Shown: piece by piece, positions 1-64,000 of the stretch
How the letters are laid out: every line of letters starts with the position of its first letter
Numbering within the stretch: the first letter of the stretch is position 1
Source of the DNA: Chamaelirium japonicum
Lineage: Eukaryota; Streptophyta; Magnoliopsida; Liliales; Melanthiaceae
Direction: 5' to 3'
NCBI GenBank assembly: GCA_947650365.1
Contig: OX393549.1
Location: 25,555,851-25,619,850, forward strand
Length of the DNA: 64,000 nt
The notes under the pieces: model-generated
The model's input: the letters and a program-made list of their open reading frames with translations, nothing else
What the model was told of the DNA's origin: nothing
Database searches by the model: none
Made by a program: the position numbers and the translations under genes

Positions 1-72
1 CGATCCAAACCGAACCAAATAGACCGGTTCGGTTCGGTTTGGCGGGTCAACCCGAACCGATGAACACCCCTA
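1..72. mobile_element. Right end of hAT-type MITE (GGTTCGG-rich family)
   Basis: The window opens inside a GGTTCGG/CCGAACC-rich sequence that ends in ACACCCCTA. It matches in style the two complete elements at 47561-48011 and 50146-50614, which end in the same kind of TIR and have 8-bp target duplications. Only the right end is present, so its own target duplication cannot be tested. Confidence 0.5.
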
Positions 73-287
73 AGAAATCGAACCCACAACCTCCTCACAG
101 AAGCATCAATTGCTTGAGGGCTAATCCCCGAGCCCGTACTTTTTCCAAGCCTTACTAGTCAGGCCTCGGATGCGTGGCTCTATGTTTCAACGGGACGGAT
201 AGCCCTCTCTATTTGCAACCGGGTTCCATTGCATTTATACATGGTGATCAGCGTTGTTGAAGCACGTGCGTCGTGTGCGTATCGATC

Positions 288-585
288 CGGGATTCTAGGA
301 TTTCAGAATCCCTAAAAAAGATGGAGAGCCTGTTTGATATAATCCGATCCCAAAAAGGGTTTCTTCACATAGCCCAAAATGTGCTCCTATGAGCCCGAAG
401 CCTCGATTTTGGGCTCCGGAAAAATGACTCAAGCATGTTTTGAGTTCTCTGAAGAAACCCTTTTTGCGATCTGGCTGTATCCAAACAGGTTCTTCATCTT
501 TTTTAGGGATTCTTGGCTCCCAGAATCTCAAAATCCCAAATCTAACAGACCCTAAAATCGTGGCTCCAGGATCCGGAGCCTTTTT
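288..585. mobile_element. Foldback MITE with long inverted arms
   Basis: The left arm (about 290-385) is the imperfect reverse complement of the right arm (about 430-560). Both arms carry AATCCCTAAAAAAGATG, CCTGTTTG and AAAAAGGGTTTCTTC in the same order. The two short ORFs that overlap on opposite strands here are a by-product of the inverted repeat. A foldback with no coding capacity and a loop of a few tens of bases is characteristic of a MITE. Superfamily and TSD are not clear. Confidence 0.6.
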
Positions 586-1085
586 TTTTATTATTCTTTT
601 ATTCTGCACAACAAGAATCCTTGAATCAAAATCCTATCCAAGATTTACTAACTTAAAGAAAGAAGGGTTAGAATTCTAGGGTTTGATGGTTGGTGTCTGA
701 ATTCCTAGCTGATGAACATCATGCTACTCTTTGTGTGGCCAATGGTGCAGGGTGACAACCTACAGAGGCCATTACTTAAATATCCACTTGTGGGGGGTGC
801 TTGTTAATTTTCTATTCTGGGCTCTTTACTGAATTGCATCACTGATTACATCAACCAGTTGGCTAAGCTGCGCATTGCTGCTCCCAATCATCACACATTA
901 AAGAAAAAAATGGTTAGAGTGATGACAGATCAAGTGATGGAATCGCCACGAAGCTTCGTGGGTTGTCGTCGCGAAGGCGGATCGGACGTGGAGGCCTTGC
1001 TTACCAAGCATCCTACAAGGGGAATCGGACGTGGAGGTCTAGCATTGTCCCTCTTTGACAGAGTTGCCTTGATCAACTATCCGTA
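586..1085. other. Unassigned intergenic DNA
   Basis: There is no convincing gene. A 76-codon plus-strand ORF at 859-1089 contains a short internal duplication (GGAATCGGACGTGGAGG and a near copy about 50 bp upstream) but no recognisable domain or splice context. Confidence 0.4.
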
Positions 1086-1260
1086 CTAATCTTAGAGGGT
1101 TGACATCAAGTTGATAACCGATTGAAAAATATTGTCGATCTCATGATCAACACCGTCTTGATAGGATAAAACATGGATGATGACAACGATGATGACGAAT
1201 AACAGAAAACACCACCACACAAGCATTCGTGTCTGATTATCAACTCCCTTAACCTTCTTG
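1086..1260 (-). repeat. SINE-like dispersed repeat, copy 1
   Basis: Read on the minus strand, this shows a CATCATCAT run, then TTTTATCCTATCAAGA, and later ATGTCAACCCTCTAAGATT. The same order occurs in plus-strand copies in P450 introns 3 and 8. No internal coding capacity. A SINE or LINE 3' end is the likeliest source; pol III boxes were not identified. Confidence 0.5.
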
Positions 1261-1484
1261 TTAAGAAACCCCACCAACCCCAATTGTGAAAAGGATATAA
1301 TGAACGAAAAAAAAAATACAAGAAAATCAACCAAATGCAATCACATGGAGACACAAGATTTGCAGGGAATAATCCATTCGAAGAAAAAAAAAAAAAACCA
1401 CAAAGCCGCACCAAATCTACTATGCTCTCAGGCAAAAACGAATAACAACAGGCGCAGAGAAGACGATGCCCCTAAAGAGCTTTA

Positions 1485-1640
1485 GACCATCTCCAACAGG
1501 CTCCTAGGTGTCTTCCCTATTCTTGGGGCTCCAAGTTGCCATGTAGGCAAAGTATAGAGTGGAAATTGTAGAACACTCCAGCAGGCTCCTCAAATCTCTC
1601 GTTATTTCTTGAAGAGATCAAATGCTCCTTGATCATCACA
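1485..1640. repeat. MITE-like repeat with CTCCAACAGG/CTCCAGCAGG motifs
   Basis: The stretch starts with AGACCATCTCCAACAGGCTCC and repeats the motif as CTCCAGCAGGCTCC about 95 bp later. Such motifs are common in plant non-autonomous elements. Ends and TSD were not resolved. The following sequence to about 2160 shows nothing recognisable. Confidence 0.3.
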
Positions 1641-2168
1641 GCAAGGGGCTATTCGGAAAATTAACAATGTCCACTCGTATGTAGCTAGGGCTACATAGGC
1701 TGTCCGCTCCAATCATCCGGCTCCACAGAACTCAAACACTTCTATTGCAGGTTGTTGGTGTCGCTCATTGCTCGAAAATCAGCGTTATTGGAAATCGTAG
1801 CGATTATTAGAAATTGAAGCTGCATTCCAGAATCTGTTATCGCATGTAACAATTCAACCGCATACGAGTTCTATGCTGTCTGTTTTCGCGGGCAGGCGGG
1901 TAGGTCGAGTGCCCACATAGAATCCTTGTGCAGCTGTTCTTGGACTCCTAATGAGATAGGGGATCCAGTCCATCTATGTGGCCATTGTGTTGCTATGGAT
2001 GCTTGAGCAGTTAGACTAGAGAATCTTGAAACCACCCATTGTCCCTAAGATTCTCAACCACAATCCAAAGCCCAAGAGGTCCCCCAAAGGCTGTTGGGTG
2101 ATTCTGAACATAACAATAAATAAAAGCAAGTAGATTAAAGGGTGTGATATTTATGCTGAGTCAACTTT

Positions 2169-2441
2169 CCTTGCTCTCTTTCCCTGGTCTTCAGTTTTTT
2201 TTTTGAAATTCCTGGTCTTCAGCTTTGGGAATCCCTCTCCATGTCTTCTGCTTGGGGAGGGGGGGGGAGGGGGGGCTATATATAAGCTGCAAATGTACCC
2301 TCTTCCAAACCCAACAGCTCTCAAGAAACAAGAAGACTGGCATCTCTTATTTTTTGAGGATACTCATACATACCACCTTCAAAGCAGCCAATGCATCTCA
2401 AAGGAGCACAGCTTGGATGGCTTGCAGCTAAGACATGTGAG

Positions 2442-2500
<59 letters not shown>

Positions 2501-2559
2501 CTTGCTTTCTTTCCCTGGTCTTCAGCTTTGGGAATCCCTCTCCATGTCTTCTGCTTGGG
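2169..2559 (+). repeat. Duplicated 60-bp block around a CT microsatellite in the P450 promoter/leader
   Basis: A block beginning CCTTGCT and running through CCTGGTCTTCAGCTTTGGG to TCTTCTGCTTGGG occurs at 2169-2256 (itself partly doubled) and again at 2500-2559, right after a (CT)n tract at about 2450-2500. One copy lies upstream of the TATA box and one in the probable leader intron, so the promoter region has undergone local duplication. Confidence 0.7.
2277..2286 (+). promoter_or_regulatory. TATA box of the P450 gene (candidate)
   Basis: TATATATAAG follows a G-rich run and lies about 600 bp before the start codon. Transcription would start near 2310. A candidate leader intron runs from GTGAGT at 2437 to CAG at 2831 and would remove the CT microsatellite, leaving a short upstream ORF (ATG at about 2391) in the leader. 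Inferred from sequence only. Confidence 0.45.
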
Positions 2560-2879
2560 TTCATACAAATGCCTAAATCTTTTAGAACATAAAATTCACC
2601 GGGTATGATTTTGATCCTTGGAACGATCAAACGCTTGGAAGTTTACTGTAATTCTCCTCTACCAATGATGAAAATGATAGGGCCAATCACTTGGAAGTCT
2701 TCTCTTGCTTAAGATGAATATGAATCGAAGGAAAACAATGATCTTGAATCTAGCACTAGCCACCACAACACGAAGGGCTAATCGGAATGATGCAACAGAT
2801 ACTCTGTTTGATGTAATTTCCTTCCGGACAGGTGATTAAGCAGCTCCAAATTCTCAGGGAAATACTTCGCTACTATAGA

Positions 2880-5800
2880 ATGGAGGACGGTCACCTCATC
2901 CTGTGGTTGTTCATGGCCGCCGCGTTCATATTCTTGCTGGTCCCTCTTCAACTGTCTCGATGCAATCGCAGAAGGAAGCGCGGTAAGCTTTCGATCAAAT
3001 TGCCGCCTGGGGACAGTGGCTGGCCTTTCATCGGCGATAGCCTCGAGTGGTACAGGGCTGTGTCGAGTTCTCATCCTCCGAGATTCGTTGAAAAGCAAGT
3101 TAAGAGGTACTACTCGGTAGAAGCAATCAGATAGCTAGATCGCATCAGGCATTAATATGATCTGAACTTAACTGACAGGTACGGAAGAATATTTACCTGT
3201 AGCCTGTTTGGAAGGCAGGCTGTGGTTTCGGCAGATCCGTGCTTCAACCGATTCATCATGCAGAATGAAGGGAGGCTGTTCCAGTCGAGCTACCCGAAGT
3301 CCTTCCGTGATCTGGTCGGGAAGAACGGGGTGATCGTCGTGCACGGTGAGCAGCAGAGGAAGCTCCATGGTATCGCGGTGAACATGATGAGGCTGGAGAG
3401 GCTGAACCTCCACTTCTTGGGAGATGTCCAGATGGTTATGCTTCAAACATTGAACTCCTTCCATGACAACCAGGTCATCGTCCTTCAGGATGCCTGCAGG
3501 AAGGCAAGTGTATAAATTTGCTTCTCTTGTTGTTTCTAGCTAAAGATTGGATCAATTAAAGTGATGGCTTGATTTCCGCTCTCCTTTTTTGAAGGTTGCA
3601 ATTAATCTGATGGTTAATCAGCTTCTGGGAGTTTCTAGCGAGTCTGAAATCAATGAGATGGCATGCTTGTTCTCCGATTTTGTCGACGGTTGTCTCTCCC
3701 TACCAATCAATTTTCCTAGATTTGCCTACCACACTGCCATGAAGGTGATTTATCTCATCATCATCATCACTATCATTATCATTATCCAAGTCTTATCCTA
3801 TCAAGATTGGCTTGACAATAGGGACCATATACTAGAATTTTCTAACCACATGTCAACCTGACTTCAACCCTCCAAGATTGGTGTCAGAAATCCAAACCAA
3901 GGAAACTCAAAAAGAAAGGGGCAATCCAAGAAATCTGAGAGGGTGGGTTAACAGGTAGGGAGACCTATCTTGTTGGTTACAAACTTACAATCACATGCAA
4001 CCAATGAGCAACCTTCCAAAGTCCCCCCTATGTTAGGAAAGAGTCTTGACCAAGAGGGCAGACCTATCTATATCCTCCAAGGTTCCCCTACACTAGGAAA
4101 TAGCCATGACAAAGAGTGTAGAATCATTAAGACTTGTCTCACGTATACGAGGACGATTTACGAATCCTTCTTCCTCGGTCATTTCTGGCCATTAAATTTT
4201 CAACTAGCAAACTACAACCGTGCTGGTTTGTTTTTCTAAATCCTAAACCCTAAGCCCTAACAGTCATATGTATAACTTAAAAAAAAAAAATCACATGAAT
4301 TAACAATCCTATCTTGTCTAATGAGCACAAATATTAGTGCTTGAAACAAAGAAGGAAACCTCTTACCAATTGTCTAGCTCATTCCTTGAACTGAGGTTTG
4401 AACATAGCAGGCAAGGGAAACTATCATCAGAAAGATCAAGAAGACAATAGAGGCCAGGAGACAGCAACCTGGATTAGCATCAGCAAGTGGACTCCTAGGA
4501 AGACTAGTGGAGGAAGAGAACTTATCCAACGATGCCATTGTAGATTTCGTCATAAACCTCATATTCGCTGGAAATGAGACGACCGCTAAGACAATGCTCT
4601 TTGCTGTTTATTTCCTCACCCACTGTCCCAAAGCAATGGAACAACTGCTGGTAAGGACAAATTACTCGCAATAACTTTTTTTTAAAAAGCTAATCACTCT
4701 TGTCGGATTATGACCTAATCCCTCCCCCGCCTGCATCAAATGACCAACTACTAGTACCCGAATTTTCTGATATGTTAATGTTGTAATCTCTAAACAGGCT
4801 GAGCAAGAGAGCTTAAGAGGCACTGGACATGACGACATGCTTGTGTGGGAAGATTACAAGTCAATGCCTTTCACTCAATGTGTAAGAATCTTAATTCAAG
4901 CCTTCTTACTTTCCATTGAAAAAACCAGGTGTTCTTTACAAATAAAACTCAAATATAAATGAAGGGATACCCTCTCATCTCTCGTATATGGGGGACTTGA
5001 GGTAGAGCACCTATACATCAGAAGATCATTATCATCCAAACCTTTATTCCACAAGGTGGGGTTGATTATAAGGAAAATTAAGAAAAAATGACAAGAATTT
5101 TCTACCCTTACATATAAGATCAAACTTAAAATTGAAAATCATTCCAGTTGATCAATGGGATGTTAAGGCAAGTAGGAGCAAGTAATTGGGACATCATGAG
5201 TTGCATTCTTATATTTCACTCATGGGAACTTGATATGTCTCTTAGAGTTGATGTCTCATCCAACAGTGATACATGATTAGCGACTAATAGGGCGATATGA
5301 TACAGGTTATTGATGAAACTCTTAGACTTGGGGGTATTGCAATTTGGTTGATGAGGGAGGCAAAAGAGGATGTTGAATATCAAGGTAAATGCACTTTTTG
5401 TATTCCCATACGTCATCCAATTCAGTTTGAGATCTTCCTTTGTTTCCAATATTAGTAGGCTTAATGTTTCATAAGTGTCAGATTGTTATGGAAAAGTTAT
5501 TTTCTTTGAATAGGCAACATAAGTCCTAATTTACGTTGATATGGTCAAATTTCACCTGTTTGCCAGATTTTGTTATCCCAAAAGGGTTCTTTGTAGTTCC
5601 CTTTCTCTCAGCAGTTCACCTGGATGAGAGCCTATACCCAGGAGCTTTAAGTTTTAACCCTTGGAGGTGGATAGATGAGGAGAACAAGGTTAGTTTTGTG
5701 TTTCCCAATAAGTTTTTCAACATTTGAAGTAACCTGATGGATCCTATTGTTCCGATCAGAAAGCATGAATTTAGTCTATATTCTAGTGTACGTCACGAAT

Positions 5801-8299
5801 ATCTGTATCACTTTTAAATAGATCAGTCATCATCATCATCACTGCCACCACTTCAGATAGCTCCAAATACCGTAATTTCATCAATGATGTTAGATACCCT
5901 TTCACCTCAAAACCGTGAGGGTATCTAACATGGTATCAGAGTTGGCCTGTCTCCTGCTCCTGCTCCGGGTGCTCCCCACCGATTGTGCCTTGCCACGCGT
6001 GCTCCGTGTGGGAGGATCCTTGCCACGCGTGCTCCGCGTGAGGGAGAGTGTTGACGATAGTCCCACATCGGTGAGGGAGGCACCCATCACCCGCTTAATA
6101 TACCCCCTGTGGACCTCCCCTTAGAACCCGGGTTTTGAGGTGCAAGGGTATCTAACAAATGAAAATAATCAAATTGTGTTTGTGTAGATCTAAGCATGTT
6201 TTGTTTATATGTAAATGTATTCCCTAACAAATTTCCAATTTTTTCCTCTCTTTTTCCCCTACTCAAGGAGAAGCAAAATTGGAGAACAAGTCCCTTCTAT
6301 ACACCCTTTGGAGGGGGTGCTCGGTATTGCCCAGGGGCTGAACTGGCTCGACTTCAAATTGCTCTCTTTCTGCACCATTTTACCACCAAATACAGGTTTA
6401 TATATACCCCTTTATGGTTTCCTGTGAATCTACAAAAAATCGCAATTCAAATTTACTCCGATAAAAATTCAAAATTATACTTTGGGAAAAAAAATAAATG
6501 GTCAGCATTTTAAGAGGCTAGAACTAGAATATATGCTGATTAGGTCAATAACAATGATAAATTTAAGATTGCATCAAACCACATACCATACTCATTCATG
6601 CCAACTTCACAGTTCGTCGCTCATTTTTTATAAGGGCTATATTTGTTGTGAATGCCACGGTTAAAATTTTTGATTTCGACCAAGATTTTGACACTGCGGG
6701 GATATGGAAATGGAAATACTACGTGGAAATATTTCGACAACATGTAAATATTGCAACTTTATAGAAATGATCAAATATTGATTAAATGATAAAATTTTAA
6801 CAAAATCTAGACAATCATAAATGAAACATAGATATATACTTTAGAGCACTTAAACCGTATCTGTACACTATTTAGGGGTGTGCGGCTCCACATATAATGT
6901 ATTTTTATACATGCTATACAGATACATAACAGTCTAAGATATACAACATATCCAACAAGTGATTTTATAAAATATTAAGATCAGAATTTCTAATTTTTAT
7001 TTAGAAAACTCCAAATTTTCAAAAGGTAAATCCAATAAATTTTGTGATTGATCCCTAAATGCAGTGTAATATTATCAAATCTTGATAGATGTGATGTATT
7101 TGCACCATCATCTTATCAATTAAACTGCTATAAATGAATTAATTGAAAAGTCAAAGAGTCATTGTTTTTTAATATTTTGGAAAAGAACTTTGAATCCCAT
7201 CTAACAAATGATCGATGCATTTTTTTGTTGATTTGATCTTCTTAAATTTGTGATAGATGGGTACCAAAGTAATTTTTTGAAGAAAATCACACCGAAGAAG
7301 TCAAACAGGCTGCTTATAGGATTTTGGGGTTCAAAATTTAAGGAAAGTGGAAGTTTTTGAAATATTTATGACCCCCATATTTCGTTTCGAGGGGCAGAAA
7401 AATGAAATTATTTCGCAAAATTTTGAGAAATGTTGAACTATGATTAGTGCAACTTTTTTCATATGTTTTCATGTAACTTCTTTTGGTTATTATCTATATT
7501 TGTTAAAACCTTGAGGTCATCTTGCCCATCCATTCCAATTCCGCACTTTTGCGCAAGGAAAATCAAATTTTCTTTCTTTAAATGCAATTTCCCTCACACT
7601 TTCATACGTGCCTATGCCCTATGACAGAAACTATAAATCGGCTTGTAAATATCATATCATATGTATGTGTCTAAGATGTATTTACACATGTTCGCATGAA
7701 TGCTAAATAGCACTGTCATGGCATATGCATAGTTCCTTACTATCCAGCCATCATCATCCAACTTGTCCCATCAATATGGGATCGGCTATAAGGAAGATTG
7801 ACAAGAATTTTCTGATGACAGCCAAACTAACATCAACCCTACCAAGGCAACTTGGCAAAAGAGAGGGATGCCACGAAACCTGGAAGGCCTGTTGGCTTGT
7901 AGGGAGACTTACCTTAGAGGTTACGCAGCTTACGCTCATAAAATAGGGAGCAACCCTCAAATCTTCCCTTAGATTAGGAAAGAGTCTCGACATAGAGGAA
8001 AGAAGGCAAGAATTGACATAGGGAACATCATTATCTTTGTGGCGCAAATTATAAACGAAAAAGCTGAAATGAAACAACATTCCTACAGTTGATTTCCATT
8101 GTGCACTAAATATTCGACAAAATTTCACTAGTGATAAGAAAAAAAGTTACAACAAGATGAAGTGTTCTGATATATTTCTATGAACAATTTGAACAGGTGG
8201 ATCCAACTCAAGGATGATAGGATGTCGTTCTTTCCTTCGGCTCGACTAGTGAATGGATTCCAGATCCGTATAGCCAAAGTCTTCGGAAGCAATTCTTGA
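2880..8299 (+). CDS. Cytochrome P450, CYP85 clan (CYP90/CYP720/CYP724-like), 9 exons, intact
   Basis: Exons are 2880-3106, 3179-3503, 3595-3744, 4411-4650, 4798-4881, 5306-5384, 5567-5688, 6268-6395 and 8197-8299. All phases agree and give 485 residues, the usual family length. The ATG at 2880 was chosen because a hydrophobic anchor (residues 6-25) and the KLPPG hinge (40-44) follow it; an in-frame ORF extends upstream to 2832. The I-helix AGNETT lies at 287-292, the ExxR motif ETLR at 346-349, FNPWRW at 398-403 and the haem loop FGGGARYCPG at 423-432 with Cys430. All catalytic landmarks are present. The product should be an ER-anchored haem monooxygenase. CYP85-clan members oxidise brassinosteroids, triterpenoids or diterpenoids; the tail (NWRTSPFY, SFFPSARLVNGF) seems nearest CYP720-type sequences, but the subfamily and substrate are not settled here. 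Intron 2 appears to be GC-AG (AAG|GCAAGT at 3504). Introns 3, 5, 7 and 8 carry repeat insertions while no exon is damaged. Confidence 0.9.
3757..4110 (+). repeat. SINE-like dispersed repeat, copy 2 (P450 intron 3)
   Basis: A CATCATCATCATC run is followed by AAGTCTTATCCTATCAAGAT, then ACTTCAACCCTCCAAGATTGG, GTAGGGAGACCTATC and TTAGGAAAGAGTCTTGACCA. The order matches copy 4 at 7745-8010. It lies wholly within the intron, in the same orientation as the gene. Confidence 0.6.
5030..5115 (+). repeat. SINE-like dispersed repeat fragment, copy 3 (P450 intron 5)
   Basis: CATCCAAACCTTTATTCC, GGTGGGGTTGATTATAAGG and TGACAAGAATTTTCT match the 5' half of copy 4 at 7745-8010. The remainder of the repeat is missing. 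It is confined to the intron. Confidence 0.5.
5888..6157 (+). mobile_element. TRIM/SMART-type small LTR element in P450 intron 7
   Basis: A 270-bp insertion is bounded by the 5-bp duplication AATGA (5883-5887 and 6158-6162). It starts TGTTAGATACCC and ends GGGTATCTAACA. After the first 43 bp comes TGGTATCAGAG (5931), which fits a primer site for initiator-Met tRNA. The 3' part contains AGTCCCACATCGG, a motif common in plant TRIM LTRs and shared with the element at 49698-49925. It has no coding capacity and would move only with help in trans. Confidence 0.7.
6658..7445. repeat. Degenerate AT-rich repeat with TTTCGACC/AAATTTCG motifs (P450 intron 8)
   Basis: ATTTCGACCAAGATTTTGAC at the left and ATTTCGTTTCGAGGGG with ATTATTTCGCAAAATTTTG at the right resemble the block at 27465-27600, which has TCGGTCGAAATACTGAAATT and TTTCGGCGAAATTTTAGG. 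This suggests one diverged non-autonomous element. Ends and TSD were not found. Confidence 0.3.
7745..8010 (+). repeat. SINE-like dispersed repeat, copy 4 (P450 intron 8)
   Basis: CATCATCATCCAACTTGTCCC, GGGATCGGCTATAAGGAAG, ACATCAACCCTACCAAGG, GTAGGGAGACTTACC and TTAGGAAAGAGTCTCGACA occur in order. This is the longest well-preserved copy after copy 2. It carries no gene. Confidence 0.6.
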
Positions 8300-8599
8300 G
8301 CCGTGATTTTTTTACTAAATTGAGCTATACTTGAAGATTTTGTAAATGATATGACATTAAATATTTTTTAAAAAATTACATGCTTTTGTAAATCCCTGCT
8401 TTAAAATGCATGCATAAGATTATGTATACATATGTACACTAGCAAACACTGCAGGGTCATCTACAAGAGATGATAGCATCAATGGGACTGTAGTGGACCA
8501 CTACCCATTAGGTTGAGAACACTTCATTTCCGTGTAAAAGATTAAGCATCCTGTCCCTCAGACTAAGATAAACACAAGGAAGAAATCAGGTGGACTCAC
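8300..8599. other. P450 3' flank, AT-rich
   Basis: This should contain the P450 3' UTR. AT-rich sequence such as TAAATATTTTTTAAAAAATT follows the stop codon, but no single polyadenylation signal stands out. No other gene was seen. Confidence 0.4.
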
Positions 8600-8746
8600 C
8601 TCGTAGCGACCCTCTTTAAAACTGTTTACGGCAAGGGATAATAGTGCATGGTACCTATATTTCTTCCAAAAACTAATGATCTCATCTGTGAAAGATTTAA
8701 GATTTCCCACAAAGTTTCTGCCTTTGGTAATTCCCCATGCTCAACC
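8600..8746 (-). pseudogene. Exon-like piece of an unrecognised gene
   Basis: On the minus strand a strong acceptor (TTTTCTTCAG, next to 8746) is followed by an open stretch ending in GAG|GTGAGT at 8600. One frame reads through residues such as KGRNFVGNLKSFTDEIISFW and on to SFKEGRYE before the donor; it has a protein-like composition but a stop near the acceptor, so the true acceptor may be a few bases in. No neighbouring exon was recognised on the minus strand between 8300 and 10476. It may be a relic or a captured exon; the family is unknown. Confidence 0.3.
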
Positions 8747-8749
8747 CTG

Positions 8750-10471
8750 AAGAAAAGAGAGCCAACACAATTTTTCAGCATCTGATCATGTACGTACACA
8801 TGGATAATAGATAATTATGACAAAATACATGGTATATCGTATTATATAGTTGTTAATAACGATGTCATAATATGAACTTCGACTGAAATGTTACACGGAA
8901 ATAAGAACAACACAAAGTGATCCATAATAATCAACATATTAGTCAGATAAAACCAAAGAAGAAGAGCAAGAAAAATGTCAGCACAGCAATACCAATGTGG
9001 GGGTTTGGGTTTGGAATTATCAGTGTAAGCCTGAGCCTAATCTGGTATTCTAATTCTTAAGTTTGAACCCTGGTCAGGCCCAAGTTGGGCTAGCATCTGT
9101 TAGGTTCAGGTCACTTCAGACCACAGATCAACAAGCTAAATCCAGCCCAACAGGCCCTACTTTAGTCTAGCCCAATATTGGTTCACTCATCTAATTAAAC
9201 ATGAAAGCATTAATATTATTCCTTTCTATTGAGGTAAAAGTTGATTTATGGGAGACCCAGGGTTGCCTCAGCGCAACTGACCAGACCATACAGGAGGAAC
9301 AAGCCCAATTCATATCAGAAGCCTGGCAAGCATCAGCTGATCCCGCTGACCTACCCATTAAAGGCTGGTTATATACATTCAGCTGGTAGTTTCATTGCAT
9401 CATGCTTGTACAATAACCATAAGCATCAAACAAAAATTGTAATTTTCTCGGTTTCTCATCAATCTCTTGTAAATAAAACTATTAAAACGGATCCCTTTGT
9501 GAATTTAAGATTGTTTTTGGATGGCTGGTGATCTTCTCGGCCTTCTCCATGCTTCTCTCCAATAAATGATATCAGCTTTTCTTGTAGCCAAGAATTTATA
9601 AAGAAAAAAAAAGGAAGTTTAATAGTTATACTTTAAAGGTCCATTGATATCTTTAGGAGTGATAAGATGGTATTATTGCCGACACAATCTTGTATTCCAA
9701 CATGTAGACCAATTCATGCAACAATAATGTTTAGATCAATGTAAAGTATCACCTCAAACAAGTCATACTGTTATAATTTTCAAGGATTTGTCAACTCTCT
9801 TTTTTGTGAAATAGTTACAATGGTAACTATACAGATCATATTGTGAACTTTTAACGAACTAACATGAATTAGAAGTGAATTACTGAAGATAATAGTAAAC
9901 TTTGATAGCGACAATAAGTATAAAGTAGGAACAAGAGTTATCACGGAAATTACTATCGAGGTTAGGTAAACAATGTGCAAGAAATTTTATTGTAGAATGA
10001 TGATATCCAAGTAAAACAATTAGTAAAAGGTTCTGCTTCTAGAAATCGCATAATCCCAGAAGTAAAATTGGGGATCTTGGTTTGAATGGGACATGTAGGG
10101 AGTCCTAGTTTAAGTGAAATCAAGCATCCTAGTATGAATCGGGTGGTCTACAAAAAAAAATTCTTTTTTTTTGGTGTCTTTTTCTTGTTGTAATTCTTGG
10201 ACTCATTTTCTTGTCACTTTTTAAGTTAATTTAGGAGACTTATTCTAGTAGGAAAGTATTTAAAAGAGTCCTATTATCGATTTCAATTGGAAAACTATAC
10301 TAATCTAACTGAAAAGGTAATGAAAGCCAGAGGGATATGATGTACTATACGAAGGGACCTTTGACCACCAAATTTAATGAAACAATTCTCGAGTTTTCCT
10401 CTCATCGATGTTGCATACAATATCCTTGGTGAGATGTCTCAAATATTCTGGTGTGAACACTAGGGCGCGAC
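8750..10471. other. AT-rich intergenic DNA
   Basis: No gene could be supported. About 9000-9190 has GGCCCAA/TTGGGCT repeats reminiscent of a worn hAT-type MITE like those at 47561 and 50146. The short ORFs at 9201-9531 and 9780-9980 lack domains. The stretch ends at the target site of the Ty3 element. Confidence 0.4.
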
Positions 10472-10476
10472 ACCTC

Positions 10477-12104
10477 TGTATGAGCAAATATTTGATTTTT
10501 ACTCAAGTACAAATTTCAAAGACTCGCTTCGAGGGAGCGGAGTACAAAATGTATATCAGGAGATTGCGGGGAAATCCGTCTTTGATCCTTTGATACTCGA
10601 TTTCGAAGTACAAAGATTACAACAAGTGAGGAAATGAAAAGAGAAGAGCGTTGCGGTGCTTGATCCTTCCGGGCTTCGCGCGTGATCGGCTAGGGGCTTT
10701 GCTTTACTCTTCTTCTCCTAGAATCTTCACTTGTTCTTCGCTTGTTCTTCGACTTGCTTGGACTTGATTCTTCAATTTTCCATCTTCTTCTTCGATCTTT
10801 GGTCTTCGATTTTTCTTTGGTTTGCTTCGATCTTCGATTCTTCTTCTCTGGGATTTCTTGGAGCTTTGAAGTATCTTCAGTCGGGAGCTTTGTGGGATCT
10901 TGTTGCTATGGCCAAAGATCCTTTCTTCTCTTCTTGTCCCTCCTTTTATAAGGGTCGAAGTAGTTATTGTAGAGAATAACTACTTCGGGTGGTTGAAGCA
11001 ACCTCCTGGTGGTTTCTATAACTTCCCTTGGATGGTTAGAGAAACTTCCAGGTGGTTTACATAACTTCCTTGATGGTTAGGATCATATTCGAGTGGTTTT
11101 GTAACTTCCACTGGTAGCTTAATCCTTTTGAGCTTGAGTGAACCGGTCTGATTAAAACGACTTGTGGTTCGGGTCTTAAATCCGAATCGACTTACTGCGA
11201 CTTAGATTTTAACCAAGTTAACTCTTGATCCGGTCCTTTCTGACTTGGTAGGTTCAATGAGTTTGTCGAAATCTAGCGTAAGCTTACTTGTAGGAGCTTA
11301 AGCTTGATTATTCTTCGGCCTTGTATATCGGCTTGTCGAAGGATGCTCATCTCTAAGTATCATTCTATTGACTTAGATATAGCCTTTGGACGATAGGGAT
11401 ATAGTACTTTCCTTACTCTCAGACTTGGTCAAATTTCAGAGCGTAAGGAAGCAAGAAAAATTTCCTTGGTCATCAAGGAAATAAAGTATAAGGAAGCAAA
11501 ATTTCCCTAGTCATCAGGGAAATAAAGTCTTCCAGACTTAGCCAAATTTCTGAGTGTAGGCAAAAATTTCCCTGGTCATCAGGGAAATAAAGTGTAAGGA
11601 AACAAAAATTTCCCTGGTCATCAGGGAAATAAAGTCTTCCAGACTTAGCCAAATTTTTGAGTGTAAAACAAAATTTCCTTGGTCATCGGGGAAATAAAGT
11701 CTTCCAGACTTAGTCAAATTTCTGAGTGTAGAGAAAAATTTCCCTGGTCATCAGGGAAATAAAGTATAAGGAAGCAAAATTTCCCTGGTCATCAGGGAAA
11801 TAAAGTCTTCCAGACTTAGCCAAATTTTTGAGTGTAAAGCAAAATTTCCCTGGTCATCAGGGAAATAAAGTCTTCCAGACTTAGCCAAATTTCTGAGTGC
11901 AGAGAAAAATTTCCCTGGTCATCAGGGAAATGAAGTATAAGAAAGCAAAATTTCCCTGGTCATCAGGGAAATAAAGTCTTCCAGACTTAGCCAAATTTCA
12001 GAATGTAAGGAAGCAAAATTTCCCTGATCATCAGGGAAATAAAGTCTTCCAGACTTAGCCAAATTTCTGATTCTCTAGCTTTAGGCAATATTTCAATGTC
12101 TACA
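10477..12104 (-). repeat. 3' LTR of the Ty3 element
   Basis: A 1628-bp direct repeat of 24520-26251, with ends TGTATGAG and GTCTACA. Its right third (about 11460-12040) is an array of a palindrome, TTTCCCTGGTCATCAGGGAA, in about 11 copies, alternating with a spacer carrying GTCTTCCAGACTTAGCC. Confidence 0.93.
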
Positions 12105-12121
12105 AATTGCCCCCTCAAGGA
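12105..12121 (-). other. Polypurine tract of the Ty3 element
   Basis: Read on the minus strand, CCTTGAGGGGGCAATT abuts the 3' LTR. A purine-rich run at this spot primes plus-strand DNA synthesis in LTR elements. Its position agrees with the minus orientation of gag-pol. Confidence 0.6.
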
Positions 12122-12189
12122 TTGACGTTTCAAGCGAAAAACGAAAAAGGTCAATCTTTGATTTTTTTTTTTTTTTTTTTTTTAGGACG

Positions 12190-12250
12190 GCGGTACAGCT
12201 CGTCCTTTGACCCCCCTTTGTCTATAAAAAGGGGTCTCCTCTCCTTTTCT
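12190..12250 (+). promoter_or_regulatory. Candidate promoter for the antisense gene in the Ty3 element
   Basis: GGTACAGCTCGTCCTTTGAC is followed by TATAAAAA at 12223-12230, on the plus strand and 860 bp before the antisense start codon. The GGTACAGCTCGTCCTTTGAC block recurs at about 12910-12935 before TACATAAAACGGG, giving a second, weaker copy. Between them lie several poly-T runs and GGCCGGCCAGG repeats. The promoter role is inferred. Confidence 0.45.
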
Positions 12251-12857
12251 AACTTATTGTTCGGTATTTCTTGGAGCTAGGTCTAAAAACCCTACTTCAA
12301 GGTATTTTGCAAAAACCATCTCGCAAACTTGATTCCTTCGGCAAGTAGACGATCAAATCATCCAAGGTAATCATAATCTTGATCTTTTCCTTTGCTTTGC
12401 TTTCTCTTTGATCTTCGTTTCTCCTTTTGCAATGATCTTTGTGGGCCCCCTTTTTTTAAAAAAAAAAAAACGAAACCCTAGTTCAAGGTTTTGCAAGAAT
12501 GATCTTTGATCTCCTCTTTTACCTTTTTGAATCATATGATATTTGATTCTTGGATCATCTTTCATGCATCTAGATGATCTTTGACTACCCATCTACTTGA
12601 ATCGACTAGGTTTTTTTAGAAACCCTAGTTCAAGATTTCGTAAGAACGATTTTTTTTTTTTTTTTGCTCTCATTTTTACCTTTTTTTTTTTTTTTTTTAT
12701 GCTCTTGTATATCTCGTGCATGATGTTAGATAATCTTTGACTATTCATCTACCCGAATTGACCAGGTTTGACCAGGTCATTTTTTTTTTTTTTTTTTTTT
12801 TTTTGCCAGGGCCGGCCAGGTTTGACCAGGGCCGGCCAGGCAATCCCCAGGGTCGGC

Positions 12858-12894
<37 letters not shown>

Positions 12895-13088
12895 GACAGC
12901 GGTACTTATGACGGTACAGCTCGTCCTTTGACTCCCCTTTTACATAAAACGGGATTCTTTTCTTTATTTTGCTTGTTCCTTGATCTTCTTTCCTTCCTTT
13001 GCAATGATCTTCGATCTTTGATGTTTTTTCGATGGTCAACTTTTGCAAAATGTATTCTAACTTTTAACTCAATCTTCTGTGTGTAGGT

Positions 13089-16000
13089 ATGAGTACTTCA
13101 GAGAAATACATTGCTATGCCAGAAGATGGTTGGTTAGAAGAAGAAGAAGAACGAGGGGTCACTTATCTTGTTTTTCCTCATGCGAAAGTCAAGCAGCATG
13201 GGGCAACTCTGAAAAAGAATGGCCCAAACTCTTTGACTACCTTGAGAATCGTTGAGCACGAGAGTTATGACAACGATAGTCATAGAGCTGAGAAGAGCGC
13301 TGGACCCATTAGCCGTTTCGAAAAGGCTCCGATTCTTTCTTTTCCGTATCATCATACAACGGCTGAAATGGTACCCATTCCTCAAATTGCTTCAAAAATT
13401 GCTTCAAGATTCACTCGATGGGGGGACGAAATACGAGGTCGTGGCGATGTTCAGTATCTCAATGGTTTCGGTGAATGGATGCACGAAGTCTTCGAAGCCT
13501 TGCGCGGCCGAGAGGCTACTAGAAACATATCTGTTATGCTGGAACCTGCTTGTTATGAATATTGTAGGCCTGATGGAATGTATAGAGCTTTGTGTGAGCT
13601 CTGGTGTCCGGAAACGAATACATTCCTCACTTCTATTGGGGAAATAGGGATTTCCTTGTCGGAGATCTATCAGGTATATTCATATTTGAAATTGAATTTG
13701 AGCGACATTCATACGTGTGACTTACTTTCTTCATTTTTCTTCTTCCAGATATCAGGTTGTCTCATGAGTGGAGAATATTACCAAGAGAGAGTCCCTAATC
13801 TCTTTGAGCTTTTCGACTGTGTATATACTCCTTCAGCACTTTCCTATCTTTTCAAAGCTTTTGCAATTATTGCTGCATCTTGCCGTAGTGACCGAGTTCG
13901 GCATTGTGACTGGATTGATTTTTGGTTTCGTGGGTACCCTCGAGCTGTTAATTCTCAGAAAACCGATATCATAAGGAAAGCCAAAGCTAAACTTGACCAA
14001 TCAGGAGATATTGATAGGCCGATCAGTCTTATGCCTCCAGAGAAACGACCTTCTGGCTCGAAACCCAGTCCTTACGTTTTGCTAGGATTGTCAGCCAATA
14101 GCACTCTGGGGAAGATTGTCTATAGGTCTGCGGCGATTGTTCTTTTTCTTTGTAAGTTCGCCCTGCCTTGGAGTGGTGACTTGATTCGTCCAGGTACTTT
14201 CATCCCAGCTGTAAATATGGTGAAAGGTACCGAATACAATTTGGCTGTTCCCATATTATGCTTACTCTACAATGGTCTGACGCGGACTTACAGCAGCCTG
14301 TCTACAAGCCCCAAGTTCAGTGGTGAGCTAGGTCGGGCTAGTTCCTTTTGTCCCCTTCACTACTTATATGGGTGGATTGGACTTCACTTTCCAAGAGGGA
14401 TATTTGCCAAGAATCTTCGGCAAAAGAGATTTCCTTTCCTCATAGCAGTATCTGGTGCTCTGGCAGCTTATCAGCCTTGGGAAGGGTCAGCTCAAGACGC
14501 TAGAATGATTCTTCGTACTATGGGAGAAGCTGATTTTCGTTTTGCTCATGAAGCTTGGAAGCCGATCCCTGATAGAGAAAAGGGCATTTTTTATGATAAT
14601 GGCAAGATGCCATACCCCATCTTCCTCTCAATGTTGAGCTGTAAACCAGGGTTTCTTGTATTCCGTCGGGGTAATACGGTACAGATAGCACAGTATAGCC
14701 CTCATCGGTTTTCTCGTCAATAAGGGTTTATGCAAACGATACCTGGAACACCTATCCCTTTTAAGGAAGAAGTGTCTCCAAAGTTGGCGTTTGGCTATTG
14801 GTTAGCATTCAGTGAGAGACATACTGGAGTTAGTTTCGCTCTTCCGTTACAAGGAGTAAACCTCAAAGACTGCGTATCTTCAGCATATTCAAGTTTAGTA
14901 AGAGGGAGAATCAAGAATCAATTGGCTATGTATCCTTCTTCTATGCTGAAATCGAGTAAGAAAAGCTCGTTTGAGTTTAAAAAAGATGAAGGCATGAGAG
15001 ATAGGACGGAGATTCGATTCCAAAAGAACTCTCGTCCTGGTTCTTCACGAGCGAGCCATCGCCGAACAGAATCTGACAAAGAAGTTGCGTCTTCTTGTTC
15101 TGGCACTTCTGAGCGTCCTGTTCCTCCAGCCGTGCCTTCTGAGCGACAGGGAGATGAAAGAGGTACCAGGAAGAGGGCGAGAACATCAGAGGATAGTTCT
15201 TCTATTCGGGAGATCATTAATCCTCTTGCGATGTCCCCTACTGGATCGAGGCATCAAATATTGGAGACTGCTCTTGTTGCAGCTTCCCCTGCTGAGATGG
15301 CAACTCAAGGTGTTGATATTACTACTTCAGGTATGAGTTGTCCCCTTTGTAATCCTTTGAATATTAATGATTGCTGTATGTTTTACCCTATCGCTTTGTT
15401 GTATAGGATATTCTGCTGGCGGCCTTTGTATTCCTAATGATGATCTAACTGAAGTGATTGGCAAAGGATTATTGGAGGATGATGCCTTTGAAGCGACATA
15501 CCCATTTTTCCAGGATTTGCAAGATGAGGGTGTTGGAAAAAATCACGAGGCATCAGTAACCGTTGAGATGACCAGAAAAGAAATAGTGGGTGACTCTATG
15601 TTTGAGGAGCTTGCAGGTCCTTCCACAACACCAGTGGATCATGAAGTTCAATCTTCTTTGGTATGCCAGAAAGCTCAGGCAGAAGTCCCTATTTTTAAGA
15701 AGCCGAGATCGATTGCTGGGATGGGTCCAACTATGTCTGAGGCAACTGGATTTGTGCATGGTTCAGTTGAGGAGATGGACCGTTCTTTGGCTGCTATTAT
15801 GCTGGTTCCCTGCAGGTCATTCATAGACTGCTCACTGAAGCCTTTTCATCAAGCGGGATTCTCAGCACTAGAGAAGTGGTGGGCCAGTATGGGTGTTATC
15901 TTTTGTGATCGTCTTCGAAAATTCGGAGTGAACGATTCTGTCTTTGTTGAAAAGATCGAATCGCTTCTTCAAGACAGCCATACTTATCATAACCGACGTT

Positions 16001-16383
16001 CATCGTTTGTCAAGGAAAAGGCTGTTGTTAGTCCGGACCATATAGCGAAGATAGAAGAGACTTTGAAGTCGTTCTCCCAGTTCTTAGATGAGGGTGATTC
16101 TGTACTGTCAACAGCAAAGTCAGAGGAAACTTCTGCTCGTTTAGCATTGGAGGAGGCTAAAGCGTTGGTTATTTCTTGCGAAAAGCGTTTGGCTGCAGCT
16201 TCTGATGCCGTGACTTTACAGAATGATTACCTCAACTCCCTGAAGGCACAAAAGACTGAAAAAGAGAAAGAACTGACCGAACTCAAGGGTCAAGAGGAAG
16301 CTGGGGCATCTTCTGTCTTAGCTATTGATGGCGCACGAGAGGAACTTATGCAACGTCTTCGTGACTTAAGCTCGATATATTGA
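13089..16383 (+). CDS. Antisense plant-mobile-domain (PMD) gene carried by the Ty3 element
   Basis: Plus-strand coding blocks lie between the integrase end and the 3' LTR, opposite to gag-pol. The first block (from ATG 13089) resembles the plant mobile domain of the MAIN/MAIL family: an N-terminal linker, a helical core around GFGEWMHEVFEALRG, then a tryptophan-containing segment (CELWCPETNTFLTSIGEIGI) and a following MSGEYYQERVPNLFELF stretch. The distal part has a long heptad-like region rich in Lys, Glu and Ala (about 16030-16350), probably a coiled coil. GT-AG intron-like gaps separate the blocks, as expected of a captured host gene. It may be broken about once. Extra ORFs, some antisense, are known in Tat-lineage elements; PMD domains are also known from mobile elements. 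A role in silencing evasion or nuclear targeting would be speculation. Confidence 0.65.
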
Positions 16384-16677
16384 TTATTAAGCTTTGTACT
16401 TTTTCCTTTTAGACTTCATTAAGATTTATGCAATATGAATTCTCCTGGTATTTCCTTCTTGATTGTTCTACTGAATATGGGTTATTATTTTTTTTGTTTG
16501 GACTGATCCTTAGGGGTTTCCTCAGGCTGCCTACGTACCCTTTTTCAAGGGATCAAGTCGCACGTAGTTCCCTTGGATTTTTTTTTTTTTTTTGCATCAC
16601 CCTGATCGATATGCATCCCAACTAGGTTGGCACCCACATCTATCAGGACTATCATTTGCAATATAGAGTGATTTTCT
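16384..16677. other. Spacer between convergent ORFs of the Ty3 element
   Basis: About 290 bp between the end of the antisense gene and the end of gag-pol. It contains a poly-T run near 16570-16585. The two transcripts converge here, so shared 3' ends or overlapping transcripts are likely. Confidence 0.5.
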
Positions 16678-19600
16678 TCATGCATAATATCGCTTGAGGA
16701 ACTTGCCGTTGATTGGGCCAAGTTGTCCTCCTTCTGGTGTCATAAGTAGATATGCTCCATTAGTATAGACTTCTCTGACGACATGAGGGCCATCCCACTT
16801 AGCATCAAATTTTTTTCCTGCTCTGTGAGATAAGATGATGGGACGTCGCACTGCTAGGACAAAGTCCCCTTCTTGGAAAGAGCGAGGCTTAACTTTTTTA
16901 TTGAACGCTCGAGAAATACGAGCTTGATAGCATTCAAGTCGTTGCTGAGCCTCAAGTCTTTTCTCGTCTAGAGCTTCCAATTCCACAAGTCGGAGTTGAG
17001 CATTTTCATCAGTAGTAAGACCTTCTTGGATGGCAATTCTTAGAGAAGGAATTTGAAGTTCTAGAGGTAGAATCGCCTCTACTCCATACACAAGGGAATA
17101 TGGTGTTGCTTGAGTCGGAGTGCGAAACGATGTTCGATAAGCCCATAGAGCCTCGTGCATACGCTCGTGCCAGTCTCTTTTAGATTTAGAAACCACCTTC
17201 TCCAAGAGTTTGCATAAGGTCTTATTGAAAGCTTCTGCTAAACCATTGGCGGGAGCATTATACATTGTAGAACATCTCTGTTTGATTTTATACTTAGCAC
17301 AGAAATTATCCATAGCAGCGTTTTTGAATTGCTTGCCATTATCAGTAACGATGCAACGAGGAATTCCATATCGGAAGATGATATCATTTTGAATAAAATT
17401 CATGACTGAATTTCGGTTCACTTCTCTGAGAGGGACTGCCTCTGCCCATTTGGAAAAGTAGTCTGTCGCCGCTAGAATATAAAGGTGTTGTTTAGAAGAT
17501 TTGGGTAATGGACCGACTATGTCAAGTCCCCAAGAGTCAAATGGCCATGAAGCGACTGTAGGATGAAGTGGTTCTGGCGGCTGACGAATATAATCACCAT
17601 GGATTTGGCATGCATGACACTTTTTAGAGAAGTTTAAGCAATCTTTAACCATGGTAGGCCAGTAGTATCCCATTCTTTTGATACGAAAGTGAAGTTTCGG
17701 CCCTGACTGATGAGTACCACATATACCTGAATGTGACTCCTGGAGAGCAAACTTGATGTCTTCTCCGGTCAAGCATCTCATAAGTGTACCATCATAGCTT
17801 CGACGATATAATTCGCCATTGAAATGCAAGAACTTGGGGGCTCGTCTTCTTACCTCAGTTCTGTGTTTAACTTCTTTAGGGAGTTTACCACTCTCGAGGT
17901 AATCAATAAGGGGTTGTCTCCAGTCTTGTTCTTCTATGACATAGGAATGATCTTCATTTTTCTGACCTATAGCCTGATTGAATTGATCTTCCAGAGTGAG
18001 TATCCACCTTCGACAAACCGGAATATTTAATTGGTCAAGGTCTTGAATAGCAAGCGATGCTGCTAGATTCGCCAATGCATCAGCTTGTTGATTCGAACTT
18101 CTTGGTACATGTTGAATGCTTGCTGCTTCGATGCTGTTGAATAAAGTAAGAGCATATTCATGATAAGACTTGAGGTCTTCCTTATTGACTTCATAATCTC
18201 CCAAGACTTGATGAATGATGAGTTTGGAGTCACCATAAATTCGTAGCCCTTGAAGTTTCATGTCCCGAGCGAGTTCAAGACCAATAATTAATGCCTGGTA
18301 TTCGGCTTTGTTGTTTGAACAAGGCTCTGCCAATGAGAAAGAGTATGGGAGAGTTTCGGAGTTTGGCGAAACGAAAACAATCCCTGCCCCCGCAGCTTGT
18401 CGTTTTGCAGCTCCATCAAAGAACATTTCCCAAGAAGGGATTATGTTTACAAAGAAGACCTCCTCATCTGGTAATTCCTCAGTTAACTCCCAATCCGCAG
18501 GAATAGAGTGATGAGCCAAGAAATCTGCTAAGGCTTGCCCTTTGACTGCTTTCTGGGGGGTGAAGATGATATCAAATTCTGACAGGAGTAGAGTCCATTT
18601 TGCTAGTCTTCCTGATAGAACAGGTCTTGACATAATATATTTGAGGGGATCTGCTTTAGATACAAGTTTAATAGTATGAGCCAACATATAATGCCTTAAC
18701 TTTTTTGTGGCAAAAATAAGGGCTAAGCATATCTTTTCTATAGGAGCATACTGTAATTCTGCCCCCACAAGAGTACGACTCAAATAGTAACAAGCCACTT
18801 CCTTTCCGAATTCATTTTCTTGTGCAAGCAATGCCCCCAGAGAGTGTTCTTGTGCGCTTATGTAAAGTATCAAGGATATCCCTGGAATGGGTGCTGTCAG
18901 AACTGGTGGTTTCAAGAGATAGTCCTTAATATCTTGGAAAGCCTTTTGACATGCTTCATCCCATTTGAAAATAGCATCATTTTTCATGAGCTGGTGAAAA
19001 GGGTGACATCTCCCGGAGAGGTTGGCGATAAATCGCCTGATATAAGCCAAGTGACCTTGTAAGCTTCTAAGGTCATGAAGTGACTTAGGGTCGGGCATGT
19101 TGAGAATAGCATCAATTTTAGATTGGTCTATCTCAATGCCTCGATGCCTTACGATGAAACCGAGGAATTTTCCGGATGTAACTCCAAAGGCGCATTTAAG
19201 CGGATTCATTCGTAGTTGATACCTTCTTAATCTATCAAAGATAGCACGCAAATCATTCAGATGTGAAGACCTTTGTTTGGACTTCACGACTAGATCATCA
19301 ACATAGCATTCTACATTTTGGTGAAGAATGTCATCAAAAATCCGCTGCATGGCTCGTTGGTAGGTAGCTCCTGCGTTCTTCAGTCCAAAAGGCATTACTT
19401 TATAACAAAAGATGCCCTTAGGTGTGCGGAAAGCTATGAGTTCTTCATCCTTCGGTGCCATTCGGATTTGATTGTATCCTGAAGAGCCATCCATGAAGGA
19501 TAGAGCTTCATATCCCATTGTAGCATCCACCATAAGTTCGGTGATTGGTAAAGAAAAATCGTCTTTGGGGCATGCATTATTCAAGTCTCTGAAGTCGACA

Positions 19601-22600
19601 CATACTCTGATTTGCCCATTCTTCTTCTTCACGGGTACAACACTAGAGATCCAAGTAGGATACTTAACTTCTCTAATGAACCCTGCTTCAATCAGTTTGT
19701 TCACTTTGGCTTCAATTTGTGGAATAAGTTCTGGGCGGTATCTTCTTTGGCCTTGCTTGATAGGATTAGCACCACGTTTCACGGCAAGCTGATGAACAGC
19801 AATTTTGGGGTCTAAACCTGGCATTTCTTTATAAGACCAAGCGAAGACGTCCTTGTATTCTTGGAGAAGCTTGACATACTCGACTTCTTCGTTCGTTGTT
19901 AGGAGAGAACTGACGAATGTCGGTCGTGGTTCTTCTTCAGTGCCAAGATTAATTTCTTTTAAATCATCCACAGTGGACTGCCCCCCTTCTTCAAGGACTG
20001 GAGGTGCATCAGCTAAGTCACTGTCCGAAGAAGTAGACGAGCAATCGATGTACTCAGTAGAAATATGATTGACAGATACAACGATTTTCTTTTTCGACCC
20101 AGAGGAAGAAGATGCGTTCAAACATGCTGAATTGGTAGTAGAGTCAGAAGTAGCATCGATACTGATTGTCAAAGGAGCATCCTGAAGAGGCGGAACTCGA
20201 TGCCAGGTGAGACTGTGTCGCTGAAAAGACCCGCTGTGACCATAGGAGATTTTGGCATGTCGAGAATGAGCAAACCTGGGTGGGCGGGAGGGCTTTGCGA
20301 AACCAAGTTCAAGTCTGTCAAAGACTGATTGTCGTGGATGATTATTTTTGACGATTTCAGATCTGATTCTTGGTTTCTTTATCCTCTCAAAGACTGAAGT
20401 TTGATTTGGCTTTAACTGGTGATGTACATCGGGCATCTCATATTGTGCCATGAGTATTTCTTTCTTCTTTGCACGTCGTCGCCTTCTTTTTGCTGACTTA
20501 GACAATGTCTGAAAGTCTTCATCTGTGTTACTGAGATACTTCTTTTCTACTGTGTCATCATCTGCATCATATAAAGCTTTTGTATAGTCTTCTTCATCTT
20601 GGGCTTCAATGAAGTTTGCGGACATAGTTTCTTTTGCGCTTGTTTTGAGCACAATGGGGATTTGCTTGGCTCCAATGCCAGGTCGAGTTTGTGGTATATT
20701 TTCTCCAGCCAAGAAGAGCCGCTCTTGGGTTTTAGTTAAACCGTAAGGGGCTGTTCGTGGTGGTAATGTACCTAAACGTTCAACATCTTTTGGAGTGAAT
20801 CCAGCTTTGCTCAGGAGACTTGATGCTTCGCTTCCCCATGTTCCTTCTGGTTTGAATGTAGAGTTGCCCTTACTTGAGTTAGTAGCTGATGTTAGGCTGT
20901 GCAGCGGCAATACCAAGTCTTCTTTTAAAGTGACCAAATTAGCATCTGTAAAAGAGGTGGATGGCTTTGTATGCATAGGAGTGAATGGTGGCTGTCCTAT
21001 CTTTCGGCCTCTCTGTGGTACGAAACTTAACACCGGAGCAGATTCAGCCATTTTTGTAGGATATTTATTAACCTTCTGTTTTCCTTTTATACTCTTCATT
21101 TGAACTGGCACCGCTTGCTGGTTTGATTTCTTCGGATAAAGGACATAAAAATCGAATTTCCCTGAAGGTTGGCCAAGTAAACCTACTTCTGGGTCACCGT
21201 TCTCATATCTTTGTTTGAGAGATTGTTGTGATGACTTCTTGTTTTTCCTTCGCCGATCTTCATCATCTTCGTATTCCAATTCCAGAGCCTCTTCAAGGCA
21301 TTCGTCACATTCGCAATCACCAAACATCGTATGACGTTGGGTTGGAGGATTTGGAGAGACCCTGACTGATGGAGTCACTTCTTTTGCCTCTGTTTCTTGG
21401 AGAGAATTTGTAGCTTTGTTGGGTGACGTTTCCTTGATAACGGAGCCTTTACTGTGGTAGAATTTGGCGTCGGCGAGATAAGCTTCTGCTTCATTAAATG
21501 GTCTATCATCTGCTAGAACGCACTTCTCAATGCCCCCTTGGTGATATTTGAAACATTGATGTAATGTTGAAGGCATTATTTTATTCATATGTAGCCAAGG
21601 TCTTCCAAGTAAGAGTCGATAAGAGGTTTGACAGTCTATGACATGGAACAGAGTCATAGTGTCAAGTTCTCCGATTGACAACTTCAAGCGTATGATGCCG
21701 ACAGCTGACTGTGCCCCTTGGTTGAAGCCTTGAATGACCAATTTGCTTCTGGAAAGTTGATCACTTTTTATGCCCAAGTCCTTCATAGTTTGACTAGGCA
21801 TGATATTGACAGCCGATCCGCCATCTATCAATATGCGAGTTACTGGTTTTTCATTGATATAACCAGAAACATAAAGAGGTCGGTTGTGCAACCGTGCTCC
21901 CAGCTGCAAATCTTCGTCAGAGAAGGAGATAGTCATATCACATTGGACTGATTTTTCTTCATTAGTCTTCACTTGATGACTTTCTGGGTCAGTTAATGCC
22001 GCAGCCATAGCGTGGCGTGCATCTTCCGAAAGATGGAAAGCCTCTATAAGTGGCAAATGTAACATAGCTTCATCATAAGTAGCTGCGAGGTTTCCTTCGA
22101 TCGGCTCAACAGGAGGTATATTATCTGACATTTCTGGAGGCTGAAGAGTTAGTTCCTCATTTGATTCTTTCTCATGGACTTCTGCCGTATAGCAAGTTGA
22201 CGAAGAGGATAAATCATTTTCGAAGAAATCTTCAGGAATGAAGTCTTTTAGTGTAAGAGGTCGCCGGACGGCTTGATGTAGTATTTCTTCATCATTGACT
22301 GTAAGAACTTTAGGCATACTTTTCTTTTGGCCTTTCTTCTTTAAAGACTTCTTGACGTAAGTCTTTTCTCTCTTTCCCTTAGACTTATCAGAGATTATGG
22401 GAGAGACTTTACGGAGAGGGGCTCGAGGGGTTCTTTTATTTCGAACCACCAAGGTCCATCCGTCCTTCTGTTCCGAATTCTCTTTTTCAAGGGAATAGTC
22501 ATTCTCTTTTGGAGGCAAGGGGGCTTCTTTCGTTGGTAGACTTTCACAACTCTTGATCTGATTTTTGCGCATCTGGATTCTGAGTTCTGGTGCCCCCAAG

Positions 22601-24405
22601 CTTGCAACCTGAGTAACATGCATATGCCTCCTTACTGAAGAATGTTGCTTGTTGAGGAGGGCTGAAGTTTTTATCTTGAAAACTAGCCTCTTCCTTGCTG
22701 CTGGAATTTGAACTGGTGGGAGAGAACCGAAAACAATGGATGTCATGTTAGTTGCGACTATCTCATCTGAAGGCAACTCAATCTTTCCTTGACGTGCCAA
22801 CGACATGATTTTCTCTTTGAACACGAAACATTTTTCGATAGGGTGACTCACGACCCTATGATATTTGCAATATAAAGGATCATCAACTTTATTTGCTTCT
22901 TCTGGTCTCTTGGATAAAGGTATTTCAATCATCTTCTCCTCCAAGAGTTGGTCAAACATGGCTGAAACTTCTGAGTCTGGAAAGGGATACTTCTTCGCTT
23001 GGAGCTCTTCTAAGGTCATCCGGGGTGGCCTTTGCTGTGAAGACTCAGGAGTAGGCTTGGTGTTGTCTGGTCTATCTTTCATCTTCAAGGGTTTTGAAGA
23101 AGAAGCGATGTTTACAACATTTGTTTGTTTTGCTTTTGGGGCTGACATTTTTTCTTTGCCATCTGCCTTAGACTTCGAAAAGTCCCTTGGCTTGGAATCT
23201 CCGTGAGTAGCCAAGCTAAGATCCATATCGTGAGCTCGTGTGGCCAATTCTTCAAAGGAGCTGGGTTTGATTCCCTGGAGAATATAGAGTAATCCCCAAT
23301 GCATTCCTTGAATGCACATCTCTATTGCTGAAGACTCGGAGAGTCGATCCCGTGAGTTGAGAGCAAGGTTTCTCCATCGATCGATATAGTCTATGACTTT
23401 CTCATCTTTGCGTTGCTTGACAGCAGTAAGTTCCACCATACTCACCACACGCCGAGTGCTGTAGAACCGAGTGAGAAACTCCCGTTCTAATTGTTCCCAG
23501 CTATCGATAGACCCCGGAGTGAGGTCTACATACCATTCGAATGCGGTCCCTTTGATAGACCGAACGAATTGTTTGACCATTTCATCATCATAAGTGCCAG
23601 CATTGTTACAAGTTTCTATGAAGTGGGCAATATGTTGCTTTGGATTGCCTTTTCCTTCGAATTGCTGGAACTTGGGTGGGTTGTATCCTGCCGGAAAGTG
23701 TAAGTCTTGGATACGTTGGGAGTAAGGCTTGGTGTACCCTACTGTGGACTTAGAAAATCCGTCTCCCCTTGCTTGGATCATACTTGCGACCATAGACTGT
23801 AATTGTTCAACAGTCATAGGTGAAGATGTAGGCATGATTGCACCTATCTCTGGAGAAGTGATCATCTGCGGCATCAAAGTCCGAGTAGTCGTGGGGAGGG
23901 CCTTGGTTGTTGCAGGAACCAAAGCCTCTTCCTTAGTATCCATTTTTTTGAGAAGACTGTTGATTTGACGATCCTTTTCTGCCATTGTCTGGACCATCTG
24001 AGCCATGAGTTGGCTCATTTGTCGTACTTCCTCCTCAAGTTTAGTCATTGTGGAGTTAGTAGAATTTGGGCGAACTTCCTGGCGTGCCTCGAGAGTCTCA
24101 ACGTCGTCTTCCGAGACATAGTCATGATGAACAACAGCGTCCACATGACCATCTGGATTGAAGATTACTTCATCTCTCACCCCGAATTCCTTAGTGCATA
24201 GGATATCTCCCTCGGTTTTGACTTCAGGTAGAACTGAAGAAGTAGTCTTCTTGCGCCTAGTGTAGACACGTAGTGCAGGGGCCTCCTCGGATGCCGAAAC
24301 ATTAGCATTCGTGGTGACATTCTCCTGGTTGCCTTGTTGGAGTGTATTTGACTCAACAAAAGGCATAGTGACGGGAACAACCATAGCATCACCGATACCG
24401 ACCAT
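16678..24405 (-). CDS. Ty3-type Gag-Pol polyprotein (Tat lineage)
   Basis: A single open frame of about 2575 residues from the Met at 24405; the frame stays open further upstream into the LTR, so that Met was chosen because it follows the primer site. Order of domains: Gag (about 23050-23700, with WEQLEREFLTRFY), protease (about 21750-21900, with LIDGGSAVN), reverse transcriptase (about 19150-19700, YVDD near 19295), RNase H, a second archaeal-type RNase H (about 18050-18430, starting FFDGAAK) and integrase (about 16950-17680, with a zinc-finger CHACQIH and a D,D-E core). There is no chromodomain. A long, lysine- and glutamate-rich linker separates Gag from RT. It looks whole. Such proteins assemble virus-like particles in the cytoplasm and integrate cDNA in the nucleus. 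Confidence 0.93.
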   Translation of the reverse strand: MVGIGDAMVVPVTMPFVESNTLQQGNQENVTTNANVSASEEAPALRVYTRRKKTTSSVLPEVKTEGDILCTKEFGVRDEVIFNPDGHVDAVVHHDYVSEDDVETLEARQEVRPNSTNSTMTKLEEEVRQMSQLMAQMVQTMAEKDRQINSLLKKMDTKEEALVPATTKALPTTTRTLMPQMITSPEIGAIMPTSSPMTVEQLQSMVASMIQARGDGFSKSTVGYTKPYSQRIQDLHFPAGYNPPKFQQFEGKGNPKQHIAHFIETCNNAGTYDDEMVKQFVRSIKGTAFEWYVDLTPGSIDSWEQLEREFLTRFYSTRRVVSMVELTAVKQRKDEKVIDYIDRWRNLALNSRDRLSESSAIEMCIQGMHWGLLYILQGIKPSSFEELATRAHDMDLSLATHGDSKPRDFSKSKADGKEKMSAPKAKQTNVVNIASSSKPLKMKDRPDNTKPTPESSQQRPPRMTLEELQAKKYPFPDSEVSAMFDQLLEEKMIEIPLSKRPEEANKVDDPLYCKYHRVVSHPIEKCFVFKEKIMSLARQGKIELPSDEIVATNMTSIVFGSLPPVQIPAARKRLVFKIKTSALLNKQHSSVRRHMHVTQVASLGAPELRIQMRKNQIKSCESLPTKEAPLPPKENDYSLEKENSEQKDGWTLVVRNKRTPRAPLRKVSPIISDKSKGKREKTYVKKSLKKKGQKKSMPKVLTVNDEEILHQAVRRPLTLKDFIPEDFFENDLSSSSTCYTAEVHEKESNEELTLQPPEMSDNIPPVEPIEGNLAATYDEAMLHLPLIEAFHLSEDARHAMAAALTDPESHQVKTNEEKSVQCDMTISFSDEDLQLGARLHNRPLYVSGYINEKPVTRILIDGGSAVNIMPSQTMKDLGIKSDQLSRSKLVIQGFNQGAQSAVGIIRLKLSIGELDTMTLFHVIDCQTSYRLLLGRPWLHMNKIMPSTLHQCFKYHQGGIEKCVLADDRPFNEAEAYLADAKFYHSKGSVIKETSPNKATNSLQETEAKEVTPSVRVSPNPPTQRHTMFGDCECDECLEEALELEYEDDEDRRRKNKKSSQQSLKQRYENGDPEVGLLGQPSGKFDFYVLYPKKSNQQAVPVQMKSIKGKQKVNKYPTKMAESAPVLSFVPQRGRKIGQPPFTPMHTKPSTSFTDANLVTLKEDLVLPLHSLTSATNSSKGNSTFKPEGTWGSEASSLLSKAGFTPKDVERLGTLPPRTAPYGLTKTQERLFLAGENIPQTRPGIGAKQIPIVLKTSAKETMSANFIEAQDEEDYTKALYDADDDTVEKKYLSNTDEDFQTLSKSAKRRRRRAKKKEILMAQYEMPDVHHQLKPNQTSVFERIKKPRIRSEIVKNNHPRQSVFDRLELGFAKPSRPPRFAHSRHAKISYGHSGSFQRHSLTWHRVPPLQDAPLTISIDATSDSTTNSACLNASSSSGSKKKIVVSVNHISTEYIDCSSTSSDSDLADAPPVLEEGGQSTVDDLKEINLGTEEEPRPTFVSSLLTTNEEVEYVKLLQEYKDVFAWSYKEMPGLDPKIAVHQLAVKRGANPIKQGQRRYRPELIPQIEAKVNKLIEAGFIREVKYPTWISSVVPVKKKNGQIRVCVDFRDLNNACPKDDFSLPITELMVDATMGYEALSFMDGSSGYNQIRMAPKDEELIAFRTPKGIFCYKVMPFGLKNAGATYQRAMQRIFDDILHQNVECYVDDLVVKSKQRSSHLNDLRAIFDRLRRYQLRMNPLKCAFGVTSGKFLGFIVRHRGIEIDQSKIDAILNMPDPKSLHDLRSLQGHLAYIRRFIANLSGRCHPFHQLMKNDAIFKWDEACQKAFQDIKDYLLKPPVLTAPIPGISLILYISAQEHSLGALLAQENEFGKEVACYYLSRTLVGAELQYAPIEKICLALIFATKKLRHYMLAHTIKLVSKADPLKYIMSRPVLSGRLAKWTLLLSEFDIIFTPQKAVKGQALADFLAHHSIPADWELTEELPDEEVFFVNIIPSWEMFFDGAAKRQAAGAGIVFVSPNSETLPYSFSLAEPCSNNKAEYQALIIGLELARDMKLQGLRIYGDSKLIIHQVLGDYEVNKEDLKSYHEYALTLFNSIEAASIQHVPRSSNQQADALANLAASLAIQDLDQLNIPVCRRWILTLEDQFNQAIGQKNEDHSYVIEEQDWRQPLIDYLESGKLPKEVKHRTEVRRRAPKFLHFNGELYRRSYDGTLMRCLTGEDIKFALQESHSGICGTHQSGPKLHFRIKRMGYYWPTMVKDCLNFSKKCHACQIHGDYIRQPPEPLHPTVASWPFDSWGLDIVGPLPKSSKQHLYILAATDYFSKWAEAVPLREVNRNSVMNFIQNDIIFRYGIPRCIVTDNGKQFKNAAMDNFCAKYKIKQRCSTMYNAPANGLAEAFNKTLCKLLEKVVSKSKRDWHERMHEALWAYRTSFRTPTQATPYSLVYGVEAILPLELQIPSLRIAIQEGLTTDENAQLRLVELEALDEKRLEAQQRLECYQARISRAFNKKVKPRSFQEGDFVLAVRRPIILSHRAGKKFDAKWDGPHVVREVYTNGAYLLMTPEGGQLGPINGKFLKRYYA

Positions 24406-24487
24406 GTTGAAAATTTGAATTAGAAGAATCCTTCGTAAGGAAGAAAACTTCGAGTATGAGAACCAACGAAATGGAGGGATGAAAGGA

Positions 24488-24512
24488 GACGGAGGTCCCA
24501 CCGGGCGTGCCA
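24488..24512 (-). other. Primer binding site region of the Ty3 element
   Basis: On the minus strand TTTTGGCACGCCCGGTGGG follows the 5' LTR by a few bases. It is in the right place and of the right kind for a tRNA-primed start of cDNA synthesis. The priming tRNA was not assigned. Confidence 0.6.
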
Positions 24513-24519
24513 AAATATT

Positions 24520-26251
24520 TGTATGAGCAAATATTTGATTTTTACTCAAGTACAAATTTCAAAGACTCGCTTCGAGGGAGCGGAGTACAAAATGTATATC
24601 AGGAGATTGCGGGGAAATCCGTCTTTGATCCTTTGATACTCGATTTCGAAGTACAAAGATTACAACAAGTGAGGAAATGAAAAGAGAAGAGCGTTGCGGT
24701 GCTTGATCCTTCCGGGCTTCGCGCGTGATCGGCTAGGGGCTTTGCTTTACTCTTCTTCTCCTAGAATCTTCACTTGTTCTTCGCTTGTTCTTCGACTTGC
24801 TTGGACTTGATTCTTCAATTTTCCATCTTCTTCGATCTTTGGTCTTCGATTTTTCTTTGGTTTGCTTCGATCTTCGATTCTTCTTCTCCGGGATTTCTTG
24901 GAGCTTTGAAGTATCTTCAGTCGGGAGCTTTGTGGGATCTTGTTGCTATGGCCAAAGATCCTTTCTTCTCTTCTTGTCCCTCCTTTTATAAGGGTCGAAG
25001 TAGTTATTGTAGAGAATAACTACTTCGGGTGGTTGAAGCAACCTCCTGGTGGTTTCTATAAATTCCCTTGGATGGTTAGAGAAACTTCCAGGTGGTTTAC
25101 ATAACTTCCTTGATGGTTAGGATCATATTCGAGTGGTTTTGTAACTTCCACTGGTAGCTTAATCCTTTTGAGCTTGAGTGAACCGGTCTGATTAAAACGA
25201 CTTGTGGTTCGGGTCTTAAATCCGAATCGACTTACTGCGACTTAGATTTTAACCAAGTTAACTCTTGATCCGGTCCTTTCTGACTTGGTAGGTTCAATGA
25301 GTTTGTCGAAATCTAGCGTAAGCTTACTTGTAGGAGCTTAAGCTTGATTATTCTTCGGCCTTGTATATCGGCTTGTCGAAGGATGCTCATCTCTAAGTAT
25401 CATTCTATTGACTTAGATATAGCCTTTGGACGATAGGGATATAGTACTTTCCTTACTCTCAGACTTGGTCAAATTTCAGAGCGTAAGGAAGCAAGAAAAA
25501 TTTCCTTGGTCATCAAGGAAATAAAGTATAAGGAAGCAAAATTTCCCTAGTCATCAGGGAAATAAAGTCTTCCAGACTTAGCCAAATTTCTGAGTGTAGG
25601 CAAAAATTTCCCTGGTCATCAGGGAAATAAAGTGTAAGGAAACAAAAATTTCCCTGGTCATTAGGGAAATAAAGTCTTCCAGACTTAGCCAAATTTTTGA
25701 GTGTAAAACAAAATTTCCTTGGTCATCGGGGAAATAAAGTCTTCCAGACTTAGTCAAATTTCTGAGTGTAGAGAAAAATTTCCCTGGTCATCAGGGAAAT
25801 AAAGTATAAGGAAGCAAAATTTCCCTGGTCATCAGGGAAATAAAGTCTTCCAGACTTAGCCAAATTTCTGAGTATAGAGAAAAATTTCCCTGATCATCAG
25901 AGAAATAAAGTGTAAGGAAGTAAAAATTTCCCTGGTCATCAGGGAAATAAAGTCTTCCAGACTTAGCCAAATTTTTGAGTGTAAAGCAAAATTTCCCTGG
26001 TCATCAGGGAAATAAAGTCTTCCAGACTTAGCCAAATTTCTGAGTGCAGAGAAAAATTTCCCTGGTCATCAGGGAAATGAAGTATAAGAAAGCAAAATTT
26101 CCCTGGTCATCAGGGAAATAAAGTCTTCCAGACTTAGCCAAATTTCAGAATGTAAGGAAGCAAAATTTCCCTGATCATCAGGGAAATAAAGTCTTCCAGA
26201 CTTAGCCAAATTTCTGATTCTCTAGCTTTAGGCAATATTTCAATGTCTACA
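24520..26251 (-). repeat. 5' LTR of the Ty3 element
   Basis: 1732 bp, almost identical to 10477-12104 but about 104 bp longer. The extra length is two more palindrome units around 25860-25960, so this LTR has about 13 copies against 11. On the minus strand it should carry the gag-pol promoter. Confidence 0.93.
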
Positions 26252-26256
26252 ACCTC

Positions 26257-26860
26257 CTTTCTAGAAGTGCAGCGCTTCTACTACCTATCCCTTCCCTTTA
26301 TTCACTGTTAGTGCTCTTCACATTTAATTTTTGGATCTATGTTATTTGTTTAACCAAGATCTTTGTCAACACTGCTTTCAGTTCCACCTATAAGTGCGAT
26401 TTCAGTTCAGAGCATCAAAATGCCATCAAAAGTCCATATTTTGCTACATATTTTAATTCAAGTAAGTCCATATGTTCATATTTTACCCACAAATCCTCAA
26501 AATCTTGTGAAATTCTTTTAGATCCCAATCATCCTTGATGTTAGAACGCTTCTAGGCTATTTATTGGAAGTTCAAAATCGCTTTTGCAGTGCAATTTCAG
26601 ATGAAAGTCATATCTAGTCGCACTGTGAAAAAATTGAAATTCTTCCCAAGTTGCATCCAAATCATGATCCATCCAAGTTCTTTCTGATGCGGAACGGGTG
26701 TGGGGGTCCCACAAAAATAGAAGCATCTCGCTTTCGGTGAAGGATGAATGTTTAGGAATGTGCAGATTCTAAGGATAGTAAGGTACGTTTTGGCTTGTTG
26801 GCGGAAATCTGAGAATCCGATGCGGTTGAAATTTTATAGGTAGAGGGGCTTAGGTATGAC
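26257..26860. other. Intergenic DNA right of the Ty3 element
   Basis: Pre-insertion flank. No gene, RNA or repeat family was recognised; ORFs of 60-75 codons on both strands have no domain or splice context. Confidence 0.4.
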
Positions 26861-27045
26861 TTGGACTCCTAATAGTAATACACTTAGGACTTGGACCCTT
26901 ATACTTACGACTTGGACTCCTAATACAATTAGGACTTGGACATCTAATTAACTCATGACTTGGACTCCTAGCATATTTAGGACTTAGACTCCTAATATAC
27001 CTCCTAATTAACTTAGGACTTGGACTCCTAATATATTTAGGAAAC
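26850..27045. repeat. Degenerate minisatellite, TAGGACTTGGACTCCTAAT unit
   Basis: About seven imperfect copies of a roughly 25-30-bp unit containing GACTTGGACTCCTAATA, spaced irregularly. The minus-strand ORF here, with a repeated RSPSP-like peptide, is a by-product of the repeat. Confidence 0.7.
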
Positions 27046-27464
27046 CCTTTTAACATCGGTTTTGATATGTGCATAAATTACCATAACAAAACTCCAAATA
27101 TTAAAAAATAATAACTAAAAATAACACATAAAAGCCCAATGGACCCCAAAGAAGTGGGACATCAAATCTAGGCCAAGCCTGTTCCTCGGAATCCATGCAG
27201 GCACAATTCAGCTCCCCATTTACTTTCCTTATGTACCACGGCATACAACAAAGTGATTCAAGATAGATAAGAAACTAGATAATTTTGTATCTGAGTTCTA
27301 AGGAAATCTTCCCCAACCTGAAAAACAAGGCCATGTCCAGCTGATCCTAAAAAAGTATAAGGATATTTCTTTTAGGGAGAATCATCTGATTGAATCTCCA
27401 TCGTAGATTAGAGTCTTGATGAGTATACTGAAAGAGAATTAACAAGTAAGAACTGACAACTACC

Positions 27465-27670
27465 ATGGTTTGAAATCTCGGTCGAAATACTGAAATTTCG
27501 CTGAAATATTTCATTTTTGGCCGTGGGCAAAACGAAATGGGGGTTTCGAAACTTGGACCCATCCTATTTCGGCGAAATTTTAGGATTTCGAGAGCATTTT
27601 GATCATTTAGATGCAAGTTTATGATTTTTCTCATTTTTAATATTTTTCGGATCAACTAAATCGGTCGAAT
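27465..27670. repeat. AAATTTCG/TTTCGGCG-rich dispersed repeat
   Basis: GAAATCTCGGTCGAAATACTG and TTTCGGCGAAATTTTAGG mark a repeat related to the one in P450 intron 8 (6658-7445). No coding capacity. Ends were not resolved. Confidence 0.35.
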
Positions 27671-27939
27671 GCGAGCCGGAACAGGCCGAAGTGGTTTGTT
27701 TTTTTGCTCGAGCCGACCTGAAGTCGTATTCGAATTCTCAAACTTTAGGAAAGATCTAGTGATAATGCAAGAGGTATCAAGAGATATGACCATACCAGGG
27801 GCGTAGCCAGAAATTTTTTTTGGACTGGGCTAAAACTAAACTAATTTTTTTTTACAATCAAACTTTTACTTTTTAAAGAAATACTAAGCAAAATTTTTTA
27901 AGGAAACATCGACGGTACTAGAAATTATATTAATATAAA

Positions 27940-28150
27940 ATAGGTTAATTACACTTTGTCCTCCTGAATTTTAGCTCAAAAACATCTAACCCCCCTATAG
28001 TTAAAAAACTATATTTTGCCCCATTGAAGTCAAATAAAAATTACAAAATGAGAGAAATTAAGTAGTTGACAAAAGGACTATTGTGCTAACATGTCAAACT
28101 TTAGGGAGCGTTTTGGAACAAAGTAAACGATAGGGGGGTTAAGTGTTTTG
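27940..28150. mobile_element. MITE remnant, shared with 35370-35690
   Basis: TTACACTTTGTCCTCC, TATATTTTGCCCCATTGAA, GAAATTAAGTAGTTGAC and TTGTGCTAACATGTCAAACTTTAGGGAGCG recur in the same order at 35450-35575. This is a dispersed non-autonomous element. TIRs and TSD are unclear. Confidence 0.5.
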
Positions 28151-29806
28151 TGCGGTGATTCACGTTTCGTCAGGACTCAGAGGCGATAGCGATTCACGTA
28201 CGTGTCGTGAGGGGCCAAGTGCCTTGCTGGGTTGATGCGGGCTGACGTCTTGGTTGAGGGGGGCTGAAACATGTACTTAATAATATGGACTAGTTTTTCT
28301 CAAAACTCGGCCGAGCTATAGCCCGGCTGAGCCAACTATTAGATCCACCCATGGACCATATCATCAACAGACTGAAGATATTCATGATACGAGGCGGAGG
28401 CTAAAGATGGTAACGTTTAAGTCATTTAGGTTTACGAATGGAACTTCAAGTAGATGAGGGATCTTTCGTGGAGAAGATGCATGGTGAGCAAATATTGTTA
28501 GAATCTTGATGGCGACATCATCAATGAAAAGCTTTTGATGTAGTTTATGATTAGCTTACCATTTTTTTCCTTTTAATTGAGTTTAGTCAATGTATTTCTA
28601 TTTTGTTTAGAGATTAAATTTAATTCAAATAAGTGGTCAGGATTTGTTTTAGAAGAAAATATGCTATTTTGGGATCCCGTAATTGCCAAAACTTTTGGGA
28701 CCATAACTTGAGATTTGGAGGGTATGTTTGGACTTCTAATGTGTGTTTAGGGTGTATCAATGAGATGCATCATCTGAATATGTTAGAAACACAAAAGGGG
28801 CCTCTTTGGCAAAGTTATCATGGCTTGAAAGGGCCAATATGGGATTTGGACATAGTTATGTTTTTTGTTTCTCTATATCATACTTTTCTTGAATGATTAC
28901 AATTAATTTGTCAACTCAATAATTTACCTTAAGCTTAAGTTTCTTAGGTATTATGCAATTATGTCCTATACGTAGGGGTTAGGCCAACACCAAAGGATAT
29001 AAAGTTGACGAATACAATTGTGCCTTATTTTTTTTTCTTGGTCGTGGATTCGGTCCCTTTCTTGTAAATTTCAAGTCTATGACCATGGATTCAGTTATCT
29101 ACTTCTTCAACCCCCCCCCCCCCCCCCCCCTCCTCCTCCTCCTCCTCCTCTCCTTCCTCTCATATCTACTTAATATCATGCAATTAGAACCTCCCAAGTT
29201 TCTTGTTTCAACATATAATATCTTCTTTTCAACTTATTGTTCCTAATTATTTGAGTAGGGTCTCTTCCCCATACAACCACTCTGGTCATTCATAAGCTTT
29301 TTATGTTTTATTGTATAGTTTGTTTATCATTCTCCAATAGAAGATATCTATACAAAGTAACTGATTGCCATCAAATGCATTCGCAAGTCTACGACCTAAT
29401 ACATAGCAAAAATTGGCTCCCTTGGGCTATGAAATGGTGTAAGACCACCTTACATTGATCATCCAAGATGAGGCATATGCCAGTCTAAGTTTTAACTGCC
29501 ATTAATGTCCTTGCATCTACAACCTTCTCCCCTATGTTTCCTTACAAATTCCGTTCATCCTTTCTTAGTCCTTCACTTTCTCTTTCTTGCCCATTTTAGG
29601 GCCTTTTCCGCTCTAACAACTAAAAGCAAACCAACCCAACGAGACAAGCTTGAATCCAAAAAGGTAGGCACATGTTAGGAGAAAATCTGCCATGCCTATC
29701 TAGCATTTCATCATTTTGTAGAATTTATGGGTAGTTCTAGGCTTCGAGTTTATCGCAGCGTCCATCAGGCAGTGATCCATTGCTTTGCAGGTCGAATCAA
29801 AAGAAA

Positions 29807-29863
<57 letters not shown>

Positions 29864-30617
29864 GGGGCAGGGTTATGGTCTGATGTTCACCTCTTTTGCA
29901 TGAGGATCAGCTGGAAGAGAGGGCAACACCCCTTACGGAATACGGCACACTGCATCATCAAAAACCCATGAGAGAGGTGGAGGTGGTGGTGCGATGGGAG
30001 AGGCCAGAGGTACGAGCGCCATTGTTCTTTGATCGATCTCCTTCCTCTCTCTAAGAAGCTAGAGTTCGAGGAAAAATATGAGATTTTTCCAGCTTCGAAT
30101 ATGTTTGGCCCTGGGTTTTTGGAAGTTGTTATTTGCACCCTACCAATCAATAACGGCACCCAACTTAATAAAAACATAAATGCACCATGTGTCCCCGACT
30201 CCCCGAGACCTCCCATGCTTATTGATAAGGACACTGCCACCTCTGCTGCCGGTTCCATTCACCCACCATCACCTCCGCCAGTCCTGTGCAACCAATCTTT
30301 GCCATTGTGCCGGTGGTAAAATTGTTATGGCATCAGTGTAAATCATAGACCTGATTCCAACTGTTCTAGAAATTACACCCTGATTTTTTTGTGCATTAAG
30401 CTAATAAAAGGATTCGATATCAAGTACAGATCCCAGTTCATTATTGAAACTAATACGGATACTTCAATCAAATGGGATAAAGATGAGAGGATAGAAAAAG
30501 AACCAACCTTGGCCATGTTTAAACTTGAAAGTCGTCAATTGAACGATGGCGTTTCCCACCTTCCAGTCGTCGATCGTTGGTGATGTTTCTAGAGGCTTGG
30601 TTAAAAAAAACCAAAGG
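28151..30617. other. Gene-poor intergenic DNA
   Basis: No gene could be supported. It holds a poly-C run with TCC repeats (29109-29155), a (GA)n plus poly-G tract (29810-29868) and AT-rich filler. The block 29880-30300 has overlapping ORFs on both strands (63-123 codons) but no domain; GTGTCCCCGACTCCCCGAGACC near 30190 looks like part of a repeat. Confidence 0.4.
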
Positions 30618-30622
30618 AACAC

Positions 30623-33600
30623 TGTATGCGCAGAAAAAAAAGATTTGGGTCGTCTTTATTGCAAGCACACGGAGATTATAAAGGCCGGGACCCAGGGACT
30701 CGGGGGTGGTGAGCCGGGTGCGACGAATATTTGATCAAGAGATTATGGGAGAGATCCTTTGGAGAGTCCCTTTGATCCGCGTCTCCACGTTACTTCATGC
30801 GAGAGCTCTGAAGGGGTTGCCCAAGACAGAGATCTTTATAGGGGTGAGGGTTTCTTGAGAGGCTAAGAGGTGTTCGCCGTTGATTTTGTCCCTTCCGTGC
30901 TTCGCACTTTCTCAGCTAGGGGGCTTTTGGCTTCGTTCCTCGGTCTTCGTGTCTCCCTCGGCTCTGGCTGGATCTTAGCGTTCTTGATCGTCGGTTTGCA
31001 GCGTCGATCGTGCTTCTGGCGTCGACTTTGGCTTTGCTTTAGCGTGGCTTTGGCTTTTGCTTTGCTTTAGTGCTTGCGCTTGAACGTAGACGGGTAGAGG
31101 CTTGTGATGCTTTAGTTCTTCCAGACTTCGAGTCGCATCGACTAGAACGTGCGGTGCTTTGCTCGTGATCGTCGTAGTTGCTTGGCTTTGGCACTTGCTT
31201 TGCTTTGGCGTGGTCTTTACCGGTGCTTTGCTTTGGCTCCCTAGTTTTGGCTTTGCTTTACTTTGACTTGATCTTCTCCTTGAACGATGACGGCGACGTT
31301 CTCCGATTCTTCTTTATTCTTCCGGCTTCCTCGACGGTTGTGGCATCGCCTTGACTTCTCTTCTTCTCCGGGCTTATTTGGCGTGATCAGAGTTGAAGAC
31401 TTTGTTTTGAAGGCAACGGGTGTAGTGCCGCTTCGGATATCCTTCTCCAAGCTTTCTTCTTCGTGAATGGAGCGGACGTTGTTGAAGACGATGGGGTGAT
31501 ACCACTTCGATCTTCTTCTCCAAGCTTTTGGGCTTCATCGGAGTAGAAGGCTTGATGAAGATGATGAGGTGATACCGCTTTGATCTTCTTCTTCGGGCTT
31601 TTGGGTTTGATTGGAGTCGAAGGCTTGATGAAGACGACGGGGTGATGCCACTTCGATATTCTTCTTCGAGCTTTTGGGCTTGATCGGAGTCGAAGGCTTG
31701 ATGAAGACGATGGGGTGATGCCGCTTCAATCTTCTTCTTCGGTTTTTGCTTCTGGCGTCTTTGGAGTTGATGGCTTCTTCTTCTCCGAGCTCTCTTCTTC
31801 GTGCCTGGAGTCGAAGGGTTGATCTTCTTGTGCAAGGGTCTTCACGTTGATAAGGACTTTCAATGAACTAAGTCGGTCCGAAAGGGATAGGCTTGCCCGA
31901 GCCTCGTGAAGCCTTGGGTCGTTGAAGGTGAGTCTCCTCCTTTGCAGAGCTTTCTTACTTCTGTCTTTGACCTGCGACGGTTGTGGCGTTGGCTTCTTCT
32001 CCGGGCGTATTTGGCGTTATCGGAGTTGAAGGCTTTGTTGAAGATGATGGGTGTAGCACTGCTTCGGGTATCCTTCTCCAAGTTTTCTTCTTCGTGAATG
32101 GAGTGGATGTTGTTGAAGACGAAAAGGTGATGTCACTTTGATCTTCTTCTCTGGGCTTTTGGTCTTGATCGGAGTTGAAGGCTTGATGAAAACAATGGGG
32201 TGATGTTGCTTTGATCTTCATCTCTGTCCTTTGCTTTTGGCATTTTCGGAGTTGAAGGCTTGTTAAAGACAATGGGGTGATACCGCTTCGATCTTCTTTT
32301 CTGGGCTTTTGGGCTTGATCGAAGTCGAAGGCTTGATGAAGATGACGGGGTGATGCCGCTTCGATCTTCTTCTCCAGGCTATTAGGCTTGATCGGAGTCG
32401 AAGGCTTGATGAAGACGACAGGATGATGCCGCTTCGATCTTCTTCTTCGGCCATTACTTCTGGCGTATTCTTCTTCTCCGAGCTTGCTTTTTCGTGCCCG
32501 GAGTCGAAGGGTTGATCTTCTTGTGCAAGGGTCTTCACGTTGATAAGGACTTTCAATGGACTAAACCGGTCCCAAAGGGATAGGCATGCCGGAGCCTCGT
32601 GAAGCCTTGGGTCATTGAAGGCGAGTCTTATCCTTTGCAGAGCTTCCTTACTTCTGCCTTCGACCTGACGACGGTTGTGGCATCGGTTTCTTCTCCGGGC
32701 GTATTTTGCGTAATCAGAGTTGAAGGTTTTGTTGAAGATGATGGGTGTAGCGCTGCTTCGGGTATCCTTCTCCAAGCTTTTTTCTTCGTGAATGGAGCGG
32801 ATATTGTTGAAGACGATAAGGTGATGCCGCTTCGATCTTCTTCTCCGGGATTTTGAGCTTGATCGGAGTTGAAGGCTTGATGAAGACGACGGGGTGATAT
32901 CGCTTTGATCTTCTTCTTCGGTCTTTGCTTCTGGTGTTTTCGAAGTTGAAGGCTTGTTGAAGACGACGGGGTGATGCCACTTTAATCTTCTTCTCAGGGA
33001 TTTTAGGCTTGATCGAAGTCGAAGGCTTGATGAAGATGACGGGGTGATGCCACTTCGATCTTCTTCTCCGGGCTTTTGGGCTTGATTGGAGTCTAAGGCT
33101 CAACGACGGGGTGATACCGCTTTAATTTTCTTCTCCGGCCTTTGCTTCTGGCGTCTTCGGAGTTGAATGCTTCTTCTTCTCTGAGCTTTCTTCTTCGTGC
33201 CCGGAGTCGAAGGGTTGATCTTCTTGTGCAAGGGTCTTCACATTGATGAGGGTTTTCAATGGACTAAGTTGGTCCCAAAGGAATAGGCTTGCCCGAGCCT
33301 CGTTAAGCCTTGGGTTGTTAAAGGCGAGTCACCTCCTTTGCAGAGCTTCCTTGCTTCTGTCTTTGACCTGGAGACAGTTGTAGCGTCGGTTTCTTCTCCG
33401 GGCATATTTGGCGTAATCGGAGTTGAAGGCTTTGTTGAAGACGACGGGTGTAACGTCGCTTCGGGTATCATTCTCCAAACTTTCTTCTTTGTGAATGGAG
33501 CAGAAGTTGTTGAAGACGACAAGGTGATACCACTTCGATCTTTTTCTCCAGGCTTTTGGGCTTGATCGGAGTTGAAGGCTTGATGAAAACGATAGGGTGA

Positions 33601-34538
33601 TGCTGCTTCGATCTTCTTCTCCGGCCTTTGCTTCTGGCGTCTTCGGAGTTGAAGGCTTGTTGAAGACGGCGGGGTGATGCCGCTTCGATCTTCTTCTCTG
33701 GTTTTGCTTCTGGCATCTTCGGAGCTGAAGGCTTCTTCTTTTTCAAGCTTTCTTCTTCGTGCACAGAGTCGAAGGGTTGATCTTGTTATGCAAGGGTCTT
33801 CACGTTGATTAGGACTTTCAATGGGCTAAGCCGATCCCCAAAGGGGTAGGCTTGCTCGAGCCTCATGAAGCCTTGGGTCGTTGAAGGCGAGTCTCTCCCT
33901 TTGTAGAGTTTCCTTGCCTCTTGCTATCTGACCTCTTGAGCCTTCCCCCTCCCCCTCTATTTATAGGTGAAGGGGGGTGGGGAGAAATATGGGAAGGTTC
34001 ATTTAAATCGCTTGATTTTCTCTCTCATAACTATTCAAGATTCATTCCCTCATTTATGGGAGAATAAACCTTCATTTATTTTCCTTTTCTCGCAGAGTAT
34101 TTATGGCCCAATCATTTTGACTTTTTTATTTGAATCTCGCGCATTAAATCAATGGTGATCCGGCTTCGTTTATTGTCCGTTGGATCAAAGGATCGACGTA
34201 GATCTACGCTTATGTAGACGTCTACGCAACCTCCCCCCCGCGTATGACGGTTTTCTTTCCTTTTTCTTCCTTTTCTTTCTTTATTTTCTTTCCTTTTCTT
34301 TTCTTTATTTTCTTTATTTATTTTCTTTTCTTTCTCGATCTTCTTTCTTGGCCGGCCGCTCCTACCTGCAGCACGGTTTTCCAAAAGGGGGGCCGGGTGG
34401 GCCCCACTAGAGGATGGGCCCACCCGACCTCTCTTTTGGTTCAGGTCGGGTCTGGTGGGCCCGGGTTCGTGTCGGGTTTGTCCCCGGGTCGGCGAATACG
34501 GGCAAGGCTTGGGTGCGATCCAATTTTCGATGTCTACA
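30623..34538 (-). mobile_element. Solo LTR (3.9 kb) of a Tat-lineage Ty3 element
   Basis: It starts TGTATGCG and ends GTCTACA, and is flanked by the 5-bp duplication AACAC (30618-30622 and 34539-34543). No internal domain of a retrotransposon lies within. The minus-strand start TGTAGACATCGAAAATTGG is of the same type as the LTR of the neighbouring complete element (TGTAGACATTG), so the family is probably related but the LTR is much longer. It is most simply a recombination product between two LTRs. A TATA-like TATTTATAG lies near 33957. Confidence 0.8.
31370..33770. repeat. 72-75-bp tandem repeats in higher-order blocks inside the solo LTR
   Basis: A unit with GGCTTGATGAAGACGACGGGG, GATGCCGCTTCGATCTTCTTC and a GGGCTTTTGGGCTTGATCGGA part recurs every 72-78 bp. 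A larger marker, CAAGGGTCTTCACGTTGAT, occurs near 31836, 32525, 33227 and 33789, dividing the array into blocks of about 560-700 bp. Because 72 is a multiple of three, minus-strand frames stay open; the ORFs of 64-170 codons here are by-products, not genes. Confidence 0.85.
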
Positions 34539-34543
34539 AACAC

Positions 34544-35010
34544 ATAATGAATCGGACGGTTCGGCCACGACATAGGTAACAACGACATCTGCGTTAACAG
34601 AGAGAGAGAGAGAGAGATTACTTAGGTGATGGCTGATGGGCTATGTCGGCAAGATAAAGTGCAATGGAGAGAATAGCAAGAGGTAGGGGGTTCAGTGTAA
34701 TCACAGTTATAGAGGAGAGACGTTTGACACATCATGAATAAGGCAAGTAATCATGATATGGTTATAGGAGTTCGGTATAACAGGGATTGCTAGATTTAAT
34801 GATTTTAAATTTCAAGTTAAAGGGCAGAGAGATTTAGGGGGCCGTAGGTCACAATCACAATCATTCGCTAAACCCGTATTTGATCGGACTATATAAGTGA
34901 TGTTGTGACTGGATGTTTTTTTAGCCTTGATATGCACTCATATGTATGGATGGCCAGAATATATGCTTTATCTTATGTTATATATTTGGGTCGCACGGCT
35001 CGCTCACTCG
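34544..35010. other. Intergenic DNA with short GA tract
   Basis: A (GA)n tract at 34600-34617. No gene or recognised element. Confidence 0.4.
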
Positions 35011-35120
<110 letters not shown>

Positions 35121-35359
35121 CTACTATTGGGCAAGCTATTATCATGCGGTATGCGGCATCACACCTCAGGGCAACAGGTGTCTGTAGAGCATAGTTTCTA
35201 TGCACGGACAAAAAAGATTCGGAGTTAAAGTTTCTGAGTAGCTACAATAACTCCAATTTTTTTTTGTCTTGTAGCGCAAAGAAGCGCACAGGGCATGGAC
35301 AATTTTATTCGGTATGAAGGTCGAGGCTTAGTGCAATTCACCCATTGGTGGTGTATGCT

Positions 35360-35690
35360 AAATGGGGTATTGTGCTAACATTTCAAACTTTAGGGAGCGA
35401 TTTAGAACAATATAAATGGGTATTGTGCTAAAAACTACTTAACCCTAGTCTAAAAACTACATTTTGCCCCCATTCAATTCAGTTTTGATAAGATAAAAAT
35501 TACCAAATGAGGGAATTAAGTAGTTGACTAAACGGAATATTGTGCTAACATTTCAAACTTTAGGGAGCGATTTAGAACAATATAAATGAGTATTATGCTA
35601 ACATTTCAAACTTTAGGGAGCGATTTAGAACAATATAAATGAGTATTATGCTAACATTTCAAACTCTAGGGTGCGATTTGCAACAAATTA
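35360..35690. repeat. 53-bp tandem repeats within a MITE remnant
   Basis: The unit GCTAACATTTCAAACTTTAGG + GAGCGATTTAGAACAATATAAATG recurs about four times with few changes, and an extra diverged copy ends at 35690. It matches one segment of the element at 27940-28150, so a piece of that MITE has been amplified in tandem. Confidence 0.8.
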
Positions 35691-35875
35691 AGGAGGAGGA
35701 GGAGGATGAGGAAAAGGAGGAGGCTAGAGGAGGAGGCCAGAGGAGGTGGAGGATGAGAGGAAGAGGAGGAGGCTGGAAGAGGAGGAGGAGGGGACTTACC
35801 AGAGGAGGACGGCGGATAGGCGGCGGAGCCGAGGTGCGCGCGTCGGAGAGGAGGCCCGGGGGGGGGGGGGGGATA
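35691..35875. repeat. Purine-rich AGG/GAGGA low-complexity tract with G run
   Basis: Almost pure A/G on the plus strand, ending in a 14-base G run at about 35859-35872. The 93-codon ORF here is low complexity. Confidence 0.85.
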
Positions 35876-35929
35876 ATTCAGAGCACAGCAAACGAAAAGG
35901 GGATCGGCCGGGTTGAATAGATCGCAGGT

Positions 35930-36288
35930 ATTTTTACCGACGGATATTAAATTTCCATCGGTAAAATTATGTATTATACCGACGGATTATATATGTCTGT
36001 CGGTAATAAAAATAGAAAAAATATTTAAAATATGAAAGTTTTTATACCGACGGTACATATATAATCCGTCGGTAAAACATGTATTATTACCGAAGGTTTT
36101 ACGTTGCTCTGTCGGTAAAGATATTATTACTGACGGCTATTATATTTCCGTCGGTACTAAATATGCAAAAATAATTAAAATATTAAACTGTTATTACCGA
36201 CGGAATTTAATATTACCGTCGGTATAAATGATAATATTGCCGACGGTAATAAAATATTCCGTCGGCAATAGACCTCTTTTTTGTAGTG
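35930..36288. mobile_element. Terminal part of a CACTA transposon
   Basis: The right end is CACTACAAAAAAGAGG on the minus strand (36273-36288), the classic CACTA terminus. Inward lie about a dozen subterminal motifs ACCGACGG and CCGTCGGTA in both orientations, spaced 20-40 bp. No transposase and no matching left CACTA terminus were found, so this is a truncated or one-ended copy. Confidence 0.8.
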
Positions 36289-36428
36289 TGGGCAGAGTAT
36301 GATTCACATATCGGCGGAGCTTGCTGGTCGGGGCTTAGAGCTATTCACTGACCAATGGTGCCTGACGGTTGGGGAGTGTGTGATTCACCAATTAGCGGTG
36401 CTTGCTGATCGGGGGAGAGTTAAGCACA

Positions 36429-36429
<1 letters not shown>
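36289..36429. other. Short unassigned stretch between CACTA end and (AT)n
   Basis: GATTCACATATCGGCGGAGC and GATTCACCAATTAGCGGTGC look like diverged copies of one motif. No gene. Confidence 0.3.

Positions 36430-36501
<72 letters not shown>
36430..36501. repeat. (AT)n microsatellite
   Basis: A pure AT run of about 70 bp that borders the first short foldback element. Confidence 0.95.
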
Positions 36502-36504
<3 letters not shown>

Positions 36505-36644
36505 GCATGCTATAATGCAGCATGCGGTAAGTGCGGCACCGCACTACAACCGTCTGATGCACTACTGCGTGCATGCGATGCACACAGCGGGTGCATCAGA
36601 CGACTGCGGTGTAATGCCGCACTTACCGCATGCCACATTATAGC

Positions 36645-36647
<3 letters not shown>
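36502..36647. mobile_element. Short foldback element in (TA)n, copy 1
   Basis: The ends are inverted copies of GCATGCTATAATG + GCATGCGGTAAGTGCGGC. The centre carries TGATGCAC/GTGCATCA palindromes. Both sides are (TA)n. It is 146 bp and has no coding capacity. Confidence 0.7.
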
Positions 36648-36698
<51 letters not shown>

Positions 36699-36803
36699 GC
36701 ATGCTAGGATGCGGCGCGTGTGGCGTCGCACCGTTGCCATCTGATGCACCGCTGCGGTGCATCAGACGACTGCGATGCGACACCGCACACCATATTTTAG
36801 CAT
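36699..36803. mobile_element. Short foldback element in (TA)n, copy 2
   Basis: A diverged, shorter relative of copy 1. It starts GCATGCTAGGATGCGGC and ends ATTTTAGCAT, with a central TGATGCACCGCTGCGGTGCATCA palindrome (written here as its two halves, TGATGCACCGC and GCGGTGCATCA). Left flank is (TA)n(GA)n, right flank (TA)n. Confidence 0.65.
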
Positions 36804-36827
36804 ATATATATATATATATATATATAT

Positions 36828-36972
36828 GGGCATGCTATGCTGCGGCATGTGGTACGTGCGGCACCGCATCGCAGCAGTCTGATGCACGCGTTGCGTGCAT
36901 CGCATGCACGCAGCGGTGCATCAGACGGCATGCGGTAAGTGTCGCACTTACCGCATGCCGCATTATAACATT
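36828..36972. mobile_element. Short foldback element in (TA)n, copy 3
   Basis: It starts GGCATGCTATGCTGCGGCATG and ends CCGCATGCCGCATTATAACA. The central part has TGATGCACGC and GCGGTGCATCAGACG as in copy 1. It lies between a short and a 115-bp (TA)n tract. Confidence 0.7.
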
Positions 36973-38042
<1,070 letters not shown>

Positions 38043-38174
38043 TTAGCCGAGATGAGGTGTGAAGAAGCAAGGGATGAACACCACGAAGGAAATAAATTCA
38101 TGCACCATCGCTTCGTTTGCAGTTGGCCTCTCCTCGTGATCATACCGAAGCAACTTGTTCAAGAAGTCGATCAC
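38043..38174 (-). pseudogene. Casein kinase II alpha C-terminal exon fragment
   Basis: On the minus strand TTTTGCAG is followed by 43 codons and a stop. The start reads VIDFLNKLLRYDHEERPTAN, then EAMVHEF. This matches the kinase subdomain XI region of CK2 alpha, whose last exon usually reads IDFLDKLLRYDHQ and EAMAHPYF. The invariant RYDH and Arg (in EERPT) are kept, but the end differs from known CK2 alpha. No other CK2 exon was found on either strand nearby. It is best read as a gene fragment, perhaps captured by a transposon. Confidence 0.65.
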
Positions 38175-40325
38175 CTGCAAAACATCGGTCCAAGATTAAG
38201 CCAGTCACTTATATAACACAAAGGAGAAGTACAATTCAGATAGTGTACTGTGTTGGAATCATACTGAACATATATAATACACATTGGATCGAATATCAAC
38301 GCAAGGACTCGACTGACGTGCAATTTCACGGAACCGTTCAGCCTCTATGCAAAAAAAAGTGGTGCCTTTATTCTTTTGATTAATGGTTTTGGTATAGATA
38401 ATAAAGTTTTCCGCCGCATCATACGAATACAACATGTGGGAATGAATTCCAAGAATAGGACATCCGTCCCAATAATATATGTACAAAATTGGTAATAACA
38501 ATACAAAAAATATCTCATGATTAAATATGAACAATAACATGGTTCGTAAACTCGAGTAAAAATCATCGTTTCAGATCAAAACTCATGCTTCTGATAACAT
38601 ATCTGAACAAACTACTCTTTGTTAAGATTGTGTGATAACAAATTTCGTAACAGAGTTGTTACAACTACTCATGTGATAACTCCTTGATCTGTGATGATAT
38701 CTGCTCTGTTATGATAGGTCGGCGTGTAGGACATCATCCATCATTATGGCCATTACCGAGTATCAACCAGAAAGAGTATGAAAGCCCTGTTCACCAAGGA
38801 ATGAAAGCCAACGTATTTGTGAGATTTCATTTCTTAACCAAACACCTAATAATTGTAAATCCCACTCAATGTACAAATGCAGATGCACATTTAATAAAAA
38901 CATTTCAACCACAGAGTTTGAACCGTATCAATGTCTTCTATAATTTTATGAAAAATACTATTAAACCAAACAATTTTGTACAGATACACTATAGACCCGA
39001 TCACTACAGTTCGCTGCACCCAAACTCGACCAGTGAATCACAATCAACACCAACTGGCAAGCAACAGACGGTTATGATCAGATCTGTAAAGAGTCTAAAC
39101 CTTTTTGTTGGGTTGAATATCATTGCACTATTTTTATATATAGAAATTCAAAAATTGGAGACCAAATGATGCACAAATGTAAATATAATTAGCCAAAATA
39201 ATAAAGTCATATCGAACAAAAACAAATCAACCATAGTATCTTCTCAGTCATATAGGCATAATATTAATTACATATCCTATGATTTCCAGCAAATTCCTTC
39301 TCTCAACATTCTCTTTCATTATCGTCATCATCATCAAACATCTAAATGGATGGATACCACACCACCACGGATAAATAAACTATGTTTATGCCTTTTGTTT
39401 TAGACTACATGGCATACCATGATAGGACCATAAAGCAAGTGCATCAAATCATATGGGTAGCTAAAAGAACAATACTTGACCGTGAAAGCCTATCCGTCGG
39501 AAAAGCCGAGACACCGACTGTGGGGAAGGGACTTCACTCCTTCCGCTGAACTGATCAAGTCATTGAGTGAGGAGGAGTGGAGCGAGATGGGGCTGTCGCT
39601 CGCCGGGGAAAAAGTTGCAAACTCATTTTCCTACTACAATAAACACAGAGTTAAAAGTCTATCAAGAGAGCAATTCCAACAAACTAAAACAAAGCAACAT
39701 GAACCCCAAATTGAATATCTTTTCCATGAATTTTTTTTTTCATTGTCGATTAGCCCTAGACTTCTTTAAAATGGTATTTTTAAAGGCAACCCATTAAATG
39801 CCAACTTCAAATTGAAAAATTTCCAACACATTATGGATGTACTCTAACTGTGAAGTCCCTTAAAAATAAAAACCTAAAGTCGGTTCCTACAAAAAAAAAA
39901 CTAATATTTGTAGTTCAACTTTAACAACACAACCCATTTTACATTTAGAAAATTAGATAAATCTTATTTAACCTAAACATCACAATCTGAGTTTGTTCCC
40001 ATATCAAGGACACTTAGAAGCATGCAACATGTACCGTAATAATTTACTTAAAAGAAATGACAAAAAAGCTTGATCGATTATAAGGTTTTCTTTTACAGCA
40101 ACAGTATACTGTTTTGGTTGCACCGAGAATTTTAGTGGAGTATTGCATTGAAACAAACATATTAACTGTAAACATTTTTTAGAACAAACACATCTAAAAT
40201 CAAAAGTAACCAATTGAAGAAAATAAATCAAACCCAAGATAATCAATACCTAATTCTAAATATGATATAAAGGGTATCAAATCAAGTGCCACCACAAAGT
40301 TAGTAGAAGTGCAAGACATGAGCAG
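38175..40325. other. AT-rich DNA with one exon-like ORF
   Basis: Mostly AT-rich without gene signals. At 39478-39615 the plus strand shows a more GC-rich, protein-like stretch (EKPRHRLWGRDFTPSAELIK, then SLSEEEWSEMGLSLAGEK) unlike its surroundings; its family is unknown. It could be another captured exon. Confidence 0.35.
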
Positions 40326-40329
40326 TTAA

Positions 40330-40475
40330 TGACAACCTCATGCACAGATTCAAGCTTCTCGCCATCGTCTTCTTCGTCTTCGGAATGGTCCTGCATTGAA
40401 GTGATAAGTAATACCATATGATTCATCATCCTCGCTCATGTTGTCCTCACAACAGGTCTCCTCACTTTAAAATAA
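40330..40475 (-). other. Acidic exon-like pieces on the minus strand
   Basis: AATGCAG is followed by DHSEDEEDDGEKLESVHE and then GTTGTC; just upstream on the same strand lies EETCCEDNMSEDDESY. Acceptor- and donor-like borders make captured exons possible, but the acidic composition is not diagnostic and there is no known partner. Confidence 0.25.
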
Positions 40476-40489
40476 AAAACTGTTAGACA

Positions 40490-41189
40490 CCTGCTTCGAT
40501 TCAAGTAAGAATTCGTAAATTTTGAATGATTTCAAAGCATGATATTTCACATTTCTGCGAAGGCAAAGTTAAAGAGTAGAAGATCTGGTAAAGATTTTAA
40601 TCGAACTACTTGCCTCATAATACAGTATTCAAAACGAAAGGATAACCCACCATATCAAAGCCCACAACAACCCAATCAACAAACACTTTCCCCATCGCCT
40701 CCCATATTCTGATAATATATAGACTCTAGTTGCCTTGGCGTTTGGGTATAAGATTATCCCATCAAAATATTTCCCTAATTAGTATAGCTTGGTTCTTGTT
40801 TCATCGCTGCCAATCAACAACGGAAATACTCTTCACGTCGGTTTGAACTCTTTGTTCCCTCATCTTGTGGATCTTATACTCCAACTCTTCAATCACTTAT
40901 AATCACCCTTGACTTTATCATATCAATATCAGTATAACAACAACCAAATTCATAAAATAAAGACTGCAATCACCGAATATACCAAATGATGCACTTTTTG
41001 GCATGCCTCTCAATTACATAAGTATCATAAAAAAAAAAGACAGTTGAGTGCTTAATACATTATCATCGGATTTGTTTGAAAAGAAATAAATAAAGGAGAA
41101 CTATAAGATCATTACACAACAATGGATCAAAGAATTTAAGATCAATTATACATAAAACAAAAGAAGGAAAACCAATCGGCGCAATCGGG

Positions 41190-41234
<45 letters not shown>

Positions 41235-41878
41235 ATCCAAGCCAAATGTGATTTAGTGTATTTGGTTGCCTGTCGGCCGGGACTTGGTGTTATTCAATGC
41301 CTGCACCTCCCCTGCTATCCTATGCATCGTCCCAGATCTTGGCAGCCACCCCAAGCCACTTGCACCTCTTATGTTTTGTTCCTATCTCCGGTGATCCCCC
41401 TAGCCACCTTAGGCATCCCCCCGATGACCCCCTCCACGCCCATAAAGTCAGCAACAACAGCAAGCAGTGCATTTTAAGCAAAGAGGAAACTTGAGATTAT
41501 TAAAAATAAAAAAACTATATATTAGAAACTATAATATGAGAGATAAAATGATAAAAAAAAAACTGAGATTATAAAAAAAAACTGAGACTATAACTTCTCA
41601 AATCCAACATGAACCCAGTCACATGGAGAAGCTCCAAGCCTCAAGCCCCAATAGTAATGTTCAAGGTTTTTTCAAAGTTGAAAGTGGGCTTTGAAAAAAC
41701 ATTGAGCATTATGAAATTTTTATTTGCACCAAAAATAACAAAAAAAAAACCCACCTGCTTCTTGGTTTGAACTCGAAAGCAAAAATCCCAACCAAAATCG
41801 ATCCCTAGTGAAACCACCAAAACTGGATATATATCACAAGCAAAATTGATTTTGTAGAAAATATGATCCCAATAATCT

Positions 41879-41880
<2 letters not shown>
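40490..41880. other. AT-rich intergenic DNA with (GA)n tract
   Basis: A (GA)n tract lies at 41191-41231. ORFs at 41256-41494 have no recognised domain. Otherwise nothing was recognised. Confidence 0.4.
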
Positions 41881-41936
<56 letters not shown>

Positions 41937-42159
41937 GAGAGAGAGACCATTACCTGGAACATCCATCAGCGGGAGGCTTGTTGCCATCTTTGATCCTTCT
42001 CCAGACGTCTCAGCTCTCGCACCAAATCGTCATTGGGAGGAGCATGGGGCACGGTGTGGTTCTAAGGGGGCGGCGTTGTGTGCCGTTGCCGATGACATCG
42101 TAGGCGGCGGAGACGGGGGAGGTCGCGGTGGCGCCGCGTGGTCGAGCAGAACATGAGAC

Positions 42160-42195
<36 letters not shown>

Positions 42196-42418
42196 GAGAG
42201 AGAGACCATTACCTGGAACATCCATCAGCGGGAGGCTTGTTGCCATCTTTGATCCTTCTCCAGACGTCTCAGCTCTCGCACCAAATCGTCATTGGGAGGA
42301 GCATGGGGCACGGTGTGGTTCTAAGGGGGCGGCGTTGTGTGCCGTTGCCGATGACATCGTAGGCGGCGGAGACGGGGGAGGTCGCGGTGGCGCCGCGTGG
42401 TCGAGCAGAACATGAGAC

Positions 42419-42496
<78 letters not shown>
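41881..42496. repeat. 258-bp tandem duplication separated by (GA)n
   Basis: The block from CCATTACCTGGAACATCCATC to AACATGAGACCGG occurs at about 41948-42162 and again at 42206-42420 with no difference that I can see. (GA)n tracts flank and separate the copies (41881-41946, 42161-42205, 42420-42495). On the minus strand each copy contains ATGGCAACAAGCCTCCCGC followed by a GTAATG donor-like site, so the block could derive from a first exon. Confidence 0.9.
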
Positions 42497-42502
<6 letters not shown>

Positions 42503-42599
42503 GAGGGGTCCAGGGCGGTTGCGATCACCGTAACAGCCGGCAGAGGAGAGGGAGGAGTTTTCTTCGGGGCGAAATCGTGGTTTGTGGGATCGTGGGTTC

Positions 42600-42601
<2 letters not shown>

Positions 42602-42635
<34 letters not shown>

Positions 42636-42757
42636 ATCCCTCAAATCCAGCAACCCTCGTCGCGTCAAATCCCGCATGCCCATCGATCGCCACAACTCGA
42701 TCATCGATCCCCTGCCCTTTGATCCCGTCGTTCGATTAAGAGAATGCCGAGAGAGAG

Positions 42758-42831
<74 letters not shown>

Positions 42832-42835
42832 AGCA
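42602..42835. repeat. (GA)n microsatellites
   Basis: Two further GA tracts at 42602-42632 and about 42756-42830, separated by sequence rich in GATCGAT/ATCCC motifs (CATCGATCGCCACAACTCGA). The sequence up to 43082 has more ATCGATCACCCC-like words and no gene. Confidence 0.9.
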
Positions 42836-43080
42836 GTTACAGATTTGGGGGGCGTGGGGTGGCTTTGGGATCGGATCGATCACCCCTTAAATCCCGCAAC
42901 CACGCCCCCTCAAATTCCGAGGGCCCTTCGATCATCCCACCCCGATCGTACCCGCCCTTCAATCGTTCGATTAAAACAAAATTGAGAGAGATAGAGAGAG
43001 ACGTGCAAAGATATATTGTCCTTTGATTTTCTAACCGCCTCTTATGTTTGTATCGAACGGCTCTCTTTATTCATTCATTG

Positions 43081-44104
<1,024 letters not shown>

Positions 44105-44109
44105 CATAC

Positions 44110-46776
44110 AAGAATAACATCTTTGCATGGACATACAAAGTCTCTCTCTCTCTGTGGGGGGGTGGCATACTCTTCCGCCATGTGGCATGCATCTGTCACA
44201 TCGGGTTGTTACTGGATGTCAACCGACTGGAGCCTTAATGGAGAGGCGTGGAGCCCCCATTTCCCTCAAACCTACAGGACCTGTTGGGGATGTTGGTAGA
44301 GATGTGGAGCATGTTCCTATTGTGAGGAGCTCTAAGCTGCGATACATTGCCCCTAAGCTGATTGGTACTACAAAAGTGGTAATCTGTCCAGATGAGGAGG
44401 TGGTTAAGAATCAAAAGAAGTGGGAGTATTCGTTGGTTGGCTATGTTTTAGGTAGAAGACCCTATTACTTGCACTTGCAGGAGATGCTGATGAAGCGATG
44501 GAAGCCCAAGGGGACCTTGGAGATTTTTTCTAGAGAGAATGGGATTTTCTTATTCCGATTTGGGATAGAGGAAGATTTCTTCAAGGCTCTGGAGGGTGGA
44601 CCTTGGTACATTGATGGAAGACCCTTGGTTCTGAAAAAGTGGGTTAGTGGGATGAAATGTGAAAGGGACCTTATTACCCATGTCCCTGTATGGGTGAGAT
44701 TTTCAAATTTATTAGTAGACCTATGGTCCGAGGAGATCCTTAGCAGAATGGGAAGTATTATTGGGAAGCCATTGTATATGGATCAGGCAACCACAGCACA
44801 GCTCCGGGTAAGTTATGCTCGGTTCTGTGTAGAAATCAGCGTCGAAGATTCTCTTCCGGAGGTAGTGGAAGCCAGGGATTGCAAAGACAAGATTTTGTCT
44901 CTTCAGCCTGTTGTCTATGATTGGATCCCACAGAGATGCCGCGCGTGCAAATCCTTTGATCATAGTGAATCGATGTGCATTAAGCACCAGAAGATTGGAG
45001 AGAATTGGAAGAAATTCGGTGATAAAATGGGTCCGGTTCGGAATAGGGGAGCTTGGAGACCGGTTATGCAAAAGAGCAATGTAGTTCCACCTAACTCTAA
45101 TGACTATCCTAGTCTATCTAAGGTAGTCGAGGATGGATGGACTAGGGTGTCCTCTGATGTTCGCAGTAAAGGGAAGGAGCGTGTGGTTTATAGCAAGTCT
45201 AACTCTGCTCATGTCAACAGATTTTCGCCATTGGAGGGTAGTCCCGAGGAGGGAGTGGGTTATGATGTATGCTTGGGAGATAATCGTTATCATCAAGGTC
45301 CTATTATTGCTGGTTGTAGCAATGAGGATGAAGTGCAAGCTGAGGTTGTAACAGAATCTGTTGCTGCTGTTGGCCCATCAGGTTCGTGCAATGTGGCTGC
45401 TGTTACACCACCTGGAGCTGGTGTTGGTACTGCTGTACCTGTGTCATTTGTTGATGTTACGCAGTCTCAGGGCAGCATTAATGATGTTGTTACCGCTGAT
45501 TGCGCTGGAGCTGGGTTTGTTGGGAGTGATGAGGTCAGAGCTGGAGCAGCAGATGTTACTGTACTCAATGTTGAGGTTGTTGGCATAATAGAAGGGGCTG
45601 GTAGTGCTGCTGCTACACATTCAAGTGCTGCTGTAGGAGTACTGGAAGCAGTTGATGTTACAGAGTCAGTAGTTGGGGAAGATGTAGCTGGTACAGAGCC
45701 AGCAGCTAGTGTTACAGAGCAGGTTGCAGCGGTTGCCACAAAATCTGAAGCAGTGACGGAGATTATTGCTGCTGTTACAGATGCAGGAGCAAGTACTGAT
45801 GCTATTCATCTTAGGGATGGATCTGGGTCAATTAACTCTGAGGTCTTGGCCGCCCATGTTGATGCTCCACTCACAGTGGCTGATCAACTAGATTCGGAGC
45901 AAGATCTGGATAAACTAAATCCTTGGGATGATTATGATAATTATAAATGGCCTAATGATGCTCGTTGGTTTGACTTTACTCAGGTTATTAAGTCAGGTGA
46001 ACTGAGCAAGGGTAGGGCTGCAGCGCTTAAACCATTTGTGGAGCTCATCCAATGGAAAAAAGAGATACTCGAGGGTGATTTGCCTTTGACTCCTAGAGAC
46101 CGTAAGCTCTTCAACGATGAGTATTTTCCGGGTGTTAAACCTAAAGTCTATTCCTTGATCGTGGATTCATTCCTCCTATCCTTTCTTGGCATTGAGGGGG
46201 ATGGTCATATTGAGGGGGATCTATTGGAGTCCTGGCAGAATTTGAAGCTTTCCGGGGAGGACTTGATTTCTGACTGGGGTGAGCCCATTGGTTCTGGAGA
46301 CAATGATAGTGAAGCAGTAGATGCGAGAGAGGAAGTAGATGATGGCATTGATCGGGCTTCTCTGGAGATCAAGCTAGAGATTTTGGCTAGGGAGCAGGAG
46401 CAGTCCCGAACTTCGCGAATTGGTAAACGGACTAAGGAGAGTTGGCCAAAGGGCCCTTGTGATAGGACATCTCGAAGCAGGCGGCGTTAGCAGAGCTTAC
46501 TTGCAGCCTTTGCACTAAGTCGGAGGGTAGTTTGAGGGGATCTTGGCGTTTGGGAGTGTGGAGTTTGGGAAGATGAGTCTGGGATGATCGGATGGGCTAT
46601 TTGGATGTTGGGTTTTTGCTTTTTTAGGCTGGAGTCATGTTACTTACTACGGTGAGCTAGTAGTGTGGTCCTATTTGGCCTAGTTTCTGCTTACTCACCC
46701 AGAGCTAAGCCGAGTCCTGTAACTGTCTTTATTTTCCAGTAATATATTCGTTTTTTACCTCTCAAAAAAAAAAAAT
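44110..46776 (+). mobile_element. L1-type LINE with ORF1 and poly(A) but no ORF2
   Basis: ORF1 is followed after only about 275 bp by a 3' UTR ending in TTTTTTACCTCTC and a poly(A) run (46764-46775), the usual end of plant L1 elements. No endonuclease or reverse transcriptase is present. The 5' end is unclear because it adjoins a microsatellite; no TSD was settled. It would depend on a partner LINE for movement. Confidence 0.7.
44127..46490 (+). CDS. LINE ORF1 protein (DUF4283 + zinc knuckle)
   Basis: 787 codons from the first ATG; the Met at 44238 (residue 38) is an equally good start because homology begins after it. A DUF4283 domain spans about residues 85-200 ([20 protein letters not shown], then PVWVRFSNL). 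A zinc knuckle follows near 265-280 ([14 protein letters not shown], spacing C2C4H4C). Residues about 390-600 are an Ala/Val/Glu-rich low-complexity linker with repeated VTE and AAV words. The last 190 residues are more ordered ([18 protein letters not shown]) and end in a basic tail. ORF1 proteins bind LINE RNA and form ribonucleoprotein particles. The frame is fully open, which argues for a young or recently active copy. Confidence 0.8.
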
Positions 46777-46779
46777 AAA

Positions 46780-47456
46780 CAGTCATCAAACAGAAAAGAA
46801 AAAAGAAAAGAAAATAGTCGTTGCCGGTGAACTGGCTAACACCATCCTCCACCTATGTCTCACACATCTTTCTAAATAATCAAATCCTCCATTGCTTACA
46901 CTGCAAGCTGCACTATACATCATCCATTTCCCACCATCCATCTACCCTCATCGTACGGTTTAGATTTAGCCACGCCATGAAATTGGTGCAACAACCCCCA
47001 ACTTCCTATACAAAGACAAGAATAACACAAAACTTGGGACTACTAATCTTCTACTGTTCCAGTGACCTACTGTTGGGATGGTAGCCCGCGGATGCACGTC
47101 ACGTGGCACTAGTGTCATCACAGTCATTGGATTGAGTCCGTGTACGCCTACCATCGGGTCCTATTGTGAATCACACTTATCCACGGCAACTACGATGCGG
47201 TTAGTGCTACGTGGTGTGTATCGATCGGCTACCGTTTCCAGCTGTAGATTGCTGAAACCGTAGAAGATTCGAATTCTGTGTTGGCTCCCCTCAAACAACC
47301 AAATGTATGTTGAGGCCGAGAGGTCTCTTTCCACCCTCCATATGGTATATGTTTATGATTCCTTGATCCCTCCGTTTCCTTGCTCACCAACCCCTTGAAT
47401 ACTCTCCCCTTGCCTTGCACTTCTCGGCAAGCCCAATTCAGACAAAATAAAAAGGA
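46780..47456. other. Intergenic DNA
   Basis: No gene. 47060-47270 contains GTGGCACTAGTGTCATCACAG and other short imperfect palindromes but no clear element. Confidence 0.35.
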
Positions 47457-48127
47457 TAAATTACACATAGACCCCTATAGATTGATAGATTATCACAAAT
47501 ACCCCTAGTTTGAAAAGCATATCACTTGCACCCCCTCCAGGGCCTCCAAAGGGGTCTGTGTAGGGCTGGCAATTTCGAACCCGACACGGCAGACCCAACA
47601 CTATCCGACACGAAGTTAGCAGGTCTGGGTCGCGGCTAAACGGGTTCGGGTTGTAAACGGGTCGACACGATAGACCCATTTAATAAACGGGTCGGGTCCG
47701 GATTTATACAGTAGAACCGGGAAGACCCGTTTAATATTCAACAATCGGGTCTACCTGCAATCCGATACTATAATATATAATATCAGCGGGTCTATCAGGT
47801 TTGGTCGGGTCGAGTCGGATCGGGTCAACTGAATAAACCGGTGTGGTAAACGGGTCTTATCGAGTCTACCCGTTTATAAACGGGTCGGATACGGGTTTAG
47901 GATCTAGACACGATTAGTTAAACGGGTCGGGTCCGGGTCTATGGATTTTGGACCCGACCCGAAACTAGACCCGACACGAACCTGACCCGACACGACCCAT
48001 TGTCACCCCTAGGTCTGTGTATGGTTTTTCAAACTAGAAGGGAGACATTTGTAGGGTTTAAAATGTGAGGGGGTGTAAGTGATAATCTGTCAAACTACAG
48101 GGGTCTGTGTGTAATCTGTCAAACCTG
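47457..48127. mobile_element. TIR MITE (host of a nested hAT MITE) in the receptor promoter
   Basis: Left end GGATAAATTACACATAGACC + CCTATAGATTGATAGATTATCAC and right end (reverse complement) GACAGATTACACACAGACC + CCTGTAGTTTGACAGATTATCAC form inverted repeats of about 45 bp; CACCCCCTC words continue inward on both sides. A second element is inserted inside. The right end lies about 125 bp before the receptor start codon, so it probably forms part of the promoter or leader. Confidence 0.7.
47561..48011. mobile_element. hAT-type MITE (GGGTCGGG-rich), nested
   Basis: 451 bp from TAGGGCTGGCAAT to ATTGTCACCCCTA, with an exact 8-bp target duplication GGTCTGTG (47553-47560 and 48012-48019), the hallmark of hAT transposition. 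The interior is made of degenerate ACCCG/CGGGT words in both orientations (GACCCGTTT, AAACGGGTC). It has no coding capacity. Confidence 0.85.
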
Positions 48128-48252
48128 AAATCCAACAGAACTTTGTATACCTTTCCCACCAAGATGGTGATCTCAAACAAGAGCCACCACCCATAACATC
48201 TCCAGCTCCGACGACCCACTTCGCGCCGCGATCATATCTTGGATCAGGCGAC

Positions 48253-51200
48253 ATGAATTCGAGCAGGAGCGCGAGCACCTGCATCTTTCTCATGGTTGTC
48301 GCGCTGAGTTTCCGACGGATAGCGTCCGACGCCAGCGTCGGAGCGCTCTCCCCCGACGAACGGAGCTCTCTGATCGAACTCCGCGACTCCCTGAGCTCCA
48401 TCGCCGACCTGCACTCGAATTGGACCGGCCCCCCTTGCTACAATGGCCGGAGCCGATGGATAGGGATCGCATGCTCCGGCTCCCATGTCATTGGCATTGC
48501 TCTCGACGGGATTCAGCTCACGGGCTCACTCCCCCCCTCCGCTCTGCAGAGCCTGACGTATCTGACCAACCTCAGCTTCAGCAACAATGCCCTCCACGGC
48601 CAGCTTCCCACTCTCGAAGGCCTCCATCGTCTGCGGGCCGTGTCCTTCTCCCACAACCGCTTCTCGGGTCCGATCCCGATCGGATTCCCATCGCTGCCCG
48701 TATTATCGCGGCTGGATCTCCAGGATAATCTTCTCAACGGGACGATTCCAGCGCTCGATCAGCAGGCGTTGGCGGTGTTCGATGTGTCGTACAACTTCCT
48801 CGAAGGCCAGATTCCGGCGACGGCGGCCTTGCAGAGGTTTTCCAGCAGTTCATATAATCATAACCTGAAATTGTGTGGAAGGCCTCTGAACAAACAATGC
48901 CCGGTGGCTCCCCCTTCGATTCCTCCTCCCGGACCGCCCCCTTCGCCTCCGAGCCGCCGGTCGAGGGAATTGAAGCTGTGGGCTCTTGTTCTGATTGCTT
49001 TGGGTTCACTCATGGTCCTTGGCATGATCATCTGGTGCTTGCTGTGCTGCTACAAGAGGTGTCATAAGGAACCAGGGAAAGGGGATGCTTCAGGTATCTG
49101 AATTGCTCCATATCTAAGTAAAGCTTTATGTTGATATTCGAATGTAACAGTAGAATTTTCATTGCAGGAGAAGCTTCTTCTGGCCTGTCGGACAAGGCGG
49201 CGAGAGGCGCGGGGGATGGAGCAGACCCCGACAGGGTCGTCGAGCTGGTGTTCTTCGACAAGGAGAGGCCGGCCTTTGACCTTGACGACCTGCTAAGATC
49301 TTCGGCGGAGTTGATTGGGAGGGGGAGGCTGGGGATGACGTACCGGGCGACGCTGGAGTCGGGGCCGGTCGTGGTGGTGAAGAGGCTGAATGGGGTGGGC
49401 AAGAGGGAGTTTGCTCAGCAGATGCGGCTGCTTGGGGGGGTGAGGCATGAGAACCTCGTGGAGATCATATCTTTCTACTGTTCCATGGAGGAGAAGTTGG
49501 TCATCTATGAGGAGGTCCCTGGTGGGAGCTTGTTCCATTTGCTCCATGGTAATCCCTCCCCTGAATTTCTCCATTGAAGTGCTAACCATTTCCCCAAGTT
49601 CTACTTTAAAATCTTTATCAAGTGATTACCTTAAGGGTGTGTTTTCTTATCTGTCATCAAGTCTTATCCCATCAAGATGGGGTCGACCATGTTGGCGTGT
49701 TTAGTCCCACATCGATAAAGGGAGCGGGTGTAGTGTGCTTTATATATATCCCGCTCTGCACTCTTCTCTCCAAAAATTTAGTCTTTTGGAGTAAGTTGGG
49801 ATTGTCAATTTGATATCAGAGCCGCACATGGATGTCCACGTGAGGGGACATTTTAGCATGTTTAGTCCCACATCCATAATGGGAGAGGGTGTAGTGTGCT
49901 TATATACCCCGTTGTGCACTCTCCCTCATGGTTTCTTACATTCCCCATGAACTTATGTAATATAAAAAGGGTAAAGGTAAGATTGGATATATATTTAGAA
50001 TTTTTAATAATAGCTTGGGGTGGCAGTTTAACCCCAACCTCAGTTTTTGGGGATTCCTCATGAAGGGAAAAAAAAAGCAATACTATTCATACCGAGAGTT
50101 TTTACCGAATCTCTCACACCGGATGACATGGCATCCAATCACAGTTAGCGGTGGCAATGGGTCGGGTTGGGTTGCGATATAAGTATAAGGGCAAAACACC
50201 CGACCCGTTTAGTAAACGGGTCAAAAACTTAAACCCAAACCCGACCCGTCTAATAAACGGGTTGATCCGACCCGACCGTTTAACCCGTTTACTAAACAGG
50301 TCGAGTCGTGTCGGGTCGGGTTGGGTCAACAGAACCCATGTAAACATATCGGGTTGGGTCAAGACGGGTCGGATTGGGCCGGGTTGGTTCAGGTTGGGTC
50401 GAGTCGGTTCGGGTTGGCTCGGGTCGGGTCGGGTCGGGTTGACACGACCCATTTGGTAAACGGGTCAAGTCGGGTCAATCGGGTTATAAGTACAAACCCG
50501 AACCCGACCCATTAAATAAATGGGTCAATCGGGTCGACCTGTTTATGACCCGAACCTGTTTAGGCCAAACCCAAACCCGCTAATTTCGGGTCGGGTCAAG
50601 GATTGCCAGCCCTAATTACAGTGTCCCTTTGTCTGCCGGTATAGGCTGAGTGATATTCGTCGGCCAAGGATAGGTGAAACGGACGACTGTGATTGCGACA
50701 CATCATTCTGTGCGAGGGATCCGGTAAAACCTTTTGTGACAATTAGTATTTTCGAAAAAAAATTAAAAAGGCTAGATTTGATGTATGGAATTGCATTCTT
50801 TCACTACTACAAATTATAAGCCAAAGGCAAAATTTGGGACACTTTTGTAAATTTTGGCACTCTTTTTTTTCATGCTATGTTGATTTTAGAGTGTGCACTA
50901 ACATTCATGTTTGATGCTAGATAACAGAGGGGAGGGAAGAGTGCCTTTAAATTGGGCAGCACGCCTTTGCATAGTTAAAGGGGTGGCAAGAGGCCTGGCT
51001 TACCTCCACCAGTCCCTGCCCTCTCACAAGGTCCCCCATTCGAACCTCAAAACTTCCAATGTCCTCATCCATCACAACACCCACCACCCAAAGCTCACAG
51101 ATTTTGGGCTCCTCCCCCTCCTCCAATCCCCGCAACAGTCACGCAAGCTGGCCGTCGGAAAGACGCCGGAGTTCTCCCAGGGCAGGAGGCTGACCCACAA

Positions 51201-51495
51201 GGCCGACGTCTATTGCTTCGGGCTAGTAATTCTCGAGGTCATCACCGGGCAGGTCCCGAACGAGGAGGAGGAGGACCTATCGGAGTGGGTGAGGTCGGCC
51301 GCTAGCATCGATTGGTCGACCGATATATTGGACCTGGAGATAGTTGCTGAGAAAGAGGGCCATGAAGAGATGCTGAGGCTCACCGGGATCGCACTCGAGT
51401 GCACGGCCAGGGAGCCTGAGCGGCGCCCGAAAATGAGTGAACTGGTTAGAAGGATTGAAGAGATGAAAGAAGCCAGCAGTGAAGAGAGGACATGA
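48253..51495 (+). CDS. Leucine-rich-repeat receptor-like pseudokinase (LRR III type), intact
   Basis: Exons 48253-49093, 49168-49548 and 50921-51495 give 598 residues with matching phases. The order is signal peptide (about 1-26), LRRNT cap with paired Cys (NWTGPPCY to GIAC), about five LRRs (85-205), a Pro-rich juxtamembrane stretch, a transmembrane helix (240-267) with Cys/Lys behind it, and a kinase-like domain (about 328-590). The Gly loop GRGRLG (331-336) and Lys352 are kept, and DFG is present (468-470), but the HRD motif is HSN (447-449), so the catalytic Asp is Asn. LRR III receptors often show this change and act as scaffolds or co-receptors at the plasma membrane. Ligand and partner are unknown. 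The first exon is very GC-rich. Intron 2 (1.37 kb) is swollen by a TRIM and nested MITEs. Start chosen because a signal peptide follows. Confidence 0.9.
49654..49692 (+). repeat. SINE-like dispersed repeat fragment, copy 5 (receptor intron 2)
   Basis: CATCAAGTCTTATCCCATCA + AGATGGGGTCGACCA matches the 5' part of the family seen in the P450 introns. It is cut off by the TRIM element that follows. Confidence 0.55.
49698..49925 (+). mobile_element. TRIM-type small LTR element in receptor intron 2
   Basis: Two direct copies starting TGTTTAGTCCCACATC (49698 and 49859) share GGTGTAGTGTGCTT and a TATA-like ATATA followed by CCC and TGCACTC. Between them lies TTGATATCAGAGCC (about 49810), similar to an initiator-Met tRNA primer site. 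It is related to the element in P450 intron 7. Precise ends and TSD were not fixed. Confidence 0.65.
50079..50750. mobile_element. Foldback MITE (host of a nested hAT MITE) in receptor intron 2
   Basis: The left end AATACTATTCATACCGAGAG + TTTTTACCGAATCTCTCACA matches the reverse complement of the right end (AATACTAATTGTCAC to TTTTACCGGATCCCTCGCACA), and both continue to CAATCACAGT. The arms are about 65 bp with mismatches. TSD not determined. Confidence 0.65.
50146..50614. mobile_element. hAT-type MITE (GGGTCGGG-rich), nested
   Basis: 469 bp from TAGCGGTGGCAAT to ATTGCCAGCCCTA with an 8-bp target duplication, ATCACAGT/ATTACAGT (50138-50145 and 50615-50622, one change). Same family as 47561-48011. 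The interior is degenerate GGGTCGGGT words. Confidence 0.8.
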
Positions 51496-51700
51496 TGAAG
51501 AAGAGAATACAATTGTTTCATTCTTTTGGGGTGGTGGTGTTTTAGAAATGTAGAATTTTCAAATTTTCAGTCGATGAACTGCATATGTGCTTCACAGTTT
51601 TCACCTCAATCAGGAAACTAGTTTTCACCATGGATTCCACCTATTTCCCCCCTTTTTTTTCTTGACATATAAGAATGTTGCTGTTCGTTCGTTCCCCAGG
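51496..51700. other. Receptor gene 3' flank
   Basis: Should hold the 3' UTR; no classic AATAAA was seen near the stop. It ends where the copia fossil begins. Confidence 0.4.
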
Positions 51701-54700
51701 CCACCGGTACCTGTGTGAAATTGCAGGCAGCGGGCAGAGGAGGCTCGGCTCCAGGCTTTCGGCGCCCGAGTGAATCCTGTAGCGGGTCTTGGTCGGGTTT
51801 GCACGAATTTTTAACCCTATTTAAGGTTTTTTCTTTTAGGGCTAGGAGAGAGTTGTCATATGCTTTTGACGGCTTGTGAGATCTACTTCTGGGCTTCTCA
51901 ATTGAGTGTGAGAGACGTAGAGAGATCGATCGGGGTTCGAGAGGGGAGGATCATCACCTTGATATCCGGTGGAGGCAAGGAAGAAGAAGGTTGTAACTCC
52001 TACATCTAATTCCATATTGCTACAAGGGCGGTGATGACACCCGCAGAGGTAGGGCTTTTCCGAATGCGTGAACAAATGCTCTTGTGTGTCGGGTGATTGT
52101 TTCTTTCTCTTTTTCTCTGTGGTTATTATTGTTTGTGATAGATTCTTCTCTTGGGATCATTGGAGATCCAAAAAGCTATACCGCTTCCGCAAGCGCACAG
52201 CGACAGATCTTGTTAGGGGTATTTCGTGCCAACATCTTGTATCAGAGCACCAAGTTCAGGAGAGTTTACGTCAGATCTGTCAAAGATGGCTGAAAGGACC
52301 ACCACCATAGGGAGTGTGAAGGTTGATCTAAAGCCTTTAGATGGAAAGACTAATTTTACGCTATGACGGAGGAAGATAAGGAGCGTCTTGATCTAGCAAG
52401 ACCTTCTCATGTGTATAATAGGGAGAAGTCACGCATCGAAGGATACCGGCATATGCAGTTTGGAAGAACGCATATCAGAATGCAATGAGTTCAGCTGAAC
52501 TTCATCTGTCCGATAAATCATGTATAGTCTTATGGAGGAGATATCTGCAAAGGCTACCTAAAATAAGTTGTAGTCTCTCTATATGGAAAAATTCATCTTG
52601 AACAGACTGTTCTTGAAGGATGAATTATATGATATGCACATGGATGAAGAAATAAATCTGATAGAGAACCTAAACAAATTCAATATGTTTATATCAGATC
52701 TATTGGGGGTAGAGGTGAAGTAGGAGGAAGATAACAAGGCGTTGCTTCAGCTACGGTCTCTTCCTTCATTCTAAAATCACTTCAGGACCACCCTGATATT
52801 TGACAAGGAAACTCTCAAGTTCGAGGAAGTCGTCCAAACAATCATCTCACATGCCAAGATGTGCCAGAATACGGGAGATGATAAGAAGGGTGTGGGATTC
52901 ATTGTGAAGAGTTTCAATGGGCACCAAGACCTACCAAAGAGCATAAATGACAGAAGTCAGAGCCGGGGAAAAGCAAATCCAAGTTCAGAGCCAGATAAAA
53001 GAATGTTGAATGCTTCCACTGCGGGAAGAAAGCCCACTACCATAGGAATTGCTACAAGTTGAAAGTTGAGACAAAGGAGAATGGGAAGAAGACCGAGAAC
53101 TCTGACACAGCAGGTGTCGTTTCGTAGAGCGGAGATGGAAATTTACTTTCGGCATCCTTAGGTAAACACTCTTCTTAGTGGATTCTCGATAGTAGTTGTA
53201 CCTTCCATATGTGTGCAAATAGAACTGTTTTGACACATATGAGGAGAAGAATTGCAGCAAAGTTTTGACGGAGAACGACCCAAGGTGATAGGCATTGGCA
53301 CTGTGACGCTGAAAATGAACGATGGTACGATTCGTTTGCTCGAAAACAAGAGGCACGTCCCGGCTCTCAAAAAACCTTATATCTTTAGGTACCTTGGATG
53401 AAAATGGGATGCCTACTCATCAAGTGATGGGAAGATTAAGGTGTCAAGGGGATCATTGTTGGTGATGAGAGGAGAGAAGCTGGTGAACAATATGTACAAG
53501 CTTTCAGGAAGCAGAATTTTCTAGTGGAGCGGCTGTCTCCACAAATGAAAGCTTAGAGGAGGATCATATGGCTCTGGAGTTTGAGGCTAGTCCACATGAG
53601 CGAGAGGGTACTGCAAGAATTATACAAGATAAAGCTGCTAAAGGGTGTAGGTGAATGCAAATTGGAGTTTTACCGATTATGCATCATGGGAAAGCAATCC
53701 AAGGTATCGTTCAAGTTGGCATCAACAGATAATAGGGCGAAAGATGTTCTCGATTACATTCAAGCCGATGTTTGGGGTTTGGCTCCAACACGTTCTCACG
53801 GTGGATCCCGATTGTAGGCGCATAAAAACATATCTACACGTGTCGATATCTCAAGAAGAGGCGCATTGATATTCAGGAAAAATGAGTAACTGGAGAGAAG
53901 CCGATAGAATAAGCCCTCACGGGAGGAATGTGACATAATGGCTCAAAAATGTTAAGGCATATATCAAAACATTAGCGACCATAGTATGTGCATAATTGGT
54001 TATGCAACAATGTCGACATCTAGTGATAGCATATTTGCCTTCCGAGACCTATCTATATAAATCTCTTCAGAAAAGGACCATCAGAGCCAGATGAAGCTTC
54101 CACGACAAAATTTAGCAGATTGCCTTTGCAGCTAAGGTTTGACAGCTTGGCAAGCAAGTAGGACGAAATATTTACAAGATAATGATGATAAGAGTAACAA
54201 AAATATAACTAAATAGTGACTGTATCGCCCCTCCCACCTGAGGACACGATCAGGAATCAAATAAAACGAATTAGAAAAGACATCCACTGAGGCAACTAGT
54301 CGGAGAAGAAGACGATATAAGAAAGATGACGGACTGACAACTCACTAGTAATTGTACCTTTGACCAGACCTGCAACCACTTTGATCGCCCCGATCCTATT
54401 AATAAGTGTCCAAGGTTTTAGTTAAGGGGATCGAATCTTGGGTTAAAGGATTGTATAAGCTTAGAGTGAGTAGAGAGAAGAGAGCAATTGAGAGAGAAAA
54501 TGAGAGAGTAACGGTAACTATTCTCTCAGATCTGCTGATCGGAGATCTTGTACTCTTGATTTGGTAGTGGATTTCTCCTGCTCGTTGCCCGTGGTTTTTC
54601 CCTTTCTTTCCCAGAGAGGGTTTCCACGTAAAATATGTGTGTTGTGCCGTGTTTTCTCTTGAATTCTCCTAGATAGAGGACTTGATCATGTGAATGATCA

Positions 54701-54720
54701 TTCTTCACTGATCGCTAGCC
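51700..54720 (+). mobile_element. Old Ty1/copia fossil
   Basis: An LTR-like leader ends near 52234 and is followed by TTGTATCAGAGC, an initiator-Met-type primer site. Gag-like sequence starts near 52286, a zinc-knuckle-like segment lies near 53010-53050, protease-like DSS near 53180 and the pre-integrase region around 53580-53790. After about 53830 the pol region is lost or unrecognisable. A 3' piece with GGGTTTCCACGTAAAATATG (54617-54636) resembles a copia LTR. It is broken many times and is old. Confidence 0.6.
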
Positions 54721-55146
54721 TTTCAACATGAAAGTGGCATTCCTGATCATTTAGATAGATTTGCCATGTCAAATATTGAGTTTCACAGTAGACCTGGCTT
54801 AAAACACCAGATCCTTCCAAGGGTCCTCACGGATGAGAGATTTTTGCTATTCGATTGATTTGCTGCACTTGCTTACGACGGCCTAATCGTGGTCTGACAC
54901 ATCATCCAAAAGAAAGGACATAATGGGTACTGCATTTGTCCATTACGCCTTTCTTTTGGACAAAGTGTTAATGTATAGAGATGGGTTGGGTTATATGTAC
55001 AGTCGGGTCAGGTTGTGTGTGTATATATGTACATATATATTGGGATTCGGTCCCTCAATAACATGGATTCCATTCTCTCCAAACCCTAGTCGTCATCTCC
55101 TAACAAAATAAAAGGCTAACAAAACACGAACAATGCTTCACGGGTG
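54721..55146. other. Intergenic DNA with a short hairpin
   Basis: Mostly unassigned. At 54903-54961 the arms TCCAAAAGAAAGGACATAAT and its inverted partner (ATTACGCCTTTCTTTTGGA) fold with a loop of about 13 bases. Confidence 0.5.
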
Positions 55147-55151
55147 ATTAC

Positions 55152-57503
55152 TGTTAGAATTGGTGAGGTCTATAGCTCGTAAAAACCTAGTGTTTAGCTT
55201 TGTATAGTTGATAGTATAGGAATGCATATTGGTACGTAACTTAGTACGTGTTCTGATTACAGAAAAGAGAGCCATGGCTACATGATAATCCACTTGAGTA
55301 GGAGACTCAAATAATTGGTCCTATGTAACCTAAATACGTTCGTAGCTCTGATTAGGGTTGGTCGCCCTATCAGGATAAGCTGTTGGGATGACAGAGCGTG
55401 GGTGTCTCCACCACAGTCATTTCCAGGCACAATGTCTGTGGCCGAACGGAACTAACACGGTGCACAGATCGGTGAGCAGACACCGGTGCACTAAACCGTG
55501 TTTCTGCTTAGGGTAAAATGATCCTAAACCCTGAGGAACCATGTCTGGTGGACTAACCAGTTGTGTGGTGCTTTGGCGCACCAATGTGTGAGGATCCGGA
55601 TGCAGTGATCCAAAACCACGGTGTACTGGGTTACCCGGCTGGTGTTGCATCAGCATGTCACTCCTGTAGGCTATCCACACCCCTAATGGGAGGTGCGTTC
55701 CTTGGTCTGACCTACGTCGTATTAAACCCTGGCCAGGTGGTCATCAGTTGGACTGGTGACGGATCCGGTTGCTCGGAAGAGTAATCGGAGGTACGATGTA
55801 TGTGGTCAACCTGGAAGGAACCAAGTCATATGAGCACTCGAGTCTGACGATATTCTCCACCGCTCGAGTTGCATCATGGCACCAGTGGAGGGATAATGAG
55901 TTTATCATACTAAGCGGAGAGCAGGGGTATGAGGGAGAACATAGTAAGTCCGGGAGAATTGGAGTGCAGCCTGCGTCGCACTCTGGGTGGCTACGCAGGT
56001 TAACTCGGACTCAGAGGATCGATGATACACTCGGGTAGTGTGTCGATCGAGTCTAAGTTGGAAGCCATGAACCCTGGTCCCTGAAGGTTCCACCTTATCG
56101 ATATTATGTACGGTTCTTATACCATCTCATCGAAACATAGAACGCAGTTAGAGGAAGCGAGAAGTTCAAGCGAGGAAGCGAGAAGTTCAAGCCTACGCTC
56201 CGTGAGTGCTTCGCACTAGTGCACGGTAGATACGTAGCTATGTGTGTGCACTAAGGGGAAACCCTAGGTTAGTGCAGAGACGCATGTAACAATTCCTTGT
56301 CATAAGTGGACTTTGCCACATGGGTGCGATGCACCAGGACATGTTGCGAGTTAACTAGTTGACTTCACTAGAGGCACCCTACGGGAACCTCAGAGAATAG
56401 TGAAATCACTAGTGCATTTCACTTATGTGTGCCTTGCAAAGTCTCGTACATGAGGAATGGCCAACTAGTGACATAAGGGCATTTTGGTCATACCATGCGC
56501 CACTATGTACTAAGGGGGCCGACCCTAAGTGTTGAGAGACTGATCAAGGCCGGCCCCATTAGTTTCAGGAGGTTGTTATCGCCGATGAAAGGGTCGGTCA
56601 TGAGGCGCAGAAAACGGGCTAGTTTTGACCGTTTTCGAAAACAAAGAAAAGATAGAGATAAAAGAAGAGATATATAGGAAGAGGTTTGAATCAGTCAATC
56701 CTATCCGCTAGGCTTATCCATAAGGATAAGGCCGACCCTATATAAGGCATAGGGAGAGAGGGGGGGACGAAATTATATGCATGGGCAAGCCCTAGGGCCG
56801 GCCATGCAAGCCATGGGGAAACCCTAGCCGCCCCCTCTCCTCTCTTCGCATCTCCTCTCTCGTCTCTCTTTCCCTCGCTTGCGCCATTGGATGGCGACTC
56901 ATCTTTCTCGCATGGTGTTTCGTAGAAGGAGAAGGCTCATCATATTGAGGCACTCAGAGATCCATCGACGAGGTGCCATGCATCGTGTGAGATCGGGTGA
57001 ACTAGAAGGCATCTCCCGCAACCTTTTGCTGTCCAAAATCTGCACAGAAAATCAGCGTTGTTTCTATGATTCCGGGAGTTACAGAAGTCCAAACGATGTG
57101 AAACTTGTTGCACAAGTTGCGTCTTGAAGTTGGCTACCTTCTGTCCAAATTTCAGCCCAATCCGAGTTTGGAGCAAAAAGTTACGGCCATCGTACTAAAG
57201 CTATGTCGAGCAGATTCGAGCCCGTCTCCATCGACAAAGAAGAAATTTGTCGCAATGAAAGAATCCGCACGCAGGTATGATCTCTAACAAGTAGATCTAA
57301 CATAATTAGAACATGCATACATGCTAGATTGTTCTTTCGCGTTAGATCGTCGTTAGGTGTTCGCGTAGTTGCCATGCTAGATTCATACACGCATATGTAG
57401 ATCGTTTCGATGAAAATTTTGATATATAACGCACACCGCTCACGGTCCTCGGACCTTCACTTTGCTTCCGCTGTGGGCCTCTGCCATGGATTTATTTCCA
57501 ACA
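55152..57503 (+). repeat. Left LTR of the copia element
   Basis: 2352 bp, TGTTAGAATTGG to TTTCCAACA. CTATATAAGGC near 56738 is a plausible TATA box. A short tandem duplication (GAGGAAGCGAGAAGTTCAAG) near 56150-56190 is present once in the right LTR. ORFs here are by-products. Confidence 0.85.
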
Positions 57504-60500
57504 ATTGGTATCAGAGCTACGCTAGTGGTGTACGTTTCATGTTTTTCATGAAACCGTCATGTGCGCGCATGAACACTATGTGCCGTCATCGGGGTTCTAC
57601 GAGTAGATCATGCATAGTATATATTGTATGTTCTATGAATTGTTCTTACAGGGTGCCGCTTCTAAAATTAATCTGGATATATGAATGCTTGCTACCGGGG
57701 GTCGGACCCCGTGTTAGTGAATTTGTCTGGATGTATTTTCTTCTGTGTGTGGATAGCTTTTAAAGCCATAGTCGGGCAAGTGGTGGAAGGTGACCACCCT
57801 TGATTTACAGGTTTTTTGCTATGCTTGTTTTCCTTTTCGTTCTAGAAAATTGTGTATGAGCGAGCACTTGCTCGAAGCATACTAGAGCTTTTTCGGTTAC
57901 AGATTGAAGATGAGAACTTGCCGTGGAGATCCACCACCGGGAGGACGAGCGGAACCTTGTAGGACGATGACGATCCGGCGAAGCGTACACGATGACGGCA
58001 AAGGGCAGAAAGCGTTAGGAGATCGTATACAAGAGGCTTGCACCGGATCGAGGAGCCTTGCGAAGGAGACAGAGAGCCTGCGCTGTGCCAGTCAGGTTCA
58101 GGGGTCGGACCCTGAACTTGATTCAGTTGTGTGCTTGTTTCTTTCAGTAGTTCTTATATTTCTGTAGAGAACCCCGATGCGATAATTTGATTATCTGTGT
58201 TAGAGGGATGCCCTTTCCCCTTGGGTCCTAGCGACCTTATTAGAATAGGATTCCACTAGTGACACCTATTATTTAATTGACCCTTGATGATAGTATGAAT
58301 TCCTCACATTTGGTTATGCCACCATTAGGTCAACACCCGATCCTTCGGGTGTGCCTATTTGGCCAGTATCGAAACCTAGAATGAGTTGGAATTATACTAT
58401 GACATCATTCGTCAAATTTATAAGCGAGGCGCCATGGTAGTAGAAGACCTTTCCTGTCAGTCTGACCTTAGGCTAGGCTTCAAAGCATTAGCGTGATAGC
58501 TAGGTTTGCAAAGCATCGATGTTCTTGAGATATGTAATGTGACCCTTGAGTGGAGAAATCCACTCGAGGCAGGGACTATGATATTCCAAGATCGATTAAT
58601 GCTTCGCGAAAGGCTTGAAACGCTAGTGGGAGCACGGTATGACCAGGGTCTAGTGTATAGGTTGTCGTGACCTTAGTATACACTCATATTTGCATAAAAT
58701 AACCCTCAAATTTAAGGGATGTAAGAGAGGACTTTTAGAGATTCTCTGGCCTCCACGACCAATCACTTTGTGCTAGGGTGGGAGGGCATAACTCAACAAC
58801 CCCCTCGGGTGAGAGCTGTGTTTTTCCATGCCAAGCTACTTAGTGATCTCCCCCGGGATATGGCGGTTACGGTGCCAAGGGTTCAGGCTTTTACTCACCC
58901 TCGTGGGGGCCGTTAGAACTTCCGTTCCGTAATTGCCTAGGCTCGTGGTTAAGCATCCGAAGTACACGTGAGGTATTCGTTGCGAAGACAATGGTGATCA
59001 CGTGGTACTGGCCAAAAGATAACCATGGTCCATCAAAGCCCTTAGTTGGCAAATTTGGATAGGGTCAAGGAAAAGACCCGTGTAAGCGGATGACCTGCAC
59101 ACTGCCCCCTCGGACAGGTGCAGCCTATTCCGAGATCTTGCATACATGGTTAAATTAATCCATAAATGTGTCTTCGTTGTGAGGGTAGCGTTGGTATTTG
59201 GATATAATTAGCTTGTTTTAAAAATCTATAAAATAAGTTATTTTGCATTCGTTTTCATTCAACCATATAGTTCCCCTATCCGCTATCCCATAAGAGAACC
59301 AGTTATCGGGTCTCTAACTACGTAGAGCGGAAGCACTTTCTCTAGTTTATGCATAGGGTAGTAAACGTACATTGGCATGTAATCTAAATATCCCTGTACT
59401 AGACCTAATGGGTCCAGATATTACTAGGGCACTAATTAGGGCATATGATGACTAGCGAGAGTCTTAGGAGATGTGCAAGTTCTGTGTCATAGCAGACTTA
59501 TGGACAACTCCTTAGAAGCAAGTCAGAGATATGCCGGGTCTTCTCAAATAAAGTTTTACTTGCATTAGATGTCTGCTAGGCGAAGTCGGTAGACTCATCG
59601 CTTATCTACTAAGATACTTGTCGGTACCGAGATGTCAGTGGGTATGCTTGTTCGGGAACACATTTGAGAGTTCTAGATCGAATAAGATTCCAAAGACATG
59701 GTGCCAGATGACGAAGTGGTGGAAGACGTCTGTCTTGCATTCTTGTCTGGAACCTTCGAAGGCGTTGTCAAAGACTTTAGCTTTAACAAGCTAGAGATGA
59801 CAAACGTAGAACTTCTAAGTAGATTTCCAAGAGACAAAGGATAAGATCAAGATTAAAGGCGATGTCTTTAGTGCTTAACCTAGGTCTTCTTTAGAAGAAC
59901 CTAAAGGAGTAACTTATCAGAGATTGAGAACTATTTTAGTGCAGAAACTGGTGTGGACTCCTAAGACTGGTAACGCTAAGGACGGAAGTGATTCCGCTTT
60001 GGCAAGAATAGGAGGTATTTGAAGATTGAGTATGGCCTCAGGATGTTAGGAGTTAAGTCGCTATCTAGTAGCAATTCTTATGCTTCTTGGAATGTAGACT
60101 CCAGGTCTACAGAGATTCAAAGAAAGCAGAAGGCTACTTTATAGTGAAGTAATCCTAACATAGGTACTGATGCCATAAGCCGTTGTGGAAGCTGTTAGAT
60201 ATGATTGTCTTAGTTTCTCCGAAATATGGATTTTGATTTTTAGAGATGTAATTCTGTTTCCTCTTCCGTAAATAAAGTTTTTTAGTTTTAGACAGCACCA
60301 TAGGTGTGTATCTTAAACTAAATAGATAACTTCATTACTAGAGGAATAGATCAGAATAATCTCTTTGTATTTAATCTTAATTCGGAAATAGATTTCATGA
60401 CAGCTGCAGCGTCTAGTTGAAATTCATCTGTATCTTTCGGAGGATCTACCTCATTTATGACCCCTCTGACTTAGATATTTTGCCTTAGATAAATTCAGAG

Positions 60501-61265
60501 GTAACAGAAGGCCGAGTTTCTGTTCACAAATTCATCGGAGATCCTTCTAACCTATGAGTGTAATCTGGAAGGCAGAATAACTAAAAGAGCCACGAAGGTA
60601 TGGGAGTTAGTTAATTTTGACATCTATGGTTCCAAGAGAGTCCAGACGATAGGAGTCTCTTCGATTTAATCGAAGGAATAAGTCACTATCGGACGAGTTC
60701 CATAGGATCCTAAGGGAGCATGGGATTAGCTCCCAGTTAAATGCTCAAAGGATGACACGTCAGAATAAAGTCTCCGAGAGAAGAAATCAGACCATGTTTG
60801 ACATGGTCCGTAGTATGATGAATATTGCCAAGTGTACTACCCACCTTTGGTGGGGTTGTACCTTAAAATAGTAGCTTATATCTGAAACTATCTCTCATTT
60901 AGATTAGTGCCTCAGACCTATAGTCTAAGCGAAAGCTGACACTATAGTGTCTCGAGATATGGGGTTGTCCTGCACTTGTGCAAAAGGACAAGAGGGATGA
61001 GATGGAGATGTAGTTTCTGGTATATCTGTTTATAGGTTACCCTTAGGAGGCATAAGGTGGATTGTTATATGATCTTGAGGTTTGGAAGGTAATCATTTCT
61101 ACGAATACCATCTACCTAGACCAGGATTATATTATAGACCATAAGTTTATCAGTAAGGTAGTTCTGGGTGAACTACTGGGTACTGGTAGAGAATGCGCAT
61201 CTGAAAACGTAGTGGGAGTAGATGATACAGAAACTAGTATACCAGGTATTGTAGAAATGATTCAC

Positions 61266-61529
61266 TTTGTACCACTACCACCTCGTCGTTGTGGGACCAT
61301 CAGAGCTCCTGAAAGATACTATAGAGAAACTTCGATAGTTAATCCAGAGTTTCAGGAGGATGATCCCTAGAGCTACAAAGAAGTAGTGAGAGCTTCCTTT
61401 GTACCACCACCACCTCGTCGTTGTGGGACCATCAGAGCTCCTGAAAGATACTATGGAGAAACTTTGATAGTTTATCCAGAGTTTCAAGAGGATGATCCCT
61501 AGAGCTACGAAGAAGTAGTGGGAGCTACC
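61266..61529 (+). repeat. 132-bp tandem duplication inside the copia element
   Basis: TTTGTACCACTACCACCTCG and the following CGTTGTGGGACCATCAGAGC occur at 61266 and again 132 bp on (61398) with few changes. It lies in the region between integrase and reverse transcriptase. Confidence 0.85.
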
Positions 61530-62879
61530 AACAGCTCTAACTGATAAAAGACCATGGAGGCAAATTTGCATCAATGTCCCTTGGAACAGTCTTGACACTT
61601 ATAGCACTATCACCCTTCGGGGTGTAGGAGGTGTATAAGAAGAGCACCCGGTTTAGACTTAAGTAGCTAGATTAGTTACCAAAGGAGAAGGGATTGACTA
61701 TGTCAAAACCATCTCACTGGTAGCTATGCCTAAGTCTATTTCGGGTCCTCTTAATCCATCGTAGCCCATTATAGTTGGGAGATCTAGTTGATGGATGTCA
61801 AGACAGTTATTCCCTAACGGGAATTTGGAAAGGACATATGGATGATGTAGCCCCAGGTTTGTGTCAGTAGGTTAGGAAGATTTGGAATGCAAGTTGCAAC
61901 GGTCTATTTATGGACTGATGCAAGCATCCAGGATGGAATGTCTATTTTGATCAAGGGAATCCGCTCATACGGATTTGATCAGAATGATGATAAACCAAGA
62001 AGGTACAAGAAAGGTGAAATAGCTACAAGGGTGTATTTAGTACTTTACGTTAACGATATTCTACTGATTGAAAATGACGTAAGAATATTGTTTACGGTAA
62101 ATATTTGTAGTCGTCACAATTCGATGTGAAAGATCCTAGTGAGGTGAGTTATGCTCTGGGAATCAAGGTAACTCGAGATTACCAGAGCAAGGTTTTCTTG
62201 CTGTCACAGGCTACGCATGAAGATAAGATTCTAGCCAGATTCGTTTTATGATGCTAGATATCTATTGCACAGCAGGATTTATGGGTCGGTTTCAGTCGAA
62301 CCCGGGTCCAAATCACTGGACTAATGTGAAGGGTATACTCAGAAATCCTCATTAAGTAAGGATTGTGAGTTAGCTTGCACTTCACAGGTCCTGATATCGA
62401 TTGGACACACAGGATCTGATTTAGTGTGAGATGTGTGTTCCAGAGAATCGATTTCAGGGATTATTTTTTATCTTGGGATTAGAAGCGGTAGTTGGTAGAG
62501 TGTGAAGCAAAAGTGCATCACAGACTCCACCACAAAGACAGAGCACGTTGTTGCGTGCGAGGTAGTCTACCAGGTGGTATAGCTTAGGAAGTTCTTAGAG
62601 AACCTGGGACGCGTACCAGAGGCTCAGTTATCTGTTATTACAACAGAAGAGCGGTAAGCAAGGTCCAAGGAGACTAGGCATCACTATGAGGGGAAACCCA
62701 TCAAGTACAAACTCCACTTGATCTGACAGGTATAGGAGGAAATGCAAGTAGCGGTACTGAGGTGGAATCTACAGACAATGTTGTCAATTCCTTTAGGGAA
62801 TTCCTGCAAAGGCTTTTGGGCAGCATGTAGAAGCTACAGAGCTCAACACCGTTATTTCTCGTTAGACCTAGTGGGAGAT

Positions 62880-64000
62880 TGTTAGAATTGGTGAGGTCTA
62901 TAGCTCGTAAAAACCTAGTGTTTAGCATTGTATGGTTGATAGTATAGGAATGCATATTGGTATGTACCTTAGTACGTGTTCTGATTAAAGAACAAAGAAC
63001 CATGGCTACATGATAATCCACTTGAGTAGGAGACTCAAATGATTGGTCTTATGTAACCTAAATACGTTCGCAGCTCTGATTAGGGTTGGTCGCCCTATCA
63101 GGATAAGCTGTTGGGATGACAGAGCATGGGTGTCTCCACCACGGTCATTTCCAGGCACAGTATCTGTGGCCGAACGGAACTAACATGGTGCACAGATCGG
63201 TGAGCAGACACCGGTGCACTAAACCGTGTTTCTGCTTAGGGTAAAACGGTCCTAAACCCTGAGGAACCATGTCTGGTGGACTAACCAGTTGTGTGGTGCT
63301 TTGGCGCACCAATGTGTGAGGATCCAGATGCAGTGAGCCAAAACCACGGTGTACTGGGTTACCCGGCTGGCGTTGCATCAGTATGTCACTCCTGCAGGCT
63401 ATCCACACCCCTGACGGGAGGTGCGTTCCTTGGTCTGACCTATGTCGTATTAAACCCTGGCCAGGTGGTCATCAGTTGGACTAGTGACGGATCCGGTTGC
63501 TCAGAAGAGTAATCGGAGGTACGATGTATGTGGGCAACCTGGAAGGAACCAAGTCATATGAGCACTCGAGTCTGACGGTATTCTCCATCGCTCGAGTTGC
63601 ATCATGGCACCAGTGGAGGGATAGCGAGTTTACCATACTAAGCGGAGAGCAGGGGTATGAGGGAGAAAATAGTAAGTCCGGGAGAATTGGAGTGCAGCCT
63701 GCGTCGCACTCTGGGTGGCTACGCAAGTTAACTCGGACTCAAAGGATCGATGGTACACTCGGGTAGTGTGTCGATCGAGTCTAAGTTGGAAGCCATGAAC
63801 CCTGGTCCCTGAAGGTTTCACCTTATCGACATTATGTACGGTTCTTATACTATCTCATCGAAACATAGAACGCAGTTAGAGGAAGCGAGAAGTTCAAGCC
63901 TACGCTCCGTGAGTGCTTCGCACTAGTGCACGGTAGATGCGTAGCAACGTGTGTGCACTAAGGGGAAACCCTAGGTTAGTGCAGAGACACATGTAGCAAT
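62880..64000 (+). repeat. Right LTR of the copia element (cut by window end)
   Basis: Direct repeat of the left LTR from its first base; 1121 bp lie within the window. Paired small ORFs at 63145-63821 mirror those at 55417-56093 simply because the LTRs are copies. Confidence 0.85.

What the first reader, a model, noticed from the sequence alone, without database searches (positions are those of the whole stretch)
13089..16383. Antisense plant-mobile-domain gene with its own TATA box inside a young Tat-lineage element
The sequence shows a plus-strand gene with intron-like gaps, TATAAAAA upstream and a long coiled-coil-like end, running opposite to gag-pol. Extra ORFs in Tat elements and PMD domains in mobile elements are known. 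The combination here, in an element with nearly identical LTRs, suggests that the antisense gene is maintained. Convergent transcription toward about 16500 could also create double-stranded RNA. A function in evading host silencing is inference only.
Basis: partly seen in the sequence, partly recalled or inferred. Interest (0 to 1): 0.7.

Follow-up and report, generated by a model that had tools for sequence, protein, structure and literature searches.

The report
Conserved antisense gene in plant retrotransposon
A young plant jumping element carries a second gene on its opposite strand, with promoter-like DNA and introns of its own, and comparison of copies suggests that the core of its protein is kept about as strictly as the element's own enzymes; genes of this kind are known, but what they do is not.

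Summary
Window 10477-26251 is a Ty3/gypsy element on the minus strand: LTRs with 3 mismatches in 1,626 aligned sites, a 5-bp target duplication, one gag-pol frame, a second RNase H before integrase (Tat arrangement). Between pol and the 3' LTR, on the plus strand, exons 13089-13673, 13749-15330 and 15407-16383 encode a plant mobile domain (PF10536, 40.7 bits, cut-off 34.9), a variable linker and a coiled-coil-like end.
Corrections: this copy has an in-frame TAA at 14721-14723, so the gene is maintained in the family, not shown here; and the sense RNA must run to the 3' LTR, so any double strand would span the whole gene.
In 21 young copies, variants shared between copies are mostly synonymous in the PMD part (25 S:5 N), singletons are not (25:39), as in pol (48:13 against 57:95). 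The linker and the coiled coil show no such contrast. A 20-nt box ahead of the TATA is duplicated and identical in 43 of 49 blocks.
Antisense PMD ORFs, own promoters, dsRNA and anti-silencing ideas are already in print. New member of a known kind; function inferred: nuclear accessory protein.

The parts
10477..12104 (-). 3' LTR, 1,628 nt, with internal tandem repeats
   Evidence: TSD ACCTC at 10472-10476
12105..12119 (-). Polypurine-tract-like stretch beside the 3' LTR (reads GAGGGGGC on the minus strand)
   Evidence: letters; assignment by position
12192..12230 (+). Distal promoter-like block of the antisense gene: 20-nt box 12192-12211 and TATAAAAA 12223-12230
12367..13086 (+). Predicted leader intron (CAAG^GTAATC ... 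TGTAG), T-rich
   Evidence: letters; TATA-to-donor spacing 140-142 nt where the two pair up; no RNA evidence
12913..12932 (+). Second copy of the 20-nt box, without a TATAAAA
13089..13673 (+). Exon 1, 195 codons, start of the plant mobile domain
13674..13748 (+). Intron 1, 75 nt, GT-AG, in frame and without stop
13749..15330 (+). Exon 2: rest of the PMD (to about 14720), then a fast-changing linker (14724-15329)
14721..14723 (+). In-frame TAA in this copy; not in 19 of 21 young copies compared
15331..15406 (+). Intron 2, 76 nt, GT-AG, frame-shifting
15407..16383 (+). Exon 3, ends in a coiled-coil-like stretch (about 16054-16380) and TGA
16678..24558 (-). gag-pol, one frame of 2,626 aa stop to stop: gag, protease, RT, RNase H, second RNase H, integrase
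24520..26251 (-). 5' LTR, 1,732 nt; TSD ACCTC at 26252-26256

Best explanation
It is the antisense accessory gene (aORF-3R type) of a Tat-clade Ty3/gypsy family. Shown by sequence: a spliced-gene anatomy with a PMD, a linker and a coiled-coil-like end; a promoter-like block with a conserved box; purifying selection on the PMD part among variants that copies share, about as strong as on RT-RNase H-integrase, and much weaker constraint among singletons. Inferred: RNA polymerase II transcribes it from its own TATA promoter beside the 3' LTR, the introns survive each cycle because their splice signals lie on the strand opposite to the genomic RNA, and the protein helps the element that carries it. 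The mechanism I think most likely is a nuclear protein that acts, through the PMD, on the element's own chromatin or on host PMD/PP7L-type complexes and keeps the element transcribed, or helps its DNA integrate. Of that step only the PMD kinship is shown.
For: PMD over the curated cut-off, with the profile hit running straight through the exon 1/2 junction, which supports the splice. Own genome: 150 of 150 scored places match exon 1 (2,791 first-look candidates); 69 of those 150 report an open frame of at least 700 aa with no stop inside. Among 21 young copies 14 have the whole spliced frame open; splice dinucleotides are intact in 21 of 21. A x B subfamily w: exon 1 0.074, PMD part of exon 2 0.135, exon 3 0.213, pol piece 0.123 (pol without L019, L026, L027); the other two plus frames of exon 1, PMD part and exon 3 give 0.96-3.67 for A x B. 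Shared against singleton S:N: PMD 25:5 vs 25:39, p=5.8e-5; pol 48:13 vs 57:95, p=5.8e-8. Leaving out one of two near-identical neighbouring copies: 24:4 vs 26:40, p=3.5e-5; pol 47:10 vs 58:98, p=3.7e-9. Promoter-like block: 20-mer twice in the window, 0 of 100 shuffles; identical in 43 of 49 blocks of 28 copies. Known relative: maize Grande gene23 is reported to be transcribed from its own promoter and its protein to be nuclear (PMC7264820, parts 1-2 of 3 read).
Against: No transcript or protein evidence. The window copy is broken by a stop, and the gene is broken in 4 of 4 B copies and in 3 of 17 A copies, window included. The 20 young copies are the 20 best exon-1 scores after the window, which lowers dN in exon 1 and favours open frames. 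Singletons are not fully neutral either (N/S per site 0.45 in the PMD part, 0.47 in pol). The linker shows no contrast (10:16 vs 12:23, p=0.79); exon 3 is weak for A+B (38:30 vs 21:31, p=0.1) and absent within A (6:6 vs 13:9, p=0.72); the coiled-coil stretch shows none (13:12 vs 9:8, p=1). The minus-strand frame that shares wobble positions also gives low w (0.10-0.41 outside the linker). The PMD is very distant from the full-length PMD frame in this genome (26% over 91 aa, E=0.98), so a shared partner is not shown. The fold prediction failed (mean pLDDT 35).
Confidence: 0.6

Rival explanations
1. A specific form of the accessory role: the protein counters host silencing. The element's PMD competes with host PMD proteins (MAIN/MAIL1 type) or their phosphatase partner PP7L and so lifts repression of the element.
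For: Host PMD proteins act in TE silencing with PP7L and sustain MORC1 expression (passages of PMC7156037 and PMC9899485). An anti-silencing use of captured PMDs was proposed for MULEs (PMC5418596 passage). The PMD part is under selection.
Against: Distant from the host-like PMD here. No interaction or silencing data. A diffusible anti-silencer would also serve broken copies, which should weaken selection on each carrier (reasoning; the same holds in part for pol).
Confidence: 0.25
2. The antisense RNA, not the protein, matters: it pairs with the genomic RNA and feeds siRNA that dampens the element.
For: The sense genomic RNA must cross the whole antisense gene to reach the 3' LTR (reasoning). 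The idea is in print (PMC7264820). PMD genes form phasiRNA loci in tea (PMC10673657 passages).
Against: An RNA function does not predict selection on amino acids, which is what is seen. It may occur as a by-product.
Confidence: 0.1
3. The gene is a passenger, captured once and decaying neutrally.
For: This copy has a stop codon, 7 of 21 young copies have a broken frame, and of 7 older copies tallied 6 have stops in the aligned exons while the seventh has foreign sequence in exon 3.
Against: Low w in the true frame, other plus frames near or above 1 outside the linker, shared variants synonymous while singletons are not.
Confidence: 0.05

Closest known systems
PMD-bearing extra ORFs of Tat/Ogre elements (REXdb survey PMC6317226, passages; Steinbauerova et al. 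2011, seen only as cited)
   Same: PF10536 in an extra ORF of a Tat-clade element; the survey reports PMD in 57% of Ogre elements; second RNase H between RH and INT
   Different: Ogre elements have two ORFs separated by a spacer; here gag-pol is one frame. Lineage by RT tree not tested.
Maize Grande gene23 and Retand TRP28 antisense ORFs (PMC7264820, PMC11963269)
   Same: Antisense gene between pol and 3' LTR; own promoter and nuclear protein reported for gene23
   Different: Retand ORFs carry TRP28 (PF04195); no PF04195 hit here
Host PMD proteins MAIN/MAIL1 (PMC5418596, PMC7156037, passages)
   Same: Plant mobile domain; Gypsy-encoded PMD-A clades are published
   Different: Not compared directly; only 26% over 91 aa, E=0.98, to the full-length PMD frame in this genome
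Single-ORF Ogre-sister elements of orchids (PMC9289625, passages)
   Same: One gag-pol frame, dual RNase H, large LTRs
   Different: Those carry a 2-ODD domain; here it is a PMD

Membership tests
Plant mobile domain (PF10536) | Profile score over the curated cut-off | tested here: met
   38.2 bits unspliced, 40.7 spliced, cut-off 34.9; two stretches, not the whole profile; single exons alone stay below
Tat clade of Ty3/gypsy | Second (archaeal-type) RNase H domain; between RNase H and integrase in Ogre and Retand | tested here: met
   RVT_3 at residues 294-413 of the pol piece, between RT_RNaseH (143-242) and rve (586-681); that this domain is the aRH is inferred
Tat clade of Ty3/gypsy | Place in an RT tree | not tested
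   No named reference RTs were in hand
Ogre lineage | PMD-bearing extra ORF | tested here: met
   share of Ogre elements from PMC6317226
Ogre lineage | Two ORFs separated by a spacer | tested here: not met
   One frame of 2,626 aa
Ogre lineage | PBS complementary to tRNA-Arg | not tested
   A TGG-starting PBS-like stretch lies 7 nt from the inner edge of the 5' LTR; primer not identified
Retand lineage | Antisense ORF with TRP28 (PF04195) | tested here: not met
   No PF04195 hit
[quoted passage not shown]
   Position and PMD-part conservation met; 'most copies' not testable because copies were found through the gene itself
aORF-3R (antisense accessory ORF between pol and 3' LTR) | Transcribed from its own promoter | not testable with these tools
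   Only promoter-like sequence
Anti-silencing protein | Relieves host silencing | not testable with these tools
   No expression data

The most novel reading that the evidence does not exclude
The element encodes its own PMD transcription regulator: the 20-nt box, duplicated and nearly invariant ahead of the antisense TATA, is read by the element's PMD protein or by a host PMD-linked factor, so that the gene switches itself on and at the same time disturbs the host PMD/MORC1 silencing branch. That would make Gypsy-encoded PMDs active opponents of a silencing pathway that uses the same domain.
Probability: 0.12. Interest if true: 0.75.

Novelty: new member of a known kind. Interest (0 to 1): 0.42.

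Why it matters
The function of antisense ORFs in large plant retrotransposons, and of the plant mobile domain, is open in the papers read. Here the PMD part of the protein appears to be selected about as strongly as the replication enzymes, while the linker is not. This argues for a protein function, points to the part to test, and supplies a short conserved DNA box as a candidate binding site.

Tried and rejected
Fold of the window PMD frame 13089-14720 (544 aa, single sequence): mean pLDDT 35.3, pTM 0.23, so no fold search was run. PDB by sequence: best E 0.55, histone deacetylase, taken as chance. A 'different C-terminal type' in one older copy (L035) turned out to be unrelated-looking sequence from about 15890 on. 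Intron 1 as coding: all 5 variable columns in 21 young copies fall in codon position 3, but the profile runs across the junction without it and the PMD frame at L044 aligns there without it, weakly, so I keep it as an intron that can be read through. A genome search with the promoter block did not complete, so whether the box occurs outside this family is unknown. The letters of the 'DOWN' motif of MAIN/MAIL1/PP7L target genes were not in the passages read, so it was not compared with the box.

Rows dropped: L019, L026, L027 from pol counts (pol side deleted or foreign); L033 from exon 3 and from the older-copy w table; L035 from exon-3 counts with older copies; L030 from intron-1 counts. Box blocks were gathered with at most 4 substitutions allowed in 19 letters, so more decayed boxes would be missed and the box's identity is somewhat flattered. 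Two young copies (L020, L021) lie 14.5 kb apart and are nearly identical; the counts were repeated without one of them.

Full report
What is there. The window holds a Ty3/gypsy element on its minus strand, 10477-26251. The two LTRs (10477-12104 and 24520-26251) differ at 3 of 1,626 aligned sites plus a 107-nt and a 3-nt gap, and are flanked by the 5-bp repeat ACCTC. gag-pol is one frame, 24558->16678, 2,626 aa stop to stop. Its pieces hit Retrotrans_gag, an aspartyl protease (below its cut-off), RVT_1, RT_RNaseH, RVT_3 and rve in that order. A second RNase H between RNase H and integrase is the arrangement described for the angiosperm Tat clades Ogre and Retand (PMC6317226, passages). I did not run an RT tree. 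Ogre's usual two-ORF structure is not met, and Retand's TRP28 domain is not found, so I file it as Tat clade only.

The antisense gene. [quoted passage not shown] PF10536 scores 27 bits on exon 1 alone and 11.9 bits on the next piece alone, but 38.2 bits on the unspliced frame and 40.7 bits on the spliced reading, where the best stretch runs through the junction; the cut-off is 34.9. A full-length PMD frame elsewhere in the genome aligns across the same junction without the intron, but the alignment is weak and not significant (E=0.98). The last 109 residues carry a heptad signal (0 of 5000 shuffles). This copy has an in-frame TAA at 14721-14723; 19 of 21 young copies do not.

Copies. In the own genome 150 of 150 scored places match exon 1 out of 2,791 first-look candidates, a lower bound; the window is one of the 150. 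In that table 54 of 150 report an open frame of exactly 789 aa, 69 of 150 report at least 700 aa without a stop inside, and 31 of 150 have a stop inside. I fetched the 20 best-scoring places after the window (the 'young' copies) and 8 of the more diverged ones. Of 21 young copies including the window, 14 have the whole spliced frame open (14 of 17 in subfamily A, 0 of 4 in B) and 21 have intact splice dinucleotides; the RT-RNase H-integrase piece is open in 6 of 18. These copies were chosen for a good exon 1, so 14 against 6 is not a fair comparison. Of the diverged copies, intron 1 keeps GT in 8 of 8 and AG in 6 of 8; intron 2 keeps GT in 8 of 8 and AG in 6 of 7.

Selection. Seventeen copies form subfamily A (window included) and four form B. 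Pooled Nei-Gojobori ratios A x B are 0.074 (exon 1), 0.135 (PMD part of exon 2), 0.734 (linker), 0.213 (exon 3) and 0.123 (pol piece, 15 A and 3 B copies). The other two plus frames give 0.96-3.67 for exon 1, PMD part and exon 3 (A x B); one minus frame, which shares wobble positions, also gives low values (0.10-0.41 outside the linker), and in the linker the true frame (0.73) is no lower than most of the others. Against the diverged copies the PMD part of exon 2 gives 0.19-0.28 (7 copies). Sorting variants by sharing is more telling. In the PMD part shared variants are 25 synonymous to 5 nonsynonymous, singletons 25 to 39 (Fisher p=5.8e-5); leaving out exon 1, which was used for choosing copies, it is 20:5 against 14:30 (p=0.00015). 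Pol gives 48:13 against 57:95 (p=5.8e-8; 18 copies). The linker gives 10:16 against 12:23 (p=0.79). Exon 3 gives 38:30 against 21:31 (p=0.1), within A alone 6:6 against 13:9 (p=0.72); its first two thirds give 25:18 against 12:23 (p=0.043) and the coiled-coil stretch 13:12 against 9:8 (p=1). Without one of two near-identical neighbouring copies the PMD part gives 24:4 against 26:40 (p=3.5e-5) and pol 47:10 against 58:98 (p=3.7e-9). Singletons still lie below one nonsynonymous per synonymous change per site (0.45 PMD, 0.47 pol), so they are weakly constrained or shaped by mutation bias, not shown to be neutral. The simplest reading is that lineages that spread kept the PMD part about as strictly as the replication enzymes, and inserted copies then drift. 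Shared variants are not independent events, and recombination occurs, so the p-values are guides.

Mosaic. Three B copies compared with one A copy differ by 0-1.5% at the start of the gene, by 6-10% between about 15700 and 16500, and by 0.3-4.3% in pol. The end of the gene and the spacer behind it seem to have been exchanged between lineages, as template switching would do (inference).

Promoter. A 20-nt box, GGTACAGCTCGTCCTTTGAC, occurs at 12192 and 12913 in the window and nowhere else in it with up to 3 mismatches; none in 100 shuffles. The first lies just ahead of TATAAAAA; the second has no TATAAAA. In 28 copies 49 such blocks were found, 43 with the identical box; mean pairwise mismatch is 1.2% in the box against 12.7-37% in its neighbours, the latter inflated by length shifts and the former flattered by the search rule. 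TATAAAA is present in 21 of 21 distal, 8 of 9 middle and 0 of 19 proximal blocks. In 2 of 7 diverged copies a TATA at -293 or -295 before the ATG is followed, 140 or 142 nt on, by the donor CAAG^GTAATC at -153 (L037, L041). The distal unit may be a duplicate that took over (inference).

Mechanism. Selection on amino acids argues for a protein that helps its carrier. Introns can survive retrotransposition because the genomic RNA carries them on the wrong strand for splicing (reasoning). A sense genomic RNA must cross the whole antisense gene, so dsRNA is possible over all of it, not only near 16500. What the protein does is open. Host PMD proteins MAIN/MAIL1 work with PP7L in gene regulation and TE silencing and sustain MORC1 (passages of PMC7156037, PMC9899485). 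I rank a nuclear accessory role first, of which opposition to host PMD silencing is one specific form.

What is known. Antisense ORFs between pol and 3' LTR, an own promoter and nuclear protein for Grande gene23, and the dsRNA idea are in PMC7264820 (parts 1-2 of 3 read). Retand elements carry antisense TRP28 ORFs (PMC11963269, parts 1-3 of 5 read). PMD in Gypsy elements is in PMC6317226, PMC5418596 and PMC9289625 (passages). Anti-silencing by TE-borne PMD was proposed for MULEs (PMC5418596 passage). PMD genes as phasiRNA sources are in PMC10673657 (passages). I saw no paper giving a shared-against-singleton test for an antisense PMD gene, or such a promoter box, in the listings of the searches; that is a limited open-access library, and supplements were not read.

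Noticed in passing
window 13674-13748: Intron 1 is 75 nt, in frame and free of stops; in 21 young copies all 5 variable columns are at codon position 3, so a retained, coding form (exitron-like) is possible; with older copies added the pattern is lost among shared variants.
   Followed up: partly
window 15400-16680: Exon 3 and the spacer behind it are up to 6-10% diverged between two subfamilies that differ less on either side: a mosaic.
   Followed up: partly
window 14721-14723: The same stop codon is present in the window copy (subfamily A) and in one B copy: parallel change or exchange.
   Followed up: no
window 10477-12104 and 24520-26251: LTRs contain tandem repeats (start-to-start spacings 65 and 106-107 nt); the two LTRs of this element differ by a 107-nt stretch.
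   Followed up: no
G000 C4:7686103-7687191: The only PF10536 match over the whole profile (1-347, E=2.7e-97) in one frame without a stop among the 126 matches reported (117 of 3,268 candidates scored); looks like a host PMD gene.
   Followed up: partly
window 48115-51495: Plus-strand frames that read by eye like a leucine-rich-repeat receptor kinase (no domain search run).
   Followed up: no
window 44118-46490: A 790-aa frame that reads by eye like a LINE-type ORF1 (recalled resemblance).
   Followed up: no
window 55152-55451 and 62880-63179: Direct repeat, 95% over 300 nt, 7,728 nt apart: possible LTR pair of another element.
   Followed up: no
window 43084-43333 and 43774-44023: Inverted repeat of 250 nt, 90% complementary, 440 nt apart.
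   Followed up: no
window 31344-33671: Block of repeats with spacings of 73 and about 700 nt.
   Followed up: no
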